The notes beneath the pieces were generated by a model. The model saw only the letters and a list, made by a program, of their open reading frames with translations. It made no database searches and was not told the origin of the DNA. Source: Candidatus Peribacteria bacterium (GTDB lineage: Bacteria; Patescibacteriota; Gracilibacteria; UBA1369; 2-02-FULL-48-14). Taken from it: 51,865 nucleotides of DNA. Each line of letters opens with the position of its first letter. The first letter of the stretch is position 1. Location: positions 1 through 51,865 of the forward strand of contig CALQZQ010000004.1 in assembly GCA_943349825.1 (NCBI GenBank), read 5' to 3'. This document shows positions 1 through 51,865 of the stretch, piece by piece. The translations under genes and the position numbers were made by a program.

Positions 1-591
1 AAAATCGATCCAGGCTTCTTTGGGCACTTGGGCTTTGATTTGGCGCTCGGTTTTGGCCACGTTGGTTCCGGAGTTGGCCAGCCCCAGGCGATTGGTGACG
101 CGTTGAATGTGGGTGTCTACGGGGAAGGCGGGAATTTTAAACCATTGGGATTGAACGACTTGAGCTGTTTTATTGCCCACACCTGGCAAGGCGGTGAGTT
201 CTTCCAGGCTGCTGGGGACTTCTTTCCCGAGCAGGGCGGCCGCGCAGCCCAGAATGGCCTTGGTTTTGCTGTTGAAATAGCCTGTGGGAAAAATGATTTT
301 GCGGACACGATCTTCGCCGAGTTCCAGAATATCTTGTGGGGTGCAGGCGCGGTCTTTGGGGAAAAGCAGCGGGGTAATGGTGTTCACGCGCGCATCGGTG
401 CATTGAGCGGATAAAATCACGGCGAGCAGCAATTCAAAAGCACCGCGGTGTTTAAGCGGAGCCTGGGGACTCGGAAACTCGTGACCGAGGATTTTAATCA
501 GCTCGGTGACTTCCGCCGGCTTCAGCGACGGGGCTTTCGTCGATGTAGGCGGTGTCGCCTTTTTGGGCGACTTCCATGCGGCGGAGGACAT
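1..591 (-). CDS. nth: Endonuclease III (partial, C-terminus off the left edge)
   Basis: DNA glycosylase/AP lyase of base excision repair that removes oxidised pyrimidines. 197 residues are visible. The helix-hairpin-helix LPGVGNKTAQVV carries the catalytic Lys (residue 141) and PVDTHIQRV carries the catalytic Asp (residue 159); LLLAVILSAQCTDARVN is the conserved first core helix. The C-terminal Cys cluster that would bind [4Fe-4S] lies beyond the window. The only ATG in frame is at 591, so the gene would overlap the upstream membrane protein gene by 98 bp in another frame. The first 20 residues are Lys/Pro/Thr-rich and may not be real. It is the last visible gene of the rpmH-yidC-jag operon. 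The family call is firm; the start is not. Confidence 0.93.
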   Translation of the reverse strand, partial: MSSAAWKSPKKATPPTSTKAPSLKPAEVTELIKILGHEFPSPQAPLKHRGAFELLLAVILSAQCTDARVNTITPLLFPKDRACTPQDILELGEDRVRKIIFPTGYFNSKTKAILGCAAALLGKEVPSSLEELTALPGVGNKTAQVVQSQWFKIPAFPVDTHIQRVTNRLGLANSGTNVAKTERQIKAQVPKEAWIDF

Positions 592-883
592 CGCTGTTTT
601 GGATATGAATAAAGGATTGAGCTTCAATCACTTCTTGGTTCAGTCTACCCTGAATGGATTCGAGATCGTCGTAGTCGGCTTGAAGTTGCTTTAAAAGATA
701 GCCTTTGGCCGGCTTCAAGCTGTTCACGTAGAGATATGTCACGCTGGTGCTCACCACCATGACAAGAACCGTGATGACCAGAGTTTTATAGGCATTGCGA
801 ACTTCCTCCGAGAGCGTTTTTTTGGCTCGCCGGTGCTGGACGGGACGAACAGCGCGGTGCAGAGGGGATTTCATCGGGCTCAT
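494..883 (-). CDS. Small single-pass membrane protein with coiled coil (FtsL/DivIC-like topology)
   Basis: 129 residues: a basic cytoplasmic N-terminus (about 30 residues), one membrane helix near residues 34-53 (LVITVLVMVVSTSVTYLYV), then a segment predicted as coiled coil (LKQLQADYDDLESIQGRLNQ) and a short acidic tail. This is the topology of septum proteins FtsL and DivIC, but no diagnostic motif is visible, so the resemblance is structural only. It starts 9 nt after the SLH-RlpA gene and overlaps nth, so it belongs to the same transcript. Its place next to a cell-wall RlpA protein would suit a division or wall role; that is inference. Confidence 0.75.
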   Translation of the reverse strand: MSPMKSPLHRAVRPVQHRRAKKTLSEEVRNAYKTLVITVLVMVVSTSVTYLYVNSLKPAKGYLLKQLQADYDDLESIQGRLNQEVIEAQSFIHIQNSDVLRRMEVAQKGDTAYIDESPVAEAGGSHRAD

Positions 884-892
884 TGTAGCGCC

Positions 893-1810
893 TCAGTTCA
901 AAACTTCAAGACGTACGTGGAGTATGCCTGTGGGCAGAGAGCCAATTTGGTCGAAAGCCGTGGGGGTGAGGTCTACGATGTAGCCCTCGGTGTAGGGTCC
1001 GCGGTCTACGATAGTCACATCCACATAGGTGTTGTTGTTCAGGTTGGTGACACGGATTTTTGTGCCAAAGGGTAGGGTTTTGTGGGCGGCCATGTAGCCA
1101 TCTGTGTCCAGTGCTGTGCCGGAAGCGGTGTTGTGGCCGTCGAAACTGGTGCCGTAGTAACTGGCGATGCCATATTCTACAGTGGTGCTGAAGGGATTTT
1201 TTTCAAAACGGTAGATGAGGTCGGCGAGTTCGCCGCGCGTGAGGGCTTGGCCGGGGAGGTAGTCGCCGGTGGCATCGGGGATGAGGAGGGCGTGGTCTGC
1301 CCCATAAACCAAGTAAGGTGTAAACCATTCTTCGTTTTGTACGGTGGAAAGCTCGGCGGTTTTGTCGGCGGCGAGCAGGAGCATTTTGAGCGCTTCCGCT
1401 CGGTTTACGGTGGTTTCGGGGCGCAGGGTTCCGTCGTCGTTGCCCGTCATGATTTGTAAGTTGTAGGCCAGGCTCACATAGGGGCCATACCATGCGGTGG
1501 AGTCCAAATCTGGGAAGGCGGGCGCCTCGAGAGTGAGTTCCGTGGAGAGCGCGTCGTGTTCGGTGGCCCCCAAAATCATTTTCAAGGCTTCTACTCTGGT
1601 CACGGGGTCGTCGGGTCTAAAGTTGCCGTCTTCATAGCCTGTCACTAGTCCTTGTTCGGTCATGTAGTAGACTCCGTCGTAACTGCTGCTGTATTCAGGC
1701 ACGTCCAAATACCATCCTTCGGCGGCGCCGGACAGAATCATGGGGGAGAAGGCAAAAGAAAGACAGAACGCCGCGTAAGCCGAGAATAGTAGTTTTCGAG
1801 TGGAGGGCAT
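893..1810 (-). CDS. Secreted S-layer-anchored RlpA-like protein (three SLH domains plus double-psi beta-barrel)
   Basis: 305 residues. The N-terminal signal peptide (residues 1-29, hydrophobic AAFCLSFAFSPMILSG) is followed by three SLH repeats at about 33-80 (VTGYEDGNFRPDDPVTRVEA), 95-145 (GNDDGTLRPETTVNRAEA) and 160-205 (GDYLPGQALTRGELADLIY). The C-terminal 90 residues are an RlpA-type barrel: GIASYYGTSFDGHNTASG, then LPFGTKIRVTNL and VDRGPYTEGYIVDLT. RlpA proteins act on or bind peptidoglycan, often as lytic transglycosylases; SLH domains hold proteins to the wall. It lies 10 nt behind khpB in the rpmH-yidC operon, an unusual place for a wall enzyme. Enzymatic activity is not shown by sequence alone. 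Confidence 0.9.
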   Translation of the reverse strand: MPSTRKLLFSAYAAFCLSFAFSPMILSGAAEGWYLDVPEYSSSYDGVYYMTEQGLVTGYEDGNFRPDDPVTRVEALKMILGATEHDALSTELTLEAPAFPDLDSTAWYGPYVSLAYNLQIMTGNDDGTLRPETTVNRAEALKMLLLAADKTAELSTVQNEEWFTPYLVYGADHALLIPDATGDYLPGQALTRGELADLIYRFEKNPFSTTVEYGIASYYGTSFDGHNTASGTALDTDGYMAAHKTLPFGTKIRVTNLNNNTYVDVTIVDRGPYTEGYIVDLTPTAFDQIGSLPTGILHVRLEVLN

Positions 1811-1820
1811 GAGCTTTTGG

Positions 1821-2285
1821 CTAAGCGACCGGCTTGATCACTACTTGGCGGTAATTGCCTTCACCGATGCTTTCCGTGGTCACGTCGTCGAGGCCGTTTT
1901 CCTTGATGTAGAGGTGAACGAGACGGCGGAAATAAGGAGACATGGGGGGCAGAGCAGATTGCACCTTGCTCACTTGAACTTCTTTGATTTTTTGAGCGGC
2001 GATAGTCAGTACGTTTTCTTCTTGGCGTTTGCGGTAGTTGTCTACGTCGAACAGAATCACGATATTGTCGCCTATCTGTTTGTGGGACATAGCCGTGATG
2101 ATTTTCTGCATGGCCAAGAGGTTTTCGCCATGGTGACCGATCATGAGGCTGGGTTCTTCAGAAACCACGTTCACGTGGTAGTTGCTTTCTTCCTTGTCTT
2201 CTACTTCTACGTCGGTGAAGTCGATTCCCAGTTGGACCAGGAAGTCACAAACGAGCTTTTTGATCTGTTTTTCCGTGTTTTCCAT
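1821..2285 (-). CDS. khpB: RNA-binding protein KhpB (Jag/SpoIIIJ-associated), KH-II plus R3H
   Basis: 154 residues. A short N-terminal region is followed by a type II KH domain with the GxxG-type loop IGHHGENLLAMQ (about residues 49-60) and a C-terminal R3H domain with the Arg-x3-His signature in SPYFRRLVHLYI (about 115-126). KhpB binds RNA and in Firmicutes acts with KhpA in cell elongation and division control. It sits directly downstream of yidC, 30 nt away, the classical position for jag. The ATG at 2285 is overlapped by a TATAAT-like sequence; since the gene is in an operon this is probably chance. Confidence 0.93.
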   Translation of the reverse strand: MENTEKQIKKLVCDFLVQLGIDFTDVEVEDKEESNYHVNVVSEEPSLMIGHHGENLLAMQKIITAMSHKQIGDNIVILFDVDNYRKRQEENVLTIAAQKIKEVQVSKVQSALPPMSPYFRRLVHLYIKENGLDDVTTESIGEGNYRQVVIKPVA

Positions 2286-2315
2286 TATAATGTAAGTTTA
2301 GTTGTTTAGTGTGGA

Positions 2316-3575
2316 TTACGCGCGTGGACGGTGAAGGACACGGACCTTTACTTCTTCATCATCGGAAGGCTTTTCAGCAGAGCCTCCATTATTTACCACA
2401 AGCTGTTGTACAATACCATAGGAAGTGCTGACTGCCCAGTATAGCCCGACGGCTGCAGCGAGCTGAGAACTGAAGATGGCGATCATCACGGGCATCATGT
2501 ATTTCATCACATTGTTGGCGGCCTGCATTTCGTCCGGTATTTTGGCGGCGCCCTTCTTTTTGCTCTTGGCGCTCATCAGTTGCATTTGAATGAATTGCAG
2601 CCCTCCGGTGAGAATGGGGAAGACGATGAGACTGCGTTCAAACAGGTTGAAACCGAGGAAATTGGGGTTCACTTCGTTCAGGGAGAAGCCGGAAAGGAAA
2701 GGATAGAGCAGCACGTGACGATCTGGAGACAAGCCTCCTTCGATGCAGTAATAAAGTGCGATCAAAATGGGGAACTGAATGAGCATTGGGAGGCAGCTGG
2801 ACAGGGGATTCACCTTGTGGGTTTTCCAAAGGAGCATGGTTTCTTGAGAGAGGCGGGCTTGGTCGCCGGCATATTTCTGCTTCAATTCCTCAATTTTAGG
2901 CTGCATCTCTTGCATGCGTCGCTGCGCTTTCATCGCCTTCTGGGAAGGAATCAGCAGTATGGTGCGGATAATCAGGGTGAGCAGAATGATGCCGATTGCC
3001 AGGGAGTGGCCAGGTGTGTAGGCCAAGATGCCCACCATCAGATTGAGCAAGGGTGTGTAGAGCAGGTTTCTCCAGAGGCTTTTGAAGAGTCCCGGTTCCA
3101 CGACATCGAATTCAGGAGTGGAATATACCGAGGTCATTTCCGGATAGGTGTCGCTTGGAGTGGGTAACTCTAGGCTGATCTTGTACTTTCCGGTTTCTCC
3201 AAAGAGAGAATAGGAATAGTCCAAAAGGCTGAGGGTACTTGCTTTCCCAGGCTCCAGAATCAGGTCTGGGGCTTTGCTGCAGTCGCGATCGATCAGGGTG
3301 TTGTCCACATTCACGTAGCCTTCGCTGCTGAAACGGGAAACGTCTAAAAGGGCAGTGGGGCAGCGGCTTTCCAAAGTGATAGTGGCTTCGGTGTTGTTCT
3401 GCAACTCCACACGAATATCTGAGCCAATCACGTATTCTTCGGAGCTGGTTTTCATCCCTATATCCCCGGTGGCTAGGATGGTGTCCACTTCCGTTTTCCC
3501 GCTCATCCACCACGACAAAATAGCGTAAGTGGCTAGGGACAGGATCAAATAGGGCAGGATCTTGAAGTTTTTCAT
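2316..3575 (-). CDS. yidC: Membrane protein insertase YidC
   Basis: 419 residues. It inserts and folds inner-membrane proteins, alone or with SecYEG. An N-terminal membrane anchor (about 5-20) precedes a roughly 140-residue extracytoplasmic region, then the conserved insertase core of about five membrane segments. The core has the hydrophilic-groove arginine in TLIIRTILLIPSQKAM and the charged cytoplasmic hairpin MQEMQPKIEELKQKYAGD. I chose the ATG at 3575 (MKNFKILPYL), 7 nt after the rnpA stop; a TTG five codons upstream would overlap rnpA. The extracytoplasmic region is beta-rich and much shorter than the proteobacterial P1 domain, and its sequence does not look like it. Confidence 0.95.
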   Translation of the reverse strand: MKNFKILPYLILSLATYAILSWWMSGKTEVDTILATGDIGMKTSSEEYVIGSDIRVELQNNTEATITLESRCPTALLDVSRFSSEGYVNVDNTLIDRDCSKAPDLILEPGKASTLSLLDYSYSLFGETGKYKISLELPTPSDTYPEMTSVYSTPEFDVVEPGLFKSLWRNLLYTPLLNLMVGILAYTPGHSLAIGIILLTLIIRTILLIPSQKAMKAQRRMQEMQPKIEELKQKYAGDQARLSQETMLLWKTHKVNPLSSCLPMLIQFPILIALYYCIEGGLSPDRHVLLYPFLSGFSLNEVNPNFLGFNLFERSLIVFPILTGGLQFIQMQLMSAKSKKKGAAKIPDEMQAANNVMKYMMPVMIAIFSSQLAAAVGLYWAVSTSYGIVQQLVVNNGGSAEKPSDDEEVKVRVLHRPRA

Positions 3576-3582
3576 GTGGGGG

Positions 3583-3915
3583 TCAAACAAGAGTAGAAAG
3601 CGCGGTCTTCAATTCTTCAAAGGAAGCGGTGAGTCCGGCGTGTCTCACGAGCACTACTATATCAGAGTGGGGGGCCGATGACACTGGTTTTGCCTGTTCC
3701 AAAAGGCGAATGGCTTCGTTGATTTGGCGTCGTTTGCGATTGCGTTTGGCAGCTGATTTCTCGATCTTTTTCCCTACTACCACGGCGTAACAGTTCCATT
3801 CTTTATCGTTGGGTAGGCTGATCATGGAAAAAAAACGACCTGGAGTTCGTTTGCCTCCCTTCACGATGCTCTCTACGGTATCTCTACCGTGGACACGTTT
3901 ATTTCGTCTTAACAC
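3583..3915 (-). CDS. rnpA: Ribonuclease P protein component
   Basis: 110 residues. The small protein subunit of RNase P helps the catalytic RNA, whose gene is at 29.8-30.2 kb in this window, to trim the 5' leader of pre-tRNAs. The RNP signature [18 protein letters not shown] (about residues 54-71) and the N-terminal MLRRNKRV with a later GRFFSM strand match the family. It starts at a GTG that lies inside the last codons of rpmH, so the two genes overlap by 17 bp in different frames. Confidence 0.95.
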
Positions 3916-4051
3916 GACGGACCTGTACGGTCAGTACGTGGCGTCCTTTGGCACGACGACGATTGATGACCTTTTGGCCATTGCGTGTCGACATGCGCTT
4001 GAGGAAGCCATGCGTTCGAGCTCGTTTGCGTTTTTTGAGTTTACCTTGCAT
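3899..4051 (-). CDS. rpmH: 50S ribosomal protein L34
   Basis: 50 residues, read from the minus strand: [20 protein letters not shown] then [13 protein letters not shown], an almost perfect L34 signature, with a short VQVRRVKTK extension. It binds 23S rRNA in the large subunit. It is first in the rpmH-rnpA-yidC-khpB cluster and has its own promoter (TTGACT-N17-TACAAT) ending 20 nt before the ATG. Its 3' end overlaps rnpA. The usual upstream neighbour dnaA is absent; instead an unknown gene precedes it. Confidence 0.97.
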
Positions 4052-4071
4052 AAGTGAGGAAGTGCTGAGGG

Positions 4072-4100
4072 ATTGTAGGTGTGGAGCCGAGGAAAGTCAA
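4072..4100 (-). promoter_or_regulatory. Promoter of the rpmH operon
   Basis: TTGACT (4095-4100), 17-nt spacer, TACAAT (4072-4077) on the minus strand. Transcription would start near 4065, giving a leader of about 14 nt. The -35 box overlaps the stop codon of the upstream gene. Confidence 0.75.
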
Positions 4101-4843
4101 TTATTTTCTTCTACTTCTGTGAAGCGTAGGTCTAGCAGTCCTTTGTATGGAAGTCTGAAAGGACGGCTGATTTGTATCAATTCTACTAAGAATTGATACA
4201 AGCGGACTCGGGTTAGCCGGGGGTCCACCAGGCTGGAAGTGATTCTGGTGATGAGTGTCCCGTCTTCACTGGAGGTCCTGCGGAATCCGCATTTTTCCGG
4301 CCTCAGTTCTTCGAATCGGTCAAAACCCATGGTTTCGCAAGAGACGCTGCAGGTTCTCCATTGTCGAGGAATGTCCAGAGGCCCTACTGTGTCATTGCCT
4401 TTAAACTGATCTTTAAGCCGTGTTTCGACGAATTGGACTTGGTGGCTTTCAGCGGTGATACGGGCAAAGCTTTCTATAAGTTGGGTTTGGACTTCTTCAA
4501 AATCGAAATCCAGTTTCGGTACGGTCAGCACATGGTTCGCCCCACTCCTGCCTATGAGGTGATCTGCCGCAGCCCTGCCTTCTTGGAGTTGGAGTACCCC
4601 GGCTATACTGCTGACCTGTTCTAGGGCGTTTTGCACTCGCCTTTCTGCCCCCTCCATGTGAATGAAAAGGACTTTAGGAGAAAGTGCTTTGGGGATCCCC
4701 GCTTCGTCGTAAGACCGCATTTGTTCGTGGAAACGGTCTCTTGCTTGAAGGAATGTTTGGCCAGGGTTTTGCATGTACCAGTATGATAATATGCTTCTTA
4801 ATTTTGTCAAAAGTCGAAAGAAGGTCTTGGTTAAGGCCTGCAT
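4097..4843 (-). CDS. Hypothetical protein, 248 residues
   Basis: Not recognised. The N-terminus (MQALTKTFFRLLTKLRSILS) is basic and amphipathic. The rest is a soluble alpha/beta-looking chain with a middle part FDFEEVQTQLIESFARITAE and a C-terminal part RLYQFLVELIQISRPFRLPY. Met24 (position 4774) is an alternative start that would remove the basic segment. The ATG at 4843 coincides with the -35 box of the divergent promoter at 4843-4871. It ends 45 nt before rpmH and may be cotranscribed with it. No catalytic motif is visible. Confidence 0.7.
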   Translation of the reverse strand: MQALTKTFFRLLTKLRSILSYWYMQNPGQTFLQARDRFHEQMRSYDEAGIPKALSPKVLFIHMEGAERRVQNALEQVSSIAGVLQLQEGRAAADHLIGRSGANHVLTVPKLDFDFEEVQTQLIESFARITAESHQVQFVETRLKDQFKGNDTVGPLDIPRQWRTCSVSCETMGFDRFEELRPEKCGFRRTSSEDGTLITRITSSLVDPRLTRVRLYQFLVELIQISRPFRLPYKGLLDLRFTEVEENN

Positions 4844-4871
4844 TGCCTTAGCGGCGAAATTTTAGTATAGT
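4843..4871 (+). promoter_or_regulatory. Promoter of the phosphatase-like/propeller membrane protein gene
   Basis: TTGCCT (4843-4848), 17-nt spacer, TATAGT (4866-4871). The predicted start near 4878 leaves a leader of about 48 nt before the ATG at 4926, longer than most leaders in this window. Confidence 0.7.
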
Positions 4872-4925
4872 CGCTTGCCAATCAGGTTGGAACTTTGTAA
4901 AGTACTCTTAAGAAATCGCATCATT

Positions 4926-6911
4926 ATGTTTTTACAGCTCGAACAACAATCTTTACTCCTGGGACGCCGACCTTTGGGCTTTACCGAGCACTATTATACG
5001 GAATGGGACGATGGACTGGGAAAAGAGAAGATTTCTTTGTTCCTTTTGGTTTCTGTGGCCAACACGCAAATTCCTGCTGCGGAGATTGCTAAAGAGGCGT
5101 TTCAGCTTTTGCAGGATCACTTTTTGGACGATTTGACGGGTGATCCGTATGACCGTTTTGAAAATGCGCTCCGCGAAATCAACCATATGGCTGTGGAAAA
5201 AGAGAAGGACTTGGAAGTGAAGTTTTTGCCGAACATGCATGTGGTGATTGGGGTGATTCAAAGAGATCTCTTGTTCCTTTCTCAACGCGGTGAAGCGGGT
5301 GGCTATTTGCTCCGTAAGCGCCATGTCAGCTCGATTACCGATGGACTTTTTGACGACAAGAATAAGGAAGACTTGTTTCAAAACATTGCCAGTGGAGTTT
5401 TGGAAGTGGGGGACAATCTTTTGTTTGTGACCGGTCAGTTGGTTCAATATGTGACTCCCAACGATTTGGCTAAAATTTTCTCGGAGCAGAATTTGGTGGA
5501 GGCTACTAAGGAACTGAGCTCTTTGCTCAAGAATGACATTGAAGAACAGTTGGCGCTCTTGGCTTTTGAAGTCATGGAAAAGACTGAAGAAGTGGCTCCC
5601 GCTGTGGTGAAGATGGGCGATGAAGAGGCGGAAGAAAAGCCTAGCTCTATGCATGGAGAGGAGGAAGAGATGGAAGATTTACCCAAGTCACCTCGTAAGG
5701 CACAATTGGCTAAAGCCGCGGCACTGCTGCGTAGTTTTGTGGGGAAAAGAGACCGCCTGGTTTTTTTGGATAAAGTGCGTGGCTTGCCTAAGAAACAACT
5801 GCTCACAGCTATCGTGCTGGTCTTGTTGCTCGTGGTGGGCTCTGTTTACGCGCTCTTTTTGACCTTGAGCGAGCAGAATAAAATCAACGCGATGCAGGCT
5901 AAGTTGGACAATGCCCAGAGCAATATTGCTACGGCTGAAACGCAAGGAGCCTTTGATAAAGCTGAGGCTAGTGTCCTTTTGGACAGCGCTGAAGATTTGG
6001 CGGTGGAAGTGCTCGATTCTGGTTATTTGGGCAGCCAGGCCAGTGACTTATTGGATCAAATCACGGCGGATCGGGACGATTTGGACATTGTGCACCGTAT
6101 TGAGTCTGAAGATTTGAAGCTGGTGGCCGACCTTTCCGACAAATTGACTGCGGGTGAGAAAGTGCAAGGAGTGGAGCCGTCTGATGACCGTTTGGTGGTT
6201 TACACCGCGCACAATGCGTTCCAGGTTTTGACGGACCAGGTGCAAGATGCCGATCTTTTGGATGCCACGGACTCAGTGGTTTCAGCACGTAACTTTGTGG
6301 AGTACAACACTCTGCTCATGAGCACGGCGGCTGGAAAAATGATTGAGTACACCGATGGCAATGCCCAGTTTGCTGATACAGCGGATGTGCAGTGGCACAC
6401 CGGAGTGGACATGGCTACCTATTCCAATAAAATTTACATGCTCGATGCGATCTCCAAGCAAATTTGGAAGTATCAACGTGGCAATTCCGGTTACACAGGC
6501 GCTTCGAGTTACTTTGCTGCCGGTGGCTCTGACGAACTGGCAAATGCGGTTTCTTTGGCTGTCGATGGAAAAGTCTGGGTGTTGCTGAAGGATGGGACTT
6601 TGCTGCAGTATTTTGCCGGGGATCCTGTAAAGTACACGATCAAAAAAGCTCCTCTGGCACAATTTGAGGGTGCGGTCCGTGTCTACACCGATATCGACAT
6701 GACGCAACTCTACATTTTGGATGCTACGGCAAAGCGCATCTTTGTTTATGATAAGAGCGCAAAGACGGATGATCTCACTTATAGTTCTCAGTATGCCTTG
6801 GACGCGCTGCCCGGTACGCTCACGGACATGATGATCGATAAAACGAATCACATGGTTTATGTGACGACTGAGACGGGACTCTATCAAATGACCTTCACGG
6901 CAGATCTCTAG
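4926..6911 (+). CDS. Membrane protein: degenerate PP2C-like cytoplasmic domain, one membrane helix, extracytoplasmic propeller-like domain
   Basis: 661 residues; start chosen at ATG 4926 (MFLQLEQQSLLLG). Residues 1-220 look like a PP2C/SpoIIE-type phosphatase fold (LFLSQRGEAGGYLLRKRH, then EVGDNLLFVTGQLVQYV) but the Asp residues that bind the metals are not evident, so it may be a pseudophosphatase. An acidic linker (about 225-255) leads to one membrane helix at about 292-314 (LTAIVLVLLLVVGSVYALF). A coiled-coil stretch follows, then about 300 residues with repeated strand-turn units (KIYMLDAISKQIWKY, QLYILDATAKRIFVYD, HMVYVTTETGLYQM) like a beta-propeller. It could pass an outside signal to the cytoplasm, which is inference. 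Its 3' end overlaps ackA by 17 bp (convergent). Confidence 0.8.
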   Translation: MFLQLEQQSLLLGRRPLGFTEHYYTEWDDGLGKEKISLFLLVSVANTQIPAAEIAKEAFQLLQDHFLDDLTGDPYDRFENALREINHMAVEKEKDLEVKFLPNMHVVIGVIQRDLLFLSQRGEAGGYLLRKRHVSSITDGLFDDKNKEDLFQNIASGVLEVGDNLLFVTGQLVQYVTPNDLAKIFSEQNLVEATKELSSLLKNDIEEQLALLAFEVMEKTEEVAPAVVKMGDEEAEEKPSSMHGEEEEMEDLPKSPRKAQLAKAAALLRSFVGKRDRLVFLDKVRGLPKKQLLTAIVLVLLLVVGSVYALFLTLSEQNKINAMQAKLDNAQSNIATAETQGAFDKAEASVLLDSAEDLAVEVLDSGYLGSQASDLLDQITADRDDLDIVHRIESEDLKLVADLSDKLTAGEKVQGVEPSDDRLVVYTAHNAFQVLTDQVQDADLLDATDSVVSARNFVEYNTLLMSTAAGKMIEYTDGNAQFADTADVQWHTGVDMATYSNKIYMLDAISKQIWKYQRGNSGYTGASSYFAAGGSDELANAVSLAVDGKVWVLLKDGTLLQYFAGDPVKYTIKKAPLAQFEGAVRVYTDIDMTQLYILDATAKRIFVYDKSAKTDDLTYSSQYALDALPGTLTDMMIDKTNHMVYVTTETGLYQMTFTADL

Positions 6912-8043
6912 CCATTTGAAGTTCTTCGTTGGTATGGATCACCAGTAGTTTGACTCCCGATTTTGGTTTTGAAATCACGGTGGCGTTTTTGCGATTGGCA
7001 GTGGGGTCGAGTTGGATTTTGAGAGGAGCGAGTTCTTGAGTGATTTGAGCTCGGAGGTAGTGGGCATTTTCACCAATGCCCGCTGTGAAGACGATGGCGT
7101 CTGGCAGGCCTCCGAGTGGCACAGTGAGGCTCATGATGAGCTTGGCCATTTGGTAGCAGAGCACGCCGAAGGTGCGCTTGGAGCCAGGTGAGTTTGGTTT
7201 TGCCCAGAGGTCGCGAATGTCTGAGCCAATGCCGGAAAGCCCTTTGAATCCGGATTCGTGTTGCAGCATGGCGTGCAGTTTTTCCGGGGATTGTTTTTTG
7301 AGCAGATGAAAAAGAATGCCGGGGTCCACTGTGCCGCTGCGCGTGCCCATGATGGGGCCTTCCAATGGAGTGAAGCCCATGGTGGTGTCTAGGCAGACCC
7401 CATTTTTGATGGCCGCGAGGCTGATGCCGTTGCCCATGTGGCAGGTGATGAGGCGCAGGTTTTTCTTTTTGAGGAAGCGAGCGGCCTCGGTGCTCACGTA
7501 TTTGTGGCTGCTGCCGTGGAAGCCATAACGGCGAATGTGTTCTTTTTGGTAGAGCGCGTAGGGGAGCCCATAGAGGAAAGCTTTTTCCGGTAGGGCGGCG
7601 TGAAAGGCTGTGTCGAATATGGCGTAGTGTGCGGCGTGTGGCAGCATTTTTTGGCAGGCCCGTGCGGTGAGCAGATTTGCCGGATTGTGGAGTGGGGCCA
7701 GCGCAGATAGTTTGTCTAAATCTTTGAGCACTTTTGCATTCAGACGAGTGGGCTTCACGTATTTTTCTCCGCCATGCACCACGCGGTGGGCGACTTTTTT
7801 GATCTCGTTTAGGTCTGTGATGATTTTATCTTCGCGCAATTTTTTCAATACAAAACGGATGGCTTCGTCGTGATTTTTGATTTTTATGGTCGTGTCTATT
7901 TCGCCTTTTTTGAGGTAGTGCCGAAAGCTGCAATGTTTCTGCCCAATCGCGTCCACGTGGCCTTTGTAGAGTTCCTTCAACTGTTTATCGAACAACGTGA
8001 AACGGAGCGAAGAAGAACCGGCGTTGAGAACGAGGATGGACAT
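6895..8043 (-). CDS. ackA: Acetate kinase
   Basis: 382 residues. Converts acetyl phosphate plus ADP to acetate plus ATP. All family signatures are present: NAGSSSLRF at residues 6-14, HRVVHGG, FDTAFHAALPEKAFLYGLP, RRYGFHGSSHKYVS, CHMGNGISLAAI and MGTRSGTVDPGI, and FTAGIGENA near the end. The ATG at 8043 (MSILVLNAG) puts the first strand at the usual place; a TTG 39 nt upstream is unlikely. Together with phosphoketolase 1.4 kb away it completes substrate-level ATP formation, and with Pta it links acetyl phosphate to acetyl-CoA. Confidence 0.97.
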   Translation of the reverse strand: MSILVLNAGSSSLRFTLFDKQLKELYKGHVDAIGQKHCSFRHYLKKGEIDTTIKIKNHDEAIRFVLKKLREDKIITDLNEIKKVAHRVVHGGEKYVKPTRLNAKVLKDLDKLSALAPLHNPANLLTARACQKMLPHAAHYAIFDTAFHAALPEKAFLYGLPYALYQKEHIRRYGFHGSSHKYVSTEAARFLKKKNLRLITCHMGNGISLAAIKNGVCLDTTMGFTPLEGPIMGTRSGTVDPGILFHLLKKQSPEKLHAMLQHESGFKGLSGIGSDIRDLWAKPNSPGSKRTFGVLCYQMAKLIMSLTVPLGGLPDAIVFTAGIGENAHYLRAQITQELAPLKIQLDPTANRKNATVISKPKSGVKLLVIHTNEELQMARDLP

Positions 8044-8075
8044 GAGTGTGGAAACTTGTCGCCATTTTAGCTCTT

Positions 8076-8246
8076 TTACCAAGCAGAGGGAACTAAACCT
8101 TTATTTTCCAGTAATTTATGTGTTCTCTCCACCCATTCCTCCAATGTTCTTTGGGCAAGGTCCACTGGTTTTTCGAAGGGTTTTTCTCCGTCCAATTCAG
8201 GAGAAGGGGTCCTTGTATCGGTGGTATCAGAAGTTCGATCGGTCAT
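8076..8246 (-). CDS. Small acidic protein, 56 residues
   Basis: Not recognised. A Thr/Asp/Pro-rich start (MTDRTSDTTDTRTPSPE) leads to one amphipathic helix (DLAQRTLEEWVERTHKLLEN). The ATG overlaps the 3' end of the preceding zinc/HTH gene by 20 bp and the stop is 32 nt before ackA, so it fits a transcript zinc/HTH - this gene - ackA. Support is only composition and position. Confidence 0.45.
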   Translation of the reverse strand: MTDRTSDTTDTRTPSPELDGEKPFEKPVDLAQRTLEEWVERTHKLLENKGLVPSAW

Positions 8247-8532
8247 AAGGAGCGTAGGTGAGTAATAAATTTTGAGTGTGGAGGCGTTTTTTCCAACGTT
8301 CAATGGTGGAAGGGCTTAATTTTGTGAGGTCAGCAGTTTTCCGTATACTTGTCCCTTTTTTGAGCAGCGACAGTATGGTTAAAATTTCTTCTGAACTGAG
8401 TTTGGAGCCGAAACTAATTTCTCCGTGTCGTGCAGTGTAGGTGCGGTGGCACAGGGTGCAGCGGTAACGTAGTGGACTGCGGTTATGCACGCTCATGGCC
8501 GTGGGATGGCAGGGGGCTCGAGATTTCTTCAT
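8227..8532 (-). CDS. Zinc-ribbon plus helix-turn-helix protein resembling the N-terminus of IS1-type transposases
   Basis: 101 residues. The sequence RYRCTLCHRTYTARHGEISF (about 22-41) resembles the second half of the zinc ribbon found in IS1 InsA and related insertion-sequence proteins. A helix-turn-helix follows (GTSIRKTADLTKLSPSTIERW, about 61-81). The first metal pair is only CH near residue 8 rather than CPxC. No DDE catalytic domain follows and no terminal inverted repeats were found, so it is either a domesticated DNA-binding regulator or a remnant. It begins 11 nt after the terminator of the small peptide gene upstream. Confidence 0.65.
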   Translation of the reverse strand: MKKSRAPCHPTAMSVHNRSPLRYRCTLCHRTYTARHGEISFGSKLSSEEILTILSLLKKGTSIRKTADLTKLSPSTIERWKKRLHTQNLLLTYAPYDRSNF

Positions 8533-8543
8533 ACGAGGAGAGT

Positions 8544-8571
8544 TAAAAAAACCGCTGGAGGCCAGCGGTTT
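8544..8571 (-). terminator. Intrinsic terminator between the 23-residue peptide gene and the zinc/HTH gene
   Basis: Ten-bp perfect stem (8549-8558 with 8562-8571, core ACCGCTGG/CCAGCGGT), a three-nt loop, and a run of seven Ts on the minus strand (8544-8550). The start codon of the zinc/HTH gene lies 11 nt further on, the arrangement of an attenuator. Confidence 0.85.
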
Positions 8572-8594
8572 GTTGTTAGGTTCTGTGAGAAGGT

Positions 8595-8666
8595 CTAGGT
8601 CAACAAATTCCGCCGGCTTTTGGCCGTGATGAGGATGAGACCGAGAATGAGACCTTTGTTGATCAT
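8595..8666 (-). CDS. Putative 23-residue hydrophobic peptide
   Basis: ATG at 8666, stop TAG at 8595: MINKGLILGLILITAKSRRN plus LLT. A hydrophobic helix of about 12 residues is followed by a basic Lys/Arg patch, as in type I toxins or tiny membrane peptides. It has its own promoter (8673-8701) with the -10 box six nt before the ATG, and a strong terminator just after it, so it makes a compact unit of about 120 nt. It could also be a leader peptide rich in Leu/Ile codons that attenuates the downstream gene. A peptide this short cannot be proven coding from sequence alone. Confidence 0.4.
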   Translation of the reverse strand: MINKGLILGLILITAKSRRNLLT

Positions 8667-8672
8667 GTGCTT

Positions 8673-8701
8673 AGCCTAAGCCGCTAAAGGCCTATGGTCA
8701 A
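8673..8701 (-). promoter_or_regulatory. Promoter of the 23-residue peptide unit
   Basis: TTGACC (8696-8701), 17-nt spacer, TAGGCT (8673-8678), then six nt to the ATG at 8666. Transcription would begin at or next to the start codon. Confidence 0.5.
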
Positions 8702-8732
8702 TGGGGTGTACCTGCAGGGCGTGCTTGCCCGC

Positions 8733-8762
8733 TTGACTGGCTCGTGGTTTTTGGGGTAGACT
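8733..8762 (+). promoter_or_regulatory. Promoter of the toxin-antitoxin pair
   Basis: TTGACT (8733-8738), 18-nt spacer, TAGACT (8757-8762). Predicted start near 8769, about 20 nt before the antitoxin ATG at 8790. Confidence 0.65.
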
Positions 8763-8789
8763 TATGGGGTAACACTTCAACCCCTTCTT

Positions 8790-9041
8790 ATGTCCCGAAA
8801 AGGCTCTACTCTCGACCGTGAAAAGGTGAATTTCATGATTTCTAAGCCCGTTTTATTGCAACTCAAGGAATGGATTCCTGCCGGGGAGCGGAGTGATTTT
8901 GTGAATGAAGCCATGCAGTCGGCTATGGATAAAATTCGTCTTCAAAAATTTTCAGAGGGTTTGGACGCGCTCAGAGGTAAATCTAAAAAGACTTTTACCA
9001 ACAAAGAAATACTCCAATCTATTCATGAAGCTAGGAAGTAA
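8790..9041 (+). CDS. Antitoxin of a VapBC-type pair (ribbon-helix-helix-like)
   Basis: 83 residues. The N-terminal half (EKVNFMISKPVLLQLKEWIP then SDFVNEAMQSAMDKI) has the strand-helix-helix pattern of a ribbon-helix-helix DNA-binding domain. The C-terminal part (ALRGKSKKTFTNKEILQSIH) is basic and would wrap the toxin. It overlaps the PIN toxin gene by 17 bp, the usual antitoxin-first order. Such antitoxins bind the toxin and repress their own promoter. Confidence 0.8.
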   Translation: MSRKGSTLDREKVNFMISKPVLLQLKEWIPAGERSDFVNEAMQSAMDKIRLQKFSEGLDALRGKSKKTFTNKEILQSIHEARK

Positions 9042-9450
9042 AATCATTATTGATGCTTCGGTGGCTCTTAAGTGGGCTTTGCCGGAAGAGGAGGATATGG
9101 AACAAGCCCTTCTTTTGAAGCAAGACTTCGTGAGTAGAAAGTTGCTAGTGGCTGTTCCAGCACATTTTATGACTGAGGTTTTTAATACTCTTTTTCGGAA
9201 AAATCCTAGTCAGGCGCTTTCCTTCCTGTCTTTTTTTCTTATGGCGCCTTTTCAATATTACTCTTTGAGTCTAGAAGTGGCTTCTATCGCTGGCATTTTG
9301 ATGAAGAAACATTCCAAGGTCTCTTTCTACGATGCCTTCTACCACGCCCTCGCCATCCATAAGGAAGGCACGTTTGTGACTGCCGATGAGCAGTATTACA
9401 AGGCCGTCAAAAAAGAAGGACATATTGTTCTGTTGAAGAATTACAAGTGA
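9025..9450 (+). CDS. vapC: VapC-type PIN-domain toxin ribonuclease
   Basis: 141 residues from the ATG at 9025, inside the end of the antitoxin gene. The PIN acidic residues are present in order: Asp in IIIDASVALKW (about residue 9), Glu in HFMTEVFNTLF, Asp in SFYDAFYHALA and Asp in TFVTADEQYYKAV. These coordinate Mg2+ for RNA cleavage; VapC toxins typically cut tRNA or rRNA. Target unknown here. Toxin-antitoxin pairs are uncommon in small CPR genomes, so this pair may have been acquired. Confidence 0.88.
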   Translation: MKLGSKIIIDASVALKWALPEEEDMEQALLLKQDFVSRKLLVAVPAHFMTEVFNTLFRKNPSQALSFLSFFLMAPFQYYSLSLEVASIAGILMKKHSKVSFYDAFYHALAIHKEGTFVTADEQYYKAVKKEGHIVLLKNYK

Positions 9451-9462
9451 CTCTGTTAGACT
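9433..9462 (+). promoter_or_regulatory. Promoter of phosphoketolase
   Basis: TTGAAG (9433-9438), 18-nt spacer, TAGACT (9457-9462), inside the 3' end of the toxin gene. The -10 box is the same hexamer as in the toxin-antitoxin promoter. Leader of about 15 nt. Confidence 0.6.
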
Positions 9463-9483
9463 GGAGCCACTTCACACCACGCC

Positions 9484-11859
9484 ATGACCAAGACCGATCG
9501 CCAGGCTCTTGCCTGGATGAAAAAATACCTGCGCCTCGCCGATTATTTGGGAGCTGCGCAGCTCTATTTGAAAGACAATTACGCGCTGCAGAAAAAACTG
9601 GAACCGGAGCATATTAAGCGTCGTATTTTGGGTCACTGGGGCACGGTGCCTGGGCTCAATTTTATGTATGCCAATTTGAATTATTTGATCTACAAGCACC
9701 AGTGCGAAATGCTCTTGGTGACGGGGCCAGGCCATGGGGCGCCCGCCATTTTGTCCAACTTGTTTTTGGAAGGAACCATCTCGCATTTTTACCCAGAATA
9801 TCCGCGTGATGCGACGGGCTTTGGAAAACTCATTCATGATTTCAGTTGGCCTCACACGAAATTCCCTAGCCATGTGACGCCTGGAGTGCCGGGTTCCATT
9901 TTGGAAGGAGGCGAACTGGGTTACAGTTTAGCGACTGCGTTTGGAGCTGTTTTGGACAATCCGAATTTGATTGCAGTGGCGGTGGTGGGAGACGGTGAGG
10001 CGGAAACAGGGCCCACGGCTACGGCGTGGCACAGCAATAAATTTTTGAATCCTCGTACGAGTGGAGCGGTGCTGCCGATTGTGCACATCAATGGATTTAA
10101 AATTTCCAATCCCACGCTGTATGGACGCATGGACGACAAAGAGCTCGCGTCTCTTTTTGTGGGCTACGGCTACGAGCCGATGATCGTGGAAGCACCAAAT
10201 TTGGAAGAGAAAATGTTGGTGGCGATGGAGAAGGCCTACCAGATGATTCGTGCGATTCAAAAGAAAGCACGTGCTTCCAAGAAGCCGTATCTAAAACCAA
10301 AGTGGCCGGTGATTTTATTGCGCTCGCCTAAGGGATGGAAGGGAATTCAGAAATTTCATGGGCACAGTGTGGAAGGCTCCTTCCGTGCACACGGAGTTCC
10401 GGTGGATCATCCACGCGAAGATCCGGTGGCACGCAAGGCCATTGAAGACTGGTTGAAGCTTTATAAAATTGATGAATTGATCGACGCAAAAGGCCGTCCC
10501 AAGCCTGAACTTTTGGAGTTTGTGCCCAAGGGGAATAAACGCGTGGGAATGTGCCAACACGCGATTGGTGGCAACATGATGAAGCCGCTCAAATTGCCGG
10601 CGCTGGGGAAGTATGCGCTTAAGGTTACTAAGCGTGGAAAAATTCAATCGGGTAGCACGCCGGTGGGCGCAGAATTTTTACGTGACCTCGTGACGCTCAA
10701 TCCCAAAACTTTCCGCATTTTTTGTCCGGATGAATTGGAATCCAATTTGCTCGGCAAAATTTTTGAAGCGACCGGACGTGGTTACATGTGGCCGCTCAAT
10801 AAAAATGATGAGCACATGCAGCCCGACGGACGTATTTTTGAAATGCTTTCCGAGCACACGCTGCAGGCGATGATGATGGGTTACACGCTCACGGGACGCT
10901 ATGGATTTTTCTCCAGTTATGAAGCCTTTCTCACGATCATCGCGAGCATGGTGGATCAGTACGCGAAATTTCTCAAACAGAGCTTTAAAATCAGCTGGCG
11001 TAAGCCCGTTCCACCTTTGGTTTATCACGCCGCGAGTGTGGGGTGGAGGCAGGAACACAACGGATATTCGCATCAGAATCCCAGCTTTGTGAGTAATGTT
11101 TTGGAAAAGCACGGGGAGTTCTGTCAGATCTATTATCCGCCGGATGCCAACAGTTTTTTGGCGGCGCTGGAAGAAGTCTATCAACGTCCCAACAGCATCA
11201 ATGTGATTGTGGCGGACAAGCGCGAAGTGCCCCAATGGCTCACTTTGGCGGAAGCTCGTGAGCAGGCCAAACGGGGGATTGGAATTTGGGAATGGGTGGG
11301 CGGGAAAGAAGGCAGTAAAAATCCGGATGTGGTCTTGGCTTCGGCCGGGGATTATATGACGCAAGAGGCACTGCACGCGGTTCAGCTCTGTCGCGAAATT
11401 GTGCCGGAAATGAAGATTCGTTATGTGAATATTTCTGAAGTCACCGGCATGTGCATGGGGGATTCGTCTTCCACGACGCGGCGTGCGGCGGTGGATCGAA
11501 AAACCGTGGAGCAATATTTCACGGCGGACAAACCGGTGGTCATCAACTATCACGGTTATGTGCACGACATGGAGCACGTGCTCTGGCCTTATGTGGATTC
11601 TAAGCGCTTCAGCATTCACGGCTACCAGGAGCGTGGGTCTACTACGACACCTTTCGATTTAAAACTGGTCAATGAAACGGATTTTTATCACCTCACCATG
11701 GACATGATCACGCACGCCGCTAAGACGAATAAAAAAGTGGCGAAAAAGCGTGATGCGCTCATCAAAATGCTGGAGCAGAAAATTGTGGACCATCAAAAAT
11801 ACATCACGGAATTTGGGGATGATCCCGAAGAAGTGAAGGTGCTGCGTTGGGCGGATTAA
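9484..11859 (+). CDS. xfp: Xylulose-5-phosphate/fructose-6-phosphate phosphoketolase
   Basis: 791 residues, the usual family length. A thiamine-diphosphate enzyme that splits xylulose-5-P (or fructose-6-P) with phosphate to acetyl phosphate plus glyceraldehyde-3-P (or erythrose-4-P). Visible signatures: RRILGHWGTVPGLNFMYANL near residue 45, VTGPGHGAPA, HVTPGVPGSILEGGELGYSL, VVGDGEAETGPTATAWHSNK (ThDP/Mg2+ region) and HINGFKISNPTLYGRM. The downstream central and C-terminal domains are complete. It feeds acetyl phosphate to AckA and Pta encoded close by, so this is probably the main ATP route from sugars. The 3' end overlaps the next convergent gene by 4 bp. Confidence 0.97.
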   Translation: MTKTDRQALAWMKKYLRLADYLGAAQLYLKDNYALQKKLEPEHIKRRILGHWGTVPGLNFMYANLNYLIYKHQCEMLLVTGPGHGAPAILSNLFLEGTISHFYPEYPRDATGFGKLIHDFSWPHTKFPSHVTPGVPGSILEGGELGYSLATAFGAVLDNPNLIAVAVVGDGEAETGPTATAWHSNKFLNPRTSGAVLPIVHINGFKISNPTLYGRMDDKELASLFVGYGYEPMIVEAPNLEEKMLVAMEKAYQMIRAIQKKARASKKPYLKPKWPVILLRSPKGWKGIQKFHGHSVEGSFRAHGVPVDHPREDPVARKAIEDWLKLYKIDELIDAKGRPKPELLEFVPKGNKRVGMCQHAIGGNMMKPLKLPALGKYALKVTKRGKIQSGSTPVGAEFLRDLVTLNPKTFRIFCPDELESNLLGKIFEATGRGYMWPLNKNDEHMQPDGRIFEMLSEHTLQAMMMGYTLTGRYGFFSSYEAFLTIIASMVDQYAKFLKQSFKISWRKPVPPLVYHAASVGWRQEHNGYSHQNPSFVSNVLEKHGEFCQIYYPPDANSFLAALEEVYQRPNSINVIVADKREVPQWLTLAEAREQAKRGIGIWEWVGGKEGSKNPDVVLASAGDYMTQEALHAVQLCREIVPEMKIRYVNISEVTGMCMGDSSSTTRRAAVDRKTVEQYFTADKPVVINYHGYVHDMEHVLWPYVDSKRFSIHGYQERGSTTTPFDLKLVNETDFYHLTMDMITHAAKTNKKVAKKRDALIKMLEQKIVDHQKYITEFGDDPEEVKVLRWAD

Positions 11860-12443
11860 TCCTTGGGTGGAACGTATAAATAATTTTCCAACTGGACGTC
11901 GATGTCGAGGGTGAGGTTTGGTTCCCAAGAAGAGAGGAACTCGATCAGGTCTGGAAGTTTGTAGTCTTGGGCATTGTTGATCCTCACGTAGAAATCAGGG
12001 CCGTGGAGATTTATGTAATCTGGTACCCAAGACTTCTGTCCACGAGTGGGACAGCCTACCAGCTCAAAGCGCTTTAGAGAGGTCTTGGGGATGAATTGGT
12101 AGACATTTTCTTTATTGCACCAGAGCAGGGCGTCTTTGCTGAAGAAAGCGCCTATTGTATGCAGACCCTCTTTATTTTCTTTGTGGCGGCGTTTCTCTTG
12201 AAGGAAATAGGGAAGCGTGAAGGGCAATATAATGAGTAGTATCACTAGAGCGGGAGCCCACTCGCTTGCTGGGAAGGGATTTCCAAAAGCTAGACCGATT
12301 GCGCCGTTTAGGAGTAGCAGCGCGAGGAGGCCTGGAAACGACATCCAAAAGCAGGCTAGAAAGAAACTGGAATTCTTTGGGAAGCGGGCGATTTCGTGAA
12401 AACTGGGAACTTGTTCTTTGGAGAGTTCGAACAGGGGTTTCAT
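11856..12443 (-). CDS. Hypothetical protein with two membrane helices
   Basis: 195 residues. Not recognised. A short cytoplasmic N-terminus is followed by two hydrophobic helices (about 27-52, FFLACFWMSFPGLLALLLL; and 63-80, APALVILLIILPFTLPYF), a basic stop-transfer stretch (QEKRRHKENKEG), and a soluble C-terminal domain of about 110 residues with mixed alpha/beta character. It overlaps the ACT-like gene upstream by 4 bp (ATGA), so the two are translationally coupled. Confidence 0.7.
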   Translation of the reverse strand: MKPLFELSKEQVPSFHEIARFPKNSSFFLACFWMSFPGLLALLLLNGAIGLAFGNPFPASEWAPALVILLIILPFTLPYFLQEKRRHKENKEGLHTIGAFFSKDALLWCNKENVYQFIPKTSLKRFELVGCPTRGQKSWVPDYINLHGPDFYVRINNAQDYKLPDLIEFLSSWEPNLTLDIDVQLENYLYVPPKD

Positions 12444-13072
12444 GCGATGAGGAGGTGAAATTGTTTTTGAGGTACGGCCAGAAAGATGTGTTTGGCTGTG
12501 ACGTGGAGGTGAGCGAGTTCTGCGCCTTGCAGGCTCAAATTCCAGAGCAGATTGTAGAGTAGCTCAGTGCGGGCCTTGAGGGCTAGAGGAGTACTGAGCA
12601 GCAGCCCGGTGAGTCCCGTTTGTACTTGTTTGGGTTTGGTGCTCACCGTGTGGGACATTTCTTCTAAAAAGCCGACTTCGGTGACGATGCTGAGGATTTT
12701 GTCTTCTTCACTGACCCAGATTTGGCCTTCGTGCTCTTGAATGAACTTTTTCCATGCCGTCAGTTCTTTGGAAGTGAGCTCGTTCTTAATGAAAGTGCTC
12801 ACGAAAAGGTTGGGGATGACTTTATACTCGCCCAAAGTTTTGGCGGTGAACTCGAGCGGGGTTTTGCTGGGAGTGGGGAAGTTTTTCCTCTGGTAGCGGG
12901 AAAGGGCCATGAGCACCGTGTTGGTATTCAGGTCTTTTTTGAGACGGCGCTCCAGGGCGGGCTTTAGGGTCTCTGCCAGGCTAGAGAGATTAAAAAAACG
13001 GTGCCGAAGCCCCGTCTGTAAAAAATCATTTTGTAATATAATTATAGCAAGCTCGTCTGCGATTTTCAACAT
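12440..13072 (-). CDS. Hypothetical protein with a possible C-terminal ACT-like domain
   Basis: 210 residues. Not firmly recognised. The N-terminal part (about 1-70) is helical, with a pattern (LSSLAETLKPALERRLKKDL, NTNTVLMALSRYQRK) that could be a helix-turn-helix. The C-terminal part (KILSIVTEVGFLEEMSHTVS, then GAELAHLHVTAKHIFLAVP) has the beta-alpha-beta-beta-alpha-beta order of an ACT domain. This combination would suit a small-molecule-sensing regulator. A strong inverted repeat overlaps its promoter (13081-13103) and could be its own operator. Function is inference. Confidence 0.65.
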   Translation of the reverse strand: MLKIADELAIIILQNDFLQTGLRHRFFNLSSLAETLKPALERRLKKDLNTNTVLMALSRYQRKNFPTPSKTPLEFTAKTLGEYKVIPNLFVSTFIKNELTSKELTAWKKFIQEHEGQIWVSEEDKILSIVTEVGFLEEMSHTVSTKPKQVQTGLTGLLLSTPLALKARTELLYNLLWNLSLQGAELAHLHVTAKHIFLAVPQKQFHLLIA

Positions 13073-13080
13073 AGTGAGTT

Positions 13081-13103
13081 TTTATAACAAAATCTGTTAT
13101 AAA
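13081..13103. promoter_or_regulatory. Inverted repeat, probable operator
   Basis: A 9-bp perfect dyad, TTTATAACA and TGTTATAAA around a five-nt AT-rich centre, overlapping the -10 box and spacer of the minus-strand promoter of the gene at 12440-13072. A repressor bound here would block that promoter. Confidence 0.6.
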
Positions 13104-13111
13104 TGTAACAA
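13082..13111 (-). promoter_or_regulatory. Promoter of the ACT-like/membrane protein operon
   Basis: TTGTTA (13106-13111), 18-nt spacer, TTATAA (13082-13087), nine nt before the ATG at 13072. The leader would be almost absent. Confidence 0.55.
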
Positions 13112-13132
13112 GTTTCAGGCAAAATAAAAAGA

Positions 13133-13555
13133 CTATTCGATGCGTGGCTTTTGATCGAGCTTTTCTTCGAAGAGGCGAATGCCTTCGGTGTGCTTGTGGA
13201 GGCGGCGGTAGAACCAGGTGTTGGCGACCAGGCGCAGTACCTTGCCGTCTTTGAGTTCCAGGTTGAAAAAATGAATCCAGAGGAAGCGCGTGCGGCTAGC
13301 GCGAGTCACTTCTTTAAAGTCGATGATTTCTACTTTGTTCGGGAACCATTTCGCGGTGCTCATATCGCTGGTTTCCATCATGTAGAATTTGCTGCCACTC
13401 CAGGCCAACATCCGCCCTGTGCCCGTGGCTACGCTGGTGTGTGCGGCGGGCACGAAGGTCAGGCTCCAACTCTCCAGAGTGAAAAAGTAGAAGTCCGGTT
13501 TTTTACCGATGATCTTGGTGAAGGCTTCCGTGAGAGGTTCGTCGAGGTACCACAT
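13133..13555 (-). CDS. Hypothetical protein, possibly PH-like fold
   Basis: 140 residues. Not recognised with confidence. It is rich in beta strands and aromatic residues (FYFFTLESWSLTFVP, then TRFLWIHFFNLELKDGKVLR) and ends in one long helix (RRLHKHTEGIRLFEEKLDQK). That is the general layout of bacterial PH-like domains. No signal peptide or membrane helix. It starts 3 nt after the pta stop, so it is cotranscribed with pta. Confidence 0.65.
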   Translation of the reverse strand: MWYLDEPLTEAFTKIIGKKPDFYFFTLESWSLTFVPAAHTSVATGTGRMLAWSGSKFYMMETSDMSTAKWFPNKVEIIDFKEVTRASRTRFLWIHFFNLELKDGKVLRLVANTWFYRRLHKHTEGIRLFEEKLDQKPRIE

Positions 13556-13558
13556 GGT

Positions 13559-14401
13559 TTATTGGGCTTGGATGCAAGTGAGGGCGGCCAGGTTCACGAC
13601 GTCTTCCACGCTGCAGCCACGGGAAAGTTCGTTGACGGGTTTTTTGAGGCCTTGAAGGATGGGCCCGATGGCGGTGGCACCGGCCAGGCGTTCCACGAGT
13701 TTGTAGCCGATATTTCCGGCTTCCAGTTCAGGGAAAATGAGCACGTTGGCTTGGCCGGCTAGTGCGAAATTGGGGTCTTTGGTGTGCCCGATCGAATCGA
13801 CGAGTGCAGCGTCCACTTGGACCTCGCCTTCGATGGGTAGGTCTGGACGAAGTTTGCGGGCGAGGGCTGCGGCTTCGCGGATGCGAACCGTGAGGGGGTG
13901 TTTGGTGGAGCCGGCGGTGGAGAAGGAAAGCAAGGCGACGACGGGATCCAGGCCAAATTGCTTCGCGGTGTCTGCGGTGTCGATGGCGATTTGAGCGAGT
14001 TCTTCCGGGCTGGGGCTGATGTTCACGGCGCAATCGGCAAAGAGCAGTACGCCGCCGTTGGCGGCGTCGGGATCCACGTTTGAGGGCAGAACCATGATCA
14101 TGGCTCCGGAAATGCGGTGCCCGGGCTCACGAGGGCCTATGATTTTGAGGGCGGGCAAAATACGCTCGCGAGAAGTGGCGGTGGGGCCGGAGATCATCCC
14201 ATCCGCTTCGCCACGAGCCAGCATTTCTGTGGCGGCTTGGTGGGGATTTTCCACAGCCTCCGTGAACAGAATCGGAATGGCGAGGCCTTCTTTTTCAATC
14301 TGGGCGGCGGCTTCGATCACGCGGGGCTCGGTGCCCTCGGCAAAAACAATCCGCTTGGGATTTTGTTGGGCGCGGAGTTTGAGGTTTTCAATGAAGTTCA
14401 T
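13559..14401 (-). CDS. pta: Phosphate acetyltransferase, compact form
   Basis: 280 residues against about 325 in the usual family. Interconverts acetyl phosphate plus CoA and acetyl-CoA plus phosphate. Conserved parts: KRIVFAEGTEPRVIEAA, GEADGMISGPTATSRERILP, LFADCAVNISPSPEELAQIA, VALLSFSTAGSTKHP, FPELEAGNIGYKLVERL and GPILQGLKKPVNELSRGC. Roughly 50 residues between the first Rossmann strands and GEADGMISG are missing and replaced by about 20. All substrate-binding motifs I can name remain, so it is likely active. A sequence misassembly would not easily remove an in-frame block this cleanly. Confidence 0.92.
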   Translation of the reverse strand: MNFIENLKLRAQQNPKRIVFAEGTEPRVIEAAAQIEKEGLAIPILFTEAVENPHQAATEMLARGEADGMISGPTATSRERILPALKIIGPREPGHRISGAMIMVLPSNVDPDAANGGVLLFADCAVNISPSPEELAQIAIDTADTAKQFGLDPVVALLSFSTAGSTKHPLTVRIREAAALARKLRPDLPIEGEVQVDAALVDSIGHTKDPNFALAGQANVLIFPELEAGNIGYKLVERLAGATAIGPILQGLKKPVNELSRGCSVEDVVNLAALTCIQAQ

Positions 14402-14410
14402 GCGAAGGGG

Positions 14411-14650
14411 TCACTTGCCGACCGCTTTGACGTCTTCTACGGCTTGGTTGACGGACTCCACCGCGTTGTTTACAGATTCGACAGCACCGTTCACTTGATC
14501 TACCTTTTCGGTCACGGTTTCGGTGACGTTGTTGGCTTCGGTCTGAAGGTTAGTGATGGCTTCACCGGTTTCTTTTTGAACGTTTTCCAAAGCAGTGGAG
14601 CAGCCGGCGAGCAGCACTGAAAGGGCGAGGGTACAAAGGAGTTTTTTCAT
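14411..14650 (-). CDS. Small lipoprotein with coiled coil
   Basis: 79 residues. A lipoprotein signal peptide ends in the lipobox LLAGC (Cys16), followed by a helical chain of heptad-like repeats (AVESVNNAVESVNQAVEDV). Looks like a small structural envelope lipoprotein; function unknown. It lies 9 nt upstream of pta on the same strand. Confidence 0.8.
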   Translation of the reverse strand: MKKLLCTLALSVLLAGCSTALENVQKETGEAITNLQTEANNVTETVTEKVDQVNGAVESVNNAVESVNQAVEDVKAVGK

Positions 14651-14669
14651 GGCGTGAAAAAAGTGCGAA

Positions 14670-15008
14670 TTAAGATTTTCTGGGTTCTTTGTCGAAGAGC
14701 TGGGTGAAGTCTCCGTTGAATTCTTTTAAGAAATTGTGCATGTCTAAGACTTCGTTGGAGCTGACGTGGCCCATACGAGGCGCGTTGCCCAAATGGGGTT
14801 CCGGGCAGTTGAACCAAGTGGGGTCGATTTGCACGTTGATGACAGATTGGGTTTCGCAATGGATGCACCACGCGTGGAAGAACACTTGTTCATCGCCTAA
14901 ACTGCCGATGATTTCGATGTCTTCATCGGTGTAGCGTGCCTTACAATCAGGGCACTTCATGGTGCGTTTGATTTGGCTGACGATGATGCGAAGGTCGTGA
15001 AAATTCAT
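14670..15008 (-). CDS. Small zinc-ribbon protein
   Basis: 112 residues. Two Cys pairs, MKCPDCKARY (about 17-26) and WCIHCETQS (about 47-55), spaced as in a zinc ribbon, with beta-rich sequence between. The C-terminal half (VLDMHNFLKEFNGDFTQLFD) is helical. In CPR genomes similar small proteins are annotated only as hypothetical. Met17 is an alternative start but would leave almost nothing before the first Cys pair. Confidence 0.75.
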   Translation of the reverse strand: MNFHDLRIIVSQIKRTMKCPDCKARYTDEDIEIIGSLGDEQVFFHAWCIHCETQSVINVQIDPTWFNCPEPHLGNAPRMGHVSSNEVLDMHNFLKEFNGDFTQLFDKEPRKS

Positions 15009-15078
15009 AAATCTCTTTAGCTAGCCTCTATTTTAGCTCAGCTGGGCGGCTCAATCCAGCATTATTTAGCGGATTTCA

Positions 15079-15112
15079 AAAGAGTCCCCTCGTTTTGTCG
15101 AGAGGACTCTTT
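15079..15112. terminator. Strong bidirectional hairpin terminator
   Basis: Stem of 13 pairs with one mismatch (AAAGAGTCC...GGACTCTTT) and a six-nt loop, 12 nt beyond the stop of the gene at 15124-15993. It ends that minus-strand transcript and separates it from the zinc-ribbon gene. Confidence 0.75.
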
Positions 15113-15123
15113 GGGAGTTTTGT

Positions 15124-15993
15124 TTAGACCGTTTCTTTTTGGTCGTCCATTGGACCTGTAGGTTTCATTGTTACTTCTGGTCCTACAGCTTCTGCTTCTG
15201 CATTGTGTTGAGCCATGCGTGCCGCTTGTACTTCCACGCTTTGGCGTTTCACTTCAGCGCGTACCTCAGTCATGAGCTTGGAGGCCCACTCGGCTGGCTT
15301 TGCGGCCAGACCCGCTCCTTTTCCTACGGTATCGAGAACAGGTTTGAGTGGTTCGAGTGTCGGGATAGCTAGAGCGATCCAACCCAAGACTTTTGCACCG
15401 GTAGCGGCCACTTTGAGTCCTTTTGCAGCCATTTCATCAATAGATTTGGCTTCTTCCTCACTGCATTCGAGCAGACCGAGACTACAATACATTTGAACGA
15501 CTGCGGGGGTAAAGTCGCCGATGTCTAGGTTTTCAGGTTTGTAGGTTTTGCGTTTGAAGAAGTGCCAGGTGTTTTCAGCCATTTCCAACATGGGCAGGGT
15601 GTTGGCCTTAGCCATGGCCAGCATCTTCCAGATTAGGCTGTTCCCTTTGAGGAATTCGGAGCGGCCTTCTGGAGTGAGTTCGTTCCAGACGTAATTCAAC
15701 TTCCACGCTTCGGTTCCTTCTACATTCATGTCGGCTTCAATGGCCATGGCCTTTCCGACGAGTTGATTTTTGATGACGTCTTTAGCGTAAGCTTCGGCGC
15801 CGGTTTTTTTGGCGAGCTCAGCCCCGGCTTTGGTTTTACCTTCCAGATCTTTCCAAACGTCTTGTTTGTTTAAAGTAACGTCATCGTTGTCGCCACTTTC
15901 GGACGTAGTATCCGTTGATTCGCTGTCACCTGTAGGAGCAGCGGGCACGTCAATATCGTTATCCACTTCTGGACCTGAGTTTGAGTCAGACAT
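15124..15993 (-). CDS. Hypothetical protein with acidic low-complexity N-terminus
   Basis: 289 residues. Residues 1-40 are almost only Asp/Glu/Ser/Thr/Pro/Ala (VDNDIDVPAAPTGDSESTD). A helical body follows (about 45-165), then a hydrophobic stretch (about 195-220, VAATGAKVLGWIALAIPTLE) and a helical C-terminus (ASKLMTEVRAEVKRQSVEVQ). No signal peptide. Not recognised. Its leader just before the ATG (CCCCAAAGCTCT) is shared with two other unknown genes in this window (30160-30498 and 30535-30915), a hint that they are regulated or translated alike. Confidence 0.7.
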   Translation of the reverse strand: MSDSNSGPEVDNDIDVPAAPTGDSESTDTTSESGDNDDVTLNKQDVWKDLEGKTKAGAELAKKTGAEAYAKDVIKNQLVGKAMAIEADMNVEGTEAWKLNYVWNELTPEGRSEFLKGNSLIWKMLAMAKANTLPMLEMAENTWHFFKRKTYKPENLDIGDFTPAVVQMYCSLGLLECSEEEAKSIDEMAAKGLKVAATGAKVLGWIALAIPTLEPLKPVLDTVGKGAGLAAKPAEWASKLMTEVRAEVKRQSVEVQAARMAQHNAEAEAVGPEVTMKPTGPMDDQKETV

Positions 15994-16022
15994 AGAGCTT
16001 TGGGGTTAAAAAGCCTTATAAC

Positions 16023-16051
16023 AGAATACGTCTACGCCTTAATTTTGTCAA
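16023..16051 (-). promoter_or_regulatory. Promoter of the 289-residue hypothetical gene
   Basis: TTGACA (16046-16051, full consensus), 17-nt spacer, TATTCT (16023-16028), inside the last codons of gltX. Leader about 23 nt. Confidence 0.7.
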
Positions 16052-17462
16052 GGGCGGTGCGGAGGCGCTTGAGGGAGAGCTCTTTGCCCATCACTCGTAG
16101 GAGTTCGAAGACGCCGGGGGAGTATTCCTCGTTGGTGAGGGCCACTCGAAGTGGCCAGAGCATTTGGCCGTTTTTCACGCCCATTTTTTCGATGACTTTG
16201 GTGAGGCATTCTTTGATGGCGTCGTCGGTGTAATCGTTCAGAGTTTCGAGGGCAGGGAGGGCTTGTTCCAGGGCGAGTGCCACCATAGCCTTGTCCACTT
16301 TCATTTTTTCACTGAGGAAAAGAGCTTCGTTGTAGTCGAGGTTCTCGAGCAGGAAGGGGCGGAGCATGGCGGGGCCGTCGTTCAAGCTTTTCATGCGGGT
16401 TTGCACGGAGGCCACGAAGGTGAGGAACTGATCGTTGAGCAGGTTTTTGGAGAACCAGGGTTCGCGTTCGAGCAGGGGCATGATGAGCTCGGCAAGATCC
16501 TTGGGCGATTTTTCGCGCATGTAATGTCCGTTGAGCCAATCGAGTTTTTCCAGATTGAAAACAGCGCCCCCTTTTTGAACGCGATCCAGACTGAAGCGTT
16601 CCACGAGCTGATCTAGGGTAAAGAGCTCTTCTTCTGTGCCGGGGTTCCAACCGAGAAAAGCGATGAAATTGAGGATGGCTTCTTTCAAATAGCCTTTCTT
16701 AATATAGTCTTCGGCAGCCACATCGCCTTGGCGCTTCGAAAGTTTGGTGCGGTCTGGGTTGAGGAGCAGCGGGAGATGCGCGAAAGTGGGGGGAGTCCAA
16801 CCGAGGTCACGGTAGAGCCAGATGTGTTTGGGGGTGGAAGGCAGCCATTCTTCGCCGCGGATCACGTGGGTGATGCCCATGTCGTGGTCGTCTACGACGT
16901 TGGCGAGGTGATAAGTGGGGAAGCCGTCGGATTTGATGAGGACTTGGTCGTCCACATCGCGACCGTGGAAACGCATTTCGTCACGAATGAGATCCGTGAA
17001 AGTGACTTCTTCGTAGGGAATGAATTGCCGTATGACGAAAGGCACTTTGGCATCGAGTTTGGCCTGCATTTTTTCAGGGTTGAGCTCGCGGCAACGACGA
17101 TCGTATTTGGGGGCGATTTTGCGGGCGGTTTGGTCGGCGCGCATTTGTTCGAGGTCTTCCTCGGTGCAGAAACAGCGGTAGGCTTTGCCTTCGTCCAGGA
17201 GTTGATTCGCGAATTTGCGGTAGAGTTCGGTGCGCTGGGATTGGAAGTAGGGGCCTTCGTCCCAGTTCAAATCAAAAAATTTCAGGACTTCTTGCAGGCT
17301 TTCTACGGATCCTTCTACAAAGCGTTTTTGATCGGTGTCCTCGATGCGCAAAATGAATTTGCCTTTATTTTGACGGGCAAATAAATAAGCGTAGAGCGCC
17401 GTGCGGAGTCCGCCGACGTGCAAGAAACCTGTGGGGGATGGGGCGAAACGTGTAACAACCAT
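16032..17462 (-). CDS. gltX: Glutamyl-tRNA synthetase
   Basis: 476 residues. Class I synthetase charging tRNA-Glu (and possibly tRNA-Gln, if the organism uses GatCAB). HIGH region in RFAPSPTGFLHVGGLRTALY (residues 5-24), DTDQKRFVEGS, the conserved block HLANVVDDHDMGITHVIRGE and the KMSKS-type loop RTKLSKRQGDV (about 240). The C-terminal helical anticodon-binding domain is complete. The ATG at 17462 is preceded by a promoter whose -10 box is six nt upstream, with no Shine-Dalgarno sequence. Confidence 0.97.
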   Translation of the reverse strand: MVVTRFAPSPTGFLHVGGLRTALYAYLFARQNKGKFILRIEDTDQKRFVEGSVESLQEVLKFFDLNWDEGPYFQSQRTELYRKFANQLLDEGKAYRCFCTEEDLEQMRADQTARKIAPKYDRRCRELNPEKMQAKLDAKVPFVIRQFIPYEEVTFTDLIRDEMRFHGRDVDDQVLIKSDGFPTYHLANVVDDHDMGITHVIRGEEWLPSTPKHIWLYRDLGWTPPTFAHLPLLLNPDRTKLSKRQGDVAAEDYIKKGYLKEAILNFIAFLGWNPGTEEELFTLDQLVERFSLDRVQKGGAVFNLEKLDWLNGHYMREKSPKDLAELIMPLLEREPWFSKNLLNDQFLTFVASVQTRMKSLNDGPAMLRPFLLENLDYNEALFLSEKMKVDKAMVALALEQALPALETLNDYTDDAIKECLTKVIEKMGVKNGQMLWPLRVALTNEEYSPGVFELLRVMGKELSLKRLRTALDKIKA

Positions 17463-17468
17463 GCGCCT

Positions 17469-17497
17469 AGTGAAGCAGGAAATGGACTTGTCGTCAA
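17469..17497 (-). promoter_or_regulatory. Promoter of gltX
   Basis: TTGACG (17492-17497), 17-nt spacer, TTCACT (17469-17474), then six nt to the ATG. Would give a leaderless or nearly leaderless mRNA. Confidence 0.5.
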
Positions 17498-17537
17498 AAG
17501 GGTTTAGACTGCCTTCTGACCTTTATCCTTTGCCCGT

Positions 17538-18587
17538 ATGTCTAGATTTCCTCTTTGTCGCTCCCTTTTGTTTTTAGCCCTCGCGCTTTCTCTAAGCGCT
17601 TGTCAGGCAGCGCCAGTGGAAACCACGGTGCAGACGCCTACGGTGGATACGACCGACGTGGAAATTCCTTCCACCCCTCAAACCTATGTTGCTTTCGTCC
17701 TCAATACCCACGATTGGGTTTTTCCTGAAGACAGTGCGGCTTCCTTAAATAAGGTGATCGATATTCACGAGCAATATCAGGTTCCGGTGGATATTTATTT
17801 GACCGATCCAATGGTGCAGCTCTATGTGAACAGTTATCCGGATTTGATCGAGCGTTTGAAAACATCGCCTTATGTGGCGGTGTCTTATCATACGCGTCCA
17901 CCCTCTCCCTATGCATCGAGCTTTGATTTTTTGCATTTGGATCAGATGAGTGAGGAAGATCGTTACGACACGATTTATGAGTATGAAACTCACGCGATGG
18001 ATCTTTCTACGGGGGAAACGACCAGTGCTCCAGGAGGCTATGCCTACTTGAAAGAACTCATGGGTTATGCTCCTTATGTGGTGTCCTCTTTGTCTTCGCC
18101 TTCCGTTCAAGCTACGGTGAATGAGGTGTGGAAGAATATGGGTGCACGCTTCACTTTGGTGCATGGTACAGAAACCACTTTGGGCGATGAGAAAAATGGG
18201 CTTTATCTCCGCCCTGAAACAGTGGAGGTGAAGGGCTACGAACAGGCTGGCAAATCTTCGGCGGAAGAGGTAGTGATGGCGGCGATGGGAGAGATTGTAG
18301 ATCCTTCGAAGGATGCCTTTATCAATATCAAGTGGCATGAAGACAACTACTACGCCAGTGGAACTCCTTGGAATAACGTTTATTTTGAAGATGGCGATGC
18401 GCATGGAGGAGCGTTTTTAACACCACCGTGGGACACGAGTGTGGGAGTTCCTACCACGAAACGAAAAACGGTCGTTCAAGTAGCGAGCCAGTGGCAGCTT
18501 TACGAAGACTTGGTGAAATATGCGTCTGAACACGCGGACACTCTCACGGCTATCAACGCTAAGGATTTAGTCGAGATGCTTCCCTAA
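17538..18587 (+). CDS. Lipoprotein with deacetylase-like (NodB-type) domain
   Basis: 349 residues. Lipobox LSLSACQ (Cys22). A Thr/Pro linker is followed by a domain of about 300 residues starting VAFVLNTHDWVFPEDSAASL. Features such as HEQYQVPVDIYLTDPM, LIERLKTSPYVAVSYHTRPP and MGYAP resemble the alternating strand/helix pattern of polysaccharide-deacetylase-type barrels, with His in SYHTRPP and THDW as possible metal ligands. The fold call is tentative. It is clearly paralogous to the C-terminal half of the protein at 25287-26744 (for example VIDIHEQYxVPVDIYL and LIERLKTS in both). Probably acts on cell-surface glycan. Confidence 0.75.
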   Translation: MSRFPLCRSLLFLALALSLSACQAAPVETTVQTPTVDTTDVEIPSTPQTYVAFVLNTHDWVFPEDSAASLNKVIDIHEQYQVPVDIYLTDPMVQLYVNSYPDLIERLKTSPYVAVSYHTRPPSPYASSFDFLHLDQMSEEDRYDTIYEYETHAMDLSTGETTSAPGGYAYLKELMGYAPYVVSSLSSPSVQATVNEVWKNMGARFTLVHGTETTLGDEKNGLYLRPETVEVKGYEQAGKSSAEEVVMAAMGEIVDPSKDAFINIKWHEDNYYASGTPWNNVYFEDGDAHGGAFLTPPWDTSVGVPTTKRKTVVQVASQWQLYEDLVKYASEHADTLTAINAKDLVEMLP

Positions 18588-18853
18588 GCTTTGGGCATTT
18601 TTCCGCTGATCAGGGCGTAAAGTCCCAGACCCAGAAAAGCCAGGGCGCAGGCTAGCAGCCATTTTGTCGTGAATCCCTCTTGGGTCCAGAAATAAACGTT
18701 GATCGCGGAGAAGATGATTCCTAAAATGAGTAGTACGATTCCACCTCTTCTGGCATTCGTGATGCTTTCGGGGAGATGGGGAGAGGCTTTCAGTTTATTT
18801 TGTCGATCCAGTTCGACTTGATACTTTTTTTTGAGGGATGTTTTCCAGCTCAT
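18584..18853 (-). CDS. Small protein with two membrane helices
   Basis: 89 residues. A basic amphipathic N-terminus (SWKTSLKKKYQVELDRQNKL) is followed by two membrane segments (about 38-56, GIVLLILGIIFSAINVYFW; and 64-82, WLLACALAFLGLGLYALIS). Not recognised. It lies 10 nt behind the endonuclease/phosphatase-family gene and overlaps the convergent lipoprotein gene by 4 bp. Confidence 0.7.
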   Translation of the reverse strand: MSWKTSLKKKYQVELDRQNKLKASPHLPESITNARRGGIVLLILGIIFSAINVYFWTQEGFTTKWLLACALAFLGLGLYALISGKMPKA

Positions 18854-18863
18854 ATAGCGAGGT

Positions 18864-19778
18864 TTAGAGACTAAAAGTGAGTAAAATACCCAGGTGATCT
18901 GAATCGATAGACTGAGTGGTTTTGAAATCTTGCACCTGCAGGCTGGGGCTCACCAGGGCGTGATCGATGGGGAGCCAGAAGAGCGGGTTGTGGGCCTGCC
19001 AGGTAGGAACGAGTCCGAAGCCGAGGCGGGCGTCCACCAGGCCGCTGTCTTCGAGAAGCTGGGAAAAATAAGGAGACCAGGGAGTGGTGTTGAAGTCGCC
19101 CATCACGATGAGCGGCACGTTACTGGTGTGGGCGAGGCGGGCGATTTCATCGAACTGAGCGTTGCGGTCCGCGGCCCAACTGGGGGTGAGAGGGGCGTCT
19201 GGGTGCACGCCGAGGACTTGGTAAGAAAGGTCGTCGGGAGTGAAGACGAGTCCGGTTTGAATGCCGAGCGGAACTTCGTGGAAGCTTCCCGGAATGCGGC
19301 TGGCGATCAAGGTGCCATGGACCCCCGTGATGTGGCTGAGGTGGAGGTAGGGGTAGTCTCTGCGCAGTTTTTCTTTGGCCGTTTTCCAGAATTCACCGGC
19401 TTCCACCACAATGATGATGTCGGGATTTTCTTCCTGCACTAATGTGACGAATTGATCTATGTTGGTGTTTTCGTAGTAGAAGTTTTGAGAAAGGATTTTC
19501 GGCGTGGAGCCTTCTGTTGTGGCTGGTTGCGGCGCGTTGAGATAGGGCATGAACAGAGCCAGGTTCATGCTGACCATGGCCGCCCAAATGAGGGCGGTTT
19601 TGAAGTGTTTTTGCGCGAGGGCGAGGAATCCGAACAGAGTACCGAGAACTGCGTAGTAAACAGCGTAGTGAGTGAAGAGCTCGAAGAACCACCAGGTTTT
19701 TGAGAGGGCCACGAAGACTTCGATGGCTAGGGCGGTGAAGAGAATGAGATGAAGGAACTTCTTGAGCATGGCTTGCAT
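18864..19778 (-). CDS. Membrane-anchored endonuclease/exonuclease/phosphatase-family protein
   Basis: 304 residues. Three N-terminal membrane helices (about 7-25, 36-55, 60-80) precede an extracytoplasmic EEP catalytic domain. The Mg2+ and catalytic residues are visible: Asn in LSQNFYYEN, Glu in VVEAGEFW, His in LGVHPDAP, Asp/Asn in VMGDFNTTPWSP, PIDHALVS and the final SDHLGI. Members of this family are DNases, sphingomyelinases or inositol phosphatases; membrane anchoring suggests an outside substrate such as DNA or phospholipid headgroups. In a CPR cell, surface nuclease activity could help nucleotide scavenging (inference). Confidence 0.88.
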   Translation of the reverse strand: MQAMLKKFLHLILFTALAIEVFVALSKTWWFFELFTHYAVYYAVLGTLFGFLALAQKHFKTALIWAAMVSMNLALFMPYLNAPQPATTEGSTPKILSQNFYYENTNIDQFVTLVQEENPDIIIVVEAGEFWKTAKEKLRRDYPYLHLSHITGVHGTLIASRIPGSFHEVPLGIQTGLVFTPDDLSYQVLGVHPDAPLTPSWAADRNAQFDEIARLAHTSNVPLIVMGDFNTTPWSPYFSQLLEDSGLVDARLGFGLVPTWQAHNPLFWLPIDHALVSPSLQVQDFKTTQSIDSDHLGILLTFSL

Positions 19779-19823
19779 TTTAACCGAGGATGTTTTAAGA
19801 ATGAAGGCTTATTCATCTCAGAC

Positions 19824-20192
19824 ATGGATTTTAAAGAGATTTTTCGGACGCCTCAGCCCCCTGATTTGATTGGAGGAAGGGTGTTTAAAGGTTTTAAGGG
19901 AAAATGTTGGCCTGAGGAGCTTGAAGATCTTCACCAGAGTGTTCTGCGAGTTTTGATCAAGGCCGCTCCTGCTGGGACTAGCGGGCTGCTTTTTAAAGGC
20001 ACTACCGAGGCTCGGCTCTATGATTTCTATTGCTTTGTACCTGGTGTAGCTCCGGTTTCACGCAGTTTTGTTTCTTTGGATTACAGGGAAGGATCGGTGC
20101 GGTTTTTTGTTGGGGTTTATGCCCCTTTTGATCGGGAAGCGAGCTTGAAGCAAGAGTTGGATGCTTTGTTCAAACAAAAGATTAAAATATAA
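19824..20192 (+). CDS. Hypothetical protein, 122 residues
   Basis: Start chosen at ATG 19824 (MDFKEIFRTPQPP), since an upstream in-frame start would overlap the divergent gene. Soluble, alpha/beta, with LIGGRVFKGFKGKCWPEEL, LYDFYCFVPGVAP and a final helix REASLKQELDALFKQK. Not recognised. It is followed after 52 nt by ftsK on the same strand. Confidence 0.65.
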   Translation: MDFKEIFRTPQPPDLIGGRVFKGFKGKCWPEELEDLHQSVLRVLIKAAPAGTSGLLFKGTTEARLYDFYCFVPGVAPVSRSFVSLDYREGSVRFFVGVYAPFDREASLKQELDALFKQKIKI

Positions 20193-20204
20193 GTGGTATG
20201 CTAG

Positions 20205-20233
20205 TTGGCAGCGCCATTAAGTTCTGCTAACCT
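20205..20233 (+). promoter_or_regulatory. Promoter of ftsK
   Basis: TTGGCA (20205-20210), 17-nt spacer, TAACCT (20228-20233), 11 nt before the ATG at 20245, so a leader of only about five nt. The -10 match is weak. Confidence 0.4.
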
Positions 20234-20244
20234 TTTCAAGCATT

Positions 20245-22485
20245 ATGGTACGAAGAAAAGCCTATCGTCGACGGTCCCGCAAGAAGGATTCTGCTCTCAA
20301 GTTTGAGGTGGAGACTCATATTGTGCGGGAAATCTGGGCGGTTTTGTATTTGGCCTTGGCCGCGCTCACCTGGCTTTCGCTCAATCAGAGTTTGGGGACA
20401 CTGGGGGATTTGTGGGTCTCTGTTTTGAACCCGGTTTTTGGAATCGGAATGGGTGCGGTGCCTTTTGCACTGCTCTTCATGGGCGTGTCTGTGTTTTTGT
20501 CTAAAGAGGTGCAGTGGGGTCTCGCGCGGTTCACGGGCTTATTTTTGCTTGCGGTCTCTGTGCTCGGTTTTGTCCACATGGGACTTCCCGCGGATGCGGA
20601 TCTTTTGGAGGCTGCTGAGAAAGGAGAGGCTGGGGGTTATATTGGTTTCGTTTCCAGTTTCATTTTCACGGCGGCGTTTGGTCGCATTGGTGCGGACGTG
20701 CTTTTGGCCGCCACATTTTTGATTGGAGTTTTGCTCACGATGCAAATCAGTTTGGGTTCCATTGCTCGCTTGATCATGCCCACCCCCAAAATGATGCGCA
20801 AAGTGATTGAAGTGGCCACGCCTGAATTTGTGACCATCGACCGTGTGAACGAAGAAGACGACATCAAGATTGTGAAACTCGACGATGCGCCCGCCAAAGA
20901 AACTCAAGCCCTCACGCTGCGTGAAATGAGTTTGAAAGAAGTGGAAGAGCGTTTGAAAAAAGAAGACGAAGATGATGGCGAAGTAGAGTTTGTGAAGCCT
21001 TCCAAAAAGAAAGCGGCGAAGGACGAAGCGATTGTGGTGGAGCAAGCGGTAACTGCTACCGAAATGGATGGCGAGTGGGCGTACCCCACCATGGATTTGC
21101 TCGAAGCCAGCAAGGAAACTTATGATGTGAATCAGAGTGATTTGAAGCGCAAGGCGGACATGATTCGGACGAAGTTGGAACAATTTGGTATCAACGTGAG
21201 CATGCAAGAAGTGCACGTGGGACCGACCGTGGTGCAGTACACGCTGCGACCTGCGGATGGAGTGAAACTTTCAAAAATCACTTCGCTGAAAAATGACATC
21301 GCGCTCGCGCTCGCGGCGCCTGCGGTGCGTATTGAGGCACCGATCCCCGGGAAGTCCTTGGTGGGAATCGAAATCCCGAATGTGTCGCGTGCCACTGTGC
21401 ATTTGCGTGAAATCATGGAGACCGATGTATTCCGTAGCGAACCTTCGAAGTTGAAGATTCCTTTGGGCCGCGATGTTTCCGGAAAGCCCATGGTGGGGGA
21501 TCTCGCGAAGATGCCGCACCTTTTGATTGCGGGAGCTACGGGGTCCGGAAAGTCTGTTGGTTTGAATAGTTTCCTTTTGTCGTTTTTGTACAACAACTCG
21601 CCGAAGGATTTGCGCATGATCATGATCGATCCCAAGCAGGTGGAACTTTCCACCTACAATGGACTCCCGCATTTGCTCACGCCGGTGATCACGGATCCGG
21701 AGAAAGCGGCGACGGCGCTTCGCTGGGCTGTGGCGGAAATGAATCGCCGTTATAAAGTGTGCGCCGAAGCGGGACACCGCAATATTGCGGACTACAACGC
21801 AGACAAAAAGACGGCGGAGAAAATGCCAAAAATCATCATTGTGATCGACGAGTTGGCGGACCTCATGATGACGGCTCAGAAGGAAGTGGAAGCGTCCATT
21901 TGTCGTATTGCGCAGATGGCGCGTGCCGTGGGCATGCATTTGATTGTGGCGACTCAGCGTCCTTCCGTGGACGTTATTACGGGCCTCATCAAAGCGAATA
22001 TCCCCACGCGTATTGCGTTCACGGTGGCTTCTTCTGTGGATTCACGCACGATTTTGGATGGCCAAGGTGCGGAGGATTTGCTGGGAAATGGAGACATGCT
22101 TTATCTTTCCGGAACGATGGGTAAGCCCGTGCGTATTCAGGGAATTTATGTCTCTTCTAAGGAAATTGAAAAGGTCACGAATCGACTCAAGCTCACGCGT
22201 GAGCCGGATTACTCGCACGACATTACTTCCAAGGAAGCGGCGCGCCAGCCGGTGCAAGGCATGCCGAATGTTTCTGAAGAAAGCCAGACCGACGACGATT
22301 TGATGGCGGCTGCGGTGGAGTGTTTGAAGAAGAATCGCAAGGCTGCCTCGACCTCGTCCTTACAGCGCTATTTGCGCATTGGTTACTCTCGTGCGGCACG
22401 CATCATGGACATGCTGGAAGAAGCCGGTCTCATTGGGCCGCCGCAGGGCAGCAAGCCCAGGGATGTGTTTGTGAAGGAGGATTAA
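20245..22485 (+). CDS. ftsK: DNA translocase FtsK/SpoIIIE
   Basis: 746 residues. Hexameric ATPase that pumps DNA at the septum so that chromosomes clear the division site. Four N-terminal membrane helices (within 30-170), a charged linker (about 215-270), the beta subdomain with EVHVGPTVVQYTLRPADGVK, then the RecA-like motor with Walker A LIAGATGSGKSVGLNSF (about 430) and Walker B KIIIVIDELADLMM. The C-terminal gamma winged helix (about 685-740: KKNRKAASTSSLQRYLRIGY) would read KOPS/SRS-type orientation sequences. Complete and of typical length for a compact genome. Confidence 0.97.
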   Translation: MVRRKAYRRRSRKKDSALKFEVETHIVREIWAVLYLALAALTWLSLNQSLGTLGDLWVSVLNPVFGIGMGAVPFALLFMGVSVFLSKEVQWGLARFTGLFLLAVSVLGFVHMGLPADADLLEAAEKGEAGGYIGFVSSFIFTAAFGRIGADVLLAATFLIGVLLTMQISLGSIARLIMPTPKMMRKVIEVATPEFVTIDRVNEEDDIKIVKLDDAPAKETQALTLREMSLKEVEERLKKEDEDDGEVEFVKPSKKKAAKDEAIVVEQAVTATEMDGEWAYPTMDLLEASKETYDVNQSDLKRKADMIRTKLEQFGINVSMQEVHVGPTVVQYTLRPADGVKLSKITSLKNDIALALAAPAVRIEAPIPGKSLVGIEIPNVSRATVHLREIMETDVFRSEPSKLKIPLGRDVSGKPMVGDLAKMPHLLIAGATGSGKSVGLNSFLLSFLYNNSPKDLRMIMIDPKQVELSTYNGLPHLLTPVITDPEKAATALRWAVAEMNRRYKVCAEAGHRNIADYNADKKTAEKMPKIIIVIDELADLMMTAQKEVEASICRIAQMARAVGMHLIVATQRPSVDVITGLIKANIPTRIAFTVASSVDSRTILDGQGAEDLLGNGDMLYLSGTMGKPVRIQGIYVSSKEIEKVTNRLKLTREPDYSHDITSKEAARQPVQGMPNVSEESQTDDDLMAAAVECLKKNRKAASTSSLQRYLRIGYSRAARIMDMLEEAGLIGPPQGSKPRDVFVKED

Positions 22486-22554
22486 AAACATGTCAGGGAT
22501 TTGTCAGGTGTTTTTTGTTAGTGTGGTATTTAGCCTCTTTGCTGCACGGAAGGC

Positions 22555-25242
22555 CTAAGCCCCATGACACTTTTTATACTTCTTTCCACTGCCACAGGGG
22601 CAGGGATCGTTGCGGTCTGCTTTAGGAACGGAGGCCGCACGGGCGGGGCCTATGAGTTCGTCGTCGCTTTGGACGGGCTGGCCGGTTTTGGCGGAGATCA
22701 CGCGTACGGTGGGTTCAGCGTTTGGGCGCATGACCACGGGCATATCCGACATCACATTGCTGGGGATTTGGGATTCGGGTTTTTCGAGGCTGGGCTCTTG
22801 TAGGTTTTGCTCGATCGCTTCTTCGTTTGTTTTTTCCACGGGAGCCGGAGCCGGGCGCACCATTTGTACGTTGATCTTCACGTGGAAGAGCGCCTGCAGG
22901 GTTTCGCGGTCGATGCGGGCGATGAGTTCTTCAAACATGGCAAAGGCCTGGTTTTTGTATTCCACGAGTGGGTCGCGCTGGCCGTAACCGCTCAGGGAAA
23001 CGGCTTCCCGGAGGTCTTTGAGTTCGTCGATGTGACGCATCCACAGCATGTCGATGGTGCGGAGGAAAATGGCGCGTTCGGCGCGGCGCATGATGCTGGG
23101 TTCTGGCAGAGCCTTTTCTTTTTCTGCGTATTCGGATTCGAAATACTTGCTGATCGTGCGCATCACTTCTTCTTGAGCCAAAGGCTCGAGAGTTTCGAGG
23201 GCGAGGGGTGCTACGGGGCTGCGGTGCAGGGCGTTCACGACTTCCCAAATTTCCTTGAGATCGCCGGGATGAGAAAGCACGATTTTTTCGACTTCTTGTT
23301 CGATGAGCAAGAGCGCCTCATTTTTGAGATCTTCATTTTCAAGAATCGCACGGCGGCGTTTGTACATGATGTCGCGGTGGGTATTCATCACGGTGTCGTA
23401 TTCCACGAGGTGTTTGCGGATGTCGAAGTTGTGGCCTTCCACGCGACGCTGAGCGCCTTCAATGGATCGGCTGATGATGCCGTTTTCGATGGGCACGTCT
23501 TCGGGCAGGCCGAGTTTTTCCATGAGGCCGCGCATGCGGTCTCCTCCGAAAATACGCATGAGATCGTCTTCCATGGAAACGTAAAATACGCTGAGTCCGG
23601 GGTCGCCTTGGCGTCCGGCGCGTCCGCGGAGCTGGTTGTCGATGCGGCGGGATTCGTGGCGTTCGCTGCCGAAGATCACTAAGCCGCCGAGGTCTTTTAC
23701 GCCTTCACCCAATTTGATGTCGGTTCCACGACCGGCCATGTTGGTGGCGATGGTCACAGCGCCGCGTTGTCCGGCTCCGGCCACAATTTCCGCTTCTTTT
23801 TCGTGGAATTTGGCGTTCAAAACAGAATGCGGAATACCGCGGGCTTGAATCAGCTCGGAAAGGCGTTCGGATTTTTCCACGGAAATGGTTCCGATCAAAA
23901 CAGGTTGGCCTTTGTCGTGGAGTTCTTGCACGCGGTCGGCGATGGCGTTGAATTTCCCTTTCTCAGATTTGTAAATGGCGTCGGCTTTGTCTTCACGTTG
24001 CACGGGTTTGTTGGTGGGAATTTCTACGACTTCCAGACCGTAAATGGAACCGAATTCTTCTTCTTCTGTTTTAGCCGTTCCAGTCATTCCGGCGAGTTTT
24101 TTGAAGATGCGGAAATAATTTTGGAAAGTGATGGTGGCGAGGGTGCGGCTTTCTTTTTTCACAGCCACCATTTCTTTGGCTTCAATGGCTTGGTGTAGAC
24201 CTTGACCATAACGGCGACCGGGCATGAGGCGACCGGTGAATTCGTCTACAATCAGCACTTCGTTGTCGCGCACCATGTAATCCACGTCGCGTTTATAAAC
24301 GGCGTTGGCGCGCAGGGCTTGCTCGATGTGGTGCACTTCTTCAAAACCGCGTTCGGTGTAGATGTTTTCCACGCCCATGAGCTCTTCCATTTTGCGAATT
24401 CCTTCTTCGGTGAGAGTGGCCACGCGCTGTTTTTCGTCGATATTGTAGTGAACATTCACTTCGAGCATTTTTACGAGCTTGGAGTAGCTCATGTACTTTT
24501 CTGTGGATTCTTCGGCGGGGGCGGAAATGATGAGTGGGGTGCGGGCTTCGTCGATCAAGATGCTGTCCACTTCATCCACAATGGCGTAGTGCAGGTCGCG
24601 TTGAACGAGAGATTCCAAGTTGGGCGCCATGTTGTCGCGCAGGTAGTCGAAGCCGTATTCGTTGTTGGTTCCGTAGGTGATGTCTGCGGCGTAGGCGGCT
24701 TTTTTTGCGTCACGAGGCTGATCGTGAACCACCACGCCCACTTTCATTCCGAGGAAACGGTAGAGCCCGCCGATCCATTCGGCGTCGCGTTGAGCCAGAT
24801 AGTCGTTGACGGTGACCACATGCACTCCTTTGCATTCGAGAGCGTTGAGGTAGACGGGCAAACTGGAGACGAGGGTTTTTCCTTCTCCCGTGCGCATTTC
24901 GGCGATTTTGCCTTCGTGAAGCACCATGCCTCCGATGAGTTGCACGTCGTAGGGGATCATGTCCCAGGTGTAGTCGATGCCACGGATCTGCCAGCTTTTG
25001 CCCACCAGACGGCGAGCGGCATTTTTGACCAAGGCAAAGGCTTCTGGAAGCAGGGCATCTACAGATTCACCGTTACGGATGCGCTCTTTGAACTCTTCAG
25101 TTTTAAGGGGGATTTGTTCGTCGGTGAGTTCCTTCTGGTAGCGTTCTTCGATTTCATTGATCTGGGCTACCACTTTCGACATGCGCTTGATGGCCTTTTT
25201 TTGGGGATCTCCGACAATGGCGCTGAGTAGTTTTTGGAACAT
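22555..25242 (-). CDS. secA: Preprotein translocase ATPase SecA
   Basis: 895 residues. Drives secreted proteins through SecYEG by ATP hydrolysis. Walker [21 protein letters not shown] (about 116), [20 protein letters not shown], the motif V/VI blocks [15 protein letters not shown] and [17 protein letters not shown], and the C-terminal zinc finger [14 protein letters not shown] that binds SecB or phospholipid. The last linker is Pro/Glu-rich. The many signal-peptide proteins in this window (SLH proteins, lipoproteins, pilin-like subunits) are its probable clients. A weak promoter AAGACA-N17-TAAACT ends nine nt before the ATG. Confidence 0.98.
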
Positions 25243-25286
25243 AGCGGGGGCAGTTTAACACGGCGCTGGGCTTGTGTCTTGCCTAT

Positions 25287-26744
25287 TTAGAGTTCTTGAG
25301 CCAGCTCTGCCATGTTCCAGAGTGTGTACTCATCTTCGTGTTCACTGGCGTATTGGACACAGGCTTCATACGCTTCCCAGAGTGCTTCTGATTCGCTGCT
25401 GGAAAGGAGGGCGCGCTCTTCAGCGACGGATAAGTCAAAGGGAGGGGTGAGTACGTTTCCGTTTTGTTTTTTATTGCTGACATAAATGGTGGTCCACGCG
25501 GAATCCTCTGTAATGAAGTCGTTGTCGTGCATTTTAATGTTCATAAAGTAAGGTCCGCTGCCGCTCAGCGCAAGCAACTCGTCAAAAATGCTTTCTGTAC
25601 TTTCATCCGTGCGTTCAAATAGTTTCACTTCCACATCTTCCGGGCGCACAGGGATGCCATCTTTTGTTGAGCCCCAGCTATAATCTCTGTCGTTTTCCAC
25701 GAGAAAACTCGCGCCGTTTTCTGCAAAGTAACTTTTCACAAAAGGGCCGGTGGTTCCGTTGGTGGGAGTGGCGGCCGCAGGCGGGGCGTAGCCGAACACT
25801 TCTTCAAAGTAGCTGAAGCCTCCCGCTCGGTCGGTGGTTTCACCGGTTTCTGGGTCGATTTCGTGAGTACCGTAATCTTCCACTACCGCCTCGATTTCCG
25901 CATCGCTCATGGAGTCAAAATCCATCCACTCGTACTCGTTGTAGTAGGGCATGGGAGGCCGGGCATGATAGGAGACGCTGACGACCTGAGAAGTTTTCAG
26001 GCGTTCGATCAGCTCAGGAGCTTCCTCGAGATAGGTTTGGAGTATGGTTCCGTCCAAGTAAATGTCTACAGGCACATTGTATTGTTCGTGGATGTCGATG
26101 ACACGATTCACCGTTTCTATGCTTTCTTCACTAAAAATAAATTCTTGAGTGTTGAGCGTAAAGAGCACGTTGGAGCTTGTGAGCTCTTTTGAAGTCACGG
26201 TGGAGCTGTTTCCTGTGGCGATTCGATAAATGAGCTCCGCCATCGCTCCTCGACTCAGCTCTTCCGCCGGGTTGGACCACTCACTGAGGAGTAGACCTTC
26301 GTCCTCTGCGTAATCCCAGTATTTTTGGTACCACTCGCCACTGACAGAAGGAATGGAGTCGAAGTAGACTTCCAGGGTGATTTTTAGGGCCTCCGCGATA
26401 TTGACGCTTTGACTTGGTTTGAAGGTGCCATCGTCGTAGCCGTCCACGATATTTTTTTCTTTGGCGTTACAAACGGTGGGAGTGTACCACTCATTGCTGG
26501 GTACATCACTGAAGCAGCTCTCGGTGGCGGTGGATTCTCCCGGATACTTTGCTTCCATCAAAATTTTTGTGAATTCTGCACGGTTGATGGAAATTTCCGG
26601 TTGATAAGTTCCGTCGCTGTAGCCTTCTACAATTCCGGCTTCGTAGACGTAGTCTATGGCCTCTGAGTACAGGCTTGTCTCTTCAACATCGGAAAACAAG
26701 TTGAGGAGAGGCAAGATGGTGAGGAAGAGCATCGCTAGTTTCAT
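25287..26744 (-). CDS. S-layer-anchored deacetylase-like protein (three SLH domains N-terminal)
   Basis: 485 residues. Signal peptide (about 1-17), three SLH domains at about 25-70 (VEGYSDGTYQPEISINRAEF), 80-130 (DGYDDGTFKPSQSVNIAEA) and 140-185 (ELSRGAMAELIYRI), then a domain of about 290 residues starting LFTLNTQEFIFSEESIETVN. That domain is paralogous to the whole lipoprotein at 17538-18587, including VIDIHEQYNVPVDIYLDG, ERLKTSQVVSVSYHARPPMP and TPPFDLSV. The likely role is processing of surface polysaccharide or peptidoglycan; the fold assignment is tentative. It follows the next gene by 13 nt. Confidence 0.82.
   Translation of the reverse strand: MKLAMLFLTILPLLNLFSDVEETSLYSEAIDYVYEAGIVEGYSDGTYQPEISINRAEFTKILMEAKYPGESTATESCFSDVPSNEWYTPTVCNAKEKNIVDGYDDGTFKPSQSVNIAEALKITLEVYFDSIPSVSGEWYQKYWDYAEDEGLLLSEWSNPAEELSRGAMAELIYRIATGNSSTVTSKELTSSNVLFTLNTQEFIFSEESIETVNRVIDIHEQYNVPVDIYLDGTILQTYLEEAPELIERLKTSQVVSVSYHARPPMPYYNEYEWMDFDSMSDAEIEAVVEDYGTHEIDPETGETTDRAGGFSYFEEVFGYAPPAAATPTNGTTGPFVKSYFAENGASFLVENDRDYSWGSTKDGIPVRPEDVEVKLFERTDESTESIFDELLALSGSGPYFMNIKMHDNDFITEDSAWTTIYVSNKKQNGNVLTPPFDLSVAEERALLSSSESEALWEAYEACVQYASEHEDEYTLWNMAELAQEL
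26566..26612. repeat. 47-bp direct repeat, copy 1 (SLH-coding)
   Basis: Identical to 27113-27159. It encodes the same piece of the first SLH domain in two neighbouring genes, and similarity continues on both sides with scattered differences. Suggests recent duplication or gene conversion of the SLH module. Confidence 0.9.
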
Positions 26745-26757
26745 GGCATAGGTGGGT

Positions 26758-28215
26758 TTAGTTCTGAATTCTATAAATCAACTCGGCCATTTCTCCGCGG
26801 GTGAGTTCTTGAGCAGGAGAATCCCATGCGCTCAGTAGGTAACCGTTGCTTTCCGCATAGTCCCAATACTTTTGGTACCATTCGCCATTTGTATCGGGGA
26901 TGTTGCCGAAATAGGTTTCGAGCGTGATTTTGAGGGCTTCGGCCACGTTGATGTATTGGTCAGGTTTGAAACTGCCGTCTTCGTAACCGCTTACAATGTT
27001 GTAGACTTTGGCGAAACAAACGTAAGGTGCATACCACTCGCTACTGGGAACGTCTGAAAAACAGCCCTCACTGAATGTGGCTTCACCTGGGTGGGCGGCT
27101 TCAATCAAAATCTTTGTGAATTCTGCACGGTTGATGGAAATTTCCGGTTGATAAGTTCCATCGCTATATCCTTCTACGATTCCGGCTTCGTAGACGTAGG
27201 AGATGGCTTCGTAGTAATCGTCGTTGGAGTCCACGTCGGAGAATGGGCCGGCGATGGCTGGTGTGGTTTCAGGTGATAAATCGCCTTCCTCATAAGAGTA
27301 GATCGTGGGGGTACTGTCGTAATCGTTTTCCCAAATGTTCAGAGCTTCCGTGAGAGTGACCCATTCGATGGCGCCGCTGTCCGTGTAGCTTTGACGTGCT
27401 TCGATTTCGCTTTGGAATTCATCGATAAAATCTTGGTCTTGGGCATCCTCTTGGTTGGTCATGATGGTGGCGGTGTACATTTTGCCGGCTTCCAATTCTC
27501 CGTTGTCGCGTTTTTCCAGAAGGTCGTCCAGACCGTCCCAGGTGGAGGTGTAGGTTCCAATCACCGGTTTCGAATCGGGGTCGTCTACGAAAAAGTTCTC
27601 GTCGTCTTTAGGGCGCCAGATTCCTGAAGTCCATTGACCTTCATCGTCTACGTGATTCCCGGATCCTCCACCCCACAGTGCATCGGCCTCCCAGCTAGTG
27701 TTGTACTTCCATCCTTCGATGGGAACTTGGAAGTCTTCCACGCGAGAATCTTCAGCAGGGGTGGCGATAAAACCACCTACGATGTTGGAAGGGGTGATGT
27801 CGAGTTGCTCCATGAGGTAAGCCACGTCGGCGATGCTGTAGGTGGATTCATGAGCATGGGGGTCCACTGCCAAATCCATGTCTTCCACGAGCCAACGGAG
27901 GAGGTTTTTCCCGTTGGTGTTGTCGAATTCATCCCAGTGTTCTTGCTCTGCCAAGAGGAAGTTCCAGTCCGACTGGAAATTGTATTGCACCCCTTCACTT
28001 TTCAGCATCGTCGCAAAATTGACGGCTGCATCACGGAAGGATTCGTAAGTATCATAATCGCTGGTGAAGTCCGGGTGATTGGGAAAGCTGGGTTCTTCAT
28101 TGTGGCTGACGATGGACACGTAGATGGTGGGCTTGGCACTGGCTTCTACTCTTGGACTTGGTAGGAGAATGCTCAGGATTACGAGTAGGCTCAAAAGGGA
28201 GGTGATTTTTTTCAT
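26758..28215 (-). CDS. S-layer-anchored deacetylase-like protein (three SLH domains C-terminal)
   Basis: 485 residues. Signal peptide (about 1-25, LLSLLVILSILLPSPRVEA), then a catalytic-looking domain of about 280 residues (YVSIVSHNEEPSFPNHPDF at the first strand; AVDPHAHESTYSIADVAYLM with an HxHE pattern; IVGGFIATPAEDSR). Three SLH domains fill about 320-485. The HNEEP and DPHAHE motifs could be the metal-binding motifs of a polysaccharide-deacetylase-type barrel. Domain order is the reverse of the neighbour at 25287-26744, yet the SLH parts are nearly identical. The two probably form one transcript. Confidence 0.82.
   Translation of the reverse strand: MKKITSLLSLLVILSILLPSPRVEASAKPTIYVSIVSHNEEPSFPNHPDFTSDYDTYESFRDAAVNFATMLKSEGVQYNFQSDWNFLLAEQEHWDEFDNTNGKNLLRWLVEDMDLAVDPHAHESTYSIADVAYLMEQLDITPSNIVGGFIATPAEDSRVEDFQVPIEGWKYNTSWEADALWGGGSGNHVDDEGQWTSGIWRPKDDENFFVDDPDSKPVIGTYTSTWDGLDDLLEKRDNGELEAGKMYTATIMTNQEDAQDQDFIDEFQSEIEARQSYTDSGAIEWVTLTEALNIWENDYDSTPTIYSYEEGDLSPETTPAIAGPFSDVDSNDDYYEAISYVYEAGIVEGYSDGTYQPEISINRAEFTKILIEAAHPGEATFSEGCFSDVPSSEWYAPYVCFAKVYNIVSGYEDGSFKPDQYINVAEALKITLETYFGNIPDTNGEWYQKYWDYAESNGYLLSAWDSPAQELTRGEMAELIYRIQN
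27113..27159. repeat. 47-bp direct repeat, copy 2 (SLH-coding)
   Basis: Identical to 26566-26612; see that copy. The two lie 547 bp apart in the same orientation and could recombine. Confidence 0.9.
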
Positions 28216-28275
28216 ATTGAAAGCGAGGTGATTAGTGCTTACCCATTAAAACATGGAAGTATGGAAAAAGTTACA

Positions 28276-29715
28276 CTAATCTGCCGCCTTTCCTTTGACG
28301 ACTACCACTAAGGTTTTGAAGAGAATTTTTAGGTCTAGAAAAATGGACCAGTGTTTGATGTAGAAACTGTCGAGGCGGGCTTCTTCTTCGAAATCGAGGT
28401 CGCTGCGGCCGCTGACTTGGCCGAGGCCGGTGATGCCGGGTTTGATGGTGAAGAGGAATTGGTGATGGGCTTCGTAGCGTGCCACTTCTTCGGGAAGGTG
28501 TGGGCGGGGTCCGACCAAGCTCATGTCCCCCTTGAGGACGTTCCAGAGATTGGGGAGTTCGTCCAAGCTGCTGTGGCGCAGGAAGGCGCCGAATTTGGTG
28601 ATCCGTGGATCGTTTTTTATCTTCATGAGTGGGCCTTTGCGGTGGCTTTGGTGAGCGAGTTCACTGCGCATATGATGGGTGTTGTGCTGCATGGTTCTGA
28701 ACTTGATGAAGCGGAACTTTTTTCCACCCATGCCCACGCGGTAGGCGGGACTGTCGTCTTCTAGCCGAGTGAAAAACACAGGGCCTTTGGAGTCCAGTTT
28801 TATACCCAGCGCGATGGCGGCGAAAACTGGGGAGAGCAGGATGAGCCCCAGGCCACTGCCGACGATATCGAAGGTTCTTTTGCCGATGCGGCCCCAGCCA
28901 TCCAAAGAGGTGGGTTTGAGGTGAATCAATGGGAATCCGGCCATGGGTTCTATGTCTACGTTGCTGCGTTCCACCTCCAAAATATCCGGCACAAAACGGT
29001 ATTCGATGCGGCTTTGACGGCAGAATTCCAGGACTTCGTGGTCTTGCACTTCACTGAGGTTTTGAGTGGTGAGAATCACGCTGTCCACTTGATGGCGGCG
29101 CACGGTGCGGGCGAGTTCCTTCAGGCTGCCCAGGAATTTGAAGGATTCCATGCGGGCGCTTTTTTCGGAAAGGTAGCCCACCAAGTTGTAGTGGGGATCT
29201 TTTTGCAGAGCTCGGCCCAGGCGATCACTGATTTTATTGGCGCCCAGGAGCAGCACATTGCGGCGGCCGATGTTCGCTTCCAAAAACCATTTTTCAATTT
29301 TACGAAGGAGGAGGCGGGCGAGCATCACCAAAAGCACGGTCACCATGACTCCGTAACCCAGCACCAAACGAGAAAAGGCCAATTTGCGAGTGATGAAGAA
29401 GTAGGCCATCACCACCAAAATCCAGATGAGTGCGTGTTTGGCGACATTTTTGCTTTCGTGCAGCGGGCCTTCGGTGTTGCGCAGTTGGTAGAGCCCAAAA
29501 AGAGCAAAAACGATCACTAAAAAGCTGGCGAAGAGCAGGCTGATTTGAAAGTAAGCATCCAGAGGCAGCAAGTCCGCAGTGCTGGTGGACAGATCCATTC
29601 CTGGAATTACGCCCCAGTCGAGACGCAGTTTATAACCGATGAGCAGTCCGCTCACGGCCATGAGGAAGTCGAGAGGAATGCGGAGCAGCCCGAAAGCGAT
29701 TTCTGAACGTTTCAC
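28276..29715 (-). CDS. Polyprenyl-phosphate sugar phosphotransferase (WbaP/exopolysaccharide initiating transferase family)
   Basis: 479 residues. Transfers the first sugar-1-phosphate from a nucleotide sugar to undecaprenyl phosphate, starting surface glycan or O-antigen-like synthesis. Four to five N-terminal membrane helices (within 5-130), a Rossmann-like CoA-binding middle domain ([20 protein letters not shown]), and the C-terminal bacterial sugar transferase domain: [63 protein letters not shown] and [18 protein letters not shown]. Start codon GTG at 29715. GalU at 32.6 kb could supply UDP-glucose. Its glycans may be what the SLH proteins bind or modify. Confidence 0.92.
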
Positions 29716-29757
29716 CGGCTTATTCTAGAACGAACCTTGAAAAACGGGAAGAGAATC

Positions 29758-29781
29758 AAAAAACTCACCCGTCGGGGAGAG
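29758..29781 (-). terminator. Terminator of the RNase P RNA gene
   Basis: Hairpin CTCTCCC-CGAC-GGGTGAG on the minus strand (29764-29781, one mismatch) followed by six Ts (29758-29763), 11 nt beyond the RNase P RNA 3' end. Confidence 0.8.
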
Positions 29782-29791
29782 CTTTTTGATA

Positions 29792-30153
29792 TACTTCCTA
29801 TAAGCCGAGTTCTGTACGCAGGTTTTGAGGCCCACGCCATGATCATCTCTCTGGGCCACTTGTTGCCAAGGGGCTCGTGCGGTGAGCGCGGTGGGGCGAC
29901 AGGCCGCCGATTCCACTGCTCCATTCTCACCTTGCAAGAGAAAGGGTTTACCACGCCATCCTCCTCACGGAGGGGCGCCCCGTTCCCACGAAAGGAAGAG
30001 GGGGCGTTTCATTTTGGTCGTCTCTGTGGCACTTTCCCTATGCGCTGTTTTTGAGGCCAACGCACGGTCGCCGTTAGCGACTTTCCTGCCTGATCTTGCT
30101 CGGACTTTCCTCACCACTCAGCCGAAGCTGCGCAGCGCGATCATGCGGAAGTA
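29792..30153 (-). ncRNA. rnpB: RNase P RNA
   Basis: About 362 nt on the minus strand. The universally conserved GAGGAAAGTCCGAGC lies at 30098-30112 and the matching 3' element ACAGAACTCGGCTTAT at 29799-29814. P1 closes by TACTTCC (30147-30153) with GGAAGTA (29792-29798). This is the catalytic subunit that cuts pre-tRNA 5' leaders together with RnpA (3.6-3.9 kb). A near-consensus promoter begins just upstream and a terminator follows. Apparent reading frames on both strands inside this span are chance. Confidence 0.96.
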
Positions 30154-30158
30154 GAGTT

Positions 30159-30187
30159 ATTATAAGCCATTTCTTGCTTCTTGGCAA
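30159..30187 (-). promoter_or_regulatory. Promoter of rnpB
   Basis: TTGCCA (30182-30187), 17-nt spacer, TATAAT (30159-30164, full consensus). Start predicted at about 30152, matching the P1 5' strand. It lies in the last codons of the gene at 30160-30498. Confidence 0.9.
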
Positions 30188-30498
30188 AGAGCTCTTATTG
30201 CCTGCCAAATCACAGTGACTGCTTCTGGAAGCTCACTTTTTAGAATACTCAGATCGGTGACTTTTCTGAAAATTCTTGCATCGATTGGTGGAGCTGCTTG
30301 GGGTGGGAGGTCAGGTATTTTGGTAGCTTTCACGAGACCTAGCATTTCCGCTTCTCTGTATGGAATTTGCACTTGCCTGCCCTCTACTAAAAGACCTGGA
30401 ACCAGAAAATAGGTTTCGGTGTCAGGCATTGGCCTGCCATCGGAATCAAGATCCACACAGACTGCTTCTTCAGGGTCGTGATATTCGTGTGCGGTCAT
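30160..30498 (-). CDS. Hypothetical protein, 112 residues
   Basis: Not recognised. Acidic N-terminus (EYHDPEEAVCVDLDSDGRP), a beta-rich middle (TYFLVPGLLVEGRQVQIPY) and a helical C-terminus (ILKSELPEAVTVIWQAIRAL). No membrane segment. It starts 36 nt after the gene at 30535-30915, probably on the same transcript, and its last codons contain the rnpB promoter. The sequence just before its ATG (TTACCCCATCTCTCT) resembles the leader of two other unknown genes here. Confidence 0.65.
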   Translation of the reverse strand: MTAHEYHDPEEAVCVDLDSDGRPMPDTETYFLVPGLLVEGRQVQIPYREAEMLGLVKATKIPDLPPQAAPPIDARIFRKVTDLSILKSELPEAVTVIWQAIRALCQEARNGL

Positions 30499-30534
30499 AG
30501 AGAGATGGGGTAAGAAGTTATTTCAGAATAAGTA

Positions 30535-30915
30535 TCAATATCCGCGTTCGGTCAAACGGTCTACTCTGAAGGAGTGATGTCGGCCGTGAGTAGCAGTATG
30601 GGGAGCGATATGGCGCCTTTCAGCTGCAGCATTGTTCTCCCTCAGCTGGCTTCTGCGGACGCTGCGTGTGTGGAGGCGTTTTGCGTCGGCTTCAGCGTTG
30701 AGGGTGCTCAAGACTTGATCGTGTACGTCTACCACTACCCCTAAAAACTCATTGAGGCGGCTTTTATCTTCGCCAGCCCGCATGGCTAAGCCAATTTTGT
30801 CGAAGACTCGTAAGAGTTGGGTGATCAACTCTGGACTGGTGGGGGCTGCTACTAATTCTAGTAAATCCTTATGGATTTCAGAGGTAAGGGGTCTGGGAGC
30901 TTGGGCTTCTGTCAT
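30535..30915 (-). CDS. Hypothetical helical protein, 126 residues
   Basis: Not recognised. Residues 10-75 are helical (SEIHKDLLELVAAPTSPELI, LLRVFDKIGLAMRAGEDKSR). The C-terminal 45 residues are very basic and His/Arg-rich (RLHTRSVRRSQL, HHSFRVDRLTERGY), which could bind nucleic acid or be a less constrained tail. It begins 12 nt after the U-run of an intrinsic terminator that closes a structured leader RNA with its own promoter, so its expression may be set by transcription attenuation. Confidence 0.65.
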   Translation of the reverse strand: MTEAQAPRPLTSEIHKDLLELVAAPTSPELITQLLRVFDKIGLAMRAGEDKSRLNEFLGVVVDVHDQVLSTLNAEADAKRLHTRSVRRSQLRENNAAAERRHIAPHTATHGRHHSFRVDRLTERGY

Positions 30916-30927
30916 AGAGCTTGGGCT

Positions 30928-30959
30928 AAAAAATAAAAATCCCCTCTTTGTGTGAGGGG
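30928..30959 (-). terminator. Intrinsic terminator in the leader of the gene at 30535-30915
   Basis: Stem CCCCTC/GAGGGG (30941-30946 with 30954-30959) with a seven-nt loop, followed on the minus strand by ATTTTTATTTTTT (30928-30940). The 5' arm can instead pair with GGGGAA of the upstream helix (see the leader RNA), so terminator and upstream helix could be linked. Confidence 0.85.
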
Positions 30960-31090
30960 GAATGGTTTTACCGTGGATTTCTACGGTTTATGCCTGATCT
31001 TTCCCCAACACAGCAGTATTCACAAAGCAAAGCTTTGTAAACCAGTTGCGGCAAATTGGGGAATAAGAAAGATGCATAATGTTGAAAACA
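30928..31090 (-). ncRNA. Structured leader RNA, riboswitch/attenuator candidate (or 6S-like small RNA)
   Basis: About 160 nt from the promoter at 31097-31124 to the terminator at 30928-30959. A long interrupted helix is visible from three paired blocks: 31074-31079 with 30988-30993, 31068-31073 with 30997-31002, and 31056-31061 with 31003-31008 (18 pairs). Inside it sits a 7-bp hairpin ACAAAGC/GCTTTGT (31022-31038) and an open internal loop. A small ACCGT/ACGGT hairpin then precedes the terminator. GGGGAA at 31001-31006 can pair either in the long helix or with UUCCCC of the terminator arm (30957-30962). No known riboswitch class was recognised. The open central loop in a long rod also resembles 6S RNA shape, without sequence support. 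Confidence 0.55.
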
Positions 31091-31114
31091 ACCCTCATAC
31101 TATAGGGTTGTTTT
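31085..31114. terminator. Hairpin downstream of the 87-residue gene
   Basis: Eleven-bp perfect stem AAAACAACCCT/AGGGTTGTTTT with an eight-nt loop, U-rich on both sides, 25 nt beyond the stop of the gene at 31139-31402. It is a likely terminator for that gene. The -10 box of the leader RNA promoter lies in its loop. Confidence 0.65.
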
Positions 31115-31124
31115 ATTTTGTCAA
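31097..31124 (-). promoter_or_regulatory. Promoter of the structured leader RNA
   Basis: TTGACA (31119-31124, full consensus), 16-nt spacer, TAGTAT (31097-31102). Predicted start near 31090. A TATAGT overlaps it but would leave only a 14-nt spacer. Confidence 0.55.
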
Positions 31125-31138
31125 ATTTTGGATTGGGT

Positions 31139-31402
31139 TCAATGGAAGAATCTCTGGATGACCACTTCCGGGAGAAAACGCTGGTACCAGGGAGCTGCGC
31201 TTTTTGTTATTTTTAGGGCTTCTGCTCCGGTTGCTTCTCGTTCGGCGGCCAGTTCTGCGGCCTTTCCTTCTGTTTTCACTCTCAGTTCTACCTCACTTAG
31301 CCAACTAATACCTGGACTAACATTTGGATTGGGTGACTTGCCTTTTGTAAGAGTTTGCGTGGGCCCCCATCCGCTGTTCCCGTTTGCTTCGTGCCTTTTC
31401 AT
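31139..31402 (-). CDS. Hypothetical protein, 87 residues
   Basis: Not recognised. A Gly/Asn/Pro-rich N-terminal half (GNSGWGPTQTLTKGKSPNPN) is followed by a helical segment (EGKAAELAAEREATGAEALK) and an aromatic end (APWYQRFLPEVVIQRFFH). A reading frame of similar length exists on the plus strand, but its composition (Ser/Phe/Val/Leu runs) looks like a shadow. Flanked by a terminator hairpin downstream. Confidence 0.5.
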   Translation of the reverse strand: MKRHEANGNSGWGPTQTLTKGKSPNPNVSPGISWLSEVELRVKTEGKAAELAAEREATGAEALKITKSAAPWYQRFLPEVVIQRFFH

Positions 31403-31454
31403 GTTGAACGATTAAATCCACCGACTACCGTCTTCCGCCTTTCCTAAAGGTATG

Positions 31455-32048
31455 TCAAGCGCGATCTTCCTTGAGTTTTTTGAACTCACGTTGGAAGAAC
31501 TTTGCGGTTTCCAGGCAATCTTTGGCCTTTTCGTTGTTGGGTTCCAGGCGGAGTGCCTCTTCGAGCAACTTGATGGTGGCTTCGAATTGGCGGTCGTTGA
31601 GATAACAGACGGCCAAATCGCACATGATGAGGGTGTCTTTGGGAGCCATAGCTTTGGCACGTTCCAAGATCACGAGGCCGCGTTTGCGGTCGCCACTGTG
31701 GAAGATGGACCAGCCCAAGCAGCGCAGGATTTCTGGGTGGTGGGGTTGGACGCGGTTGGCGAGTTCCAAGGTTTCTACAGATCGTTCAAATTCCCCGGTG
31801 GAGGAGTAGAGAAAGCCCAATAGATAGAGGGCGTTCGGGCTCTTGGGGCGGATGCGCAGGGCGTACTTGAGGGCTTTCATGGCCTTGTCGTATTCGCGGA
31901 GGCTCAAATAGTTGTCCCCGATTTCTTCGTAGGCCTCGACGTATTCGAGATCCATCAGAAGCATCTTGTTGGAGAGAGCAATGGCTTCGCCGTGCTGTCC
32001 TGCCAACTTCAGACCATCGGCCTGTTTTAAAAGATCATCGAGTACCAT
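31455..32048 (-). CDS. TPR-repeat protein
   Basis: 197 residues, all tetratricopeptide repeats (about five, 34 residues each): AYEEIGDNYLSLREYDKAMK, NALYLLGFLYSSTGEFERSV, ILRCLGWSIFHSGDRKRGLV and CDLAVCYLNDRQFEATIKLL. TPR arrays are protein-protein interaction scaffolds. No signal peptide, so cytoplasmic. It has its own strong promoter and no operon partners, so the binding partner cannot be inferred. Confidence 0.9.
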   Translation of the reverse strand: MVLDDLLKQADGLKLAGQHGEAIALSNKMLLMDLEYVEAYEEIGDNYLSLREYDKAMKALKYALRIRPKSPNALYLLGFLYSSTGEFERSVETLELANRVQPHHPEILRCLGWSIFHSGDRKRGLVILERAKAMAPKDTLIMCDLAVCYLNDRQFEATIKLLEEALRLEPNNEKAKDCLETAKFFQREFKKLKEDRA

Positions 32049-32074
32049 TTGTTTTTGTTTTTATGTATCTAGTT

Positions 32075-32103
32075 ATTATAGCAAAAAACAGCCTTCCGGA
32101 CAA
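32075..32103 (-). promoter_or_regulatory. Promoter of the TPR gene
   Basis: TTGTCC (32098-32103), 17-nt spacer, TATAAT (32075-32080, full consensus). Leader about 20 nt. Confidence 0.85.
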
Positions 32104-32200
32104 GGAGGGAGGACTTGCTGAACGAGGGGATTATGGTGGATTCACTTTTCCTTGTGCCGATCTGTTGAGTATGCCATTATTCCTTTCTCTTTATAGCTTT

Positions 32201-32611
32201 ATGGGTGAATTGGTAGAAATTTTACAGCCGATAGAACTTCAGAATAAAATCGTTGCTTTGAAGCAGGCTTATGCCGAGGCTATTGGAGCCTTAGAAAGAG
32301 ATGGTTTTTTAAGGGATCTTTTTAGGGCGGCTTTGGCAAGCGTTTTAAAAAAACCACTGCCGTCTTGCGCAGAAGACTGTGAAAAAGCTCTTAAGGCTTT
32401 GGATGAAGCGGTGGAGGCTTTTGAGGAGGAGGCTTCAAAATCGGTGTGGAGCTTGAGCAACCGTCGCCGTGCGGATTTTGGGCAGGAGCTCAATGAACTG
32501 CTTTACCGGATCTACCATTTGCAGCGGGATCTGTACAACAGTCAAACACCGTACCAGTCCACTGCCGATCTGGAGCCTTTGAGAGCGCTTTTATGTAGGC
32601 TACACGGTTAA
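32201..32611 (+). CDS. Hypothetical helical protein
   Basis: 136 residues from ATG 32201 (MGELVEILQPIELQNKIVAL); ATG 32171 would add a short hydrophobic stretch and is the alternative. Entirely helical with charged heptads (EDCEKALKALDEAVEAFEEE, QELNELLYRIYHLQRDLYN). Not recognised. It is convergent with galU, overlapping its stop by 4 bp, and divergent from the TPR gene. Confidence 0.65.
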   Translation: MGELVEILQPIELQNKIVALKQAYAEAIGALERDGFLRDLFRAALASVLKKPLPSCAEDCEKALKALDEAVEAFEEEASKSVWSLSNRRRADFGQELNELLYRIYHLQRDLYNSQTPYQSTADLEPLRALLCRLHG

Positions 32612-33477
32612 TTTTCCTCGTTGATCATCTTGAGGAGTTTCTCCTTCATCTCAGGGTTTTTCAGAGCGAAGGCCACGTTGGCTTCCAGGAGACCCCATTG
32701 ATTTCCGGTGTCGAAACGGCGGCCGGTGACTTCCCAGGCGTGAATGGCTTGGCCTTCCTCTATAAGGGAGAGCAGTCCGTCGATGAGGCGGATTTCGCCA
32801 TCCGGGTGGCTGCTTTCGCTGCGAGTGAGGGCTTCGAGCACGGCGGGAGTACAGATGTATTTGCCCACAATGCCGTAATTGGAGGGGGCGTTTTTGGCGG
32901 CGGGCTTTTCCACGAGGCTGGCGACTTCAATTTCAGCGCCATTTTGGGTTTTGATCCCGATGATGCCATAATCGGAAACGCGATGCTCAGGCACTTTTTC
33001 GGTACAGAGAATGGGGTTGCCGGTTTTTTCGTAGAGGGCCAGCAGTTGCCGGAGGGCAGGGGTTTCGGTATCGATGATGTCGTCGCCAAAGAGCACGGCA
33101 AAGGGTTCGTCGCCGATCACATCACGGGCGCAGAGCAGAGCGTGGCCGTCGCCGCGAGCGTCTTCTTGGCGCACGTAGACAAAGCGGGCCCGTTTTTCGA
33201 TCTTTTCCATGTCTTCCAGCAGATCTAGTTTGTTGCGGGAGCGCAGTTCGTGCTCGAGTTCGTAACTGTGGTCGAAGTGCTCTTCAATGGCGCGTTTGCC
33301 GTAGCCGGTGACGATGATGATTTCGTTGATGCCGCTGTCCAGCGCCTCTTCCACCAGGTATTGAATCACGGGTTTGTCCAAAATGGGCAGCATGGCCTTG
33401 GGGATGGCCTTGGTCATGGGCAAGAAGCGAGTTCCGAGGCCGGCCGCCAGAATGACGACTTTTTTAACAGGTTTCAT
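32608..33477 (-). CDS. galU: UTP-glucose-1-phosphate uridylyltransferase
   Basis: 289 residues. Makes UDP-glucose from UTP and glucose-1-P for surface glycan synthesis. The nucleotide-binding start VILAAGLGTRFLPMTKAIPK (residues 8-27) with its GxGTR loop, LPILDKPVIQYLVEEALDSG, AVLFGDDIID, VSDYGIIG, VEKPAAKNAPSNYGIVGKY and a final FDTGNQWGLLEANV are all typical. Overlaps hsp20 by 4 bp (ATGA), so a stress chaperone and a sugar-nucleotide enzyme share one transcript. Confidence 0.95.
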   Translation of the reverse strand: MKPVKKVVILAAGLGTRFLPMTKAIPKAMLPILDKPVIQYLVEEALDSGINEIIIVTGYGKRAIEEHFDHSYELEHELRSRNKLDLLEDMEKIEKRARFVYVRQEDARGDGHALLCARDVIGDEPFAVLFGDDIIDTETPALRQLLALYEKTGNPILCTEKVPEHRVSDYGIIGIKTQNGAEIEVASLVEKPAAKNAPSNYGIVGKYICTPAVLEALTRSESSHPDGEIRLIDGLLSLIEEGQAIHAWEVTGRRFDTGNQWGLLEANVAFALKNPEMKEKLLKMINEEN

Positions 33478-33944
33478 GAGTCGTCGTCGTCCGCTTCCAC
33501 GTGGATGATGCGGGTTTTAAAGTCTTCTGTTTTAGGAATGGTGATGAGGAGGATGTGCTGGTGAACTCGAGCATCGATGTTTTTGCGGTCGATGTGGTCG
33601 GGCAGCACGATGCTGCGAGAAAAGGTGCCCCAGAAGAGTTCGCGCACCAGAGCTTCGCCCATATTCAGACCTTCCACAGGTTTGCGTTCGCCGCGGATGG
33701 TGAGCACGTCGTCTTGAATGGAAACCTTGATGTCGCTTTTTTCTACGCCTGCGATGGGGCAGATCACGATCATCTGGTCTTCGCGTTGCAAGATGTCTAC
33801 GGAAAGCTGGCCCTCGGTTTCTTTGGGTTCGGCAGGGGCTTTTGCTTCTGGTGTGGGGTGCGGTCGGGCATGGAGTTTCAGCTCCTGTTTGGGAGCGGTT
33901 TGAGGTTTGGCGTGTTTGAGTTCTCCGATGCCGATTTGTGCCAT
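33474..33944 (-). CDS. Small heat shock protein, Hsp20/alpha-crystallin family
   Basis: 156 residues. The N-terminal 45 residues are Pro/Lys/Ala-rich (PKQELKLHARPHPTPEAKAP), then the alpha-crystallin domain: DQMIVICPIAGVEKSDIKVS, DDVLTIRGERKPVE, and a final IVLPDHIDRKNIDARVHQHI followed by LLITIPK (the IxI-like end). ATP-independent holdase that keeps unfolded proteins soluble. Its promoter and two similar dyad sequences lie just upstream. Confidence 0.92.
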   Translation of the reverse strand: MAQIGIGELKHAKPQTAPKQELKLHARPHPTPEAKAPAEPKETEGQLSVDILQREDQMIVICPIAGVEKSDIKVSIQDDVLTIRGERKPVEGLNMGEALVRELFWGTFSRSIVLPDHIDRKNIDARVHQHILLITIPKTEDFKTRIIHVEADDDDS

Positions 33945-33950
33945 GCGTGC

Positions 33951-33979
33951 AGTTTAGTCTGATCTGTGGAGAGAGGCAA
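33951..33979 (-). promoter_or_regulatory. Promoter of hsp20-galU
   Basis: TTGCCT (33974-33979), 17-nt spacer, TAAACT (33951-33956), exactly six nt before the ATG. The mRNA would be leaderless. Confidence 0.6.
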
Positions 33980-33991
33980 GTGGCCCAGCTT

Positions 33992-34011
33992 ATGTACTCT
34001 AAACTGTACAT
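33992..34011. promoter_or_regulatory. Dyad site 1 upstream of hsp20
   Basis: ATGTAC-TCTAAACT-GTACAT, a perfect 6-bp dyad with an eight-nt spacer, 13 bp upstream of the -35 box. Shares the pattern ATGTACwCTwAACTGTrCAk with site 2 at 34055-34074; likely operator. Confidence 0.6.
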
Positions 34012-34054
34012 TTCACTTTTCCTTGAACCTGCAAAATTCTGTTCCCGGGACGGA

Positions 34055-34074
34055 ATGTACACTTAACTGTGCAG
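34055..34074. promoter_or_regulatory. Dyad site 2 upstream of hsp20
   Basis: ATGTAC-ACTTAACT-GTGCAG, same orientation as site 1 and beginning 63 bp from it, about six helical turns, so proteins on both sites would face the same side of the DNA. Confidence 0.55.
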
Positions 34075-34086
34075 TTGGGGACTTGC

Positions 34087-34827
34087 TTATAAAGCGTAGT
34101 ATTTTTTGGCAATCCACTTTCCGTAAGTGTCTATTAAATGGATAGCTTCCTTTCTGTTTGTTGGCGTCTCGATGAGTTTTTGGATTGCACTGATTTCGGG
34201 TCGTTTCTCAGGGTGATATTCCAAAAAAATTGCTGCCATTTGCCTTAAGTCTGTCGTCCAATTATTTGCTTCTTCCATAATGGTAAAAAATGAAACCCGG
34301 AGGAGTGCTTTCATGATGTGTTTAGTCGGCTTTGCTGTATTTTTAGCCGATGCAATTTCTTTTCTTGATCGTGAGAGATCTTGTTTCAGATCTCTGTAAA
34401 GACTTCGTGCCAGTTTTTTTGTTGGCTTGAATTTGTACTTTTCTTCAAGCACAGCTTTGCCTTGTATTAGGAGGCATAGCGTCGAAATAAAGAACTTCCA
34501 CGCGTAAGTCTCTTTACCCCTTTTGACCTCGTTTACGTTAGTGAGGCTAAAACCGACCTCTCTCAGTACGTGTGCATATTTTAGTGAAAGTGTTCTTTCT
34601 ACTTCTTTTAAATCAATTGTGAGTTGCTTTGAGACTTTTCTTTTGAGAACGATTAAAATGTCTAAATCGGAAGCGGGTGATTTTGCTTTACCGGTAGCTA
34701 CGCTTCCATACAGATAAATGGAATGGATTTTTGGAGCAAAATTGAGCAAAGATTTTTTGACATCACTAACAATAGGTCGATATTTTTGCGCTATCTTTTT
34801 GGAAGCGACTTCTTTCTTTATATACAT
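34087..34827 (-). CDS. Nucleotidyltransferase-domain protein (pol beta superfamily)
   Basis: 246 residues. An N-terminal nucleotidyltransferase core with IYLYGSVATGKAKSPASDLD then ILIVL (about 36-60), the GS-x10-DxD signature that binds Mg2+ and NTP. The C-terminal 110 residues are helical and Lys-rich (RSLYRDLKQDLSRSRKEIAS), like HEPN or substrate-binding helices in MNT-HEPN type proteins. The gene is visibly more A/T- and Lys-rich than its neighbours ftsH and hsp20, a sign of acquisition. It starts 9 nt after ftsH. Could be an antibiotic-modifying enzyme, an MNT-like antitoxin or an RNA-tailing enzyme; no choice can be made. Confidence 0.8.
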   Translation of the reverse strand: MYIKKEVASKKIAQKYRPIVSDVKKSLLNFAPKIHSIYLYGSVATGKAKSPASDLDILIVLKRKVSKQLTIDLKEVERTLSLKYAHVLREVGFSLTNVNEVKRGKETYAWKFFISTLCLLIQGKAVLEEKYKFKPTKKLARSLYRDLKQDLSRSRKEIASAKNTAKPTKHIMKALLRVSFFTIMEEANNWTTDLRQMAAIFLEYHPEKRPEISAIQKLIETPTNRKEAIHLIDTYGKWIAKKYYAL

Positions 34828-34836
34828 AAGCTTCGT

Positions 34837-36678
34837 CTACGCTTTTTTCAACTTCTTGCCTTCGAGTAGGTCGATGAACTCTTCACGGGTGAGGGTTTCG
34901 CGTTCCATGAGGGTTTTGGCGATGTGCTCGAGTTGTTTCTTGTGTTTGGTGAGCAGCTCTTTGGCGGTTTCATAGGCTTTTTCCACAAAGCCTTCGACTT
35001 CTTGGTCGATGAGGGCGGATTTTTCTTCGGAGTAGTTTTTCACGTGGCCGAAGTCGCGGCCCAAGAAGACTTCATGATTTTTTTCTCCGAAGACGGTGGG
35101 GCCGATTTTGGCGCTCATGCCATACTCCGTGACCATGCGGCGAGCAATGCCGGTGGCGCGTTCCAAATCGTTGGAAGGGCCGGTGGAGACTTGGCCGTAG
35201 ATCATTTGTTCCGCGACGTAGCCTCCCATGAGCGAAGCCATTTCGTGTTCGAATTTTTCTTTGGTGATCATGTGTTGATCTTCATCGGGGACAAACCAAG
35301 TGGAACCCAGAGACATGCCACGGGAAATGATGGTGATTTTGCGCAGCGGATCGCATTCGGGAAGCAGGTGGCCGACGATGGCGTGGCCGGTTTCGTGGTA
35401 GGCGGTGACTTCTTTTTCCTTGGGAGAGAGGACGCGGGAGCGGCGCTCGGGGCCCATTTGTACTTTTTCCACAGACATTTCAATGTCGTGTTGAGTGATT
35501 TCTTTTTGTTCTTTTTTAGCGGCGAGAATAGCGGATTCGTTCAAGAGGTTTTCCAGGTCTGCGCCGGAGAAACCGGGAGTTTGTTTGGCGATGTGCTGTA
35601 GGTCTACATTTTTAGCGAGAGGCTTGTTTTTGGCGTGCACTTTCAGGATTTCGGTGCGGTCGTCGATGCTGGGGCTGTCCACCACCACACGGCGGTCGAA
35701 ACGACCGGGGCGGAGCAGGGCGGGGTCGAGCACATCGGGACGGTTGGTGGCTGCCATCACAATCACACCGGTGTTGGTGTCGAAGCCGTCCATTTCCGTG
35801 AGGATCTGGTTGAGGGTCTGTTCGCGTTCGTCGTGGCCTCCGCCCATTCCGGTGCCGCGTTGGCGGCCGACGGCGTCGATTTCGTCGATGAAAATGATGC
35901 AGGGCGCGTTGCGCTTGGCTTTTTTGAAGAGGTCGCGCACACGGCTGGCGCCGACTCCCACGAACATTTCCACGAATTCGGAACCGCTGATGTTGAAGAA
36001 AGGCACATTGGCTTCACCGGCAACGGCGCGAGCGAGCAGAGTTTTTCCGGTTCCGGGACCTCCCACGAGCACGACTCCCTTTGGAATCTTGGCGCCCATG
36101 GCGGTGTATTTGCTGGGGTTTTTGAGGAAGTCCACGATTTCCACGAGTTCTTCTTTGGCTTCTTTCACTCCGGCTACGTTTTCAAAAGTGGTGCGCTCTT
36201 TTTCGTTGTCGTGAAGCCGCGCGTTGGATTTTCCAAAGGACATGGCTTGGTTGTTGCTGCTCTGTGCGCCGCGCATCATGAACCAGAGGAAGCCGATGAT
36301 GAAAATCAAGGGAACGATAGCCAGCGCGATGTTGAGCCAGATGCCATCGGTGGACGTGTCTGCGACGTTCACTTCCAGGGTGGCCAGGACTTCCGGATTC
36401 ACGTCTTTGAGTACGTCGTCCAGGGTTTGTCCATATTCTTTATAAGCGTATTTTTCCGTGTCGTCGGCGAGCGTATAAACAATTCGATTGTCGCTGACTT
36501 CCACTTGGGAAACGGTGCCGCCTTGCACTTCTTCCACAAAAGTGGAAAGAGGTACTTCAGTGGGAGGAGTTCCTCCGAAAGATCCCCACATGGAGTAGAT
36601 CAGGGAAATGAGTACCGCCACAATGACGAGCGAGACTAAAGGATTGGGACCTTTTCTTTTTGGAAGGGCGATGGGCAT
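34837..36678 (-). CDS. ftsH: ATP-dependent zinc metalloprotease FtsH
   Basis: 613 residues. Membrane-bound AAA protease that removes damaged or unassembled membrane proteins. Two membrane helices (about 12-30 and 110-132) flank a small extracytoplasmic domain; the AAA module has Walker [21 protein letters not shown], Walker [21 protein letters not shown] and the second region of homology ([20 protein letters not shown]). The zinc site is [14 protein letters not shown] (HExxH). Complete. It has its own promoter at 36703-36731. Confidence 0.98.
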
Positions 36679-36702
36679 GCGTGTATTTTTAAAAGCCCCG
36701 CT

Positions 36703-36731
36703 ATTTTAGTCGCAATTGGGCGAGGGGACAA
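36703..36731 (-). promoter_or_regulatory. Promoter of ftsH
   Basis: TTGTCC (36726-36731), 17-nt spacer, TAAAAT (36703-36708). Leader about 17-18 nt. A second weaker pair closer to the ATG (TTGCGA-N17-TTAAAA) is also possible. Confidence 0.7.
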
Positions 36732-36740
36732 TGCGAGTCT

Positions 36741-36914
36741 TTAATAGCTCGCCACCGTGGTGACGGGCATCAAGAACGTCATGACCAAGAGAAAACTGAT
36801 GCCGAGAATGGCGCCTGTCCAAATGAGGCCTCTGTTCTTTTTCAGGAAGCCGACTAGCAGGAATACGAGAGCCGCGACGAGAACGATGAGGAGCACGAGG
36901 GCGGGGAAGGTCAT
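36741..36914 (-). CDS. Small protein of 57 residues with two membrane helices
   Basis: ATG at 36914, stop TAA at 36741. Helix 1 is MTFPALVLLIVLVAALVFLL, a short basic turn FLKKNRG follows, then helix 2 (LIWTGAILGISFLLVMTFLM) and a VTTVASY end. The clean hairpin-with-basic-loop pattern makes it a credible gene though it is short. It follows tilS by 24 nt and ends 62 nt before ftsH. Function unknown; small membrane proteins next to FtsH are sometimes its regulators, which here is only a guess. Confidence 0.65.
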   Translation of the reverse strand: MTFPALVLLIVLVAALVFLLVGFLKKNRGLIWTGAILGISFLLVMTFLMPVTTVASY

Positions 36915-36938
36915 GAGTGAGAGTTAAGACGAAGGTGA

Positions 36939-37868
36939 TCACGCCAACTTCCCCCATTCTTTAGTCATCGTGAGGAAGCGCATTTTTTTGTTGTCGGGAT
37001 CCCACTCGGTTTTTTTGCGGGGGTCGAAATTCAGAAGGGCGTCGTCCCAGCGTTCGAGGGTTTGGGAATCGGGGACGCGCTTGCCGGTGCTGCGGTGAAA
37101 CCAGAGTTCCAGCGCGGTGGCGCGCACGGGGTAGGGCAGGCGGGCGTAGGCGGCGCGGCTGAGGCCATTCTTTTTATCGAGGTATTCGGTGAGGAAAAGA
37201 TCGGCGGAATTTTCCAGCATCATTTGGAGTTCGAGCCAGTAGGATTTTTGCTTTTGCCAACGTTCGGCGAGGCCGGGGTAGACGTGGTTGAGCACCGGAA
37301 TCACTTTATTACGCAGGAAGTTTCGGGTCATGGCGTTGTCTTCGTTGCTGGGATCGTCGCGGTAAGGGATTTCTTCCGTGGCCACGTAGGCGTTGATTTC
37401 TGCGCGTGAGGTATAAAGGAGTGGGCGCAGAATGGTGCCGCGCTGGAGTTGCATGCCGGAGAGCCCTTTCACGCGGGTGCCGCGGACGAAGTGCAGCATC
37501 ATGGATTCAAAATCGTCGTCTTGGTGGTGGGCAGTGAGCACACAAGCGGCTTTGTGTTTTTTGCGGAGCTTTTCAAAAAATTCGTAACGTTTTTCACGGC
37601 CCCATTCTTCTTTATTGCCATCTTTGGGTGGGCGAGGGCTGAAGAGTTCGCACTTCACTTCCCAGCGCAGCATCATGCCTTCGACAAATTCTGCGTCGAC
37701 TTCGGCGTCGGGGCGCAGACCGTGGTTCATGTGAGCGGCGATTACGGTGAGGTCGGCACGTTGGTGAAGCAGTGCGTAGACAAGCGCCATGGAATCGCGG
37801 CCACCGGAAACCCCGACAACAACAGTGCTGCCTTTGGGAATGAGTTTGCTTTCTAAGGAGAGTTTCAT
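36939..37868 (-). CDS. tilS: tRNA(Ile)-lysidine synthase
   Basis: 309 residues. Puts lysine on C34 of the minor tRNA-Ile so that it reads AUA. The PP-loop is VVVGVSGGRDSMALVYALL (about 16-34), followed by AAHMNHGLRPDAEVDAEFVE, CVLTAHHQDDDFESMMLHFV, RPLLYTSRAEINAYV and YRDDPSNEDNAMTRNFLRNK, all typical. The C-terminal part is short, so the bacterial TilC substrate domains are reduced. It overlaps the RNHCP gene by 4 bp (ATGA). Confidence 0.95.
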   Translation of the reverse strand: MKLSLESKLIPKGSTVVVGVSGGRDSMALVYALLHQRADLTVIAAHMNHGLRPDAEVDAEFVEGMMLRWEVKCELFSPRPPKDGNKEEWGREKRYEFFEKLRKKHKAACVLTAHHQDDDFESMMLHFVRGTRVKGLSGMQLQRGTILRPLLYTSRAEINAYVATEEIPYRDDPSNEDNAMTRNFLRNKVIPVLNHVYPGLAERWQKQKSYWLELQMMLENSADLFLTEYLDKKNGLSRAAYARLPYPVRATALELWFHRSTGKRVPDSQTLERWDDALLNFDPRKKTEWDPDNKKMRFLTMTKEWGKLA

Positions 37869-38176
37869 GGCGTTGGGAAACGACTCAAAGCAATTACGAC
37901 GTCCATACTATCATCAGGCGCAACTTTATTGCGAATTTTTTCACCACATTTTGTACATTCGTGCAAGACAATATACCCCTTTTTGCCAGATTGAGTGAGC
38001 CCAATGGGCTTCATTAAGCTATTGCAAGTGGAGGCACGGTCGCCCGGATACTCCGCATCCACATGCAGGGAATAGAGGCACTGCGTGCAGTGATTGCGGC
38101 AACTGCCTCTCTGTGCGGGCACGGTTGCCTTGCAGTTTCTACATTGAAAACCTTCGTTCACCACTGTAAAGTTCAT
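37865..38176 (-). CDS. RNHCP-domain zinc protein
   Basis: 103 residues from ATG 38176 (MNFTVVNEGFQCRNC); a GTG 24 nt upstream is less likely. The family signature is CRNCKATV at about 12, RGSCRNHCTQCLYSLHVD at about 25-42, YPGDRASTCNSLMKPIGL, and a second pair LHECTKCGEKIRNKVAPDD. The usual RNHCP core reads RNHCT here. The Cys/His pattern implies two zinc sites. Members are small proteins of unknown function, often near translation or tRNA genes; here coupled to tilS. Confidence 0.85.
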   Translation of the reverse strand: MNFTVVNEGFQCRNCKATVPAQRGSCRNHCTQCLYSLHVDAEYPGDRASTCNSLMKPIGLTQSGKKGYIVLHECTKCGEKIRNKVAPDDSMDVVIALSRFPTP

Positions 38177-38205
38177 ATGGTTTATTTTATAGGAGGACAC
38201 CTTCG

Positions 38206-38730
38206 GTGTCTATTCACGCACTCATGGACAATACTTTTGAAACGCCTCAGGGCCGTCTTCTTCCCACGTTAGTGGCTTTCGTTTTTGTTTTAGGGCTTCT
38301 GTATACGCTTTACTTGGCTTTTACTCAGTACAATTTGAAGGGAGCCATTGAAGACTTGGGTGTGCAGAAAGAAAAACTCACCGGGCAAATTGAAGTGCTT
38401 AAAGATCAACAAGTCGCTGAAATTTTTGTGGCGCAGGAGCTCAAGAATAAATTGGAAGTGCTTGCAGTTCGTTGGTCTACAGTGGTGACCCAGTTCAATC
38501 AACTCACTCCAGTGGGAGTATTTTTGAGCAGTTATGGTATTTCCAGTGAGGGCAGTATTCAGGTGAGTGGAGTGGGAGATGATTTTGATTCTGTGGCGAG
38601 CATGATTGCTGCATTCAACGATTCTGAGGACTTTGGCGATGCCTTCGTCCCTTCCGTTACGCAGGGCACGACCAGTGATGGGCAGTCTGTGGCGACCTTT
38701 AGTTTAACCACTCACACTGTGGCTCAATGA
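38206..38730 (+). CDS. Type IV pilus assembly protein, PilN-like
   Basis: 174 residues. Start GTG 38206 is supported by a strong Shine-Dalgarno AGGAGG at 38191-38196 with nine-nt spacing, one of few clear SD sites in this window. A short cytoplasmic N-terminus leads to one membrane helix (about 19-38, LVAFVFVLGLLYTLYLAF), a coiled coil (EDLGVQKEKLTGQIEVLKDQ) and a small extracytoplasmic domain. Topology and position before a PilO-like gene fit PilN, the inner-membrane platform that links PilM to PilO. Sequence similarity alone is weak. The SD and GTG sit on a GACACC/GGTGTC hairpin that could limit initiation. Confidence 0.65.
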   Translation: MSIHALMDNTFETPQGRLLPTLVAFVFVLGLLYTLYLAFTQYNLKGAIEDLGVQKEKLTGQIEVLKDQQVAEIFVAQELKNKLEVLAVRWSTVVTQFNQLTPVGVFLSSYGISSEGSIQVSGVGDDFDSVASMIAAFNDSEDFGDAFVPSVTQGTTSDGQSVATFSLTTHTVAQ

Positions 38731-39245
38731 AAACCACCCAATCTTCACAATTGTTGTCGATTCTTCTGCTCATGCTCATGATGGTGGGAGGTGTTTTCTT
38801 TGTTCTGCCCATGCGTGACACCATTACAGAATTGTCCACGCAGCAAGTTACTGTTACGGATGAGATCACTGTGCTGCAGACCGAGTACGATGCGTTGGCC
38901 GCTCTAGCGGATGAAGTTTCTCAGAGTGCGAGTACTAAAGAAGCTTTGATGAAAGCGGTTCCTTCTGGTTATGGCGAAGACACTTTGCTTTTGGATGTGG
39001 CCGCAATGGCAGGTGATGCCGGCTTTAAGCTCAACGCCATCAACTTTTCTTTGGGCTCCGATCCTGATTTGGGAAGTACTATTACGGTGACGACTAATCT
39101 TACGGGAGATTACGATCAGTTGGTGGATTTTTTGCAAAAAGTAGAGAGTTCAGAACGTTTGATGCAAGTTAAATCTCTCAATGTGCAGCGCACCAGTGCC
39201 ACGGCAATAGCATTTAACGTGCAAATCGAAGCGTATTATCAATAA
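38727..39245 (+). CDS. Type IV pilus assembly protein, PilO-like
   Basis: 172 residues. One N-terminal membrane helix (about 8-28, LLSILLLMLMMVGGVFFVLP), a coiled coil (LSTQQVTVTDEITVLQTEYD) and a ferredoxin-like C-terminal domain (DTLLLDVAAMAGDAGFKLNA, GDYDQLVDFLQKVESSERLM), the classic PilO layout. It would pair with the PilN-like protein. The ATG overlaps the stop of the previous gene (ATGA). Confidence 0.75.
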   Translation: MKTTQSSQLLSILLLMLMMVGGVFFVLPMRDTITELSTQQVTVTDEITVLQTEYDALAALADEVSQSASTKEALMKAVPSGYGEDTLLLDVAAMAGDAGFKLNAINFSLGSDPDLGSTITVTTNLTGDYDQLVDFLQKVESSERLMQVKSLNVQRTSATAIAFNVQIEAYYQ

Positions 39246-39250
39246 AATTT

Positions 39251-40405
39251 ATGGTTGACCTGATGTCGCGTCCGTCGGAAAAGGAGACTTCGGTGGTTTA
39301 TGGAGTCTACAACTCTTCCGCGCAATCTTTTTCTGTGCGTTTTCAGGATTTTTTCATCGATCGAAAAAAAGTGGGAGTGGAAGACAAATCCTATTTTTTC
39401 CATTTGTTGGCGGTGATGCTGGATGCAGGAATTCCTGTGACGCGTGCGCTCAAGGTGCTTTCCAAAAAAACAGACAACCCTCGTTTTGCGCGCATAGTGA
39501 ACACGATTGCTTATGATGTGGAACGTGGAAAATTGGTGAGCCAATCCATGACCAAATTTCCGGATGTCTTTAAAGAATCGGAAGTGGGAGTGATTCGCAG
39601 TGGAGAAAGCATCGGAAATTTAGGGAAGCTTTTATTCAAACTTGCGGAACAAACTCGGAAGTCGCATTCTTTGATGATGAAAGTGCGGGGAGCGCTCATT
39701 TATCCCTCGACCGTCTTGATTGCTTTATTCATCTCTGGTGCCATTGTGGTGCAAGTGGTGATCCCGCAGATCGATCAATTTTTTACTCAAGCCAAGTTTG
39801 AAATGCCCTTCATGACTCAGTTGGTTTTGAATGTGGGGCGCTTCATGGTGAACTTCAGTTGGCTTCTGCTTGCATTGATAGTTTTTGCGAGTCTTTTGAT
39901 TTCGTTTTACATCAGCATGGAATCGGGGCGTCGTCGCTTGGATACATTTTTGCTCTCGGCTCCATTCGTCAATGATGTGGTTCGTAAGGTGAATGTGGCG
40001 CGCTTCGTGCAGATTTTGAGTTTGCTCGTGGAATCCGGTGTGCCCATCCATGAGGCGATTCACATTGCGTCTGGGGCCATGAACAATCGTTTGTATCAGG
40101 ATTTTTTGGTGCAACTCAAATACCAAGTGGAACGTGGAGAAAAGATTGCGGACAACTTGGCCAAGGCACCATTTCTGTTTCCGGAAACAGTGGTGGCCAT
40201 GATTTCTGTGGGAGAAAATTCCGGGCAGTTGGCGAATATTTCGCAAAAATTGGCGTCCCATTATGAAGATGAAGTGGAACATTCTTTGGAAAATTTCACG
40301 ACTTTGCTCGAACCTTTGGTCATTGCGGTGGTGGGAGTGGCGGTGGGAGTTTTGGCCATCGCTCTGCTCGGGCCTATCTTCTCACTGTCTTCCTTAGTTT
40401 CTTAA
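39251..40405 (+). CDS. pilC: Type IV pilus inner-membrane platform protein PilC (type II secretion F family)
   Basis: 384 residues. Two GspF/PilC repeats: FFHLLAVMLDAGIPVTRALK with VIRSGESIGNLGKLLFKLAE (about 48-140), and FVQILSLLVESGVPIHEAIH with AMISVGENSGQLANISQKLA (about 250-345). Three membrane helices (about 155-178, 205-230, 355-380). Rotates pilin into the fibre with the PilB/PilT ATPases, which are not in this window. Met1 or Met5 may be the start. Confidence 0.92.
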   Translation: MVDLMSRPSEKETSVVYGVYNSSAQSFSVRFQDFFIDRKKVGVEDKSYFFHLLAVMLDAGIPVTRALKVLSKKTDNPRFARIVNTIAYDVERGKLVSQSMTKFPDVFKESEVGVIRSGESIGNLGKLLFKLAEQTRKSHSLMMKVRGALIYPSTVLIALFISGAIVVQVVIPQIDQFFTQAKFEMPFMTQLVLNVGRFMVNFSWLLLALIVFASLLISFYISMESGRRRLDTFLLSAPFVNDVVRKVNVARFVQILSLLVESGVPIHEAIHIASGAMNNRLYQDFLVQLKYQVERGEKIADNLAKAPFLFPETVVAMISVGENSGQLANISQKLASHYEDEVEHSLENFTTLLEPLVIAVVGVAVGVLAIALLGPIFSLSSLVS

Positions 40406-40416
40406 ACCTTAGTAGG

Positions 40417-40974
40417 ATGAAAAAGAGCAGCGCTTTCACCCTCATTGAACTTTTGATCGTGATTTGCATCATAGGGATTTTGGCAGCGGCTATTATTTTG
40501 AATTTTAGTGGGGCTCGAGAGCGCCAACAGCTTTCCATTTTGGCCGATAAAAGTGTGGCGATGCTGCAAGTGGCTCAGCAAGATGTGCGTTCGGGAAAAT
40601 ACGACAGTGCGGCCGGACAGTATTTTTGTGAAGGAGCGCTTTTTGCCGAAGAAGCGGAGCCGCTTTTTGTGACCATGCCTTACGACACCGCAACGGGGGC
40701 GTGTGCTTTTGACGCGGTGATTGAAGAAAACTATGGACTGGGTACGGCACCGGCGGTGGTGGAAACCATTACGGTGGGGAGTGGGGATGTAGAGGAGCTG
40801 TACGCCCTTTATGTGCCTCCGGATGCTGAGTTTGTTTTTTATGATTCTTCGGGAACGGCTCAAAGTGGCGATGGCTTGATCACTTTCACTAGCGGCGGAG
40901 GCACCGAACCTTATAGTATTTCTTTGAATTTATCTGCGTTCACCGGGATTGCTGCTCTTACTCTCACTGAATGA
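40417..40974 (+). CDS. Type IV prepilin-like protein 1
   Basis: 185 residues. Class III signal peptide MKKSSA-FTLIELLIVICII: cleavage before Phe7 and the Glu5 of the mature chain are present, followed by the hydrophobic helix needed for fibre packing. The C-terminal domain is acidic and beta-rich (DVEELYALYVPPDAEFVFYD). Could be a minor pilin or the main subunit; the length suits a minor pilin. It starts 11 nt after pilC. Confidence 0.88.
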   Translation: MKKSSAFTLIELLIVICIIGILAAAIILNFSGARERQQLSILADKSVAMLQVAQQDVRSGKYDSAAGQYFCEGALFAEEAEPLFVTMPYDTATGACAFDAVIEENYGLGTAPAVVETITVGSGDVEELYALYVPPDAEFVFYDSSGTAQSGDGLITFTSGGGTEPYSISLNLSAFTGIAALTLTE

Positions 40975-41495
40975 AAACTAAGGCTTTTACTCTCATTGAA
41001 ACCTTGATCGCCATCACGCTGATGACCGTGGTGATCACCGCTGTAACTGGACTTATTTTGACCACCTTGCAAGCCAATGCGCGCAATTTGCGTAGTTTGC
41101 AGGCCACTTTGTTGGCGCAAGAGGGTTTGGAGGCGCTACGCTATATGCGGGATTCCAATTGGTTGCAGAATTACGATTGGGATGGCGGTGACGCCCTGTG
41201 GGGTGAGAATTTTGAGGCGGGTACGAGTGGGAAAACGGTGTATTTACAGTCTACGGCGTGTACTTCTGTTTTATCTTCGCACCCGTGTTTTGAACTTTCT
41301 ACGAATCCGGATGATGCGGAAGTGACCTTGGAGGGTGGTATGGTTTTTGAGCGCAGTTTGGCCTTGCTTGCAGTGACGGAAGCCGACGGAACTCTCAATT
41401 CGAACGAAAGTGAAGTGACTGCCACGGTGACTTGGGAAGAACGTGGAGTGGACCGATCCATTCAGCTCTCTACTTATTTGACCAATTGGAAATGA
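40971..41495 (+). CDS. Type IV prepilin-like protein 2 (PilV/GspI-like)
   Basis: 174 residues. MKTKA-FTLIETLIAITLMT carries the prepilin peptidase site and Glu5. Next comes ATLLAQEGLEALRYMRDSNW, typical of PilV/GspI-type minor pilins. ATGA overlap with the previous gene. Confidence 0.85.
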   Translation: MKTKAFTLIETLIAITLMTVVITAVTGLILTTLQANARNLRSLQATLLAQEGLEALRYMRDSNWLQNYDWDGGDALWGENFEAGTSGKTVYLQSTACTSVLSSHPCFELSTNPDDAEVTLEGGMVFERSLALLAVTEADGTLNSNESEVTATVTWEERGVDRSIQLSTYLTNWK

Positions 41496-42148
41496 ACACT
41501 CGCTTGAAATCGCCGGCGTTCACTCTGATTGAAATGATCGTTGCGATCACGGTGTTTTCCATTTTCATTGGTTTCGCGATCTCCGCTTTTTTGAGTTTTC
41601 ATCGTGCGGACCAGGAGGCTTTGGTGGACCGCAGTTTGATGATGGAGGCCGGGCAGGTCATGGATATTCTGACGACGGACATCAAAGAAAATAAAATTGA
41701 TTATGAGTATTATGATGATGGCTCGGGTTCCCCTTTTACTTTTACTTTTCCCTTTACCGTTGAGCTTGGTGATCATGTCTTGAATGAATCCGTGCTCGTG
41801 CTGCGGAGTGTGGACGGGCTTACCCGCACCGTTTACACTTGGGACTCGGATCCGGATGTATTAGGGTTGACGGTGCAAAAATTCGACATGACTGATGTGA
41901 CGAATCCCGTTGCACTGGATGGCTACACCGACCCTTTGCCCATGACTTCTGATCATGTGTATTTGAATGATGTGAATTTCCGTATTTTCCCAGATGTGGA
42001 CCCTTACGATCCCGAGAATGCTTCTGATGACGCTACGGCTTTTCAGCCCGTGGTGACTCTCAATTTGATTTTTGCTGCTGAGGGCCGCGTGCGAGAAGAA
42101 GTCACTTTGCCGCTGCAAACCACTGTCACTAGCCGTTTTTATCAATGA
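41492..42148 (+). CDS. Type IV prepilin-like protein 3 (PilW/GspJ-like)
   Basis: 218 residues from ATG 41492, which overlaps the previous stop (ATGA). Signal MNTRLKSPA-FTLIEMIVAI with Glu5, then SLMMEAGQVMDILTTDIKEN, in the style of PilW/GspJ minor pilins, and a beta-rich C-terminal domain (SVLVLRSVDGLTRTVYTWD). Probably part of the tip complex with prepilins 1 and 2. Confidence 0.85.
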   Translation: MNTRLKSPAFTLIEMIVAITVFSIFIGFAISAFLSFHRADQEALVDRSLMMEAGQVMDILTTDIKENKIDYEYYDDGSGSPFTFTFPFTVELGDHVLNESVLVLRSVDGLTRTVYTWDSDPDVLGLTVQKFDMTDVTNPVALDGYTDPLPMTSDHVYLNDVNFRIFPDVDPYDPENASDDATAFQPVVTLNLIFAAEGRVREEVTLPLQTTVTSRFYQ

Positions 42149-43092
42149 AAAATTTTAAGCTCCATTCTCGGGCAAGTGCGCTGTTGGTCTCGTTTTTCTT
42201 GATGAGTATTTTGGTGCTGGTGGGAATGGCGGTTTCGGTGCTGGTGCTTCACGATTTGCGTGCCAGTCGAACCATGGTTTCCGGGACCCAGGCTTTGTAT
42301 GCTGCGGAAGGGATGACTGAATTGGGTCTTCAGTCGCTGAAGGACAATTTGCCGGGTTACGAAGAGGCTGGCCTCACGGATTTTCTCTTCTTGAACAGTG
42401 CGGTGGCCACGCTGGTGGTGCACGCGCGGGAATACGATGTGCCTTGTGACGAGCAGGGAGATGACTGGCGAGCCTTGGTTCAAAATGAGTCCATTCAAAT
42501 TCCTTTGTTTGCTCAAACGGCAGCCGATGGAACTACGGTGAAGATCAGTAACTTTTACGTGGAATTTTATGTGGCGGATTCCGAAGGTAACGCGACGTTT
42601 GCTCCTAGTAATGACGTTCTGCGCTGGAAAATTTTGGGACTAGTGAATGATACGGGTACTACTCAAGCGGTTTCTGAGTATATCCCGCTGGATAGTGGTA
42701 GTAGTACAGGTGCGTCCGTATTTGGCACGGACCCGGAACTGGTGGATGCCTCGGCTCCTACTGGTTATAAATATGGAAAATTTTATAATAATGCCGGTGG
42801 TTTTGGCAGTATCTTGGAACCGTACTATTCCATCGAAACTTTCTTACAGGATCACAGCTACAGTTATTTGGTCCTCACGAATGTGGTGACGCGTGAGTAT
42901 GAAAACACCATTTATTTCCGTTTCCATAGTCAGGATGAAATGGGGGTTTGTGAGTATGTGAAATTGGCTTCTACGGGAAAGGGGCCTAACGAGGATACTC
43001 AGCAGGAACTCACTACTCTGGTGAAAGAAGGCGAAAATCTGCCTGTTTTTGATTTTGTGCTCTACCACACTGGCGAATACACGGCACCGTGA
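42145..43092 (+). CDS. PilX-like minor pilus protein
   Basis: 315 residues. A hydrophobic N-terminal helix without FTLIE signature (ASALLVSFFLMSILVLVGMA) is followed by ALYAAEGMTELGLQSLKDNL, a region seen in PilX/GspK-type proteins that cap the pilus. The large C-terminal domain is beta-rich and unrecognised. ATGA overlap with the previous gene makes this the end of the seven-gene pilus operon; the next gene is on the other strand. Confidence 0.75.
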   Translation: MKNFKLHSRASALLVSFFLMSILVLVGMAVSVLVLHDLRASRTMVSGTQALYAAEGMTELGLQSLKDNLPGYEEAGLTDFLFLNSAVATLVVHAREYDVPCDEQGDDWRALVQNESIQIPLFAQTAADGTTVKISNFYVEFYVADSEGNATFAPSNDVLRWKILGLVNDTGTTQAVSEYIPLDSGSSTGASVFGTDPELVDASAPTGYKYGKFYNNAGGFGSILEPYYSIETFLQDHSYSYLVLTNVVTREYENTIYFRFHSQDEMGVCEYVKLASTGKGPNEDTQQELTTLVKEGENLPVFDFVLYHTGEYTAP

Positions 43093-43117
43093 TGATTCGA
43101 CTCGAGCTGCTTAGGTG

Positions 43118-44740
43118 TTAGGCTCTAGCCGCTTTTTCTTTTAGCCCAGCGAGTTGTTTGAGTTGCGCTATGTTTTGAGCGGTATGTGTTCCAATTGAGC
43201 TTGCACTCCACCCCATGCTGATAGCTGCTTTTGATACGTACCTTGCAAAAGACATTTCCTGACCATTTTGTAGTTTTGCTGTCGTGTCGCTTTGTTTTGT
43301 GTCCAAATCAGCAGCAGCAATGGGAGGATTCCTTAGGGACCCAAAGGCCTCAAGGTCTGATCGTACATTACTTGCATTGTTAAAATAGTGCTGGTTTAGG
43401 GCTTCATATCCCGCCGTTTTTTTCAATTCCTCTAAAATAATACTCCTTACGCTTGAACATTCGCTAGTATCCATTGCTAATCCCAGCGCCACTGCGGCTT
43501 TGTTTAGATACGTACCGAAAGTCAGTTTTTCTTTATTGGGTAATTCTGCTTTTATCCTGATTTGGTGTAGACTGACGGTCAAATCCAGGGCCGTTGTTGC
43601 TGCGTGCCCCCCCTGATTGACGAATGCCTCCAAATCCGCTCTTACAGAATCTCTGTCCTTAAAATGCTTTTCGTTTAAAAGGTCCAATCCAGCCCTTTCT
43701 TTGAGTGTTTTTAAAACATCAGCCTTTATAGAGATCGCTTCACGTGCAGTTTTAGCAATACCCATGCTTTTTGCGGCTTCGCATAAATACACTCCAAGTG
43801 ATATAAATTTGCCATTGGATAAGTTTGCTTTTCGATTTAGTTCTTTTGTTGTTAGGCATAGCTCTATGCCTTCAATGGGTGGGTTACTGGCTGCAGCGAA
43901 TGCTTCTAAGTCTGCTCGTATGTAGTTTGGGTTCTCAAAATAAGTCGAATCTAGTTTTAGATTTTGTTCGGTAGGATTTTTAGGTTTTTGGAGTATTTGC
44001 TTGATCGTTTGTTTATGATTTTCCGGCCCTTCCCATATGAAATGTTGGATGAGTGGGTCCTCTTTTAGCTCGTCTTTATTTTTTTTGGCCTGAATTAGTG
44101 CTGATTCTTCATTTTCACTTTTGAAAATGAAGCTTCTATTTCCCACCTCGTTACATACTAGAATGTAGTATCCCGTTTCTCCTGCCTTTATTAACGTGTA
44201 TGGAGTTTTCCTCAACATGTTTTCTGAGACGATTCCATCTATTATGTCGCCTTCCTTCAGGGTGATGCCCAGCTCCATCAAGGCTTCTATTGTCAGCTTG
44301 AGACGCTCGGTTTTTGTGAATTCTAGGGTTCGATCTGAAGGTATACCTGAGCGGATTGGGCCATTTCCTCCGTTGCTTGGGACTAGAACGTCCGCTACAT
44401 TTTGGGTTATTCTCTCTATTAATTCGTCAATTCCTTCCATTTGTTGGACCGCTTCGGCGGGCGCTTCAGTTTTAGGCATTTGGCTTATAGCCATTTGCTG
44501 TACTTTTGCGGCTTCTTCTAAAATGGATGGGGGAAGTGAGCCTATCCTATAGTTGGGATTCATCCCTAGAGGGTGCTGACCAATTTTTAGTGTTTTTGAT
44601 AAGTCACCGTTTATTTGAATAGCCACTATACCTGCGATCTCTCTGAGACTATAGAAAGGCTTATTGCCCCCCTCGAAAGGAAGAGAGCGTGGTTCTCGGG
44701 GAAGACAGTCCTCGAATTTTGGGTAGTGGTCTGAACTCAT
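43118..44740 (-). CDS. Protein of unknown function with three about 88-residue internal repeats
   Basis: 540 residues, not recognised. The N-terminal 250 residues hold a region ERLKLTIEALMELGITLKEG and YTLIKAGETGYYILVCNEVG (beta-rich). From about 270 three repeats follow, each with a start like YFENPNYIRADLEAFAAASN, a middle with KANLSNGKFISLGVYLCEAA or LPNKEKLTFGTYLNKAAVAL, and an end like LKTLKERAG. Shared skeleton: F-x4-xxxRxDLEAF ... L-xNxxxxxFxxYLxxAAxxxG ... LKxxAG. No signal peptide or membrane helix. More A/T-rich than flanking genes. The repeats suggest a binding scaffold, perhaps for nucleic acid or repeated proteins; this is inference. Confidence 0.75.
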   Translation of the reverse strand: MSSDHYPKFEDCLPREPRSLPFEGGNKPFYSLREIAGIVAIQINGDLSKTLKIGQHPLGMNPNYRIGSLPPSILEEAAKVQQMAISQMPKTEAPAEAVQQMEGIDELIERITQNVADVLVPSNGGNGPIRSGIPSDRTLEFTKTERLKLTIEALMELGITLKEGDIIDGIVSENMLRKTPYTLIKAGETGYYILVCNEVGNRSFIFKSENEESALIQAKKNKDELKEDPLIQHFIWEGPENHKQTIKQILQKPKNPTEQNLKLDSTYFENPNYIRADLEAFAAASNPPIEGIELCLTTKELNRKANLSNGKFISLGVYLCEAAKSMGIAKTAREAISIKADVLKTLKERAGLDLLNEKHFKDRDSVRADLEAFVNQGGHAATTALDLTVSLHQIRIKAELPNKEKLTFGTYLNKAAVALGLAMDTSECSSVRSIILEELKKTAGYEALNQHYFNNASNVRSDLEAFGSLRNPPIAAADLDTKQSDTTAKLQNGQEMSFARYVSKAAISMGWSASSIGTHTAQNIAQLKQLAGLKEKAARA

Positions 44741-44746
44741 GTATGT

Positions 44747-44774
44747 ATTATAACATGTATTCTCGTCTAGTCAA
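44747..44774 (-). promoter_or_regulatory. Promoter of the three-repeat protein
   Basis: TTGACT (44769-44774), 16-nt spacer, TATAAT (44747-44752, full consensus), exactly six nt before the ATG at 44740. The strongest example of the leaderless layout in this window. Confidence 0.8.
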
Positions 44775-44785
44775 CGTACGGACCT

Positions 44786-44813
44786 TTGGAGGTTCAAGGC
44801 CTTGTGTTATTCT
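44786..44813 (+). promoter_or_regulatory. Promoter of metG
   Basis: TTGGAG (44786-44791), 16-nt spacer, TATTCT (44808-44813), 10 nt before the ATG. Divergent from the promoter at 44747-44774. Confidence 0.5.
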
Positions 44814-44823
44814 CGTTTTACTG

Positions 44824-46269
44824 ATGCCTAAATTTTACCTGACCAATGCGATTGCGTACGTGAATGCGGGCCCACACATGGGGCATGCGCTGGAAGCTGT
44901 GCAAGGAGACGCTTTGGCGCGTTATCACCGCATGATTGGCGACGAGGTGTATTTTTTGGTGGGGACGGATGAGCATGGCAGCAAAATTCAACAAGTGGCC
45001 AAAGACAAGGGCATGGAGCCCCAGGCGCTCGCAGATATGAATGCCGCTTTGTTTGTGGATTTTCATAAAAAAGTGAACGCTTCCAACGATGATTTTATTC
45101 GTACGACCAGCGAACGACACAAGGAGGGCGCGCGCAAAATTTGGGAACTGATTGAAGCGGCGGGCAAGTTTTATGACAAAGAATACGAAGGAAAATACTG
45201 TACTGGCTGCGAAGCTTTTATTTTGGACAAGGACTTGGTGGAGGGACTTTGCGCTATCCATAAGCGCGCGCCCGATGTGCTCAAAGAAAAAAACATTTTC
45301 TTCAAATTGTCCGATTACTCCGAGGCGATCAAAGCCAAAGTGGAATCTGGAGAGCTGGAGATTCGTCCTGCTTCGCGTCGCAATGAATTTTTATCTTTTC
45401 TCAAAGAAGGGCTTCAGGATGTGAGTTTTTCGCGTCCTAAAAAAACCTTGTCGTGGGGGATTGAAGTGCCGGGTCATGAAGACCAAGTGATGTACGTGTG
45501 GTGCGATGCACTGACCAATTACATGACGGCGCTGGGTTATGCAGAAGACAGCGAACTCTACAAAAAGTTTTGGCCGGCGGATGTGCATTTGATTGGAAAA
45601 GACATCATTCGTTTTCATTGTGGGATTTGGATTGGAATGCTGATGGCCGCGCAATTGCCACTGCCCAAGGCGGTTTATGTGCACGGTTTTGTGACCAGTG
45701 AAGGGCAAAAAATGAGCAAGTCACTCGGGAATGTGGTGGATCCCATGGAACTTTTGGAAAAATATGGAGCGGACCCGGTTCGCTACTACTTGCTGCGTGA
45801 AATTCCCAGTGACGACGATGGCGATTTTTCACGTGAACGTTTTGCGGTGGTTTATAAAGACGAGCTCCAAAACACCATTGGAAACTTGGTGCGCCGGGTG
45901 CTCACCATCGCTACGAAAAGTTTTGAAGGAAAAATGCTGCAAGGAGACGGCCATTTTAATGAGCGAATCGACGCGGCTTGGGAACGCTACCGTGAGCATT
46001 TTGAAGCCTTCAACATCAAGGGTGCTTTGGAAGCTATGGTGGAATTGGCACGACTCGCCAATCTTTATGTAGACGAAGAAAAACCTTGGGTACTCGCTAA
46101 AACAGATTTGGCTCGTCTTGAGGTGGTGATGGGAAATTTGGTGGTGCTCATTCGAGTGCTGGGTGAAATGCTCGAGCCCGTTTTGCCCGAGACCGCAGAA
46201 AAGATCCTCACACAAGTGGGCAAGGACTCTTTGGTGCTAGGAGATGCGTTGTTCCCGCCTATTGACTGA
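44824..46269 (+). CDS. metG: Methionyl-tRNA synthetase
   Basis: 481 residues from ATG 44824 (MPKFYLTNAIAYVNAGPHMG). Class I enzyme charging initiator and elongator tRNA-Met. HIGH region NAGPHMGHALEAVQGDALAR, VGTDEHGSKIQQ, the single zinc knuckle CTGCEAF...CAIH (about 125-145), KMSKS in SEGQKMSKSLGNVVDPMELL (about 300) and a helical anticodon domain. The C-terminal tRNA-binding (Trbp111-like) domain found in longer MetRS is absent, as in other short bacterial forms. The 3' end overlaps the convergent lipoprotein gene by 11 bp. Confidence 0.97.
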   Translation: MPKFYLTNAIAYVNAGPHMGHALEAVQGDALARYHRMIGDEVYFLVGTDEHGSKIQQVAKDKGMEPQALADMNAALFVDFHKKVNASNDDFIRTTSERHKEGARKIWELIEAAGKFYDKEYEGKYCTGCEAFILDKDLVEGLCAIHKRAPDVLKEKNIFFKLSDYSEAIKAKVESGELEIRPASRRNEFLSFLKEGLQDVSFSRPKKTLSWGIEVPGHEDQVMYVWCDALTNYMTALGYAEDSELYKKFWPADVHLIGKDIIRFHCGIWIGMLMAAQLPLPKAVYVHGFVTSEGQKMSKSLGNVVDPMELLEKYGADPVRYYLLREIPSDDDGDFSRERFAVVYKDELQNTIGNLVRRVLTIATKSFEGKMLQGDGHFNERIDAAWERYREHFEAFNIKGALEAMVELARLANLYVDEEKPWVLAKTDLARLEVVMGNLVVLIRVLGEMLEPVLPETAEKILTQVGKDSLVLGDALFPPID

Positions 46270-46609
46270 CCATGGCATTGGCAAGCTCGGAAGCGTCTAC
46301 TCCCTTTTCGCTGAGGGCAGCTCCACAAGTGGCGGTGAGGGTGTCGCGGGCGGTGGCGCTCACGGTGTTCAGTTCCTCTGTGCCTTGAATGCTAGTGAGA
46401 TAATCGTCGATGTCGGAAGCTTGTTCGAAGCCGTATTTCTTCATGATGGCGTCGCTTTCTTCGGACATGGTGTCTATTTTGCTGGGGTCTTCAAAAATGA
46501 TGCAAGCCGTTTCAGCCATGGCTTTTCCAGCGTTTTCGGCCATCGAAGCAGGTCCACAAGCGGTTAAAAGTACTGCAGCAGTAAGCAAGAGAGCGAAACG
46601 TTTCTTCAT
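46259..46609 (-). CDS. Small lipoprotein with conserved Cys pair
   Basis: 116 residues from ATG 46609 (MKKRFALLLTAAVLLTACGP), lipobox LLTAC (Cys18). The mature part is helical (IDTMSEESDAIMKKYGFEQA) with two further Cys residues (TACIIF and TATCGAAL) that could form a disulphide. Not recognised. It follows the pilin-like operon by 44 nt on the same strand and may be its last gene. Confidence 0.75.
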   Translation of the reverse strand: MKKRFALLLTAAVLLTACGPASMAENAGKAMAETACIIFEDPSKIDTMSEESDAIMKKYGFEQASDIDDYLTSIQGTEELNTVSATARDTLTATCGAALSEKGVDASELANAMVSQ

Positions 46610-46653
46610 GTAAGGAGGTTTAGAAATGAATGGAGGTCGGGTCCAGTCTACCC

Positions 46654-47070
46654 TCATCCTGTGGAAGAGTCCACTTGCAGAATAACAGAGATTACGCCTT
46701 GTACGATGGCGTAGGAAAAGAGAATGGTGATGAGCCCCATCAGGGACCAGAATATGCCGCGTTTACCGCGTTCAATGCGTTCATCTTTACCGAAGGCCAG
46801 AATGTAATTGGCTCCTGCCAAGATGATGAAAATTACGGCGATAGAGCCCATGAAGAGCAGTACTTGGCTCACCAAATTTCCTACATAGAGAATCAAAGTT
46901 TGTGTGGCGGCTGTTTCCGGATGATCTTCGCTGATGGCTTCTGCGGCGGTGCTTTCGGGCAGGTTGTCGGGTCGTAAGTAATCGGGCAACTGGATCACGG
47001 CCATGGCAGAGGGGCTGGCCGTAGTCAGTATTGTGAACAGTCCACAGCTGAGCAGAAGTTTTTTGATCAT
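46654..47070 (-). CDS. Type IV secretion pilin-like membrane protein (one module)
   Basis: 138 residues. Signal peptide (about 1-24), then two membrane helices with a short basic loop: QVLLFMGSIAVIFIILAGAN, YILAFGKDERIERGKRGIFW, SLMGLITILFSYAIVQGVIS. The module TM - G-x3-4-I-x-AK/GK-x2-I - TM matches VirB2-type T4SS pilins as annotated in CPR genomes (T4SS_pilin family; recognition is mine, not searched). ATGA overlap with the upstream gene. Confidence 0.75.
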   Translation of the reverse strand: MIKKLLLSCGLFTILTTASPSAMAVIQLPDYLRPDNLPESTAAEAISEDHPETAATQTLILYVGNLVSQVLLFMGSIAVIFIILAGANYILAFGKDERIERGKRGIFWSLMGLITILFSYAIVQGVISVILQVDSSTG

Positions 47071-47912
47071 TCGCTGGTGTCGTTAAGATCTGTGAAGACT
47101 TCATCGGTGTTGTCTGTGGGACTGTCGTCCAATTGTAAAGTGGCGATACCGTAGATGATGGCATACCCCAGTGAAACGAGGACTAGAGCCATGGATGAGT
47201 AAAGAATGATGTTTTTCGCCTTGCCTACTTCCTCTTCGTTTCCACGGCCAATGACCATAAGGGTGCCTCCATACATGAGGGAAATGAAGACGAGGAAGCC
47301 CACCATGTACATGATGTTGGTCACCGCTGCGGGTACGATTTCACCTAAAAAGTCTCCGTTGGGGAGCGAAACGCGGCCCTGATCATCCTGATCTTCAATG
47401 AAGGTTTTTTCGTCCGGCATCAGGAAGTTGATGTCTTCATCTACGTTCACGGCGTGGGCGCTGGGAATGAAGAAACTAGTGCTCTCTGCTGCTTCTTCTG
47501 CGGCGTCGTTACTGGAATTGGGCAGAGCAATGGACACCACAATGGACACGATTCCGTAGGCAAGAATGGTGATGAGAAAGCCCAAAAGGCCATACCGTAG
47601 ATTGGTTTTGGCTCGATTGAGTTGATCTTCTTTTCCGTAGGCGGTGAGCATTTGTATGGCGGAAATCAAGATACCGGCAAAAGCGGCCAAACCGAGTAAA
47701 CCAATCCCTATGTTGATGGCTTTGGGGATTCCTGTGGCCAATAAATAATCTTGAACGCCACTCCCGGTGGTGGTTTGCGTGGGGCCGGGCATGAATTCTG
47801 GCTGAGGAATGACGGGTATGTCTGTGGCCTGGGCCAAGCCTGTGAGCAAGGGCAGGAGCATGGTGGAGAGCAGGGCCAAGATCGTCACGAAAATGAGGAT
47901 TTTTTTGATCAT
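47067..47912 (-). CDS. Type IV secretion pilin-like membrane protein, tandem two-module
   Basis: 281 residues. A signal peptide (LLSTMLLPLLTGLAQA) is followed by two copies of the pilin-like module: IQMLTAYGKEDQLNRAKTNL with a following GLLGFLITILAYGIV (about 85-130), and GTLMVIGRGNEEEVGKAKNI with YSSMALVLVSLGYAII (about 215-260). An acidic linker (about 150-195) separates them. A fused dimer would place two subunits at fixed stoichiometry. ATGA overlaps on both sides couple its translation to both neighbours. Confidence 0.78.
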   Translation of the reverse strand: MIKKILIFVTILALLSTMLLPLLTGLAQATDIPVIPQPEFMPGPTQTTTGSGVQDYLLATGIPKAINIGIGLLGLAAFAGILISAIQMLTAYGKEDQLNRAKTNLRYGLLGFLITILAYGIVSIVVSIALPNSSNDAAEEAAESTSFFIPSAHAVNVDEDINFLMPDEKTFIEDQDDQGRVSLPNGDFLGEIVPAAVTNIMYMVGFLVFISLMYGGTLMVIGRGNEEEVGKAKNIILYSSMALVLVSLGYAIIYGIATLQLDDSPTDNTDEVFTDLNDTSE

Positions 47913-48688
47913 GAGAAGAAGTCTGGATTGATGGTGTAGAGAATCAAAGATGAAACGAAGAGCAGCACGATTCCTCCGATGGCTTGTAAGATTTTGGTTT
48001 TGGCTTCCGAAATGTCGCCACTCACTCCCGAGAGTGAGATTTTGATTCCTTGGAAAATGATGGTTCCCACGGCCATGCTGCCCACGGCAAAGGCACCCCA
48101 GGTGTAAATTTGCTTCACGAAGAGCTTGAGGAGGCCTGTCCCTGATTCAGCAATCAACCATTGGCGTTCTTGGCAGCCTACCCCTGCTTCTGTACAGGTT
48201 TTGTAATCATCCGTGTAAACGGTTCTCGTCTCCCTGCAACTGATTTTGCTGAGGTCAGTGGGGTCTGATTGGTAGTAGACGAAACAACAGGTGCCTTGGA
48301 AGACGCCCATCACAAAAGTATTGTCGTCCAACGTTACATTGGGGGCAATGGGTTCGGTGATTTCGGAGACGATCTTTCCTTCGGCACTGCAGTCGCCTTT
48401 TTCCAGTAAACTTGTGGTGGGGTTAGTCTCACCACATTCCCCCCCTCCATTTTCTGATCCGTATTTGATGGTTTTTTCTAGGTTGCTCGCGAAGGCTTGA
48501 TAGTCTGCGTCTGTAGCGAGTGATGTTGTGGAACTGGCCACTTTATGCGACTGGCTACAAAGCCCTGCAGTATCCCAAGCGCCATCGTCGGTGCCGGATT
48601 CTTCTTCGTCATCGGCAGCCGCCATGAAAGGCGCAGCGAAGGCCGCTAGGTAGGAGACCAAAAATAGAGTGAAGAGTTTACGTTTCAT
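47909..48688 (-). CDS. Type IV secretion pilin-like protein with large Cys-rich N-terminal domain
   Basis: 259 residues. Signal peptide (about 1-24), an extracytoplasmic domain of about 150 residues with about ten Cys (LCSQSHK, GGECGETN, KGDCSAEG, GTCCFVYY, ISCRETR, KTCTEAGVGCQERQ) likely forming disulphides, then the pilin module IKISLSGVSGDISEAKTKIL with LQAIGGIVLLFVSSLILYTI. The Cys-rich head could be an adhesin or cap. It shares one nucleotide with the stop of the upstream gene (TGATG). Confidence 0.75.
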   Translation of the reverse strand: MKRKLFTLFLVSYLAAFAAPFMAAADDEEESGTDDGAWDTAGLCSQSHKVASSTTSLATDADYQAFASNLEKTIKYGSENGGGECGETNPTTSLLEKGDCSAEGKIVSEITEPIAPNVTLDDNTFVMGVFQGTCCFVYYQSDPTDLSKISCRETRTVYTDDYKTCTEAGVGCQERQWLIAESGTGLLKLFVKQIYTWGAFAVGSMAVGTIIFQGIKISLSGVSGDISEAKTKILQAIGGIVLLFVSSLILYTINPDFFS

Positions 48689-49134
48689 CAGTAGAAAAAA
48701 GATTGAACAAACGTGACAAGGTAGTAAGCCGAGAAGGCCACGAGTAGGCCGATGATGGACTGCAGTAAGATGCTTTTGGCTCGGTCGATTTTGCTTACTT
48801 CTCCGTTGGCTATGGTCATGAGGATGCCGGCGTAGAAAATCGTCACAAAGGCAAAGGTACCGATGGTGAGTAGTAGAATGTTGATTATGCGCAATATGAG
48901 TGCAGCGGCAACAGAGCCAGCGGCTTCGGAATCTTCTTTGATTTCATCGGCCAAGGCGGTGCTTCCTCCCAGGTTTTGACAATCTTCCACGTTCAAAATG
49001 TCGAAGGAGGAAAAGTGTTCTTGGCTATCGGTGCTGGTGCTCGTGCTCTCGGGACAGTCGTCGGCAAAAGCCAAGGGAAGTGATCCCCATAGGGTTAAAC
49101 TGAGCAGTGCGGCGAGGAGCACTTTTCGGGCCAT
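48688..49134 (-). CDS. Type IV secretion pilin-like membrane protein (one module)
   Basis: 148 residues. Signal peptide (about 1-24), a short domain with two Cys, then the module: ALILRIINILLLTIGTFAFV, GILMTIANGEVSKIDRAKSI, LLQSIIGLLVAFSAYYLVTF. It is the first pilin-like gene after the ATPase, 17 nt behind it. Confidence 0.75.
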   Translation of the reverse strand: MARKVLLAALLSLTLWGSLPLAFADDCPESTSTSTDSQEHFSSFDILNVEDCQNLGGSTALADEIKEDSEAAGSVAAALILRIINILLLTIGTFAFVTIFYAGILMTIANGEVSKIDRAKSILLQSIIGLLVAFSAYYLVTFVQSFFY

Positions 49135-49151
49135 ACGTGTTTTGGCGTGAA

Positions 49152-51203
49152 TTATTCCCTGTAATTATACCTTTTTTTCACCTTTTCTTCAACCACAGCT
49201 CTCTGGCGGCTCATCTGGGCCCGGGAGCGGTCTTTGAGTGCGGCGAGTTCGGGTGAGTTTTGAGTGGGTAGCGGGTTCACGTCCAGGCGGAAAAGGGGCA
49301 GTGGACTTTGGTGATGGAGGAGGCGTGCATAAGCCTGAAACGGGGCGAGCTGTGTGAGGTCTTCTTCCAGCAGGCCGAGGGAAGGTGCGAGGATTTGCGC
49401 ATCTTGATAGCTGGTGCGGAAACAGAGCAGGGAGCCCGCGTTGCCGAGCACGGCATCTTGGATTTCGGGTGGCAACTGCGTGAGGTACTGGTTGGCGAGG
49501 GTGAGGGCGAGGCCGTATTTGCGCAGCTCGGAGAGCATGGAGAGCAAGGTTTTGGTGGCGAAGTTTTGGAACTCGTCTATGGTCACGGCCACGGTACGGC
49601 GCTCGGCGGGTGGAAGGGCGGCGCGACGGAGGAGTGCCGCGTGGATCATGGCGACGAACACCATGCCGAGCAGGCGACTTTGGTCTTCACCCAGTTTGCC
49701 CTTCGAAAGTGAGATGAGCAGAATTTTCCCTTCGTTCAGGGCCTCGTCCCAGTGCAGTTTTCCTTTGGGTTGGCTGAAAATATTTCGCAGCAGTGGATTG
49801 GTGAGCAGCGGCCCGACTTTGTTGAGAATCGGGGCGGTGTATTCTTGGCGCGTTTTGTCGTCCAGAGGCAGAAATTCTTCGTGAAAAAATCGCAGCAGTT
49901 CGGGATCGGTGATGGTGGCGAGGAGTTCACGAGTGCGACTGGGATTCGTGAGAAAAGGCGGTAGATTCAGCAGAGTGGTGTTGGGCGCCAAGGTGAGGGC
50001 GAGCAGGGCGTTGCGCAAAATATACTCGAGGCGCGGACCCCAACTGCCTTTGGACAGCACTTCAAACATGTCCACCAGCGCGGAGGTTTTGAGCACCGGA
50101 TCTTCGTGGCTTTGGCATTCCAGCGGATTCAGCGCGATGGGCCAGTCTTTGTCTGCGGGGTCGATCCACAGTAAATCTTTGTGGCGCTCCGGTGGTGTGA
50201 GTTTCACGGCTTCATCGATGAGGTCGCCGTGTGGATCCAGCAATACGATGCTGTGATTTTTTCGCAGATCTTCTTGGTAGAGTTGCAACAGCGTGGTGGA
50301 TTTTCCCATTCCGGTTTTGCCCACGAGGTAGAGGTGGCGCTTGCGGTCTTCGTCGTCGAGTTGCAGAGGATTTTGGCTGGGCGCGGGAAGGTAGGCGGTG
50401 CTCTCCGTGTGCAGCACTGGAGCGAAAAGTTTGGCGCTGGGTGGAGAAAGCAGCGTGGCGAGTTCTTCAGCACTCAAGATGAGCTCTGACGGATGGCGGC
50501 GCACGCTGAGTTCCCCTAGGTAGGGCAGCGTGAGCGTGTGGAAGTAGGCGTCGAAGCGGTGCGAAAGTTCAATGGTGACTTTGAAGAGTGGCCGCGAAAG
50601 TTTGTCCAGAATAGCGCGGCGTGGATCTTCACGCTCGTGTTGGGATTCCATCTGTTCTTCGGTGGCCTTGTGCGCGGCGGGAGTGGGAAGACTGTGACGG
50701 AGGAGTGGCCCGATGAGTCTGCGCAGGGTCAGTGAAAACCATCCTCGTGCTTCCCACTGATCAAAACGTCGTTCGGGCTGGTAGGCTTCGCGTTTCGCTT
50801 TTTTGAGGATGCGATGGCGGGTGTGTTCGCTGATTGGTGTGAGTGTGAGGCGCATGTACCCACCCGGAGTTTTTGCGAGTAGGGGCAGCAGCACTTCCAG
50901 TGGGGCGATGCGCGTTTTGTTCACGCGGTCTTCCAACTGTCCGTAGCGCCGAATGGGCAGCAGGGGGCCCTTTTTTTGGTGAACGAAGTAGCGTGGTTTT
51001 TGTGGCGCCGGAGTGGCGATGGTTTCGCAGCGGGAGCCGAGTAGAAAAGGTTCTAGGTTTTCGCTGAAGAGCAGATCCACTTTTCGCTCACGCTCGCTCA
51101 ACTGAATTTCCAGCGCGTGCGGGTGTTTTTGCACGCTGTGTAGCCAGTGCTCGATGAGCCTGGGGGAGTATTCGCGGGTTTCGCAGAGTCGTAGTCGCCA
51201 CAT
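49152..51203 (-). CDS. VirD4/TraD-like conjugation ATPase (type IV coupling protein family)
   Basis: 683 residues. Walker A YLVGKTGMGKSTTLLQLYQ (about 292-310), the conserved IVLLDPHGDLIDEA that follows it, RLEYILRNALLALTLAPNTT, Walker B VAVTIDEFQNFATKTLLSML (about 544-563) and FRTSYQDAQILAPSLGLLE near the end, typical of TraD/TraG/VirD4 and related CPR ATPases with a TraM-recognition-type domain. The N-terminal 280 residues are unrecognised and have no clear membrane helix, unlike classic VirD4. No relaxase, VirB4, VirB6 or VirB8-10 gene is near. -10 box TAGAAT six nt before the ATG; no good -35. Confidence 0.88.
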   Translation of the reverse strand: MWRLRLCETREYSPRLIEHWLHSVQKHPHALEIQLSERERKVDLLFSENLEPFLLGSRCETIATPAPQKPRYFVHQKKGPLLPIRRYGQLEDRVNKTRIAPLEVLLPLLAKTPGGYMRLTLTPISEHTRHRILKKAKREAYQPERRFDQWEARGWFSLTLRRLIGPLLRHSLPTPAAHKATEEQMESQHEREDPRRAILDKLSRPLFKVTIELSHRFDAYFHTLTLPYLGELSVRRHPSELILSAEELATLLSPPSAKLFAPVLHTESTAYLPAPSQNPLQLDDEDRKRHLYLVGKTGMGKSTTLLQLYQEDLRKNHSIVLLDPHGDLIDEAVKLTPPERHKDLLWIDPADKDWPIALNPLECQSHEDPVLKTSALVDMFEVLSKGSWGPRLEYILRNALLALTLAPNTTLLNLPPFLTNPSRTRELLATITDPELLRFFHEEFLPLDDKTRQEYTAPILNKVGPLLTNPLLRNIFSQPKGKLHWDEALNEGKILLISLSKGKLGEDQSRLLGMVFVAMIHAALLRRAALPPAERRTVAVTIDEFQNFATKTLLSMLSELRKYGLALTLANQYLTQLPPEIQDAVLGNAGSLLCFRTSYQDAQILAPSLGLLEEDLTQLAPFQAYARLLHHQSPLPLFRLDVNPLPTQNSPELAALKDRSRAQMSRQRAVVEEKVKKRYNYRE

Positions 51204-51261
51204 GCACTCATTCTAAAAAGGTGGCTGTGTTTGCGCGAGCGGCTGCGAACTTTTCCAGATC

Positions 51262-51291
51262 AAAATCGCGCTGTCGGAACTCCGACGACAG
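51262..51291. repeat. 30-bp palindromic direct repeat, copy 1
   Basis: Identical to 51575-51604, both preceded by TTCCAG plus four variable nt. Contains the perfect dyad GTCGGA-AC-TCCGAC followed by GACAG. Two copies bracket the small RNA and tRNA. Confidence 0.9.
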
Positions 51292-51300
51292 GGCAGGACC

Positions 51301-51330
51301 TTGCCAATTCTACTGGATTTATGATACTAT
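51301..51330 (+). promoter_or_regulatory. Promoter of a small RNA
   Basis: TTGCCA (51301-51306), 18-nt spacer, TACTAT (51325-51330). Start predicted near 51337. Confidence 0.55.
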
Positions 51331-51336
51331 TTGGAT

Positions 51337-51403
51337 GATCCGGGCGCTGTAAGCTACAGCTCTACGCGGGTGACGCAAAGGCTCCTCTCACGAGGGGTTT
51401 TTT
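51337..51403 (+). ncRNA. Candidate small RNA, about 67 nt, containing antisense tRNA segments
   Basis: Promoter directly upstream, terminator (CTCCTC/GAGGGG hairpin at 51382-51397, six Ts to 51403) at the end, no reading frame. Its strand carries three segments that also occur, in another order, on the strand opposite the tRNA: ATCCGGgCGCT (51338-51348 versus 51471-51481, one mismatch), AGCTACAGC (51352-51360 versus 51493-51501) and CGCGGGTGAC (51365-51374 versus 51460-51469). So the RNA could base-pair with the tRNA, or it is a decayed, rearranged tRNA copy. A GCTGTA/TACAGC hairpin lies at 51346-51360. No known class recognised. Confidence 0.5.
51382..51403 (+). terminator. Terminator of the small RNA
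   Basis: Six-bp hairpin CTCCTC-TCAC-GAGGGG (51382-51397, one wobble) and six Ts (51398-51403). Confidence 0.75.
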
Positions 51404-51426
51404 GTATCTAAAAAATGCCTGGTGAG

Positions 51427-51504
51427 TGGTGGAGCTGACGGGAGTCGAACCCGCATTTTCGCGGGTGACAATCCGGACGCTCTAACCAATTGAGCTACAG
51501 CCCC
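51427..51504 (-). tRNA. tRNA, probably Asp (GTC), with abnormal anticodon arm
   Basis: 78 nt including encoded CCA, minus strand. The acceptor stem GGGGCTG/CAGCTCC (all seven pairs, one G-U), D arm GCTC/GAGC and T arm GCGGG-TTCGACT-CCCGT are good. The anticodon loop sequence TTGTCAC matches tRNA-Asp, but the 5-bp anticodon stem cannot form (CCGGA against CCGCG). The closest fold is TCCGG with CCG(C)GA, a bulged stem closing an 8-nt loop. The 3' half of this arm (CCCGC) is instead complementary to the T-stem strand GCGGG. It is one nt longer than typical. Either a divergent functional tRNA, a tRNA-derived regulator or a pseudogene. Confidence 0.7.
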
Positions 51505-51574
51505 CTATTCACCAGGCAAAGAAAGTATAATTAAATCGCTAGCGAGGGCGAGCACGGATTTGAATTTCCAGGTT

Positions 51575-51604
51575 AAAATCGCGCTGTCGGAACTCCGACG
51601 ACAG
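51575..51604. repeat. 30-bp palindromic direct repeat, copy 2
   Basis: Identical to 51262-51291. It lies 10 nt upstream of the -35 box of the gene at 51651. Confidence 0.9.
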
Positions 51605-51613
51605 CTGGCAGTC

Positions 51614-51642
51614 TTGGCGAGTGTGTTTTTTGAGAGTACTAT
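51614..51642 (+). promoter_or_regulatory. Promoter of the right-edge gene
   Basis: TTGGCG (51614-51619), 17-nt spacer, TACTAT (51637-51642), eight nt before the ATG; nearly leaderless. Same -10 hexamer as the small-RNA promoter. Confidence 0.55.
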
Positions 51643-51650
51643 CTCGCTCC

Positions 51651-51865
51651 ATGGAATCTGAAAGACGTATTCAATATGAACACCTCACTCGTTATTTGGA
51701 GGAACCAGTGCGTCAGATTGTGCCTGCGCTCTGGAGGCTTCCTTTCGTGAAGGACACTGGCTTCAGTTGTTCAGGTCACATTTTGGCAAGATATCCCCAT
51801 GGCTCTGAGCGCTTTAAGGATGGCTTCTCTTGGTATCCTCATCGCGCTATGCTCGAGCCCGCTTT
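51651..51865 (+). CDS. Hypothetical protein (partial, runs off the right edge)
   Basis: 71 residues visible from ATG 51651: MESERRIQYEHLTRYLEEPV, then a segment with a Cys and several His (GFSCSGHILARYPHGSERF). No stop before the edge. Not recognised. It has a promoter of its own and a palindromic repeat just upstream. Confidence 0.65.
   Translation, partial: MESERRIQYEHLTRYLEEPVRQIVPALWRLPFVKDTGFSCSGHILARYPHGSERFKDGFSWYPHRAMLEPA

Follow-up and report, generated by a model that had tools for sequence, protein, structure and literature searches.

A probable ribosome-mediated transcription attenuator upstream of two ORFans in an uncultured relative of Candidatus Peregrinibacteria

A leader RNA on the minus strand of the window (the whole stretch of 51,865 nucleotides analysed here) is likely to be a ribosome-mediated transcription attenuator, in which the position of a ribosome on a short reading frame would decide between an intrinsic terminator and an antiterminator pairing ahead of two ORFans. 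By analogy, we propose that it works like an amino-acid attenuator, and we do not claim it as a typical one because its leader frame has no cognate codon run; such a run defines the amino-acid-sensing subclass and not all leader-peptide attenuators. We place the proposal no higher than likely because of this missing run and because each feature of the leader has a considerable background rate.

The source genome (G000; 1.25 Mb, 98.8% complete) belongs to an uncultured bacterium whose nearest named relatives carry the names Candidatus Peregrinibacteria, Peribacteria or Gracilibacteria. A conserved TPR gene (31455-32048) and the RNase P RNA gene rnpB (29785-30156) flank the leader and its ORFs, all of them on the minus strand; the TPR gene forms the upstream edge of the slot, and rnpB, which probably has its own promoter at 30187-30159, the downstream edge.

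Leader folds and reading frame

The leader RNA (166 nt) folds with -52.6 kcal/mol, compared with -33.2 +/- 3.9 for shuffled sequences (z -4.96), and none of the 200 shuffles was as stable. In the predicted fold, 31079-31056 pair with 31008-30988 in a long interrupted helix (span 30988-31079). The sequence-only reading had described an 18-bp interrupted helix at this place; the pairing blocks are there, but they are split by internal loops and do not make up one helix. The inner hairpin that it saw within the long helix is present as an 11-bp hairpin around 31042-31018, as is a second small hairpin (ACCGU-AGAAAUCC-ACGGU, 30970-30987), a spacer between the leader stop and the terminator. The intrinsic terminator, also seen before, occupies 30928-30959 (CCCCTC-ACACAAA-GAGGGG followed by ATTTTTATTTTTT), with its hairpin at 30959-30941, a U-tract running to 30928 and the start codon of the next ORF (ATG at 30915) 12 nt past the U-run.

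An alternative pairing competes with this terminator. Its 5' strand, UGUG-UU-GGGGAA (UGUGUUGGGGAA, 31001-31012), and its 3' strand, UUCCCC-CU-CACA (UUCCCCCUCACA, 30951-30962), the latter made of the 5' arm and loop of the terminator, form an antiterminator (31012-31001 with 30962-30951) that excludes the terminator hairpin at 30959-30941. The pairing of GGGGAA (31006-31001) with UUCCCC (30962-30957) had been recognised earlier as a possibility, but its extent was understated, UGUG and CACA adding four more pairs past a 2x2 loop. Folding predicts that in ribosome-free RNA the antiterminator strand is sequestered in the long helix. With at least the first third of the leader masked in imitation of a ribosome, and the nascent RNA folded as it would be before the 3' arm of the terminator is made, the antiterminator was the minimum-energy fold.

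The promoter claimed upstream of these elements is present as a sequence match on the minus strand (TTGACA at 31124-31119, a 16-nt spacer and TAGTAT at 31102-31097; 10/12). Taken alone this call is weak, because about two such sites per 3 kb are expected by chance; the position of the site relative to the leader ORF, whose ATG follows 19 nt after it, agrees with that in other leaders of the genome. Its -10 box falls within the loop between the 11-bp arms of an inverted repeat (AAAACAACCCT-ATAGTATG-AGGGTTGTTTT, 31085-31114), which is terminator-like on both strands, with the stronger U-tract on the plus strand. Judged from these features, the repeat is a probable terminator of the upstream unit, and it could alternatively serve as an operator. 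Between the TPR gene and the repeat lies an 87-aa ORF (31139-31402, minus strand) that has no relatives and a poor coding score.

A reading frame of 29 codons that had been overlooked occupies the same stretch as the long helix (MHLSYSPICRNWFTKLCFVNTAVLGKDQA*; minus strand, ATG at 31077 to TAA at 30988), and this frame is predicted to be translated. Its end overlaps the antiterminator strand, which falls in codons 22-26, and 28 nt separate its stop from the terminator hairpin (20-32 nt in 15 other leaders); the geometry of leader ORF, antiterminator and terminator is that of the other leaders of the genome. In folding simulations, a ribosome on roughly codons 2-20 frees the antiterminator, a ribosome that is absent or near the stop leaves the terminator free to form, and the switch point is codon 20.

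Under the attenuator model, transcription would start near 31090 and the leader ORF would be translated at once. First, with no ribosome on the leader, the long helix would hold the antiterminator strand, the terminator (30959-30928) would form and the downstream genes would be off. Second, fast translation would bring the ribosome to the stop (30988), where it would cover the antiterminator strand, so that the terminator would form again. Finally, a ribosome stalled on roughly codons 2-20 would cover the 5' arm of the helix, leaving 31012-31001 to pair with 30962-30951; this pairing would block the terminator, and the ORFs at 30535-30915 and 30160-30498 would be transcribed. The switch logic of the sequence-only reading finds support in the folds and in the sister leaders as far as the helix leads to termination and the alternative pairing to expression, but in place of the ligand or factor that it assumed as the signal, a translating ribosome is most likely.

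That assumption has its counterpart in a ligand-sensing riboswitch or a protein-controlled attenuator, which would use the same terminator/antiterminator logic with translation irrelevant and the ORF a chance frame. Such an element would account for the strong fold, the mutually exclusive pairing and the terminator 12 nt before an ATG, and a 29-codon frame whose peptide has no codon runs is not improbable by chance. We nevertheless consider it unlikely, given that the leader matches no Rfam family, that the conserved aptamer expected in relatives was found in none of them, and that some ten leader-peptide attenuators with this geometry are present in the genome.

The single features of the proposed attenuator are not rare. 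The same stall pattern is seen in 28% of codon shuffles, and in 9% when the naked RNA is also required to be in the terminator state; of the other intergenic terminators, about 17% come with an ATG ORF whose end is suitably placed, and in 17% the pairing energy is at least as favourable as -15. These background rates (17-28% for single features), the resemblance to an ordinary terminator shown by the inverted repeat around the -10 box and the lineage-specific character of the island are what one would expect if the terminator of an upstream unit and a stable intergenic hairpin had come together by chance, with no regulatory function. We regard this as very improbable because of the fold (z -5) and because the full architecture recurs in the same slot of another genome of the family (G004); a further argument against it is that two terminators, the inverted repeat and that of the leader, stand about 126 nt from each other and enclose a promoter-like site.

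As to what an attenuating ribosome would sense, the leader peptide has no run of control codons. Cys is its only enriched residue, and weakly so (2 of 28, codons 9 and 17; binomial p 0.026, uncorrected). The offsets of the other leaders predict control codons ending at about 15-20, that is Leu16, Cys17, Phe18, Val19 and Asn20. The ribosome would probably stall for want of an amino acid whose codon lies close to the switch point; Cys (codons 9 and 17) is our best guess, and Phe is possible.

Sister leaders in the genome and its relatives

The whole genome was scanned, with hand-set thresholds, for intrinsic terminators directly before start codons. Thirteen sites had at least 90 nt of free upstream sequence, and several of them carried short leader ORFs with codon runs. 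A strict scan, a relaxed scan and inspection together gave the clear sister leaders; the Ser, Leu or Val runs that the relaxed scan listed in some frames are chance. About ten other leaders of the window design with runs of a single amino acid were found in this way, and in three of them the run is cognate to the gene that follows: an III leader precedes IleRS, a TTTTTT leader ThrRS and a YYY leader a phenylalanine hydroxylase (Biopterin_H, PF00351, E 8e-73). The two synthetases were assigned by reading their protein sequences and by the near-universal conservation of ileS and thrS. Of the remaining leaders, a nine-Thr leader stands before a 60-aa ORFan, one with FFF and FFF before an 85-aa ORFan, a WW leader before a 177-aa ORFan and a KK-KK leader before a RimK-like ATP-grasp protein; there is also a CC leader, and VVVV and I/L-rich leaders, which may be different in nature, precede transposon-like HTH genes. 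An HHH leader heads an operon that includes a gene of the Trp_repressor family; in Firmicutes the TrpR-family regulator HisR controls histidine genes (PMC9413887). The candidates lie at C2:8994(-) and C3:77584(+) for Thr, C1:192460(-) for Ile, C2:96946(-) for Tyr, C2:47009(-) for His, C2:48873(-) for Phe, C2:118736(+) for Trp, C7:37497(-) for Lys and C2:219402(+) for Cys. The simulated switch point fell at the end of the control-codon run, or at most one codon from it, in 11 of the 14 run-bearing leaders.

The window itself contains a second leader built in this way (locus 8227-8666, minus strand): it has an Ile/Leu-rich leader ORF (MINKGLILGLILITAKSRRNLLT*, 8666-8595), a strong antiterminator pairing and a terminator from 8571, and downstream of it lies a gene for a 101-aa resolvase/transposase-like HTH protein (8532-8227, minus strand).

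Sequence comparison indicates that two of the sister leaders, those for Ile and Tyr, are conserved by descent. The ileS leader of a congener (G001) keeps three ATT (Ile) codons, the stop, the GCGAGAGG/CCCCTCGC antiterminator and the terminator, with the remaining codons of the peptide changed, and in another genus (G002) the orthologous hydroxylase is preceded by a Tyr-Tyr leader, MMFNTYYASSGR, and a terminator. The DNA of this latter leader (L206) and that of the window leader near 31085-31069 have TTATGCATCTT in common, preceded in both by TTCAACA, which is probably chance. The Thr leader before ThrRS was found in its own genome and in no relative; a second promoter-like site lies there between attenuator and thrS. 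Upstream of ileS, T-box-like motifs were noticed by eye in some relatives, and Rfam did not confirm them.

The full genome of G004 has leaders of its own: two for Phe, at C2:73969(-) before a DUF3182 protein and at C2:157889(-) before a protein without a Pfam match, one for Tyr at C1:91158(-) before a weakly GCS2-like protein and one for Arg at C4:102932(-) before a weakly pre-ATP-grasp-like protein. From these sequence resemblances it is possible that the linked proteins are amino-acid ligases under amino-acid-specific control.

It is conceivable, although we stop short of calling it probable, that this Candidatus Peregrinibacterium family has about one leader-peptide attenuator for each amino acid, a broad network which besides tRNA synthetases and phenylalanine hydroxylase would mostly control lineage-specific genes of unknown function, the pair in the window among them. 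The bacterium is thought to depend on its neighbours for amino acids, and if the network exists, the attenuator-linked ORFans become candidates for scavenging or host-interaction functions. Gene regulation in the CPR has been little explored; an amino-acid-specific set of attenuators would reveal which amino acids such small-genome bacteria monitor, and each leader would offer, in its inducing amino acid, a physiological handle on an ORFan that is beyond the reach of sequence comparison. The mechanism itself is classical, and what appears to be unreported is its use on such a scale in a CPR lineage: the open-access literature yielded no work on attenuation of transcription in the CPR or in Peregrinibacteria, an absence that is not proof of novelty.

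The TPR-rnpB slot and the downstream ORFs

The TPR gene and rnpB adjoin in many relatives, and in others the gap between them, up to more than 3 kb in size, is filled by different genes; because of this, the sequence comparison identifies the window leader and its ORFs as a lineage-specific insert in a variable slot. In the congener G001, other genes occupy the slot. Among TPR-rnpB slots of at least 300 nt, the leader architecture was found only in the window and in G004, whose slot leader (MINSNIIISLLPQATTVVCFKVERA) likewise has its terminator before an ATG and carries Cys-Phe at about the same place as the window leader. Between these two slots, neither the leader nor the downstream ORF shows recognisable homology. 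Searches of 58 relatives and of the TPR-rnpB slots at 80 GTDB loci found no homologue of the window leader, and hence there is no covariation to report for it. Within the element, Rfam covariance models gave chance-level matches only, even at permissive E-values, in line with the earlier failure to recognise a known class.

A 6S-like free RNA had been offered as the alternative to a switch. In a wider form, a free-standing small RNA of 6S or other type would end at the terminator, and the ORFs would be unrelated to it, either differently transcribed or non-genes. The promoter-like site, the strong terminator, the presence of ORFans downstream and a stable RNA of about 160 nt dominated, as in 6S RNA (RF00013), by one long interrupted hairpin are all consistent with this. 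Moreover, RF00013 was unmatched throughout G000 and the five other genomes of its family (G000-G005), where 6S RNA may have been lost or have diverged strongly, which makes a diverged 6S formally possible. However, members of one genus share their housekeeping RNAs, and no copy could be detected in the congener G001; 8 of the 14 other relatives searched, outside the family, have clear 6S matches, and where compared these lie on a contig other than that of the TPR gene. The window RNA also lacks the large central bubble of 6S RNA and has its terminator directly before an ORF, no separate promoter being apparent between that terminator and the ATG, and G004 repeats the terminator-before-ATG arrangement in the same slot. 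The 6S proposal thus lacks support, and a small RNA of any kind seems to us improbable here.

If the leader is an attenuator, its putative first target is a 126-aa ORFan, predicted to be all-helical (30535-30915, minus strand), and its putative second target a 112-aa ORFan of uncertain coding status (30160-30498, minus strand). Their coding scores are intermediate (0.118) and lower (0.007), respectively, on a scale where real genes score 0.28 +/- 0.17 and spurious frames -0.20 +/- 0.23, and as ORFans with such scores they may be non-genes. Pfam, a whole-genome protein search and genome and viral collections gave no homologue of either, and no similarity appeared among the ORFs of the slots and the other attenuator-linked ORFans. 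Single-sequence AlphaFold models the first as three helices (pLDDT 70) that match nothing in the PDB significantly (best E 0.77), and gave no usable model of the second (pLDDT 43).

Comparison with known systems

The trp, his, ilv, thr, pheA and pheST leaders of Enterobacteria are ribosome-mediated transcription attenuators of amino acid operons, and in the E. coli trp attenuator it is ribosome stalling on a short leader peptide that decides whether transcription continues. Like these, the window leader has a leader ORF, a helix that forms without translation, a terminator just before the gene and an antiterminator in which the last part of the leader ORF pairs with the terminator's 5' arm, and its sister leaders before IleRS, ThrRS and phenylalanine hydroxylase share the cognate codon runs. 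Unlike them, the window leader has no codon run, precedes ORFans rather than biosynthetic genes, matches no Rfam leader family and belongs to an uncultured CPR lineage (Candidatus Peregrinibacteria). Leader-peptide attenuators have been described in Actinobacteria (PMC1262725) and His-leader attenuators in Firmicutes (PMC9413887), and the theory of ribosome-mediated attenuation has been worked out (PMC1183508). A second type of leader peptide senses antibiotics or general translation stress, as in vmlR (PMC9226507) and the E. coli topAI uORF (PMC12121999). Although no resistance-type or ABC-F gene lies downstream of the window leader, our proposal has in common with this type a stall inside the leader ORF that does not require repeated codons and that controls the expression of what lies downstream.

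Follow-up and report, generated by a model that had tools for sequence, protein, structure and literature searches.

What does an operon build that encodes one ATPase and five different pilin-like modules? This question is raised by a locus in a 51,865-nt stretch of Candidatus Peribacteria DNA, referred to here as the window, whose own genome (1.25 Mb) is 98.8% complete. Few bacteria are as diverse and as poorly understood as Patescibacteria, and members of the window's order are tiny and probably depend on a host. Pilin arrays have been described in this phylum before: 441 arrays of 2-11 genes were read as suggesting variation, VirB4 was reported, and VirD4-like proteins were found mostly distant from virB4 (PMC12102498). 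A six-pilin array of Southlakia epibionticum is cited as essential for epibiotic growth (Wang et al. 2023, as referred to in PMC12102498 and PMC12857230). An earlier note on the window had proposed a self-contained, reduced type IV secretion system (T4SS), defined in part by its ATPase, in which different subunits are built in fixed ratio. The features on which our analysis draws are as follows:

49152..51203, minus strand: VirD4/TraD-like ATPase, 683 aa, whose N-terminal domain is shared with the 'type I' ATPases of the order (Pfam, orthologues, hhalign, model)
50295..50321, minus strand: Walker A motif of the ATPase, GKTGMGKST, residues 295-303 (alignment of six orthologues)
48688..49134, minus strand: subunit A, pilin-like, module 1 (PF18895 E 1.2e-5; positional orthologue in 23/23 loci)
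47909..48688, minus strand: subunit B, pilin-like with a Cys-rich outer head, module 2 (PF18895 E 8.3e-4; invariant Cys)
47067..47912, minus strand: C1+C2 tandem protein, modules 3 and 4 (PF18895 twice, 31.6 bits)
47448..47468, minus strand: IPSAHAV, an AxA motif resembling a signal-peptidase-I site, on the outer linker that joins C1 to C2 (all six orthologues share P150 and A154)
46654..47070, minus strand: subunit D, pilin-like, module 5 (PF18895 E 1.5e-5; positional orthologue in 23/23 loci)
46259..46609, minus strand: lipoprotein, a family-specific accessory whose ORF reaches 46657 (in 5/6 family genomes)
44689..46269, plus strand: methionyl-tRNA synthetase (MetRS), convergent conserved neighbour of the array (adjoins it in the order's loci, f24 and f19)
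38206..43092, plus strand: type IV pilus operon with PilN/O-like proteins, PilC and four pilins (PilC vs T2SSF 5.7e-51; FTLIE-type prepilins)

The six minus-strand genes (ATPase, A, B with its Cys head, C1+C2, D and lipoprotein, in operon order) lie where the earlier note had placed them, apart from the start of the lipoprotein, which is probably at 46609 rather than 46657, since the N-terminal extension lacks conservation. Successive genes from A to D overlap by 1-4 bases, and 17 bases separate the ATPase from A. A 540-aa protein (43118-44740) with three similar repeats of ~90 aa is encoded in the interval that separates MetRS from the type IV pilus operon.

All five modules proved to be of the T4SS pilin type. 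A search of the window's genome with the PF18895 profile returned 16 modules, five of which are those of the array (48706-48903, 47933-48121, 47538-47702, 47175-47324 and 46699-46902, all on the minus strand; E-values 1.5e-5 to 1.6e-4). When scored per protein, the two-module C1+C2 alone exceeded the Pfam curated cut-off of 26.6 bits, the other pilin proteins reaching 19.8-25.7 bits; orthologues in the sister genome G002 exceeded this cut-off (35.8 and 33.7 bits). The motif TM-G-x-I/L-x2-AK-x2-I-TM is present in 5/5 modules, and hydropathy and alignments indicate two TM helices with a short charged loop between them, preceded by a signal peptide. The A-D sequences lack the class III prepilin signal (FTLIE), which does occur in the pilus operon next to them. 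NF045849 of the Mycoplasma ICE (Mbov_0395) also matches three of the four pilin proteins weakly (2.1e-5 to 4.5e-3), all below cut-off, and in contrast to that element the array here has no ICE or VirB4 neighbours and no evident VirB6 neighbour. The predicted model of C1+C2, of low confidence (mean pLDDT 53.5), shows two helical hairpins, and we drew nothing further from it; compared with the PDB, it matched nothing at E <= 0.001, and a PDB sequence search with C1+C2 gave no match. A phage origin of the pilin proteins was rejected, as no phage family matched.

In the window's family, the order ATPase-A-B-C1C2-D beside MetRS recurs in 6/6 genomes as one conserved operon, and dusB lies at, or close to, the opposite end of the array. 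The lipoprotein is found in five of these genomes and is absent in the sixth, G005, the one draft genome in which the ATPase continues in frame through A (826 aa; L058). A single scan of genome contigs recovered just five sister loci and one weak match, the relatives being Candidatus Peregrinibacteria, Peribacteria and Gracilibacteria MAGs.

The strongest feature of the array, visible only when relatives are placed side by side, is the fixed identity of its subunits. A search based on B found a homologue in 54/60 genomes of the order. Loci were chosen by this B homologue and not by module number (17 from seven other families, plus the six of the window's family), and modules were counted by six-frame HMM search. 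Exactly five modules occurred in 23/23 array loci, spanning 8 families of one order, and 115/115 modules were matched best, outside their own family, by the module in the same place of the array (shuffling gave a mean of 23 and a maximum of 38), an arrangement far beyond chance. These matches therefore point to five ancient, distinct subunits kept in fixed order, and hence to a conserved subunit identity. Same-position identity was 33-53% as against 23% between positions, and modules within one genome were as dissimilar (23%) as different positions across families. When 70 modules were placed in a tree, each of B, C1, C2 and D was confined to one side of a branch; A was nearly so, but was not supported as a single group. 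Because of the same-position matches, the dissimilarity between positions and the module tree, the five positions most likely separated before the families of the order diverged. Thus, of the earlier proposal, the set of different subunits stands, in the same order in 23/23 loci, whereas a fixed ratio of the proteins is something we infer from it.

A further order, f24, carries the same five modules in the order A-B-C1-C2-D, in an array that lay outside the set from which the profiles were built. In f19, four modules stand beside MetRS, with VirB4 ~5 kb away. We abandoned an attempt to assign the five positions across the remainder of the phylum, where arrays have 4-8 modules and the position profiles do not separate them. 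Among the class-level matches, the B-type modules of G069 C39, G071 C10, G104 C13 and G270 C13 contain several in-frame TGA codons, which suggests that TGA encodes an amino acid in these genomes.

Like the published arrays of Patescibacteria, this one consists of tandem, divergent PF18895/VirB2-like genes of ~25% mutual identity, and like the majority of VirD4-type ATPases in this phylum, its ATPase lies away from virB4. It differs from them in a module number that stays constant and positions that correspond one to one across eight families, in its pilT-1/MetRS/type IV pilus neighbourhood and in the ATPase found within the operon of one family, none of which is described in PMC12102498 or PMC12857230. 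Nor did we find a paper on a pilT link of pilin arrays in the open-access literature. While such arrays are already known, the fixed five-subunit identity, the link to pilT and the exchange of the ATPase thus appear new; the parts are of known kinds, and it is their arrangement that differs.

The neighbourhood ties the array to type IV pili. In most families, pilT-1, the gene for the type IV pilus retraction ATPase, lies directly upstream of the array in the same direction, and the other side of the array is turned towards MetRS and genes for type IV pili; MetRS adjoins it throughout the loci of the order. PilT falls into two lineages, the array-adjacent PilT-1 and PilT-2, of which the window's family keeps only PilT-2. 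PilT-1 having been lost from this family, the VirD4-type ATPase stands at its usual place, a natural swap of the neighbouring motor gene. Adjacency of array and pilT-1 is not obligatory, because f15 has kept the array and moved pilT-1 away from it, and the linkage to pilT and MetRS may reflect neighbourhood inertia.

The ATPase itself matches TrwB_AAD_bind (2.9e-9), DUF87 (4.9e-9) and TraG-D_C (8.7e-4), in agreement with its earlier designation as VirD4/TraD-like. Orthologues in five sister genomes are 43-62% identical to it, and Walker A residues 295-302 are invariant in the six-orthologue alignment. With the coupling proteins TrwB and DotL it shares the ATPase domain, Walker A and the TraG-D_C region, and its model (mean pLDDT 67.2) fits both, the ATPase domain scoring Z 15.9 with DotL, 14.4 with VirB4 and 12.8 with TrwB. 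Unlike these proteins, it has no N-terminal TM helices: neither an anchor nor a hydrophobic stretch was found at the N-terminus of the six orthologues, an anchor being present in most type I relatives. Residues 1-280 match the type I N-terminal domain (hhalign, 98.9%, E 2.4e-17) as against 0.1% for VirB4. The low-confidence model loosely aligns over its length with VirB4; identification as VirB4 was rejected, as PF19044 does not list the protein and its N-terminal domain does not fit VirB4 in the profile comparison. A PDB sequence search gave one weak HerA match. The ATPase (49152-51203) also matches an unnamed phage family, phrog_5156, at 1.1e-39, better than every Pfam match; we judged this match uninformative and did not adopt a phage origin. 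In the ATPase tree, the proteins of the window's family share a long branch with two relatives located close to pgk, where type I ATPases usually occur, and the exact place of the family's proteins is unsure because of long-branch effects; among the matches, no other type I copy was found in this family. Among the loci examined, the ATPase belongs to the array operon only in the window's family, pilT-1 or another gene occupying its place elsewhere in the order, which does not support it as the defining part that the earlier note had made of it.

Pilin arrays were earlier read as variable surface coats; the order-wide identity and order of the subunits point instead to a five-part machine. The conserved unit is a set of five distinct VirB2/TrbC-type proteins (A, B, C1, C2 and D), all exported by signal peptides and each predicted to form a two-helix hairpin in the membrane around a short, positively charged cytoplasmic loop. 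Most likely, the five together would build one hetero-oligomeric pilus or channel projecting from the surface, with the Cys-rich head of B as the putative exposed, contact-making part. This head accounts for the ten Cys of the window's B, as the earlier note had counted them, seven of which (C85, C100, C134, C135, C151, C165 and C172) do not vary within the family. The array and the adjacently encoded type IV pilus probably work together, because PilT-1 is directly upstream of the array in the same direction in most families; in the window's family, a relocated VirD4-type ATPase would replace PilT-1, and would presumably move a substrate, DNA being the likeliest, through or into the structure. 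The role would probably be contact-dependent uptake; a host as the source is our guess, based on how this group lives. We give this reading as a whole, one hetero-oligomeric VirB2-like structure coupled to type IV pili with the VirD4-type motor in place of PilT-1, about an even chance of being right. A stricter form, a T4SS-type pilus or channel of five obligatory pilins in fixed order and ratio that is free of VirB4 and can switch motors between PilT-1 and a VirD4-type ATPase, we regard as unlikely.

The other genes of the genome bear directly on these readings. The earlier statement that VirB4 is lacking is correct at the locus but not for the genome, which encodes it at G000 C1:60166-62697, near gyrA/gyrB. 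Three further VirD4-like ATPases, eleven pilin modules outside the array, comEC, type IV pili, PilT elsewhere and other T2SSE ATPases are present as well. Because of the VirB4, the additional VirD4-like ATPases and pilin modules, comEC and the type IV pili, a self-contained reduced T4SS is not supported as it was proposed, though two genomes, G002 (family f1, 100% complete) and G019 (f15, 99% complete), keep the array and yielded no VirB4 in either profile or protein searches, an absence that in draft genomes is suggestive only. The array operon has no VirB6-like polytopic gene; the PF19590 (VirB6) profile found no match in the genome and none in controls either, so that its silence is uninformative. 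In G018, a VirB4 match (C6:294363-296378) contains an in-frame TAA and is possibly broken or a sequencing error.

The presence of VirB4 in the window's genome and in 12/15 genomes tested, its position near the array in f19 and the published interpretation of pilin arrays as variation (PMC12102498) would suit a reading of the five as alternative or sequentially used pilins of the usual Patescibacteria T4SS driven by VirB4, with their variation serving host range or something akin to escape and the locus being merely where those genes sit. Against expansion and variation of this kind stand the strict positional orthology and the constant number, and against the drive by VirB4 the two genomes with an array and no detectable VirB4; we hold it to be rather unlikely, and tentatively keep it as the best-surviving alternative. 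Distinctly less probable is an accessory role in the type IV pilus, for which the array's five subunits in the membrane would make up a structure at the base or exit and share an operon with PilT-1: the flanking pilT-1 and pilus genes of most families fit this, but the modules are of the T4SS type and lack prepilin signals, the array stays where PilT-1 has been lost or, as in f15, moved, and its neighbour in f19 is VirB4. A five-subunit importer like Ced or Ted, with a pilin conduit and a HerA/VirD4-type motor for comEC-independent DNA uptake serving nucleotides or repair, is very doubtful: Ced indeed has small pilins and HerA-clade ATPases, lacks VirB8-10 and depends on type IV-like Ups pili (PMC11868833, PMC9905601), and the ATPase does match CedD weakly (1.1e-9), but at 37.6 bits against a cut-off of 600, the operon has no polytopic CedA-like gene, and comEC is present too.

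For the hetero-oligomeric pilus or channel that we prefer, Ced/Ted would nevertheless be the nearest functional precedent by analogy (PMC11868833, PMC9905601), sharing two-helix small pilins, a HerA/VirD4-clade motor, a partnership with a type IV-like pilus and the absence of outer-membrane parts. The array differs from Ced in its five distinct pilins and, by the gene list of the operon, in the lack of a CedA-like polytopic protein at the locus. What the arrays build is a question that co-expression and structure can address directly.

In most families, C1 and C2 are two separate genes. Where subunits are fused, AxA-like motifs occur in the linkers (IPSAHAV, IPVAYAE, IPIAHAA, LPTAHAY and similar), as in the C1+C2 proteins of f1 and f9 and the C2+D protein of G152. 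Short alanine-rich motifs can arise by chance; we read the motif as a putative retained signal-peptidase site, at which signal peptidase may separate the fused subunits and so yield them in equal amounts. The lipoprotein encoded downstream of D carries the lipobox LTAC. Elsewhere in the window's genome, contig 2 harbours a second cluster of pilin modules with PKD proteins: two proteins of 1659 and 722 aa (L009:9621-14600 and 14602-16770) combine a pilin-type module with 6-8 PKD domains, and both adjoin two proteins with three modules each. On contig 3, a protein with a single pilin module (L011:6718-8250) lies beside a protein with a NADase_transloc F5/8 type C domain (4e-13).
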